A stretch of DNA of 26,889 bases from a virus, in IMG/VR virus record IMGVR_UViG_3300006793_000222, positions 1 to 26,889 of that record, one strand, 5' to 3'. The notes beneath the pieces were generated by a model. The model ran no database searches. It had not been told where the DNA came from and saw nothing but the letters and a program-made list of their open reading frames with translations. Shown here piece by piece: positions 1-26,889 of the stretch (its first letter is position 1; each line of letters starts with the position of its first letter). The position numbers and the translations under genes were made by a program.

Positions 1-674
1 AGCATAGTCATTACTGTTCCTTGTCTTGCACCTGCTATAGCCCATATACCATTCTCAACATCACTTCCTACGTTATGCCATACGCTGAGATGATCCAAAT
101 TTCTATCATGTGCTTTTTGTTTAAAGTCTGCTGGACTAGGCTTTGTTCCTCTATCTAAACACATCTTAACACCTTCACGGAATCCTGCACGCCAAGCCTG
201 GAAAGGAGTTGCATTAGGATAGGTAGTTGAATAGCAGTCGTGCATTGCCCAATAGTTTTCATAAAAGCAAAACTCCACATCATTGGCTTCATCACCATCT
301 GTATTCTCGTGAGTTTTCATATTGTAAATAAACTCTTTTGTCCAACAACTTAATCCACCGTTGCCGTACTGTAATCCGTTTATGTTATTCTTGGCTTTCC
401 AACGGAATACACAATCTTGATTGTCGTCATCTAATACTAACTGTTGATTAAAGAACTCTGTGTCGGGTAAGTTATCACCGTCTATTAGAATAAATCTATC
501 TGTAGTGCTAGAATCAGCCGCGGCTTTGTGTGCGGCATCACTGCCTTTAACTCCGTCGACACGAGTTGCCCAAGGAACCATATTGGAAATTTTAATCCAA
601 AACTCTTCTTTTTTAGGTTCGTCGTAGCTGAGGTAAACACAATCTAAATCAGCTATATCAACTATTTTCTTCAT
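1..674 (-). CDS. Glycosyltransferase-like protein, partial (3' end beyond left edge)
   Basis: I translated this frame by hand from the ATG at 674: it stays open for 224 codons to the window edge, so the C-terminus is missing. The start overlaps the stop of the preceding gene by 17 nt. Residues 61-71 read FILIDGDNLPD, a hydrophobic strand ending in an acidic D-x-D cluster (DGD at 65-67), as in the metal and nucleotide-sugar site of GT-A fold glycosyltransferases. Just before it, VDGVKGSDAAHKAA (39-52) resembles the nucleotide-binding part of such enzymes in marine T4-like phages. Residues around 106-112 (GGLSCWT) and 131-135 (NDVEF) could be acceptor-side and catalytic segments. Family-level knowledge says such enzymes transfer sugars to proteins, glycans or DNA; the substrate cannot be read from sequence. 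The coding call is secure, the enzyme class moderately so. Confidence 0.8.
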   Translation of the reverse strand, partial: MKKIVDIADLDCVYLSYDEPKKEEFWIKISNMVPWATRVDGVKGSDAAHKAAADSSTTDRFILIDGDNLPDTEFFNQQLVLDDDNQDCVFRWKAKNNINGLQYGNGGLSCWTKEFIYNMKTHENTDGDEANDVEFCFYENYWAMHDCYSTTYPNATPFQAWRAGFREGVKMCLDRGTKPSPADFKQKAHDRNLDHLSVWHNVGSDVENGIWAIAGARQGTVMTM

Positions 675-1005
675 AGTATTCCACATTGTTGTATGTTTCT
701 TTTTCCAACAAGACACCTGCATGATTTTTGACCACTTGATATCCTTTATTGCTACTCTTTAATTGTACACGATATCCGGTTGGTAAGTCAATAATTTTGG
801 GCTTACCGTCAACTATTTTATAGTCTCGGGTATCAAAATAAACAGTTTCGTCTACTACAATATACTGGGTATTCTCTGGATGATTTTGTAGCGTCTGCAT
901 GTAGATAAAACCAGTATGGTCATAGTGTAATCTATATTCGACAGCCTCTTCAATGATCTCTGGCCATTGTTTCATAGCTTGATCTAGTTCTTGTTGTGTA
1001 AACAT
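658..1005 (-). CDS. Small hypothetical phage protein in the glycosyltransferase-like unit
   Basis: This encodes 115 residues from an ATG preceded by AAAGG with about 8 nt spacing, a good ribosome binding site. It overlaps the upstream gene by 22 nt and the downstream gene by 17 nt, so it is probably translationally coupled to both. The N-terminal 25 residues look helical and acidic (QELDQAMKQWPEIIEEAVEY). The remainder is beta-rich, with a YIVVDETVYFDTRDYKIVDGK segment split by turns and a GYRV/GYQVV pair. There is no signal peptide or membrane segment. I do not recognise a family with certainty. Its place between glycosyltransferase-like genes suggests an accessory role there or in fibre assembly, which is inference only. 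Confidence 0.75.
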   Translation of the reverse strand: MFTQQELDQAMKQWPEIIEEAVEYRLHYDHTGFIYMQTLQNHPENTQYIVVDETVYFDTRDYKIVDGKPKIIDLPTGYRVQLKSSNKGYQVVKNHAGVLLEKETYNNVEYYEENS

Positions 1006-1835
1006 TCTTTATACCTTTCAATTATTTCGTCAGTGAGCCAGTTTTTATCTTGATAGTGTACAGGATGATATTGATTAACATTGTTAATACGTATCATTGG
1101 AAGATCTATTTCTGTCATTATCATTTCAGTCCAAGATTTATCATCAGGCCAGTCATTGATTGCATTTTTCATATGAGTAAAGTTGATAAAATCACAATCA
1201 GGCAATGTACATAGTTCAACTCCTAGTGTCTTTGCCGCGATGGCATAAACTACGTCAGTTGATGCTTCTTCATAACTAAACCCTTTTAGTATATTTTCTT
1301 TAACTGTTTCCCATTGTTTAAATACTTGTTCTGCTATTTCAAAAAATTCACTAGCAGTTTCGCTATAACGAAAGTACATTAGTCCGTTGTAAACATCCGG
1401 CAATTGATTAGCATCAAATATTTTTCTATACACTCTCGACTTGGCTTGTTCACCTTTAAAATTTCGTGTACCTAGACTTAACACTATGTCGCGTAGCCTA
1501 AATGCGTGCCACCAATGTTCTATACTGCGTGTAAACAAGATATCGCTTTCTACTTTTATTGTTTCTTTGTAAGGACTTAGATTAAACACTTGCCATTCAT
1601 TGGCTAACTTCCACTCATCTTGTTTGGCATAGTCCTTGTCTAGAACTTGAACATGATCAAACACTAGTCTTTGCTCGTCTGTGATTTGTTTGTTAGTGTC
1701 TTGATCAACAATAACACAATATTGACTACCAGGCATAGTTAACTTAATACTCATGGCCTGTGCGTATGCTAGTCGTAGATAGTCTACTCCGTCTGTGTTC
1801 TGTGCTATAGTTAAAAATCCTCTATCTATTGACAT
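984..1835 (-). CDS. Glycosyltransferase-like protein (GT-A-type), paralogue of the next upstream gene
   Basis: This encodes 283 residues. The N-terminus (GFLTIAQNTDGVDYLRLA, 6-23) followed by a beta-strand with VIVDQDT (41-47) resembles the Rossmann-like start of GT-A enzymes. Residues 86-101 (LSPYKETIKVESDILF) end in E-S-D (96-98) where a canonical enzyme has D-x-D. A later acidic motif, STDVVYAIAAKTLG (about 192-205), sits where family members carry a conserved Asp. The protein aligns by eye with the neighbour at 1826-2593 at several points: N-T-D-x-V-D-Y, L-S-P-Y-x-E-T, x-S-D and D-x-x-Y/F-A-I-A. The pair therefore looks like an old tandem duplication. It overlaps the upstream gene by 10 nt. 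The D-to-E change may alter metal use or indicate divergence. Sugar donor and acceptor are unknown. Confidence 0.82.
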   Translation of the reverse strand: MSIDRGFLTIAQNTDGVDYLRLAYAQAMSIKLTMPGSQYCVIVDQDTNKQITDEQRLVFDHVQVLDKDYAKQDEWKLANEWQVFNLSPYKETIKVESDILFTRSIEHWWHAFRLRDIVLSLGTRNFKGEQAKSRVYRKIFDANQLPDVYNGLMYFRYSETASEFFEIAEQVFKQWETVKENILKGFSYEEASTDVVYAIAAKTLGVELCTLPDCDFINFTHMKNAINDWPDDKSWTEMIMTEIDLPMIRINNVNQYHPVHYQDKNWLTDEIIERYKECLHNKN

Positions 1836-2593
1836 ATGTCATCCAACAGTTTTTGATGGCTATCACCTAATAGATAATCTTTATCCATGATGTGTAAATT
1901 CTGTCTTGTTATTATGTATGCCTTGCTATCTTCTCTCACTATCAGTTTGTTGTTTTGTGTTTCAATCTTTTTGACTGCATGGTCGATAGTTAACATACGC
2001 CAAGGTATGCCTGGACTGGCGTGATATCCTGAAAGAATGTTATCGGCTATAGCAAAAGCATAATCATTACGGAAGTTATTTTCTCTTAAGTGGTATAATT
2101 TTACGTAGTATTCGTAGTTCCTTTGTATCCTACCAACTAAATTGAATAACTGTTTGGCTTTTTGGGTTTTTTTAAATACTATCGCAGTTGCCCAGACAAA
2201 TGCTAAACTCAATACACCCATATCTCCGTCTTGGCTATGTGTTGGTGATTGGTTGTTTGACATTATTTTATAATCGTCAACAGTATCTAAAATCTTAATC
2301 AAGCTGTTGTCAAATATCAAATAGTCACTGTCTAACAATAAAGTTTCATCATAAGGACTAAGTTCATAAGCACGATATCTATCACCATTAAACCATTGGC
2401 TACCGTTTTTATATCCTATCCTCACATTGGTTTGAGGACTCTGCATATCAGTTATAATAGTTACAGGTAGTTTTAGATTATGTTCAATCAACCGTGAGGC
2501 ACGTTCTGCGATTTTAACGTAGTCAACACTGTCAGTGTTGTAGGCAAATAATAAAACGCCTCTAGACTTTGCGTTGTCGTTTAAGTTCTGCAT
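1826..2593 (-). CDS. Glycosyltransferase-like protein with D-S-D motif
   Basis: This encodes about 255 residues. I chose the ATG at 2593; the frame also permits a TTG at 2599 two codons earlier, and neither has a convincing Shine-Dalgarno sequence, so translation probably depends on coupling to the overlapping upstream gene. GVLLFAYNTDSVDYVKIAERA near the N-terminus matches the start of the downstream paralogue. LSPYDETLLLDSDYLIF contains D-S-D at residues 88-90 (from the ATG), the expected metal-binding motif of GT-A glycosyltransferases. A later NDYAFAIAD segment (about 177-185) corresponds to the paralogue's DVVYAIAA. There is no membrane segment. It may glycosylate virion fibres or a host surface molecule; this is inferred from its position next to fibre genes. 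Confidence 0.83.
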   Translation of the reverse strand: MQNLNDNAKSRGVLLFAYNTDSVDYVKIAERASRLIEHNLKLPVTIITDMQSPQTNVRIGYKNGSQWFNGDRYRAYELSPYDETLLLDSDYLIFDNSLIKILDTVDDYKIMSNNQSPTHSQDGDMGVLSLAFVWATAIVFKKTQKAKQLFNLVGRIQRNYEYYVKLYHLRENNFRNDYAFAIADNILSGYHASPGIPWRMLTIDHAVKKIETQNNKLIVREDSKAYIITRQNLHIMDKDYLLGDSHQKLLDDICQ

Positions 2594-2876
2594 ACTCAAT
2601 ATGCCACGTATTCATCACTGAGTGATAATGTTCTTGGCATTTAGTTAGAAACTCTTGTCTATTGACGGGGATTGGATTGTTGTATGTGTCTTCTATAAAT
2701 AGTTCTTCGTCATTCCATGTTGAAAGGAATGCTATCAGTTCAACAGAAACTAAAAATAAACCACCGTTGTGTGCTACGTGCAAGTCTGTCTTAATCTTTT
2801 CACGTAAAATTTGTTTATTAGTCTGAAAATCTGTTGCCTGCTTGATTTGTTCTACTAGTTCATTGATTTCGCTCAT
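2562..2876 (-). CDS. Small conserved T4-like marine phage protein, function unknown
   Basis: This encodes 104 residues, mostly predicted helical and charged: an N-terminal helix (NELVEQIKQATDFQTNKQIL), a short central motif NGGLFLVSVELIAFLSTW, an acidic stretch EELFIEDTYNNPI, and a C-terminal helix with EHYHSVMNTWHIEYAELK. Proteins of this pattern and size are, as far as I recall, frequent in marine T4-like phages without an assigned role. It is the first gene after a terminator, and its ATG lies exactly 5 nt downstream of a late-promoter octamer, so its mRNA may be leaderless: no Shine-Dalgarno sequence lies in the five bases between. It overlaps the next gene by about 32 nt and heads the five-gene glycosyltransferase-like unit. 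Confidence 0.8.
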   Translation of the reverse strand: MSEINELVEQIKQATDFQTNKQILREKIKTDLHVAHNGGLFLVSVELIAFLSTWNDEELFIEDTYNNPIPVNRQEFLTKCQEHYHSVMNTWHIEYAELKRQRKV

Positions 2877-2881
2877 ACTAC

Positions 2882-2889
2882 TATTTATC
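2882..2889 (-). promoter_or_regulatory. Late promoter octamer GATAAATA (leaderless geometry)
   Basis: The minus strand reads CGATAAATA, one base off the T4 late consensus TATAAATA. It sits between the terminator at 2907-2934 and the ATG at 2876, so it is the only obvious way to transcribe the downstream five-gene unit. In T4 the octamer occupies about -13 to -6, which places +1 on the A of the ATG. Motif and spacing are seen; promoter activity is inferred. Confidence 0.6.
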
Positions 2890-2906
2890 GGCCATTAGTT
2901 TGGGTC

Positions 2907-2934
2907 AAAAAAAAGCACCCCTTAAGGTGCTTTT
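2907..2934 (-). terminator. Rho-independent terminator after the fibre block
   Basis: On the minus strand a 9-base arm AAAAGCACC (2934-2926) pairs with GGTGCTTTT (2919-2911) around a 6-nt loop, and a run of eight T follows (2914-2907). It lies just downstream of the stop codon at 2948 and separates the fibre genes from the glycosyltransferase-like unit. On the plus strand the T run after the hairpin is only four long, so the minus-strand reading is favoured. Confidence 0.88.
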
Positions 2935-2947
2935 AATGTGTGTTTTA

Positions 2948-3898
2948 TTATGCTAACGCAGGTGTCGGTGTGCCTGCGGCATTAGCCAAATAAGTTGTTG
3001 AAGGATACTGTATATCCACTCTGTGACGTAAGCCCATTGAGATAGTGTCGTCCCAAGTTTTGTTAGCAACTGCTAGATTTAATCTAAATCTAACTACATT
3101 TCCTTTAGCACCTCTGGTTGTGGCTCCTGCGTAGTATACATATAATCTGGCCTGACTGGCAGTGTATGACGAAGTAGTATCAGTTACTCTAATTAATAAT
3201 TGTTCACTGGTAGTAAGATCGTAATAACCAATCGATGTAGTATTGGTGTTTAGTGTAATACCTGAACCAGTACGCCCACCGTTGTCTGTAGTTCTAAAGT
3301 TAACACCACCAATACCGTTAACTATACGTGTCACTGAGTTTTCACTACCACTGCCGCCACTACTGTATGTGCTTACTCTATATTGTAGTTCACCACCTGC
3401 GTTAAAGAAGTATCTGGCCGCGTCTGACGAAGAAAATGTCACTGTTACGTCATAGTTTGTACTAAGAGATAGCCCACTAGTTGAACTTATTGTTTCGTTT
3501 AAGTTACTACCTGTTGTTTTTGTACCCACAGCGTGATGTGTCAAATAAGTACTATTAATTTGGTCAACTGCTGTTGAGACATTACTAAAAGCGGCAACAG
3601 TTGCTCCAGCAACGATACCAATGTTTGATCCATTTGCTAATTGTGTCTGGGACTGGTGTCCTAATGATTTATTTAAATGATAGACAAAGCCACTCCACTG
3701 TGCCGCTGTGACTTCATTGGTTGCAGAAACTGTACTGAATGCACTAACATCCTGTCCATAGCCTTTTTGGCCTTCACCAACTCCCCAAATTATAGCGAGG
3801 TTATTAACTGCTTCAGTGTAAGTACCACTGGTGTTACCTCCCCATGTCAACCAGTTGTAGTCCTGGGCTTGTATAGTTCCTCCGGATGTGTATGCCAT
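2948..3898 (-). CDS. Probable virion structural / fibre-associated protein
   Basis: This encodes 316 residues, rich in Gly, Ser, Thr and Asn with few charges, typical of beta-structured adhesins. The ATG follows AGGAAG with good spacing, and the 26-nt gap to the preceding gene shows no late octamer, so it is probably co-transcribed with the fibre upstream. The N-terminal part (1-110) contains SGGTIQAQDYNWLTWGG and a helical segment ending in VDQINSTYLTHHAVG. The C-terminal two thirds look like a beta-sandwich with alternating strands (YDVTVTFSSSDAARYFFNAGGELQYRVS; FRLNLAVANKTWDDTISMGL). It has no signal peptide and none of the fibre repeats seen in its neighbours. It lies last before a strong terminator. 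Function beyond virion or receptor-binding association is not determinable. Confidence 0.82.
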   Translation of the reverse strand: MAYTSGGTIQAQDYNWLTWGGNTSGTYTEAVNNLAIIWGVGEGQKGYGQDVSAFSTVSATNEVTAAQWSGFVYHLNKSLGHQSQTQLANGSNIGIVAGATVAAFSNVSTAVDQINSTYLTHHAVGTKTTGSNLNETISSTSGLSLSTNYDVTVTFSSSDAARYFFNAGGELQYRVSTYSSGGSGSENSVTRIVNGIGGVNFRTTDNGGRTGSGITLNTNTTSIGYYDLTTSEQLLIRVTDTTSSYTASQARLYVYYAGATTRGAKGNVVRFRLNLAVANKTWDDTISMGLRHRVDIQYPSTTYLANAAGTPTPALA

Positions 3899-3924
3899 GT
3901 TTCTATCTTCCTAAATAAATTTAA

Positions 3925-5373
3925 TTAACTGCTTATCTTAACGATAGCTTCTACTGTGCCTTCTTCTTCTGTGTTCTTATTGCCTAGTGCTCTACCAATA
4001 ACATTGAATGCTGTAATTTCATCTCTGGTGGCTGATCTAGCTAAGCCGTTACCAGCTGAAACTAAACGATCACCTTTTTCTACTGCACCAATTACTCTGA
4101 CAGGTACTCGTCCGCCCATTGCTATCGGTGGATGTGTTTGATTATTACCAGCTGACCCATTCATTAAGAATCCAGCACGTGTACTAATTACACCAAATAC
4201 TTTATCACTTAAATCTTTCATGGCCGCTGTTATTTCTTTTACTCCACCAAGTTCAACAACTGTTCCTGGTGAGTAAGAATCATCTGCTTCAAAACGCTCA
4301 GCCAAATCCGCATATTCTGCAGTAATAGCAGTACCACGGAATGTTTTTGCAAACACGTTAGCAAAATTGTTAGTACTAGAGCCAAGTTCAATAGTGTTAC
4401 CAGCTGTTGGAAGAGCCTGTGCCGCTATCGTTGTTACTCCGTTTAATTGTAATGTTGAGCTACATGTAGCCGCACCACTTAATGTGGTTACACCTGTAAC
4501 TTGGAAATCATTTGATGTTGTAACTTTAGCAGTTGACCCTGTAATACCAATTGCTTTGGTACTTACGCCACCTTTATTAACAAATAAATTTAAATCTTTA
4601 TTACTTGTACCATTGACTGCATTAATATCGCCACTGCTTGAAGAAATTGTTAAATCACTTCCGACCAACAACTGTCCAACAGTTAATGCATATGACGTAC
4701 TTGCCGCTTGATCGCTACGTAAAAACTGACTAGCTGTAACACCCGACAAAGTTGATGCATTAGTTACTGTACCAGTAAATACCGCTCCCGATATTGATGA
4801 ACTCAAATTAAAACCTGGAACTACTGTAGTAAATCCTGAAATTCCAACAGCCGGAGTAAATGTTGCATCTTTACTCAATATCGCTGTGACTGTGTTACTA
4901 ATAAAAAACTTAACAACTACATGACTTGCCGCTCCGCTGTCTAATATTGTTTCAACAACTGCACCTGATGTACCTGATGAAGTTGTATAGCTAGGTCCAA
5001 CTGTTATAAAAGCACTTCCGCTCCACACCTTTAACTGTGCATTAGCTGAGTCATACCATAAATCACCAGTGATTGGGCTTGCTGGTTGTGTAGTGCCACT
5101 TGCTGAACTTGAAACAGGTTTCCACAGACTGCCAGTATAAACTTTTAATACAGAATCTGTACTGTCATACCAAAGTTGTCCTGCTAACGGTTTGGTAGGT
5201 GCTGATGAATTATTAAAATTTTCTAATAGTTTAACGTAGTTTTCATTTAAGAAAATACCATAACCAGCATAGTTTTTACCAATTAAGGTTAAACTAGTTG
5301 CTGAGCTATTGACGGTTCCATCTGTAACCGAAGCTAACGTTGATCCAGCTGTTGTAGTAATTGTATATGCCAT
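3925..5373 (-). CDS. Tail fibre protein with AGQLWYD repeats and ADLAE-type C-terminal domain
   Basis: This encodes 482 residues. The N-terminus (MAYTITTTAGSTLASVTDG) and the segment LTLIGKNYAGYG match the neighbouring fibre at 5414-6772. Residues about 62-125 hold two copies of a tail-fibre motif, AGQLWYDSTDSVLKVYTG and TGDLWYDSANAQLKVWSG. The middle is a low-charge Ser/Thr/Gly shaft. From about residue 345 a distinct domain begins (EYADLAERFEADDSYSPGTV) and continues through GVISTRAGF, GGRVPVRVIGAVEKGD, LVSAGNG and VIGRALG. This domain recurs at the end of the fibre at 7467-9104 and loosely resembles the Peptidase_G2-type C-terminal domains of phage fibres; cleavage is not shown. A late octamer lies upstream, and the predicted 20-nt leader contains TAGG. 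Confidence 0.88.
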   Translation of the reverse strand: MAYTITTTAGSTLASVTDGTVNSSATSLTLIGKNYAGYGIFLNENYVKLLENFNNSSAPTKPLAGQLWYDSTDSVLKVYTGSLWKPVSSSASGTTQPASPITGDLWYDSANAQLKVWSGSAFITVGPSYTTSSGTSGAVVETILDSGAASHVVVKFFISNTVTAILSKDATFTPAVGISGFTTVVPGFNLSSSISGAVFTGTVTNASTLSGVTASQFLRSDQAASTSYALTVGQLLVGSDLTISSSSGDINAVNGTSNKDLNLFVNKGGVSTKAIGITGSTAKVTTSNDFQVTGVTTLSGAATCSSTLQLNGVTTIAAQALPTAGNTIELGSSTNNFANVFAKTFRGTAITAEYADLAERFEADDSYSPGTVVELGGVKEITAAMKDLSDKVFGVISTRAGFLMNGSAGNNQTHPPIAMGGRVPVRVIGAVEKGDRLVSAGNGLARSATRDEITAFNVIGRALGNKNTEEEGTVEAIVKISS

Positions 5374-5398
5374 TTGTTAGTACCTAATTATATAATGT

Positions 5399-5406
5399 TA
5401 TTTATC
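5399..5406 (-). promoter_or_regulatory. Late promoter octamer GATAAATA
   Basis: It sits in the 40-nt gap between the stop at 5414 and the ATG at 5373. With T4 late geometry +1 falls at 5393, giving a 20-nt leader that includes a TAGG ribosome binding site about 10 nt before the ATG. This is the conventional leadered arrangement. Confidence 0.6.
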
Positions 5407-5413
5407 TTTAATC

Positions 5414-6772
5414 TTATGCTTCGCGTTGGAACCAAATATCGCCATCATTTGAACCTACATCATTAACTCCAGCATTCGGAGCCGCTGTGCTTACCCATTT
5501 AGCACTTCTATGTGAGCTATTGCCCCACCAAGTTGTTGCTGTTTTAGCAAACTGTGTTGTTGCTACTCTTGCATTACCAGTACCATTGTATGTGTCTGGT
5601 TGTGTTATTGCTGTAGCACCGTTTTGTAAATTTATTCCACTTGTGCCTGCTGTATATGTAGTATATCCACCGACAACTAGATTAGCCGAAGTTGCACCAA
5701 CCCAGCTATGTGATGTCCCTGAATAAATCTTATATTCATAAACACCTGAATTGTTTTTGACCCATTGTGTAGTAGCAACTGTAGTATCTGCAACACCAAC
5801 AGCTTGCGTGGGAGCAGTTAGATTACCAGTAAATGCACCAGTGCCAGTGACTGCTAAAGTACCACCAATTGTGGCATTAGTTCCGATTGCCGCTGTGGTT
5901 GATGTTGTTACTCCGACAAATCTTGACAAGCCAGCCGCGGCATCGATACTTAATACACTTGTGTCTGTTCCGCCAACATTTGCAAAAAAGTTGATGTCTC
6001 CATTTGTTTTTGTATTTCTAATAGTTGCATTGCCTGTTGAATCTGTAGCTACTGTAATGTTGCTATCCAACCCAACAGTTAAATTAGCTACAGTTATTGC
6101 TCCTGTAGCAGTATCGTTTATATCACTACGTAAATAACTTGTCGATGGTGCTCCACCTAGGTATGATGAGTTGTTTGCTAATCCCCAGAATGTACCACTA
6201 GCTACATTAGTATTAGCATTGATACCTGTTTTAATTGTTGCAAATCCACTAATTGCAGGTAGTGGAGTAAAATCTGCATCTAAACTGATAATTTCTGTTC
6301 TTGCATTATTTAATTTTACACTTAGTACCTGGTGTGTAGCTGACGCATCGTCAGTAATCTCTTCCCACAGAGCACCACTACCGTTTCTCTGAGGTCCAAC
6401 TAAGACCCAACTAGTCCCGTCATATACATAAAGTTGTTTGTTAGTAGTGTCAAACCATAAATCACCTGCTATACTATTAGCTGGTGCTGAACTTGAAGCT
6501 GTTGCATTAGATATAACTTTAAATGCTGTCCCGGTATAAACGTTTAGTCTACTAGTACCAGTGTCCCACCATAGCTGTCCTGCCAGAGGATTGCTTGGAC
6601 TTGACGATTTCGCAAAATTCTCTACTAGACCAACCAGGTCGTTAGCAATAAATTGTCCATAGTTACTATAATTACGTCCAATCAATGTTAAGCTAGTAAA
6701 ACTAGTATTAATAGTTCCGTCTGTTATAGTACCTAGCGAAGTCCCGTCTGTTTTAGTTATGGTGTAAGCCAT
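5414..6772 (-). CDS. Tail fibre protein, paralogue with a different C-terminal tip
   Basis: This encodes 452 residues. The N-terminal half parallels the 482-residue fibre: MAYTITKTDGTSLGTITDG, LTLIGRNYSNYG, then AGQLWWDTGTSRLNVYTG and AGDLWFDTTNKQLYVYDG, then an ISLDADFTPLPAISGF segment matching the other protein's LSKDATFTPAVGISGF. A Ser/Thr shaft follows. The C-terminal third differs: it carries two VATTQ motifs (DTTVATTQWVKN and NARVATTQFAKT), common in phage tail-fibre repeats, then GTSHSWVGATSANLVVGG, and ends in DGDIWFQREA. It lacks the ADLAE domain. The ATG follows AGGAAAAGGA, a strong ribosome binding site. A late octamer is absent from the 22-nt gap, so it likely reads through from 7457. 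Confidence 0.88.
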   Translation of the reverse strand: MAYTITKTDGTSLGTITDGTINTSFTSLTLIGRNYSNYGQFIANDLVGLVENFAKSSSPSNPLAGQLWWDTGTSRLNVYTGTAFKVISNATASSSAPANSIAGDLWFDTTNKQLYVYDGTSWVLVGPQRNGSGALWEEITDDASATHQVLSVKLNNARTEIISLDADFTPLPAISGFATIKTGINANTNVASGTFWGLANNSSYLGGAPSTSYLRSDINDTATGAITVANLTVGLDSNITVATDSTGNATIRNTKTNGDINFFANVGGTDTSVLSIDAAAGLSRFVGVTTSTTAAIGTNATIGGTLAVTGTGAFTGNLTAPTQAVGVADTTVATTQWVKNNSGVYEYKIYSGTSHSWVGATSANLVVGGYTTYTAGTSGINLQNGATAITQPDTYNGTGNARVATTQFAKTATTWWGNSSHRSAKWVSTAAPNAGVNDVGSNDGDIWFQREA

Positions 6773-6794
6773 TTCCTTTTCCTAAATTATATGT

Positions 6795-7451
6795 CTATGT
6801 TAAATTTGTTAATGTCTGTATTCTTACAGTGTAATCAATCTGTATCAACCTGTTCAATGATTTTTGCACTGGACTAAAAATCACATGTGTTAATAATTTT
6901 CCAAGTCCTACTCCACTTGAACTGTAGCCTTTAAGTCCTAGCTCATCAAATACAAAATCACCGTTCAGTGTTTGACTATTATCAAAAACAGCTTGCCCAC
7001 TGGGCTCACCGTAATCTAATAAACAGCTAATCACGATATCAGTATAAATTAACCCTGGAGTATGAATAACCTCTATCTTGTTTCTAGTAGGATCAGCATT
7101 TGCTGAATTTGTATTATCTACTATCTTGTAGTACTGTGGACTGTATAAATCTGCATTTTGCACATTAGTATTTGTAGGTAGATATGTAATAACACCGGTT
7201 GGGTCAACAGTGGTACCACCGTTGCCAAAATGCATCTCAGTGATGAATTGACTGTCTTTGTTACCTACATTAAGTGCCAATGCTTCACTCATATTTTCAT
7301 AGTGAATAGCATTGCGTTTATCTACATAAACTTCATCTGAATCAGGGTCAAATATTTTAATATGCCCTTGTAGAAGTATTCCACTTTTTTCATCAGGTTG
7401 CTTGTTTTTTGTTTGATTATCCATAGAATCTTCTTGCTTCTTATTGTCCAT
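6795..7451 (-). CDS. Conserved marine phage virion structural protein
   Basis: This encodes 218 residues from the ATG at 7451. After a charged, disordered N-terminal tail of about 22 residues, the protein has GILLQGHIKIFDPDSDEVYVDKRNAIHYENMSEALA, then HFGNGGTTVDPTGVITYLP, a pattern I associate with a virion protein family of T4-like marine phages. The end is beta-rich (SLNRLIQIDYTVRIQ). The start is uncertain. The ATG at 7451 lies 5 nt from a late octamer, so it would be at the 5' end of the transcript, whereas the in-frame ATG at 7424 (Met10) has a weak purine-rich site (AAGAAGA) 5 nt upstream and a predicted 27-nt leader. Both give an N-terminal Met-Asp-Asn. Its place between fibres suggests a connector or baseplate-distal role; this is inference. 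Confidence 0.85.
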   Translation of the reverse strand: MDNKKQEDSMDNQTKNKQPDEKSGILLQGHIKIFDPDSDEVYVDKRNAIHYENMSEALALNVGNKDSQFITEMHFGNGGTTVDPTGVITYLPTNTNVQNADLYSPQYYKIVDNTNSANADPTRNKIEVIHTPGLIYTDIVISCLLDYGEPSGQAVFDNSQTLNGDFVFDELGLKGYSSSGVGLGKLLTHVIFSPVQKSLNRLIQIDYTVRIQTLTNLT

Positions 7452-7456
7452 ATGCT

Positions 7457-7464
7457 TATTTATC
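7457..7464 (-). promoter_or_regulatory. Late promoter octamer GATAAATA (leaderless geometry)
   Basis: The minus strand reads CGATAAATAAG immediately after the stop codon at 7467-7469 of the upstream fibre gene. The ATG at 7451 is exactly 5 nt beyond the octamer, so the T4 rule puts +1 on its A. The second in-frame ATG at 7424 is an alternative start with a leader. Confidence 0.62.
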
Positions 7465-7466
7465 GC

Positions 7467-9104
7467 CTATAATCGTCCAACAACTACTTCTATAATGCCG
7501 TCGGCTCCTTGATGTTCTTGCAATGCTTTTCCAATAACAGTGCCAAATTGTGGATTATTTGTTGCTTTAGCTTTACCGTTACCTGCTGAAACTAGCATGT
7601 CTCCTTTTTGTATTGTTCCTTCAACCTTACACGGAACTCTTCCTTGTAATGCTATCATTACTACATGGTCTGCTACAAGATCATCATTCATTTTAAATGC
7701 TGGTTGTGTTGAAACTATTCCTGCTACTCTAACAGTTTCATCTGAAGCTAGTGTGACTTCATATTCTCCACCAAACTCTAATACTGTTCCTGAGTCGTAG
7801 TCGGTATCTGACACATATTTTTCTGCCAAATCAGCGTATTGTGCTGAAGTAGATTGCCCATATATCACTGCAAATCTATTTCCTGTTTGTCCAATATCAC
7901 CTACTCCATTGGACCCATTTTTGGTAACACTCGGAACAGTAAGTGTGGTAAATGTTCCAGTACTTGCTACTGCATTTCCGACCGGTGTTGAATTTAATGC
8001 TGAGAATTGTGCCTGGCCACCTATTACATTTCCAGTAAATGTTCCTGTCGCACCTGCAACAGTGCCAGTTACTGTTGCGGCACCCGCATTTACTATAGCA
8101 CCACTAACATTAGCTGATGTATTAATAGGCACACTTGCCGCCACTAAGAATGTTGCTGTGTTAACATTACTATAACCGCCAGCCGCGATCACTTCTTGAT
8201 CAACATAACCTTTCATTCCAACATTGGCTTGTGTTACTGTTGCATTTGTAAATCCTATCTGCCCAATGTTAGCAGTTGTAACTTTGTTGTCGGTGTAACC
8301 TATCTGCCCAATGTTAGCTGTTGTAACTTTGTTGTCGGTGTAGCCTATCTGACCAAGGTTGGCAGTTAGTACTTTATTATCTGTATAACCTATCTGACCG
8401 ATATTGGCTGTTGTAACTCTATCGTTAGTATAACCAATTTGTCCGATATTTGCTACCGATACTTTGTTATCTGTATAACCTATTTGCCCAACGTTTGATA
8501 TATTAATTTGTTGTCCTATATACCCAATAGTCCCAATATTAGATATATTAATTTGGTTGAGAGTATAACCTATCTGACCAATGTTAGCAGTTGTAACTTT
8601 GTTATCTGTATAGCCTATTTGCCCAATATTTGCTGTTACTATGCCAGCAGTAACAATAGTATTTGCTACAGTAACTAAATTAAGTGTGTACCCTATTTGT
8701 CCTATATTAGCTGTGTTTACTCTAGATGTTATAACACTATCTTGAACTGTGTTAGCAAAATCAACATAACCCTTCATGGCAACGTTGGCTGTTGAAACTT
8801 TATTGTCAGTGTAACCTATCTGACCAATGTTAGCAGTTGTAACTTTGTTGTCGGTATACCCAATTTGTCCAATATTAGCTGTAACTATAGCTACCTCAGT
8901 ATTATATATTGCAGTCGCTTGTGCTGTTGTGTTTGATATTAAATCTGTAATCTCAGTTGGTATAGTACCAAGCACATAAGTTTTTAAAGCACTTGACGTT
9001 GACTTTACTGTTGAAAATGTGTTCCCAGCAGTTTCAACAACAGGGATAAAGACAGAGTCTGTATACGCTGTTAAATTTGCTAGTTCACTTATTTTAATTG
9101 CCAT
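7467..9104 (-). CDS. Tail fibre protein with fifteen-residue tandem repeats and ADLAE-type C-terminal domain
   Basis: This encodes 545 residues. The N-terminus (MAIKISELANLTAYTDSVFIPVVE) resembles the attachment region of marine phage fibres. Residues about 73-304 are around fifteen near-perfect copies of a 15-residue unit, consensus VTTANIGQIGYTDNK, with two divergent GMKGYVD/AMKGYVD units and one 11-residue interruption (118-128). A Thr/Ala-rich shaft (about 310-410) follows. The C-terminal domain from about 418 (SAQYADLAEKYVSDTDYDSG) through GIVSTQPAF, QGRVPCKVEGTIQKGD, LVSAGNGKA and VIGKAL matches that of the 482-residue fibre. The periodic hydrophobic positions suggest a trimeric fibrous shaft; whether coiled coil or beta-structured is unclear. 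AGGATAAG lies 9 nt before the ATG. It probably makes a long fibre attached to the giant upstream protein. Confidence 0.88.
   Translation of the reverse strand: MAIKISELANLTAYTDSVFIPVVETAGNTFSTVKSTSSALKTYVLGTIPTEITDLISNTTAQATAIYNTEVAIVTANIGQIGYTDNKVTTANIGQIGYTDNKVSTANVAMKGYVDFANTVQDSVITSRVNTANIGQIGYTLNLVTVANTIVTAGIVTANIGQIGYTDNKVTTANIGQIGYTLNQINISNIGTIGYIGQQINISNVGQIGYTDNKVSVANIGQIGYTNDRVTTANIGQIGYTDNKVLTANLGQIGYTDNKVTTANIGQIGYTDNKVTTANIGQIGFTNATVTQANVGMKGYVDQEVIAAGGYSNVNTATFLVAASVPINTSANVSGAIVNAGAATVTGTVAGATGTFTGNVIGGQAQFSALNSTPVGNAVASTGTFTTLTVPSVTKNGSNGVGDIGQTGNRFAVIYGQSTSAQYADLAEKYVSDTDYDSGTVLEFGGEYEVTLASDETVRVAGIVSTQPAFKMNDDLVADHVVMIALQGRVPCKVEGTIQKGDMLVSAGNGKAKATNNPQFGTVIGKALQEHQGADGIIEVVVGRL
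8190..8888 (-). repeat. 45-bp in-frame tandem repeats in a fibre shaft
   Basis: About fifteen 45-bp units, each encoding ANIGQIGYTDNK plus three linker residues. Several adjacent units are nearly identical in DNA (for example around 8241-8340), while others differ mainly at silent positions, so old and recent duplications coexist. The array is interrupted once, by 11 codons near 8721-8753. Confidence 0.92.
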
Positions 9105-9125
9105 AATTTCTTATCCTATGTACAC

Positions 9126-9133
9126 TATTTATT
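9126..9133 (-). promoter_or_regulatory. Late promoter octamer AATAAATA
   Basis: It overlaps the stop codon of the giant gene (9129-9131) and lies upstream of the fibre ATG at 9104. Predicted +1 is near 9120, giving a 16-nt leader with AGGATAAG as ribosome binding site. It would let fibre expression be set separately from the giant gene. Confidence 0.55.
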
Positions 9134-12100
9134 CCGTTGTAATTACGTCGGCTAAATCCTCAGTTATGAGAGCATCAGTTCCGAGTTCTGTTGTCATTGT
9201 TTCGCCAGGTAGTTCAGCTATTTCTGCTTCACGATCAGCGGCCTGTTCTTTCAAGAACAGTATTTGTTCTGTAGTTCCACCATTGAATCCTGTTCCGTCG
9301 GCGGCTGTTCCTGTTCCTGGATTTTGCCAAGTGTTTGATGTAACAAGAGTTGTTCCTGCTAGAATAGTTCTTACATAAGCATTTCCGACTGTTAGGTTAC
9401 TAGCTAAAGTAACATTTCCAAACCCACTGTTTGGTACTTTCTGTGTTCTGTCGCTACCGTCAACAACACTAGTTCCATTTTGAATCACATTTGTTATTGC
9501 TGTTTGCCAAGTTCCCCGTCTTATCTGACCTATTGCATTGGCAGAGAATATAGCTCTAACATTAGCAGTATCAAATACTGCATTAGCACTAACGTTTGCT
9601 GTAGTTACATAAACATTGCTATCATATCTAATAACAGCAGTATTGCCGTAGGCAGTGTTTGCTGTCCAATTAACTACTTCTGCACTATAGTTTCTCCAGA
9701 AGTGTATCCTTTCTCCATTAATGTATACCACACCTGGATCATTGAGTGCTCGATTAGGAGTAGATAGTACACTAGCATCAGTTACAAAAATTTCAGTATC
9801 GTCTCTGGCAACTTCTTGAGCAGTCGTTGTACTAAAGTTATCAGCGATCCTTAAGAAGTCTGTTGTACCATCTGCATAAGTTTGTATTCTGTAGCCGACT
9901 GTAAGATTAGCGTTTGCATACGTATCAATATTTGCTGTAAATATTTTCATATTCAATGTATCAAATACTATTCCTGGGACTAGCTCTTCTGGAGCATGAC
10001 TCGACCAACGATCAACATACTCACCACCGTCTACATTAATATCTTCTGGCCTACTTCCCAATGCAGTGTCTGTGTAAGTACTACGTATGATAGTATCAAC
10101 AGCATATTGACTAAGAACTTCGTTACCATCTTCATCGTAGTCTACAGCGTCAAACACTGTCGAGTCATATGGATTACTTAAAGAACTTATAAAGTCAACG
10201 GCTGTTGGATATACTGATTTCCACACCCCGTCAACTCTGATATTACCGTTAGTAATTGATGTGTCACTTAACACAAAGTCTGCTGTTGATTTTATAGTAC
10301 CTTGTACTTTAACTGCTGACCATACTTTGGTTACAGATAAATTAGCATCTAGCACAGGGTGTTCAACTTGTGTAGTCAATGCTATAGTACTTGACAATGG
10401 TAAAATACTAACATTAGACCATGTACTAGTATTCGCCGCAAACACATTACTGCTTAGAAGTGTACCACCATTGATAAACAAATTTCCTGTGTCATTGAAA
10501 GTAAAATCGTTGTTCTTAATAAAGTAACCCGATGCAGAACTATCTATATTACCTTGTATTGTTCCGAGAGCATTACCGTACACTGTGGCATTTGCACCAG
10601 TGCTTGGTTGAGTAATATGATCTCCAATGTTAGCAGTGAACACATTATAGTATGGATATATAGCTACGTCACCGTCTACAGTAAACGGATGGCTAGCTAC
10701 AAAGTTTACTAGTACGTCAGCTTCGGGCTGTATGATTATATTACCTGTATGACCAGATACTAAACCGTGACTACCACTAAACGTAATGTTAGCTACAATG
10801 TCTCCACCTATACCTGGTTGTTGGTTAAAGTTTAATCCTTGTACTTGCACTCCAGGATATTCAATACCTGGGATAAGTTGATTTAGATCTTTTGCCTCCA
10901 TATCCGACTGTGGACTATAGTATGCCATGATACGATCGTTAGCATTTTTAAAATCGGCCGCTGGATAAACTGTATAGTTGTCAAGCACAAATGTATCACC
11001 AGTGGTTACATTTGCTGTTACCTGGTAACCAACATTTCCAAAACTAACAATAGTATTAGCTTGGAAGAATGTGTTTGTTTGCCATGGTTGAACTTCTGTA
11101 CTATATGTGATTCTGTCAAACTTTAATGTACTATCAAAAGTTCTTATTTTGTTATTTTTTAATACAGGATAAGCTGTTGCTAGTATTCCTTGCTCTGTTG
11201 ACGTAGTAAATCCAAAGCTAATTGCTGTGTTAGTAAATGCACTAGTATTAGCTGTAGTCATAGTAATTTCTAAATTACCACGATCAATATTTTCTATAAT
11301 AGTATTTGCGGCAAACCCTACATTAGCGGCCATACCAACAAACAATCCAATGGTTGAATTAACAGTATATGTATTTGATTGTATATTTGCGTTACCACCA
11401 ATTACAGTAACATTACTAACAGTTGTTCCGTTGATTGTCACTGTCGGAGTTGATGTGTAGTCTTGCCCTTCGGTCACTACAGTTATTGCAGTTACACTAC
11501 CAGTATCTCCATTTATAGTCGCTGTAGCAGTTGCTTGTATATTACTTCCGCCACCTGATACGGTTACTGTAGGTGCACTAGTGTATCCACTGCCCACATT
11601 GCTTACGATTATACTATCAACAACAAATGTTCTATTATTATACCAGTTTGGATAATCAATATTAACTAGCCCGCCATTGTTAGGAAGATAACCGGTACTC
11701 CATAATTGAGTATCTTTGGTAATGTACTCTCCGTTTGGTGATCGGAAAGTTTCTAGGTCTTGATCATAGTAAGGTGCAAGATCAAAATCAGTTATGTCAC
11801 CGCCGAACGGATCGTCACTGGTATAGTTTGTTAAATATTCTCGTATTTTAGTTCTATATGGTTTTACTTCTTCTATATAATTTTCATAATAAGTTAAATT
11901 ATCTTTAACGTAGTTAGCTGGTTGTCCTAGTGTTCGAAGATATTGTGTTACACTAATGAAACTAGATTTGAATATCCAATCTACACTTAGTTGTTCAGTG
12001 AATAGGTAGTTAACCATTACAAAGAATAGTTCATTGAATTGTCCTTGTAACTCTCCAATGAATATATCATTCCTTAATGCATTTATAATATATCTTGTTT

Positions 12101-15100
12101 CAATATTTGGACTTTGGTCAAGTCGACCATCATCATATCCTTGGTTACTGTAACCAATTTCATTATCAGCAAAATCGCCTAAACTTTCATTTAACTGTAT
12201 TGTTCCGTTTTCAATACCAACAACTTCATAACTACCTGTACTAGTTACAGTAAGCAGGTTCCACCCACCTCCTGTGCTTGTTGTTACTTTAACCTTAATT
12301 TCGTCACCGACACTTGCTGACAATCTTAGTGCATCAGGTAAAGTATCAACCACATACTCAATAACTTCGTTACTGTCATAACCTTCGGCGTACCAATCGA
12401 CATACGACCAATACAGACTAGTTTTATAACTTTGTATTCTCAGTAATTCCCAGGACTTATCACTTGCAAGCTCGTATAAAGTCCATAGATTATCCTCTGC
12501 TGTATTTTGTTTTACTAAAACTTTATACCCGGTGGATAAGATATCTGTGTTTATATATGGTAACTCTATTTCAGTTTCGATAGCAAGATCATATTCATTT
12601 AATTTAATATTAGGTTCAGCCTCTTGACTAAGCATATTAGTTAAATCATACTGTCTTGCTATAGGTTTGGTAATTAGTATAGCATTAACATGAGTAATTA
12701 AATCACTCATTGCTTTTAATCTATCAATGAATATTGTTTGTCTTGGGCGAACATCAATACCGTATCTATCAGCTGGGCTTAGTGTAGGATCTGGTACTGA
12801 TCTTCCATCAGCATCTATACCTGCAAGACTGTCTATCATTTTATTAACAATTTTGTTTGGTATTAAATCAACTGGATTTCCTTCTTGTATCAATTCGTAT
12901 TCAGAATGTATAAGACTTGAATTCTTTAGTATGTCATAATCAAGATGTAATATAGTATTTGAAGCTGACAGATATTCAGACACATTATAAACTATAATAC
13001 TATTGTTTTGTATAATTGCTGAATAACCAATGCCTTGTGATTTAGGATTTGTTATGTAGTCTGATATCGTTTGTATACTTAAATTTCTATTTTCGTCAAT
13101 ACCTGTTATGCTAGTTTTACCAATGACCCAGAAGTAATAGACACTTTCGATAATGTTTGTTGTAGGATTAACTTTAGATATCTCAACATAGTTACTATCG
13201 TCAGCATATTTAGGTACACCATCAAATCCAGCAGTAACATATGCACTAGGTAATACTGAACTCTCTACCCACTCGCATATTTCTACTATACTCCCTGGGA
13301 ATAATCTACCCCAGTTAATACTACGATATTCTAAACTTCCTTGTTCATAATCAATAAAGCGTACTTGTTCTAAGTTCCACCAAACTTGATTTACTTGTGC
13401 TTCGTTCCAATTAAAGGCTGAGTTAGCATTTTCTCCGCGATTATAAACAGCAGGGTCATATTCTGTCTTAAAGCTAATTTCTTGATCTGCTACACCTAAT
13501 ATTTTACCTTTTGCTGGATCAATAAATTCTAAATTAGTTAATATAGTATCAGTTAGCTTACTGTATAAGAATATTCTATTAACGGTGTCAACATCAACTC
13601 TAGGCTGTTGATATCTAATTAAATTCCAACCTCTTGTCATTTCTGGATCAGAGAATATGTAAACACTGCCTGTGTCTAGTCCTTGTGTGTCATCTCCGGG
13701 AGCAGACACTATAATCTCTCCGCCCATAACATCTATGGCGGCGCCAAATCTATCACCCGAATTTAATCTATCTGTTGGAGTTTGCACATTACCATCTAGG
13801 TCTGGAACTATCAATTGCTGAGCAAATGCATACCTGCCTGGATTTTCTACTTCGTCTCTAGGATCATCATATAACTCATAAACGTAAGTACTGCCACTAC
13901 CAACGATATCATCTGTAAAGATTGTACTATCATCATCTAATGTTAATGTATCAGTATCTATTGTAAGTGGACTCTTAGTAGTACCACGTTCACTACCAAT
14001 CACTAACATGTAAGCATTTTGTGCCAGCACCACTTTGTTACCAAAGTATTCACCTTGGGTGTTATATGGACTTACTATGATTTGCATAAATGCAAACACT
14101 TTGATGCCAGCATCCACTAACACACCGTTATCACTTCCTGACAGTATCCTTAATAAATTCTTGGCCACAGTTGAGTCTGTGTCTAATTTAAGATATCCAT
14201 CTTCGTTACTAGCTACTAGTCCAACAATTTCGGCTGAATTAATATCGTTAACTAAACTGTCTAGTGTTGTTCCTGTAACTGTTATTTCAAAGTTATCTAA
14301 GCGTATAGTGTCGCCTGGTGTAAATGTTGGATTTTGTATATCACCGGTATTAGTTCCATACAGTCTGCCTCTATTATGGAATTTCCATACTGCACCTGTA
14401 TTGTAAGCTGTTCCATTATTATAATATGGTGCCCCTACATAAATCGCACAGTTGTTTGAACAAATAGTTAAATCAGTACCAAATGCCGCACCTTCTTGTA
14501 TTGCATCAGTTCCACCTACTAGGCTATCAATACCTGTTAACTCTTCTAGTAAATTAAATTCGTTTGTTTCAATATAAACAACTTTGCCTATAGCAGGAGG
14601 GTTAATAAATGTTAATGTGGTTCCACCAATAGTGGGCGGAATATAATCTTCAACAGTGACCCCGTCAATTTGTACTTTGTGTACCAAATCAATAGTTCCT
14701 GTTGTTGTATACGTTATTGATCCTGTAGTCTTAAATGCTTCAATTACTCTATCGTATACGTAAACAGCACCAGCACCTTGGATCCATTCGCCATCTACAA
14801 AAACATTAGCATCTGGAGCGCCAACACCAAGTTGGGCACCATCGAGACTTGAGTCCATAGAAGAACCAAAGGAACTACCTGTTTCACCTTGTATAGTATT
14901 TGATAATACATAGTAAGGTGCTTGTGTTATTACATAAGTATCCTGTGATAAGTTACCAGTGAACGTAATTACATTTCCACTAAGTGTATAATCTAGTTCT
15001 GGAATAAATGTTCTGTTTGAATTCCTAACCAATAATGAATCAGCTTGTCCGGACACTGTTGGGGTAAATGATGTTCTAATATTACTAATATTAGATACAC

Positions 15101-18100
15101 TGTAAAGATTGGTCGCATATAGACCTGAGTCAATCGAATTAATACTTACATTTGCATTGGCATTTCCGGTGTCAAATCCAACGCCAGGGGCAACTACAAT
15201 ATTTGAGCCCCAGCTTGATCCAACAAATGTATTGCCAGACGAAATAACTTCAGCATTTGCACCTGTTATAGGATATGTAATTCTATCTCCTGGGAACGTT
15301 GCTGTGTTTGAATTAAGTCTTAAAGTGTTGCGATTATTAATCGACACCGTATCTTTTTCTTTTGATACGTGTGTGTTTAATCCGTAAACATATACTCTGT
15401 CATTGCCTGGAGCACCTACATATAGCCAATCACCATATTCACTTAGTGATACACTAGATCCAAATCTATCTCCTGTGGCTGTAAGATTTTTACTCCATAT
15501 TATTTGTGGCTCTTCAAACTCTGTAGTTCCGGCTGGTCTATTATAAAGATAAACTAGTCCTATATTCCCGTAACTGCCCGGGGCACCAACAACAACTTTT
15601 TCAACTGCTTGGTCAACACAGCTACCATATTCTCTTGTGGTCACTTGTGCGTTACCAGATTTGGGTATTAAAGAAGTGGCTACTAGTAAATTACCTGCAT
15701 AGTCTTTATTGAAGACATTAACTTTTCCGGTTACTTCTTCAGTACCACCGCTATAGTAAGGTGTAGTGTTTGCAAAAGGACTTCCTACTGTTGCTAATAA
15801 TCCGTCATAGCTGAGTTTAACTGCTGTACCAAAGCCATCATTAGCTTTATATTCTGAACTAGACTTTAATAATGTTTCTTTATAATTCCAAGGATTGGTT
15901 TTTTCGTATACTTTCCATCCGCCACTGGCTACATCATACGGTTGTCCTTGTTCTACTGTGGTTGCGGCATCTTCATCAATCCATATCTTATCACCTGTGC
16001 GCCACCCTTGCTTAGGGTTGGTTAATCCAAAGATTCTTGCATCTTCCATAAATCGGAATCTTAGACTATCTAATACAAACAGTATTCCAAGACCATTGGC
16101 TGTGTTTAAGGTATCTAAATTTTCACTGTTGCCAAGATACTGGCATGTAACTCTCTTAAGATCAGGTACACTATATACTTGATAGAAGCCATCAAATTTA
16201 TCATCAAACCCACGTATTAAAAATATGTTGTCTTTAATGAGACCGTGCTGTTCGCTTGATGTCCAAGTAACATATCCATCTAAAGCATTAGTTAATGTTG
16301 TTACTTGATTATCTGATTCAGATACTCTATAGACATTCCAGTTACCAGTGAAGTCTTTAGCAGTCCATATTGAATACCCTGTTCCTATATCATCAGCTAA
16401 TACGTTTAGTGTTGAGTAATCACTAATATCATATACCGTCGCATCTATGTCATCTATATTAACGTAACCAGCAGTTAATATATCGTTGTCGTAATTACTT
16501 GCACTGTCTCTGTTTAATGCAATATTGCCGTTGAATTTAGCACCTTGCTGATCAAAGAATTTATAAAGTTGACTTTGATTAAATACTGTTTCTCCGTTTC
16601 CGTCGTTTGCATCATTGGTGCCAACAAATTTTATAGTTGCAGGATTAACTGATATTGCTTTTTCATCAAGAGCTATTTCAACAAAAGGATTACTTGCTAT
16701 CGCTCCGTATTCTCCTGTACGTATAGCCCACTCTTCATAATAACTAATTTTACTACTCAGTGTATCAAAATCTGCTTTAGACAGTGCATCAATTGCATTC
16801 TTTGTGCCTTTTTGTCCGATGTAACCTTTATAAAATTCAATCTGTGTTGTTTCGGTTAGTCCTAGATCGTCTAGATACTGTCTTGGTTTATACCCAATCA
16901 ATCCGTGACTGTATGCCATTTGATCTTTATCTTTAATCTCGCCATAGCTGTCGTAATAACTTTGTGATTCAACCGCGGTGGTTGAAAAGTTACTAAGTAG
17001 TCCTGATTTAATTTCTGATTTGGATATTTGTTTCCATGTTGTAAAATTAAACTCTGTTGCTCCTGGAATATTTGTTAGAGCTACGTAGTATTGATCTTTA
17101 AATTCTATTAGTTGACCCTTAAGATAATCAACACCAACTTGCCATTCTGGCACTAGTTCGTCGTTATAAACAAATCCTGGAGCATACAAACTACCGTCCC
17201 AAAGATTAGTTTTCTGCCCAATCAACTTTAATCTAAATTGTCTATTACCTAGCTCAGGTCGATATATTACATCATTGAATACTGTGGTATTATCAAATAC
17301 TAGTACATGTTCGTACTGTACCAAACTTAGTTGAACCAATGCTAGCATATTGTCATCTTGCAGAGTAACACTAAAGTTATTGCTAGTACGAGTAATCTGA
17401 TAGCCAGTATCTTTTACTATGTTAAAGTTTTGATCTACAACCTTACTTCCGTATTGGCTATCCTCGATCCCGTCAACTATGTTATTTTCTGTAACTACTT
17501 TTATACTATTTGTAACAGGACTTAAAACTAATATGCTACCTTCTCTCCAACCTTGTTGGGCCCAGAATAAGAATTCTTTGACACTCAATTTCCAGTCGCG
17601 TGTTTCTGCGAGATCACCATCTCTGTCATTGAATGTAAATCCTTGTGCTTTTAGATATCGTTCATAACCTATTAGGAAGTCGACTACTTGCTGTTGTGTT
17701 TTAAATTCATATCCGTACGGAACAGTCAGCTTTACATTTTGATAATCATTGAATATCGTTCCTGACTCATCTTGCACGCTGATACTATACGAATTATTGT
17801 TGCTGACACTTGGAATAATAGTAAAATAAGGAACATGTAAATCATATCCTCTAACAGTAAATCCATTTGTTGCTTTTTCGACTATAACGGCTGAGTAAGT
17901 TATTTTGTCAGTTGGTGCTGACTTATTCAATAGTAGATCATAATTTTCATCTGGAATCATGATACTAGTACTTGTGCTCGACGGTGAGCTCTGTTCTGCT
18001 AAAATCTGTAAATACTTCTTATCACTGAAACCTGCCATCTTGTATGCTAATTTTACATTATAGTTTTCTAGCATTGGATTAATTTTAACTGATGGTGTTA

Positions 18101-21100
18101 TCCCGTGACTTCTTAAATAGTCAGCTATCCAGTTCAGATATCCAGCACCTCTATTAATAACAGTTGGTATCAATGGGTCTATGTATCCATTGTATACAAT
18201 CTCATCCTGTTGCACATGATGTTTGTCAGTTAGTGTTAAGTACTGGTTGACATCAGTATTGTAACGAATATTATAAGTGTCAATGAATCTACCAAAGTAA
18301 ACTGCAGGCTTCAATACTGCCATAGCCTGCTGTAATACATACGGGTAATCACTACTACTTCTCCACGCCCATTCAGTAGGTCCTAGTTGCCCTATCGACC
18401 AACTAGTTGCGGCATCAGTTGAGTTTGATGCTAGAGCTACTACTTTTTCTGGGCTTAATAAGTATCCGTTTTGGTCCACTGGAATAATTTGGCTTAGTCC
18501 TGGACGTACATAATTTGTGTCTATACCAACACCCGATCCCATGTCAACCAATGACCGTGGTCCGCCATATATTTTACCAGCTTCTAGATCATCCCATAAC
18601 AGTTTGTTTCCGCCTGTATATGGGCCTACACCATAACGTTCCTCCCACCAATCAGGTTGCGATGAAAATCCTAACATTTCCCATGGGCGTTGATGCGGGT
18701 ATATCGTGTCATAATAGTACTGATAAATTGCACGCCAGCTACCAGGTAAATATTCTCGATCTAGTCGATCAACAAATCTTGAGTAGTTCCACGAAAACGG
18801 ATCATTACTTAAAAATGTATTGTTGGTTGAGAAATCAACTCTGTTCTTTCCTACCCATGTCATGAAGCCCGTTGCCACTGCGTTCCATACTTCAGAATAT
18901 GTGTAATCGCTATCTCTAAACTTACCAGGTAAAGCTGTTAGTAATTCAGTCTGGTACGTGTTTGTATCAGGTATTTTAATATTGTTGTATATACGTTTTT
19001 CTAATTCAAGAAGAAGATTATCTCTATAGTCATCAAATGCTGGAGTAATACTGCCATCATGCCCTCTAATTACTGTTATCGCACTTCTATAAGTATCATC
19101 TAAGATTAGTTCAGGTTCAAACTTTGGATACGTTCCTACTTTACTTGGAGTTTCTGGAATATAACATCCGTCAGTGTTTGCATATTCAACTATTGTAATA
19201 ATATCATCGACTGCAAATGTCACATAGTTCGAATCAAAATCTACTGCTGGTCTTGTAGTATCAAACGAATAGTCTCTTCCTAGTATTAGTTGCGTTCCGT
19301 TAAGGTATACCAATACTGCTTGGTTACTTAATGTTGTGCTTGAAAATATACTAGTAATTTCGTAACTTAGTACTAATGGATCAAACACTTTATATGTTAT
19401 TGTTTCTCGCAACGTTCCGGTTGGAACCATGTCACTATAATGCCACGGAGTTGAAACATTTTTATTAAGATTTATTTGTGCTATGATTGTGTCAACACTA
19501 GCAACAGCATCGGCTGAGTCAACTCCAGGAAGTGATACTGCTAGTTCAAGGAACTTGTTTTTAAATTTTGCGTACTCTCTTTGTGCGAATTGTATAGAAT
19601 CAATGAAGTTTGCTTTTTCGTCAACTAAGAATAGCTCAGCATAAGGTATTGGTGCACTGTGTTGAAGTATACTACCGCCTTGGCCTTTAATTGCAAGATC
19701 TCTCAAATTTGATTTTCCAAGTATGTCGCCTACTAGTGCTGTACTATTTTGTCCAAGAGCCACAACATGGTTTCTAACCTGCCCAAGAGTTAATGTCGTT
19801 ATGTCTGTGTTCTGTGCATTTAGATCTAAATTCAAAGGAACTTGATAGTATGCTTGTTCACTGACCTGTTCACTGTACACTAATACATTTATAATATCAC
19901 CTACAGCCAATGTAGCTGACACAGTTATTCTATTTGTAGCACTAATGGACCAATGTGTTTGTTTTAATATCTTTTGATTTTGATAAACTTTAACGTAAGG
20001 TACAGTGTCTGTAAATCCATGAGTATCTTGTTGTTTAGGGGTAATGTCTAATGCAAAAGGATTATCAGTAGTGGCTGTATATTCGAACTCAAATACCTGA
20101 TACTGTCTACTAGGTTCATTGACTGTTTGCCAGGTATTTTTAGGTTTGGTTGTTCTGTCAGTTTGTATGTTCTGCAGATAACCGGTGTTTACATTAACTT
20201 TTTTAGTTTCTAATCCAACCACATAATTAAATATATCAGTGTTGAAATAATTAGCAAAGAGTATGTCGCCTTGACTACTAAAACTTCTGTAGTTTAATGG
20301 GAATCCTAATATCTTGTCATTGGTTCCTGTAGTTCCTCTGTCGTACCCAAATAGTTTTGTTCCTACAAAACTACTACGTGGGTAGTAATCAAGATTACTT
20401 AAACTTTTGCCTGCAGTATCATAAACATCAAACAAAGGATCTTGTTGTGTACCTGTTTTTTGTTGTGCTAGTTTCCATTCAGTTCCGTTATACCAGTAAG
20501 AATGCCCTTTAGATGCACCTAGCCCAACTACGACTGAATCCCATTCTTGACCATCACCATCATCGGCTTTTGTTAATTTGATATGGAATGTGCCTTCTGG
20601 AACTCCTTCTGCATCAACTTCATATTGAACTAGATTAAGATTATATATTTTATTTCTTACTAAAGGATCATTATCATTGGCAAATAAAACTCTCATGCCG
20701 TCAAACAATGTAACTCCAAAAGCAGTTGTTAATACTTTTCCTTCTAGTTCTATAAAAGCATCTGTGATTTGAGTATCTACTATGTCGACGTGCCTTTTGC
20801 CAATACGACCGTGATTGAATAACTGCAAGTCGCCTTCAAACTGTACTATCGGACGCTGAGCACGTAAGTCTTGTGAAAGAACTAATACCTCGTTGTTATA
20901 AGTTGCTGAAGCTTCAATGATTGCACTATGTACCCAGCGATTACTACGTGACCATGCATTTAAATCAAGTGCGTCTCTTTTTATAGTGATGTAATCTGGG
21001 AATATAGTATCTGCAAATGCATCATACACCAATGTGGCTGATTGTATTCCAGTACCTGTAACTACCTGACCTTTTTCAACTGCGGATATTGAATCAAGTG

Positions 21101-22706
21101 TTGTTATTTTTGTTGCACCGATAGCTATATCAGTGTTTACTTCAATGGAATTATCACCAACAGTGATTACAGTACCTGCAGTAATTTCTGCTGTTGTTGC
21201 TTTAGTAAGCATTATCCTTTGTATTGGATAATTAGTAGCTATTTCGTCGTTGTATGTTTCAGGAGTTACTAACAGTGTTTCATCAACAAGTCTAATTCCT
21301 TCACCAACATTTTCTACATAGTATGTTTTTTCCTGATACGCTGTAGGAGTAACGTCACTGTCGAATTTAATTTTTAGTCCTGAAGTAAATTCTACTCCAT
21401 TGGGACTAGTATATGTATTCTCTCCTAAAATATCGGTGTCGACGTCAATGGTAAAATTATTAAAGTCTACAATTTTAATTTTAGCGTAGATATCTGCCCT
21501 ATCACCATCCTGTATGTATAAAGTATCTAGTATACTGCTGATAACCGGAACTGGTTCAAGAAACTCAGTGAACTCTTTATAAAATTCTTTGTTTACAAAA
21601 TTTATACCAGACTTAATGTAAACTTTATTGTCGAATGGAATAACTGTTGTTGGGAATATATTAATAAGTTTGTCAGATCCGCTGGCAATCAATTGAATCT
21701 GCCATACGCCATATCTACTACCTTGAGGAACTGTTTCACCAAAATCAAACTCAACTGACTCGCCGCTGTTTTCGTATGCTACGGTCCAAGCATCCTCTAT
21801 ATTAGTTAGTGTGTCTTGTAATACAAATACCGCTGTCTTACCATCTAATTGCCCAGCTAGTCCAGCAAACTGTGGATACTCTAACAAGAAATCACTTAGT
21901 AATCTATTTTGTACTTTACTGAATGGTAACGGTAGTGCATAGTCAACTGTTGCTATCGTATTTTGTGAAAGGAATCTATCTTGTGCATCTGCTTGTGGCA
22001 CAGTAAATGTTACTGTACCTGTGGTAGCACCATTATTTTCTACACCTAATACATCTCTACTAGAGATAGTTGGTGTAACATTAACTAGTCCGTCTATACC
22101 TAGTTCTGTTTGTATCCAAAAACCAGCTGATTGATCTACTGCGAACGTATATGTGCCTCCTCTGGCTAATACCAATGTATTATTTTGTTCTCCAGATGAA
22201 GTAAAATCATATTGATTTTGGTTATCGTTACGACTAACTGTATAATCTTTAATTAATTCAACACCAGTTGTGTTTACTTGTACCGTACTCGGCCCATTAG
22301 GTAACCAGTAATACTGACCAAAGTTTACAAACTTGTCAAATGACACTTGTGGGTCAAAACTATAGTATTCACTAGCAAACAATCTACTTTGGTCTTCGGT
22401 ATATCCGCCGTAGTATTTGACCTTATTAAGAAAATCTAAATAACTAGCAAAGAATGTTGTATTACCTTCGTCATCTTTTATTACTGTAGTTGGTTCTAAC
22501 TGATAGTCTTGGCGTAATGTTGTTTCTTCTGTGATGTAGCTATCGCCTTTCTTAAAAGTTGGTGCAAATTGTCTACCAATATAACCATAAAGGTCTGTGA
22601 GGCTCGGCTCACTGACTAATTGGTCCACTGTGGCATTCAGGAACTTCTCGTTAACGTCAGTCCTAAATACTCCAGGTAGTAAATTTATACTTTTTCTTGC
22701 GGCCAT
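9129..22706 (-). CDS. Giant 4525-residue baseplate-type virion protein with an FG-GAP beta-propeller
   Basis: One uninterrupted frame of 13.6 kb directly after gp6, where T4 has gp7 (about 1030 residues). The N-terminus (INLLPGVFRTDVNEKFLNATVDQL, then RQFAPTFKKGDSYI and YYWLPNGP within the first 150 residues) is typical of large virion proteins of marine myoviruses. A conserved-looking core near 18540-18740 includes LPGSWRAIYQYYYDTIYP and RPWEMLGF. Residues about 2289-3019 hold seven FG-GAP-like blades. After them come QVWWNLEQVRFIDYEQGSL (near 13360), EQLSVDWIFKSSFISV (near 11990) and EEVKPYRTKIREYL. Near 11425-11605 are two GSGYTSAPTVTV-type repeats, and the C-terminus is acidic. There is no signal peptide. 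It probably replaces gp7 and neighbours as a peripheral wedge and fibre-docking protein. Coding is certain; the gp7 equivalence is inference from position. Confidence 0.88.
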   Translation of the reverse strand: MAARKSINLLPGVFRTDVNEKFLNATVDQLVSEPSLTDLYGYIGRQFAPTFKKGDSYITEETTLRQDYQLEPTTVIKDDEGNTTFFASYLDFLNKVKYYGGYTEDQSRLFASEYYSFDPQVSFDKFVNFGQYYWLPNGPSTVQVNTTGVELIKDYTVSRNDNQNQYDFTSSGEQNNTLVLARGGTYTFAVDQSAGFWIQTELGIDGLVNVTPTISSRDVLGVENNGATTGTVTFTVPQADAQDRFLSQNTIATVDYALPLPFSKVQNRLLSDFLLEYPQFAGLAGQLDGKTAVFVLQDTLTNIEDAWTVAYENSGESVEFDFGETVPQGSRYGVWQIQLIASGSDKLINIFPTTVIPFDNKVYIKSGINFVNKEFYKEFTEFLEPVPVISSILDTLYIQDGDRADIYAKIKIVDFNNFTIDVDTDILGENTYTSPNGVEFTSGLKIKFDSDVTPTAYQEKTYYVENVGEGIRLVDETLLVTPETYNDEIATNYPIQRIMLTKATTAEITAGTVITVGDNSIEVNTDIAIGATKITTLDSISAVEKGQVVTGTGIQSATLVYDAFADTIFPDYITIKRDALDLNAWSRSNRWVHSAIIEASATYNNEVLVLSQDLRAQRPIVQFEGDLQLFNHGRIGKRHVDIVDTQITDAFIELEGKVLTTAFGVTLFDGMRVLFANDNDPLVRNKIYNLNLVQYEVDAEGVPEGTFHIKLTKADDGDGQEWDSVVVGLGASKGHSYWYNGTEWKLAQQKTGTQQDPLFDVYDTAGKSLSNLDYYPRSSFVGTKLFGYDRGTTGTNDKILGFPLNYRSFSSQGDILFANYFNTDIFNYVVGLETKKVNVNTGYLQNIQTDRTTKPKNTWQTVNEPSRQYQVFEFEYTATTDNPFALDITPKQQDTHGFTDTVPYVKVYQNQKILKQTHWSISATNRITVSATLAVGDIINVLVYSEQVSEQAYYQVPLNLDLNAQNTDITTLTLGQVRNHVVALGQNSTALVGDILGKSNLRDLAIKGQGGSILQHSAPIPYAELFLVDEKANFIDSIQFAQREYAKFKNKFLELAVSLPGVDSADAVASVDTIIAQINLNKNVSTPWHYSDMVPTGTLRETITYKVFDPLVLSYEITSIFSSTTLSNQAVLVYLNGTQLILGRDYSFDTTRPAVDFDSNYVTFAVDDIITIVEYANTDGCYIPETPSKVGTYPKFEPELILDDTYRSAITVIRGHDGSITPAFDDYRDNLLLELEKRIYNNIKIPDTNTYQTELLTALPGKFRDSDYTYSEVWNAVATGFMTWVGKNRVDFSTNNTFLSNDPFSWNYSRFVDRLDREYLPGSWRAIYQYYYDTIYPHQRPWEMLGFSSQPDWWEERYGVGPYTGGNKLLWDDLEAGKIYGGPRSLVDMGSGVGIDTNYVRPGLSQIIPVDQNGYLLSPEKVVALASNSTDAATSWSIGQLGPTEWAWRSSSDYPYVLQQAMAVLKPAVYFGRFIDTYNIRYNTDVNQYLTLTDKHHVQQDEIVYNGYIDPLIPTVINRGAGYLNWIADYLRSHGITPSVKINPMLENYNVKLAYKMAGFSDKKYLQILAEQSSPSSTSTSIMIPDENYDLLLNKSAPTDKITYSAVIVEKATNGFTVRGYDLHVPYFTIIPSVSNNNSYSISVQDESGTIFNDYQNVKLTVPYGYEFKTQQQVVDFLIGYERYLKAQGFTFNDRDGDLAETRDWKLSVKEFLFWAQQGWREGSILVLSPVTNSIKVVTENNIVDGIEDSQYGSKVVDQNFNIVKDTGYQITRTSNNFSVTLQDDNMLALVQLSLVQYEHVLVFDNTTVFNDVIYRPELGNRQFRLKLIGQKTNLWDGSLYAPGFVYNDELVPEWQVGVDYLKGQLIEFKDQYYVALTNIPGATEFNFTTWKQISKSEIKSGLLSNFSTTAVESQSYYDSYGEIKDKDQMAYSHGLIGYKPRQYLDDLGLTETTQIEFYKGYIGQKGTKNAIDALSKADFDTLSSKISYYEEWAIRTGEYGAIASNPFVEIALDEKAISVNPATIKFVGTNDANDGNGETVFNQSQLYKFFDQQGAKFNGNIALNRDSASNYDNDILTAGYVNIDDIDATVYDISDYSTLNVLADDIGTGYSIWTAKDFTGNWNVYRVSESDNQVTTLTNALDGYVTWTSSEQHGLIKDNIFLIRGFDDKFDGFYQVYSVPDLKRVTCQYLGNSENLDTLNTANGLGILFVLDSLRFRFMEDARIFGLTNPKQGWRTGDKIWIDEDAATTVEQGQPYDVASGGWKVYEKTNPWNYKETLLKSSSEYKANDGFGTAVKLSYDGLLATVGSPFANTTPYYSGGTEEVTGKVNVFNKDYAGNLLVATSLIPKSGNAQVTTREYGSCVDQAVEKVVVGAPGSYGNIGLVYLYNRPAGTTEFEEPQIIWSKNLTATGDRFGSSVSLSEYGDWLYVGAPGNDRVYVYGLNTHVSKEKDTVSINNRNTLRLNSNTATFPGDRITYPITGANAEVISSGNTFVGSSWGSNIVVAPGVGFDTGNANANVSINSIDSGLYATNLYSVSNISNIRTSFTPTVSGQADSLLVRNSNRTFIPELDYTLSGNVITFTGNLSQDTYVITQAPYYVLSNTIQGETGSSFGSSMDSSLDGAQLGVGAPDANVFVDGEWIQGAGAVYVYDRVIEAFKTTGSITYTTTGTIDLVHKVQIDGVTVEDYIPPTIGGTTLTFINPPAIGKVVYIETNEFNLLEELTGIDSLVGGTDAIQEGAAFGTDLTICSNNCAIYVGAPYYNNGTAYNTGAVWKFHNRGRLYGTNTGDIQNPTFTPGDTIRLDNFEITVTGTTLDSLVNDINSAEIVGLVASNEDGYLKLDTDSTVAKNLLRILSGSDNGVLVDAGIKVFAFMQIIVSPYNTQGEYFGNKVVLAQNAYMLVIGSERGTTKSPLTIDTDTLTLDDDSTIFTDDIVGSGSTYVYELYDDPRDEVENPGRYAFAQQLIVPDLDGNVQTPTDRLNSGDRFGAAIDVMGGEIIVSAPGDDTQGLDTGSVYIFSDPEMTRGWNLIRYQQPRVDVDTVNRIFLYSKLTDTILTNLEFIDPAKGKILGVADQEISFKTEYDPAVYNRGENANSAFNWNEAQVNQVWWNLEQVRFIDYEQGSLEYRSINWGRLFPGSIVEICEWVESSVLPSAYVTAGFDGVPKYADDSNYVEISKVNPTTNIIESVYYFWVIGKTSITGIDENRNLSIQTISDYITNPKSQGIGYSAIIQNNSIIVYNVSEYLSASNTILHLDYDILKNSSLIHSEYELIQEGNPVDLIPNKIVNKMIDSLAGIDADGRSVPDPTLSPADRYGIDVRPRQTIFIDRLKAMSDLITHVNAILITKPIARQYDLTNMLSQEAEPNIKLNEYDLAIETEIELPYINTDILSTGYKVLVKQNTAEDNLWTLYELASDKSWELLRIQSYKTSLYWSYVDWYAEGYDSNEVIEYVVDTLPDALRLSASVGDEIKVKVTTSTGGGWNLLTVTSTGSYEVVGIENGTIQLNESLGDFADNEIGYSNQGYDDGRLDQSPNIETRYIINALRNDIFIGELQGQFNELFFVMVNYLFTEQLSVDWIFKSSFISVTQYLRTLGQPANYVKDNLTYYENYIEEVKPYRTKIREYLTNYTSDDPFGGDITDFDLAPYYDQDLETFRSPNGEYITKDTQLWSTGYLPNNGGLVNIDYPNWYNNRTFVVDSIIVSNVGSGYTSAPTVTVSGGGSNIQATATATINGDTGSVTAITVVTEGQDYTSTPTVTINGTTVSNVTVIGGNANIQSNTYTVNSTIGLFVGMAANVGFAANTIIENIDRGNLEITMTTANTSAFTNTAISFGFTTSTEQGILATAYPVLKNNKIRTFDSTLKFDRITYSTEVQPWQTNTFFQANTIVSFGNVGYQVTANVTTGDTFVLDNYTVYPAADFKNANDRIMAYYSPQSDMEAKDLNQLIPGIEYPGVQVQGLNFNQQPGIGGDIVANITFSGSHGLVSGHTGNIIIQPEADVLVNFVASHPFTVDGDVAIYPYYNVFTANIGDHITQPSTGANATVYGNALGTIQGNIDSSASGYFIKNNDFTFNDTGNLFINGGTLLSSNVFAANTSTWSNVSILPLSSTIALTTQVEHPVLDANLSVTKVWSAVKVQGTIKSTADFVLSDTSITNGNIRVDGVWKSVYPTAVDFISSLSNPYDSTVFDAVDYDEDGNEVLSQYAVDTIIRSTYTDTALGSRPEDINVDGGEYVDRWSSHAPEELVPGIVFDTLNMKIFTANIDTYANANLTVGYRIQTYADGTTDFLRIADNFSTTTAQEVARDDTEIFVTDASVLSTPNRALNDPGVVYINGERIHFWRNYSAEVVNWTANTAYGNTAVIRYDSNVYVTTANVSANAVFDTANVRAIFSANAIGQIRRGTWQTAITNVIQNGTSVVDGSDRTQKVPNSGFGNVTLASNLTVGNAYVRTILAGTTLVTSNTWQNPGTGTAADGTGFNGGTTEQILFLKEQAADREAEIAELPGETMTTELGTDALITEDLADVITTE
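11425..11605 (-). repeat. GSGYTSAPTV-type repeat pair within the giant protein
   Basis: Two copies of a beta-rich unit, GSGYTSAPTVTVSGGG and GQDYTSTPTVTINGTT, are separated by an ATATATINGDTGSVTAITV linker. This motif recurs in bacterial and phage surface or virion proteins as short tandem beta units. It lies about 830 residues before the C-terminus of the giant protein. Confidence 0.75.
13650..15842 (-). repeat. Seven FG-GAP-like blades (integrin-alpha-type propeller) inside the giant protein
   Basis: Seven segments share the pattern (G/D)xxFGxxxx...xxxVGAPxx...GxVYVY. Approximate positions in reading order: 15842-15700 (DGFGTAVKL, VGSPF), 15640-15533 (YGSCVDQA, VVGAPG), 15480-15380 (GDRFGSSVSL, YVGAPG), 14885-14740 (SSFGSSMD, GVGAPD), 14495-14365 (AAFGTDLT, YVGAPY), 14055-13860 (EYFGNKVV, VIGSER) and 13762-13650 (GDRFGAAI, VSAPGD). 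Insertions of roughly 60-150 residues lie between blades 3-4, 4-5 and 5-6. FG-GAP repeats form seven-bladed propellers in integrin alpha chains. Repeat count and motifs are seen; the fold is inferred. Confidence 0.82.
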
Positions 22707-22735
22707 TATGTTCTCATCTTTTTGATATTATTCAA

Positions 22736-25700
22736 CTAAGCTGTTACAGTTTGGTTAAGTTGTGCGGCTGTAATAGCTGTAATAATTTGTACATTGTCTA
22801 CTGTTGCGGCACTAACAATTATTTCGTTGTACTCTGCATTTATCTGTAGTAGACTACCAAATGTTTCTGTGGAACTATTCGGAACTATACTTACACTAGC
22901 TATATTTGGTGCTAGTACTGAATGTAGATACGCACTCAGTTCACTGAAGTAAAATGTTTCTCCGAAGTCCCAATTATTTAAATCAAAGTAAGTATTGATA
23001 GCCGCGATCACACTGGTCTTTACATCATTGTCGCTGACAACCACACCGTAACTCTTTACTACTTTAAATGTTGCTTGCAATGATTCTTCTGCTTTACTGC
23101 CAAAGATTGGTTTGAACTTAGCAGGATTGTATATCACTGTGTCTGACACTGTTTTATAATTTTCTAAAGTACTATAATCTGTACCTAACACTTCTGGTGT
23201 AGGTGCTACAGGCTCTGTCACAGTGTCTGTTGTGTCTTGTACCCAAGCAAGGTACTCTGTGGCATATGATTTAGTTAGTATATACAAATCCACAATATTA
23301 TTTGGGCTCGGATCAATACGTCTATTGTTTGGTGAGCTATGTCTGTACTGGAAATATATGTCCTGACGTCCTACTTTGGAAGTGTAACCAGTAACTACAG
23401 ACAGTGTATAAACTGCTCCGGTTATAGTTAGTTGATAGAATGTGTTAGTACTCGGAACATAAAACAGTTGTCCAGTTTGGAAAAGAGTTTTTGCAGTTTC
23501 AAGAGCAACAAGGCTGTCATATGTACTAACCACCAAGCTATTGCTTACTGGAGTTTGTATAACAAAATTATCATAGCCAAAAGTATTTTGGAAATAGACA
23601 TATTTTTGATTTGTTAGTGTAGTAGGGCTTACCAGCGTTTCAAATAATTCTGGATTGTCTGGAACACCATCGTCGTTAGCATCAGGATATGTAACTAATA
23701 CTTTGTTAGGATTACTGTATCCATCTGTTTCGACTACATTATCATATATGTGCCATTGATAATCTAATGCCAATGCACTAGCATCATCTGGGTTTGAATT
23801 CATTTTTAATACATTAATTTGATCCCGTATAACAAAACCTGTACGTGTATCAAATATCTTAACTTGGTCATCAAAATAAAAGTTAGTTTCTTTAACACTC
23901 TCAAAAACATATTGCAGTCCTCTATAATAAACTGAATATGTTTGTCCTACTGTTTGGAATCTGATTATCCACGAACTGTCAAGTCCTAAACTACTGGTAT
24001 TACCTGCGTTTGCTAGGCTAAAGTCTCCAGCGTTCATGTTTTCAGGAGTAATTATAGTCCATTCTGATGTAAGCACATCATATCGTAATCCAAAGTCTTT
24101 AAATGCTTCTATGTATTCAACCATGCTAGTAGTTACAGCAGTTGTCAACGTGTTATTAAACACTGGAAATACTCTTACAGCTTCAGCACCTGTTGGAACT
24201 ATCTGATTTAATGTTATTGGTCCTGATCCATTCTCTAAATTGCCTTCACCAGCATTGGTCCCGTCTGCTAGTACTTCGATAATTTCAGCATAGATAAAAT
24301 ACTTGTCTCCTGACTGACTTGGTGTTCCTGTTTGTATTGTATTCTGTGCGTCAAAATACTTTCCACTACCTGCAGAGAATTTAACAATAGCACTTTGTTT
24401 AATATATTTCTTGCCATCACTGACATAATGTCCTACCTGTAATATATTTCCAGCCGCATCATAAAAATATCCTGTAATCCCTGCATCATCTAATGACTTA
24501 TTCCAGAAAGTATCTGAAACATTAATTTGTGCATAGTTACTATAGAAGAACTGTAGCGTATCTTTTTTAGTAAGTATCGGTGTAAGTTGATTAGTAATTA
24601 CATTGTAGATATCATTAGTAGTAACATAACTAAAACTAAATGTGTCAAGGGTTTCATCTTTATAAAGAATTCCATCCTGACAGAATATGTTTGTGCTAGA
24701 ATATTTTCCAGTGCTGTCAATCACGTCTAAGTATCTTGAAATGCCACTGGATGTTCTATTAACTGCTTTAACTTTTAACACTGAACTAAACAATGTGTAC
24801 GGTAGTATATTATAGTCTTCGCCTGTTACCATACGATCTTGTGTGTAGTACTGTTGTGGTGCTTTTTGTCTTACTTCTTCAACAGTTTCTCTGGCTGTTG
24901 CATTAGTTACTGTGTATTGTAGACTAGCACGTATATTAATTGTTTCTGTTCTTCCATCTTTTGAAACATAGTTTATAGGTATAACTATTCCACGCATTTC
25001 GTCCGGTGACACTTTGTAATTTAAACCGTTGCTAGTTCTATAATACAATCTAAATCTACCTTGTGGCATTGTTGCAAAACTTCCGTCGCCAAATATTAAA
25101 TCAACTTGATCGCCAGCACGTGTGTTTACTTGATAAATGTTTTTGTCAGTACTAGTATTATAAATGATATTTGTAGCACCAACACTAGGTACTGCTGTCC
25201 ATAACTGATCAAAGTTACCATTTGCATCTAGTTTATATAACCAAACATCTGAATTATTAATATTGTCAACATTCAGACTATACACTCTATTAGGAACACT
25301 TTCAGAGAATGTGATGTCTATGCTTTGTAAGTCACCTTGCTTAAAGTACGTGAAGTATCCAGTGTTGTTACTGCCGTTTCCTAAATTATCATTCCTATAT
25401 AATAAGTTAAAACTGCTGTTAGGTTGTGGCGCAACTTCATATATAAAAGTTTTTCCAGCTGATGTTGGAGATATCATTTCAAAAGATGTTTGTGATCCTT
25501 CAATGGCAGTACTAAATGGGTACACTGCTGTTAAACTTGGTACTTGGTTGATCTGATATTCTTCGTTTAATATATTATTAATTGTTTGGCTGTTACTTGG
25601 CTTGCCCACTGACTGTGTGGTATTAAGACTAGCATTAACAACAGCATTAAATTGTTCTTGCCAATTGTCATTTGCACTGTCTGTCCAATTAATCACTAAC

Positions 25701-26116
25701 CCTGCAAGATTAAGTCCGTTTGAATCAAATACAGTTTCTGTAGTTGACACTGAATCTACTTTAAGGAATCCACTGGCTGGAATATTGCGTTTAGGATTGT
25801 ATGATATTAGGCGTGCTAACTTTAATACAGAGTCGCGCCTCTGTGCAGTGTCAATGAAATTTTCACGAGCATTTAAGTCGCCTCTAAATGCAAGACTTTG
25901 CCCTAAGAAACTTAATAGATCAATTAATGCGATAAATTCACTTGATTCAATAAAGTCATTAAAGTCCTCCGGATAATATAAGCGGAGATAGTCTACCATG
26001 CTTTTTCTCAGAGTCTCATAGTCATAGCTTTGAAAGTCAGCATTGCGGAAAGTTTGATATAGTTTAGTCCAGTCTTCTGCGACTAGTAAACTGCTTTGTC
26101 TTGTGGTAATTGCCAT
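22736..26116 (-). CDS. 6: Baseplate wedge protein gp6 homologue (baseplate J-like)
   Basis: This encodes 1126 residues, much longer than T4 gp6 (about 660) but in the style of marine T4-like phages. The N-terminal 115 residues are diagnostic: FRNADFQSYDYETLRKSMVD, YYPEDFNDFIESSEFIALID, FRGDLNARENFIDTAQRRDS and LISYNPKRNIPASGFL. Around 335-440 are VDLIFGDGSFATMPQGRFRL and ARETVEEVRQKAPQ followed by RMVTGEDYNIL, the Baseplate_J-type signature. The C-terminal part (about 1000-1126) with VKTSVIAAINTYFDLNNWDFG and FYFSELSAYLHSV matches the end of J/gp6 proteins. In T4, gp6 dimers form the inner ring linking the wedges. The ATG has an AGGGA site in a predicted 16-nt leader, and the next gene follows 29 nt after the stop. 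Confidence 0.94.
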   Translation of the reverse strand: MAITTRQSSLLVAEDWTKLYQTFRNADFQSYDYETLRKSMVDYLRLYYPEDFNDFIESSEFIALIDLLSFLGQSLAFRGDLNARENFIDTAQRRDSVLKLARLISYNPKRNIPASGFLKVDSVSTTETVFDSNGLNLAGLVINWTDSANDNWQEQFNAVVNASLNTTQSVGKPSNSQTINNILNEEYQINQVPSLTAVYPFSTAIEGSQTSFEMISPTSAGKTFIYEVAPQPNSSFNLLYRNDNLGNGSNNTGYFTYFKQGDLQSIDITFSESVPNRVYSLNVDNINNSDVWLYKLDANGNFDQLWTAVPSVGATNIIYNTSTDKNIYQVNTRAGDQVDLIFGDGSFATMPQGRFRLYYRTSNGLNYKVSPDEMRGIVIPINYVSKDGRTETINIRASLQYTVTNATARETVEEVRQKAPQQYYTQDRMVTGEDYNILPYTLFSSVLKVKAVNRTSSGISRYLDVIDSTGKYSSTNIFCQDGILYKDETLDTFSFSYVTTNDIYNVITNQLTPILTKKDTLQFFYSNYAQINVSDTFWNKSLDDAGITGYFYDAAGNILQVGHYVSDGKKYIKQSAIVKFSAGSGKYFDAQNTIQTGTPSQSGDKYFIYAEIIEVLADGTNAGEGNLENGSGPITLNQIVPTGAEAVRVFPVFNNTLTTAVTTSMVEYIEAFKDFGLRYDVLTSEWTIITPENMNAGDFSLANAGNTSSLGLDSSWIIRFQTVGQTYSVYYRGLQYVFESVKETNFYFDDQVKIFDTRTGFVIRDQINVLKMNSNPDDASALALDYQWHIYDNVVETDGYSNPNKVLVTYPDANDDGVPDNPELFETLVSPTTLTNQKYVYFQNTFGYDNFVIQTPVSNSLVVSTYDSLVALETAKTLFQTGQLFYVPSTNTFYQLTITGAVYTLSVVTGYTSKVGRQDIYFQYRHSSPNNRRIDPSPNNIVDLYILTKSYATEYLAWVQDTTDTVTEPVAPTPEVLGTDYSTLENYKTVSDTVIYNPAKFKPIFGSKAEESLQATFKVVKSYGVVVSDNDVKTSVIAAINTYFDLNNWDFGETFYFSELSAYLHSVLAPNIASVSIVPNSSTETFGSLLQINAEYNEIIVSAATVDNVQIITAITAAQLNQTVTA

Positions 26117-26137
26117 ATAATTTTTCCCTGTATAATG

Positions 26138-26145
26138 TATTTATC
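26138..26145 (-). promoter_or_regulatory. Late promoter octamer GATAAATA before gp6
   Basis: It sits in the gap between gp25 and gp6. Predicted +1 is near 26132, giving a 16-nt leader with CAGGGA about 9 nt before the ATG at 26116. The octamer is flanked by CCCTG and CAGGG arms (26126-26130 and 26145-26149), probably by chance. Confidence 0.6.
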
Positions 26146-26169
26146 AGGGTTAATAAAGTACTATGTTTA

Positions 26170-26547
26170 TTATATAGCTGTAATTGTTTGAGTTTGATTG
26201 TCGAACTGTAAGTTCATAACATTAGTTTGATCTGTTAATACGTAACGTAATTGTAGTTCAACTTGTATTCCTTGATCGTATTCTGTTACTATCACATTGT
26301 CAATACTGAGTCTAGGATCATACCCAGCGATTGTTTTGATATCTGTAACTATTACACTCTTTAGATCTTCTGTTAGAGGTTCGTGTACCACGTTCCAAAT
26401 AATTGTACCGAAATCAGGATTCATTAATTTTTCACCTTTACGGATATAAAAATTATTAATTAGGTCCTGTTTTACTAATTCAAAATCCGTGAGACGGAAT
26501 TTGCGAGTACGCCCTACTGTTGAAAATCCTCTGTACATAATAGCCAT
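26170..26547 (-). CDS. 25: Baseplate wedge protein gp25 homologue
   Basis: This encodes 125 residues, close to T4 gp25 (132). The GPW_gp25 family pattern is visible: a helix VKQDLINNFYIRKGEKLMNP, then DFGTIIWNVVHEPLTED (45-61) carrying the family's E-P motif, then a helical segment and a beta-hairpin end (IQVELQLRYVLTDQTNVMNLQF). gp25 binds gp6 and gp53 in the T4 wedge core and starts sheath assembly; its neighbour here is gp6, as in cyanophages. The ATG is 5 nt from a late octamer, and an AGGA lies 11 nt upstream, so translation can be served either from a readthrough transcript with a Shine-Dalgarno sequence or from a leaderless one. Confidence 0.94.
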   Translation of the reverse strand: MAIMYRGFSTVGRTRKFRLTDFELVKQDLINNFYIRKGEKLMNPDFGTIIWNVVHEPLTEDLKSVIVTDIKTIAGYDPRLSIDNVIVTEYDQGIQVELQLRYVLTDQTNVMNLQFDNQTQTITAI

Positions 26548-26552
26548 ATTAA

Positions 26553-26560
26553 TATTTATC
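26553..26560 (-). promoter_or_regulatory. Late promoter octamer GATAAATA before gp25 (leaderless geometry)
   Basis: The minus strand reads AGGATAAATATTAATATG: the octamer contains the stop codon of the upstream gene (26556-26558) and ends 5 nt before the gp25 ATG. The same bases include an AGGA that can act as a ribosome binding site on a readthrough transcript, so the double use lowers certainty. Confidence 0.5.
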
Positions 26561-26889
26561 CTGCTTGGACAGCTGGTAATTGTGGAGATAAAACTGCAAC
26601 TGCAAATTTGCCTTTTTGGAAATAGGTATCGCCGGTTGTTCCGTTTGCATCAGCACCTCCACCGGTAGTTCTCCAAGTTTTAGCACCGCCTGCACCTAAT
26701 AGATGACTAACAGCTAACAATCCGCCTACTTCGTCCACTGTGGTATCTTGCGTTACTGTTCCGTTGCTTAGTAATTGAGTATAATTCTTTTTAGTATATC
26801 CAACCATGGTACTTTCTTGTATAGTTTTGTTAGCTAAAAAACTTTCCTTGCTAGTGATACCATCTTTTCCAGTCCAAGAATTAGCATTA
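26556..26889 (-). CDS. C-terminal part of a baseplate hub or cell-wall-associated protein, 5' end beyond right edge
   Basis: The frame is open from the window edge through residues NANSWTGKDGITSKESFLAN and then NKTIQESTMVGYTKKNY, so the ATG at 26807 is internal and the real start lies outside. The visible 111 codons contain VGGLLAVSHLLGAGGAKTW, GGADANGTTGDTYFQKG and a Pro/Ala-rich end. This GLLAxxHLLGxGGAxxW...DANGTxGxxYF pattern occurs, to my recollection, in phage proteins associated with peptidoglycan processing or the tail tip. With gp25 and gp6 next, a gp5-like hub or a tail lysin component is likely, but the catalytic part is not visible. Coding is secure, function tentative. Confidence 0.75.
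   Translation of the reverse strand, partial: NANSWTGKDGITSKESFLANKTIQESTMVGYTKKNYTQLLSNGTVTQDTTVDEVGGLLAVSHLLGAGGAKTWRTTGGGADANGTTGDTYFQKGKFAVAVLSPQLPAVQAG

What the first reader, a model, noticed from the sequence alone, without database searches (positions are those of the whole stretch)
13650..15842. A seven-bladed integrin-alpha-like FG-GAP propeller embedded in a phage baseplate giant
The sequence shows exactly seven FG...VGAP...VYVY units in the middle of the 4525-residue protein, with large insertions between blades 3-4, 4-5 and 5-6. Seven is the integrin number. FG-GAP propellers are known mostly from cell-adhesion proteins, so a complete one in a tail baseplate protein may be a host-surface or fibre-docking platform, with the insertions as variable loops.
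Basis: partly seen in the sequence, partly recalled or inferred. Interest (0 to 1): 0.72.

Follow-up and report, generated by a model that had tools for sequence, protein, structure and literature searches.

The report
Integrin-like propeller in phage baseplate giant
A giant protein encoded beside the tail-baseplate genes of an uncultured phage carries a seven-bladed propeller of the kind found in animal adhesion receptors, plugged into one small hairpin that in some related phages is empty or holds other domains, so it is probably an optional, exchangeable part used to touch the host cell.

Summary
The 4525-residue protein (9129-22706, minus) follows gp25-like and gp6-like wedge genes and has exactly seven FG-GAP units at residues 2285-3021 (Pfam FG-GAP_2, E 1.3e-18). 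The AlphaFold model (pLDDT 85) superposes on integrin alpha propellers (Z 24.6, 2.5 A, 356 residues); other seven-bladed propellers score nearly as well, but a sequence profile also finds integrins (E 2.1e-12). Integrin calcium loops are absent.

New is where it sits: residues 2270-3026 fill the turn of a beta-hairpin. Of 145 fetched relatives with both flanks, 129 have the propeller (109 with exactly seven detected units) and 16 do not: slot nearly empty (6), YHYH domain (3), another short segment (7). Empty sites nest inside propeller clades, which suggests clean loss. Insertions in blades 3, 4 and 5 vary in length; only blade 3's evolves faster, under purifying selection, so 'hypervariable' is not supported.

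Most likely role: an optional, exchangeable host-contact module. Fold and slot rest on sequence and models; function is inferred. PhiKZ gp131C is a known seven-bladed baseplate propeller, so this is a new variant of a known kind.

The parts
9129..22706 (-). 4525-aa giant protein, virion structural protein family (phrog_10938), in the gene position after gp6
   Evidence: homologues in cultured jumbo phages
13629..15899 (-). inserted seven-bladed FG-GAP propeller, residues 2270-3026
15900..15917 (-). first strand of the carrier hairpin (WKVYEK, residues 2264-2269)
   Evidence: strand in model; matches the empty-site hairpin of L083; Trp invariant in 42 rows
13611..13628 (-). second strand of the carrier hairpin (WNLIRY, residues 3027-3032)
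   Evidence: Trp invariant in 42 rows
15870..15887 (-). N-terminal strand (residues 2274-2279), inferred to close blade 7
   Evidence: strand 75-80 of the model; alignments to integrins start at model residue 72 and integrin residue 1
15705..15854 (-). FG-GAP unit 1 (residues 2285-2334)
15534..15644 (-). FG-GAP unit 2 (residues 2355-2391)
15384..15476 (-). FG-GAP unit 3 (residues 2411-2441)
14916..15374 (-). insertion in blade 3 (residues 2445-2597); fastest evolving part of the domain
14748..14891 (-). FG-GAP unit 4 (residues 2606-2653)
14583..14729 (-). insertion in blade 4 (residues 2660-2708)
14370..14501 (-). FG-GAP unit 5 (residues 2736-2779)
14097..14372 (-). insertion in blade 5 (residues 2779-2870); looks like a Flagellin_IN motif by eye (3 of the 42 members of A3 match that Pfam family, place not shown)
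13869..14057 (-). FG-GAP unit 6 with conserved insertion (residues 2884-2946; insertion 13896-13991)
   Evidence: invariant D718, D725, G739 of alignment A3. Weakest unit: i-E 0.8 with the first HMM, 3.9e-5 with the second
13644..13766 (-). FG-GAP unit 7 (residues 2981-3021)
22736..26116 (-). gp6-like baseplate wedge protein
   Evidence: phrog_10646 and phrog_219
26170..26547 (-). gp25-like baseplate wedge protein (name recalled; PHROG says baseplate wedge subunit)
   Evidence: phrog_43
17031..17171 (-). small module (residues 1846-1892, placed by eye) like one in solved Agrobacterium phage Milano and 7-7-1 entries
   Evidence: seen in the L083 model (27% identity, 1.0 A over 45 residues, Z 7.6); weak, Z under 8

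Best explanation
A closed seven-bladed FG-GAP (integrin-alpha-type) propeller is inserted as a unit into the turn of one beta-hairpin of a giant baseplate-region protein. Both ends of the insert meet at that hairpin, so it can be gained or lost without disturbing the carrier. It most likely works as a rigid, outward-facing contact platform, in as many copies as the carrier has (number not known): the carrier holds it, and the decorations on blades 3, 4 and 5 contact host surface or a partner during adsorption. Shown by sequence and model: the fold, the seven units, the insertion point, absence in some relatives, other domains in the same slot. Inferred: position at the outside of the baseplate, contact with the host.
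For: Fold: pLDDT 85, pTM 0.84; integrin alpha propellers are the top Foldseek hits (E 2.1e-11) and top second-look hits, Z 24.6, 2.5 A over 356 residues; by profile, the 27 PDB sequences with E below 0.005 are all integrin alpha chains. Slot: the L083 model has strands 597-601 and 606-611 with a four-residue turn where the window has 757 residues. Dispensable and replaceable: 16 of 145 loci lack it; on a tree of 142 rows slot state needs 8 changes, shuffled mean 22.7, and empty sites nest in propeller clades twice. Replacements: YHYH (Pfam E 2.9e-29 and 6.1e-31 in the 2 of 3 loci scanned); a GDSL hydrolase just upstream in 5 of 5 scanned of the 7 other-segment loci. Virion: the carrier's relative CBB_236, which has no propeller by length, is listed among mass-spectrometry structural proteins (PMC5259590 passages); PA5oct's relative bears the record note ESI-MS/MS. 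Precedent: PhiKZ gp131C, a seven-bladed propeller at the baseplate periphery (passage in PMC4901313).
Against: No binding data, and no virion proteome of a propeller-bearing member of this family. Position on the baseplate is unknown: no significant match to T4 gp7 (E 0.17-0.2), and the carrier flank of L083 matched no PDB entry at E 0.001. Conserved blade number and purifying selection fit a structural role as well. Presence in 129 of 145 loci shows that it is rarely lost among the loci fetched. WD40 and other seven-bladed propellers superpose almost as well as integrins (Z 23.8 and 23.6), and single-sequence searches of the PDB found nothing.
Confidence: 0.55

Rival explanations
1. The propeller is an internal docking platform: it binds another virion protein (fibre, pin or neighbouring wedge) rather than the host. 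The conserved blade-6 insertion would be the docking site.
For: The blade-6 insertion has invariant residues in 42 rows and full occupancy; three proteins downstream share PHROG matches, one of them a tail fibre family; propellers often act as protein-binding platforms (established knowledge).
Against: The propeller is absent or replaced in 16 of 145 loci whose flanks still align, though loci were chosen for having both flanks. The replacements are YHYH and, close by, GDSL domains, which I do not recall as docking adaptors.
Confidence: 0.27
2. A decoration without a specific ligand, as proposed for some Ig-like domains on phage surfaces (recalled): weak, general stickiness to glycans, or mere filling.
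For: Loss back to a short hairpin; similar domains occur in giant-virus proteins.
Against: Seven-unit architecture and FG-GAP motifs are held over a deep family under purifying selection (two comparisons).
Confidence: 0.13
3. A catalytic propeller (glycosidase-like) acting on host surface polymer.
For: Phage tail propellers can be enzymes (K1F endosialidase, passage in PMC10607447); slot alternatives include a predicted hydrolase (YHYH, passage in PMC7824862).
Against: The nearest folds and all significant profile matches are integrin alpha chains, not enzymes. The twelve invariant columns are Gly and Trp apart from two Asp in the blade-6 insertion; a role for those two is not excluded.
Confidence: 0.05

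Closest known systems
Integrin alpha-subunit beta-propeller (alpha-M, alpha-4, alpha-V and others)
   Same: Seven FG-GAP blades, superposition over residues 2271-3030, significant profile match
   Different: No calcium-binding loops: FG to GAP is only 11-13 residues and no DxDxDG motif in the window domain; not part of a membrane receptor; insertions in blades 3, 4, 5, whereas the integrin I domain sits between blades 2 and 3 (recalled)
PhiKZ gp131C seven-bladed propeller (PDB 4GBF)
   Same: Seven-bladed propeller at the baseplate periphery of a Pseudomonas myophage; speculated receptor binding (passage in PMC4901313)
   Different: C-terminal domain of a different protein; whether its blades are FG-GAP was not tested here
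Staphylococcus phage phi11 Gp45 receptor-binding protein
   Same: Propeller platform in a baseplate receptor-binding protein (passages in PMC4901313)
   Different: Five blades, trimeric stem-platform-tower protein
Cyanophage FG-GAP proteins (S-TIM5 F417_gp054, S-MbCM6 7022-aa giant, S-SCSM2R 'TolB')
   Same: Eight, six and seven FG-GAP unit hits with the window-derived HMM, some weak or partial; the S-TIM5 protein is annotated virion structural
   Different: Different carrier proteins; a separate gene in S-TIM5
PHROG 10938 giants of 121Q, GAP32, XaC1, PA5oct, Atu_ph07, Phosso, SCTP-2 and Vibrio 2.275.O
   Same: Homologous carrier: pieces matching within window residues 1-2200 and 3027-3680
   Different: No FG-GAP unit by HMM in 8 of 8; a looser regex gave one lone match each in SCTP-2 and the Vibrio phage, outside the slot

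Membership tests
FG-GAP_2 repeat family (Pfam PF14312) | Profile match above curated cut-off | tested here: met
   67.3 bits against cut-off 23
Integrin-alpha-type propeller (fold) | Closed propeller of seven four-stranded blades | tested here: met
   model pLDDT 85; Z 24.6, 2.5 A over 356 residues; no coordinates were available to inspect closure directly
Integrin-alpha-type propeller (fold) | Sequence relation to integrin alpha chains | tested here: met
   profile A3 against PDB, best E 2.1e-12, integrin alpha-4; single-sequence phmmer found nothing
Integrin alpha subunit | Calcium-binding DxDxDG loops in the later blades (feature recalled) | tested here: not met
   no such motif in the window domain; FG-to-GAP spacing 11-13 residues in all seven units; 6 of 61 middle segments scanned hold a looser form, not placed on the blades
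Integrin alpha subunit | Thigh/calf domains, transmembrane anchor, beta-subunit partner (recalled) | not tested
   gene context is a phage baseplate cluster
T4 gp7 baseplate wedge initiator | Gene directly after gp6 | tested here: met
T4 gp7 baseplate wedge initiator | Sequence homology | tested here: inconclusive
   hhalign of a 23-row profile with T4 gp7 alone: E 0.17-0.2
PHROG 10938 virion structural giant | Profile match | tested here: met
   E 0, 1200 bits
PhiKZ gp131 propeller | Sequence or structure similarity | not tested
   4GBF was not compared on its own
VrlC (said to stand in for gp7 in pelagi- and cyanomyophages, passage in PMC7029224) | Sequence homology | not tested
   no VrlC sequence was fetched

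The most novel reading that the evidence does not exclude
One beta-turn of this jumbo-phage baseplate giant is a general socket for exchangeable host-contact heads: an integrin-type propeller in most lineages seen, a YHYH domain or another short segment (with a GDSL hydrolase next door) in others, almost nothing in a few. Phages would change host range or entry chemistry by swapping the head in this wedge-region protein, in addition to the fibres.
Probability: 0.35. Interest if true: 0.72.

Novelty: new variant of a known kind. Interest (0 to 1): 0.55.

Why it matters
If right, a large uncultured group of T4-like phages uses an adhesion fold best known from animal integrins at its baseplate, and a single defined hairpin marks where such heads are gained and lost. 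That gives a precise, testable place to look for host-contact determinants in phages whose hosts are unknown. The window's domain matches no PHROG family at E 0.1, and a compact relative matches only one of unknown function, weakly, so phage-specific annotation would overlook it, although Pfam sees the repeat.

Tried and rejected
Near relatives among phage records: none for the window DNA, none for the domain by tblastn at 1e-5; at E up to 10 only weak matches, E 0.1 to 7; the compact relative L081 matched one Phosso gene, E 9e-5. PDB by single sequence: no match for the whole protein at E 1 or the domain at E 10. Homology to T4 gp7: not found, so 'gp7-like' is by gene position only. Carrier against cyanophage giants: hhalign with S-MbCM6, S-CAM8 and S-SCSM2R proteins matched the blades, the GxGY repeats near residue 3700 and short stretches; homology of the carriers is not shown. 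Empty-site flank of L083 (pLDDT 76.7, pTM 0.47): no PDB match at E 0.001, best a phage endosialidase at 1.7e-3; the second look gave Z up to 10.6 over 76 residues for a small beta-barrel also in ubiquitin E1, endosialidases and tail proteins, too common to mean much. SCTP-2's slot looked LamG-like by eye, but Pfam found nothing. Hypervariability: rejected as stated (dS in the L003 comparison is near or past saturation). Recombination: window against L001 gives synonymous difference 0.169 in the propeller and 0.100 elsewhere; one pair only. Host from genome contigs: seven distant loci in MAGs, one of which, L213, has seven unit hits (one weak), two (L209, L211) have three scattered hits each, and four none; no host inferred.

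Literature: 'FG-GAP' with phage and baseplate 0 papers; with bacteriophage 9, with cyanophage 1, with phage and tail 7, seen as listings, none titled or abstracted on a phage propeller. Propeller searches: 20 of 50 listed; 2; 12 of 63 listed; 4; S-TIM5, 5 of 9 listed; YHYH, 2. Only open-licence PMC papers are held, so absence in print is not shown. PMC5259590, PMC7824862, PMC7029224, PMC4901313 and PMC10607447 were seen as passages only; PhiKZ gp131C is known here only through PMC4901313.

Limits of the counts. 189 loci had the conserved region; 44 without both flanks were dropped, leaving 145. Unit counts: 16 with none, 14 with six, 109 with seven, 6 with eight; many six-unit cases show one long spacing or a missing end unit, and none was settled one by one. 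An earlier HMM pass over 56 propeller-bearing proteins, with duplicates, counted seven in 32, six in 19, five in 4 and four in 1. The 145 include duplicates (for example L030, L031, L032). Each of the three relative searches returned only the best 80 of nearly 600 candidates, so proportions describe what was fetched. Alignment A3 (window, L001, L003 and 39 relatives) was picked for having the propeller, so '42 of 42 match FG-GAP_2' is not a frequency. A6 used 28 of the 34 stretches listed. The tree is a quick one, with long branches flagged.
Full report
What is there. The window is a 26,889-base virus record. On the minus strand it holds the end of a hub/lysozyme-like gene, a gp25-like and a gp6-like baseplate gene, then a 4525-residue ORF (9129-22706), followed by proteins of 545, 218, 452 and 482 residues; the 482-residue one matches a tail fibre family and shares PHROG matches with the 545- and 452-residue ones. 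The giant matches PHROG 10938, virion structural protein (E 0), and has distant homologues in cultured jumbo phages: 60 records match residues 1-2250 and 59 match residues 3020-4525.

The observation. Seven FG-GAP units lie at residues 2285-3021. A regex gives 7 sites in the whole protein against a shuffled mean of 0.08 and maximum of 3 in 2000 shuffles; a blade HMM made only from L103-L181 finds all seven with i-E of 3.9e-5 or better. The stretches behind that HMM were located with an earlier HMM seeded on the window, so the test is independent in sequences, not in discovery. Pfam FG-GAP_2 agrees.

The fold. AlphaFold on residues 2200-3060 with 41 relatives gave pLDDT 85 and pTM 0.84. Foldseek's best PDB matches are integrin alpha chains (E 2.1e-11); the TM-scores are low (query-normalised 0.15-0.35 in the 50 rows shown), which I put down to the large insertions. 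The second aligner superposes 356 residues on integrin alpha-M at 2.5 A, Z 24.6, model range 72-831, that is residues 2271-3030; a WD40 domain and a highly repetitive propeller score close behind (Z 23.8 and 23.6), so the structure alone says 'seven-bladed propeller' more than 'integrin'. The sequence profile does favour integrins: the 27 PDB sequences with E below 0.005 are all integrin alpha chains, best 2.1e-12; single-sequence searches found nothing. The calcium loops typical of integrins are missing.

The slot. Relatives L083 and L087 read straight through: GWAVYTYNGSTWTRTRQQ in L083 where the window has GGWKVYEK, 757 residues, then WNLIRYQQ. In the L083 model the two strands form a hairpin with a four-residue turn (the model as a whole is weak, pTM 0.47, but this part has pLDDT 84-89). 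In the window model the same two strands flank the propeller, and their tryptophans are invariant in the 42-row alignment.

How common. Three searches of viral contigs, each capped at 80 loci, with L001-L003, gave 189 loci with the conserved region; 145 have both flanks and 44 were dropped. Of the 145, 129 carry six to eight detected units, 109 exactly seven, and 16 none. The 16 are: six nearly empty (L083, L087, L187, L104 with a short turn; L100 and L103 with a short extra stretch); three YHYH loci (L076, L099, L182; Pfam run on the first two; L182 was grouped with L099 because its conserved region is 100% identical); and seven with another short segment (L095, L096, L101, L194, L195, L198, L200). 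In five of those seven Pfam was run and found a GDSL hydrolase, which lies just upstream, at a second site. Middle segments of only 489-494 residues with the propeller occur (L081, L084, L088, L089), against 861 for the same stretch of the window; six or seven units were found in each, so the large insertions are additions to a plain core. One of seven distant loci from MAG contigs, L213, also has seven unit hits, one of them weak.

History. A tree of 142 rows on the carrier's flanks needs 8 changes of slot state against a shuffled mean of 22.7. Rooted on four cultured phages, the propeller is most simply gained once at the base of a 134-row group and lost or replaced three times: in L083/L087/L187 next to L089/L208, in L100/L103/L104 next to L106/L107, and in the YHYH/other-segment group. 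The tree is a quick one with long branches near the root, and change counts by themselves cannot tell gain from loss.

The insertions. By strand order all three large ones follow the third and precede the fourth strand of blades 3, 4 and 5, which in integrin topology, as recalled, puts them on one face. Lengths of the stretches between units vary over the 41 aligned relatives: 14-264, 18-93 and 15-227 residues. Only the blade-3 insertion evolves faster (dN/dS 0.24 and 0.17 against L001 and L003; blades 0.087 and 0.084; dS against L003 is near saturation). Blade 6 has a conserved insertion between its second and third strand with invariant Asp and Gly residues, a candidate docking point.

Function. 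A domain joined through one turn, absent or replaced in some relatives, and alternating with domains that others link to tail-associated entry or host recognition (YHYH: predicted metal-dependent hydrolase, passage in PMC7824862; host recognition, passage in PMC7029224), is most simply a host-contact module. Virion presence of the carrier family is supported for CBB_236 (listed in the mass-spectrometry table of PMC5259590 with the values 21 and 7.72, which I take for peptides and per cent coverage; column heads not seen) and for PA5oct (record note); PA5oct has no FG-GAP unit and CBB_236 was not scanned, but its match lengths leave no room for one. No direct evidence of binding exists.

Known or new. 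Propellers in phage tails are known: PhiKZ gp131C with seven blades at the baseplate periphery, phi11 Gp45 with five, PRD1 P2 (passages in PMC4901313), K1F endosialidase and T7 nozzle (PMC10607447), and a Kelch propeller protein in CBB virions (PMC5259590). FG-GAP runs also occur in cyanophage and Sinorhizobium phage proteins and, by fold search, in several giant-virus proteins. What appears new is an integrin-type propeller as an exchangeable insert in the wedge-region giant of a large uncultured phage group; the searches that turned up no paper on this were made, limited to open PMC papers.

Noticed in passing
L095, L096, L194, L195, L200: A GDSL-like hydrolase (Pfam PF13472) is inserted in the same giant at a second site just upstream; all five lack the propeller.
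   Followed up: partly
window 11382-11639 (residues 3690-3775): Repeats of the form GxGYxxxPxVxxxGG; similar repeats lie in the middle of the giants of Atu_ph07 (blastp) and Phosso (by eye), and in cyanophage giants.
   Followed up: no
L015 (Sinorhizobium phage Phosso, about 92-94.5 kb): Two neighbouring hypothetical proteins of about 400 residues that each give seven FG-GAP unit hits, several of them weak.
   Followed up: partly
window 3925-5373, 5414-6772, 7467-9104: Three proteins downstream of the giant share PHROG matches; one matches a tail fibre family.
   Followed up: no
residues 2401-2850 of the giant, window against L001: Synonymous divergence is raised in the propeller: 0.169 against 0.100 elsewhere; possible recombination, one pair only.
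   Followed up: partly
L057, L065, L072, L074: Giants of 5709-5834 residues, open at the 3' end of the locus, with a longer middle and roughly 800-900 more residues before the conserved region than most relatives.
   Followed up: no
window 17031-17171: Small module resembling one in the Agrobacterium phage Milano receptor-binding complex (weak); one relative's giant is annotated chitin-binding type-3.
   Followed up: no
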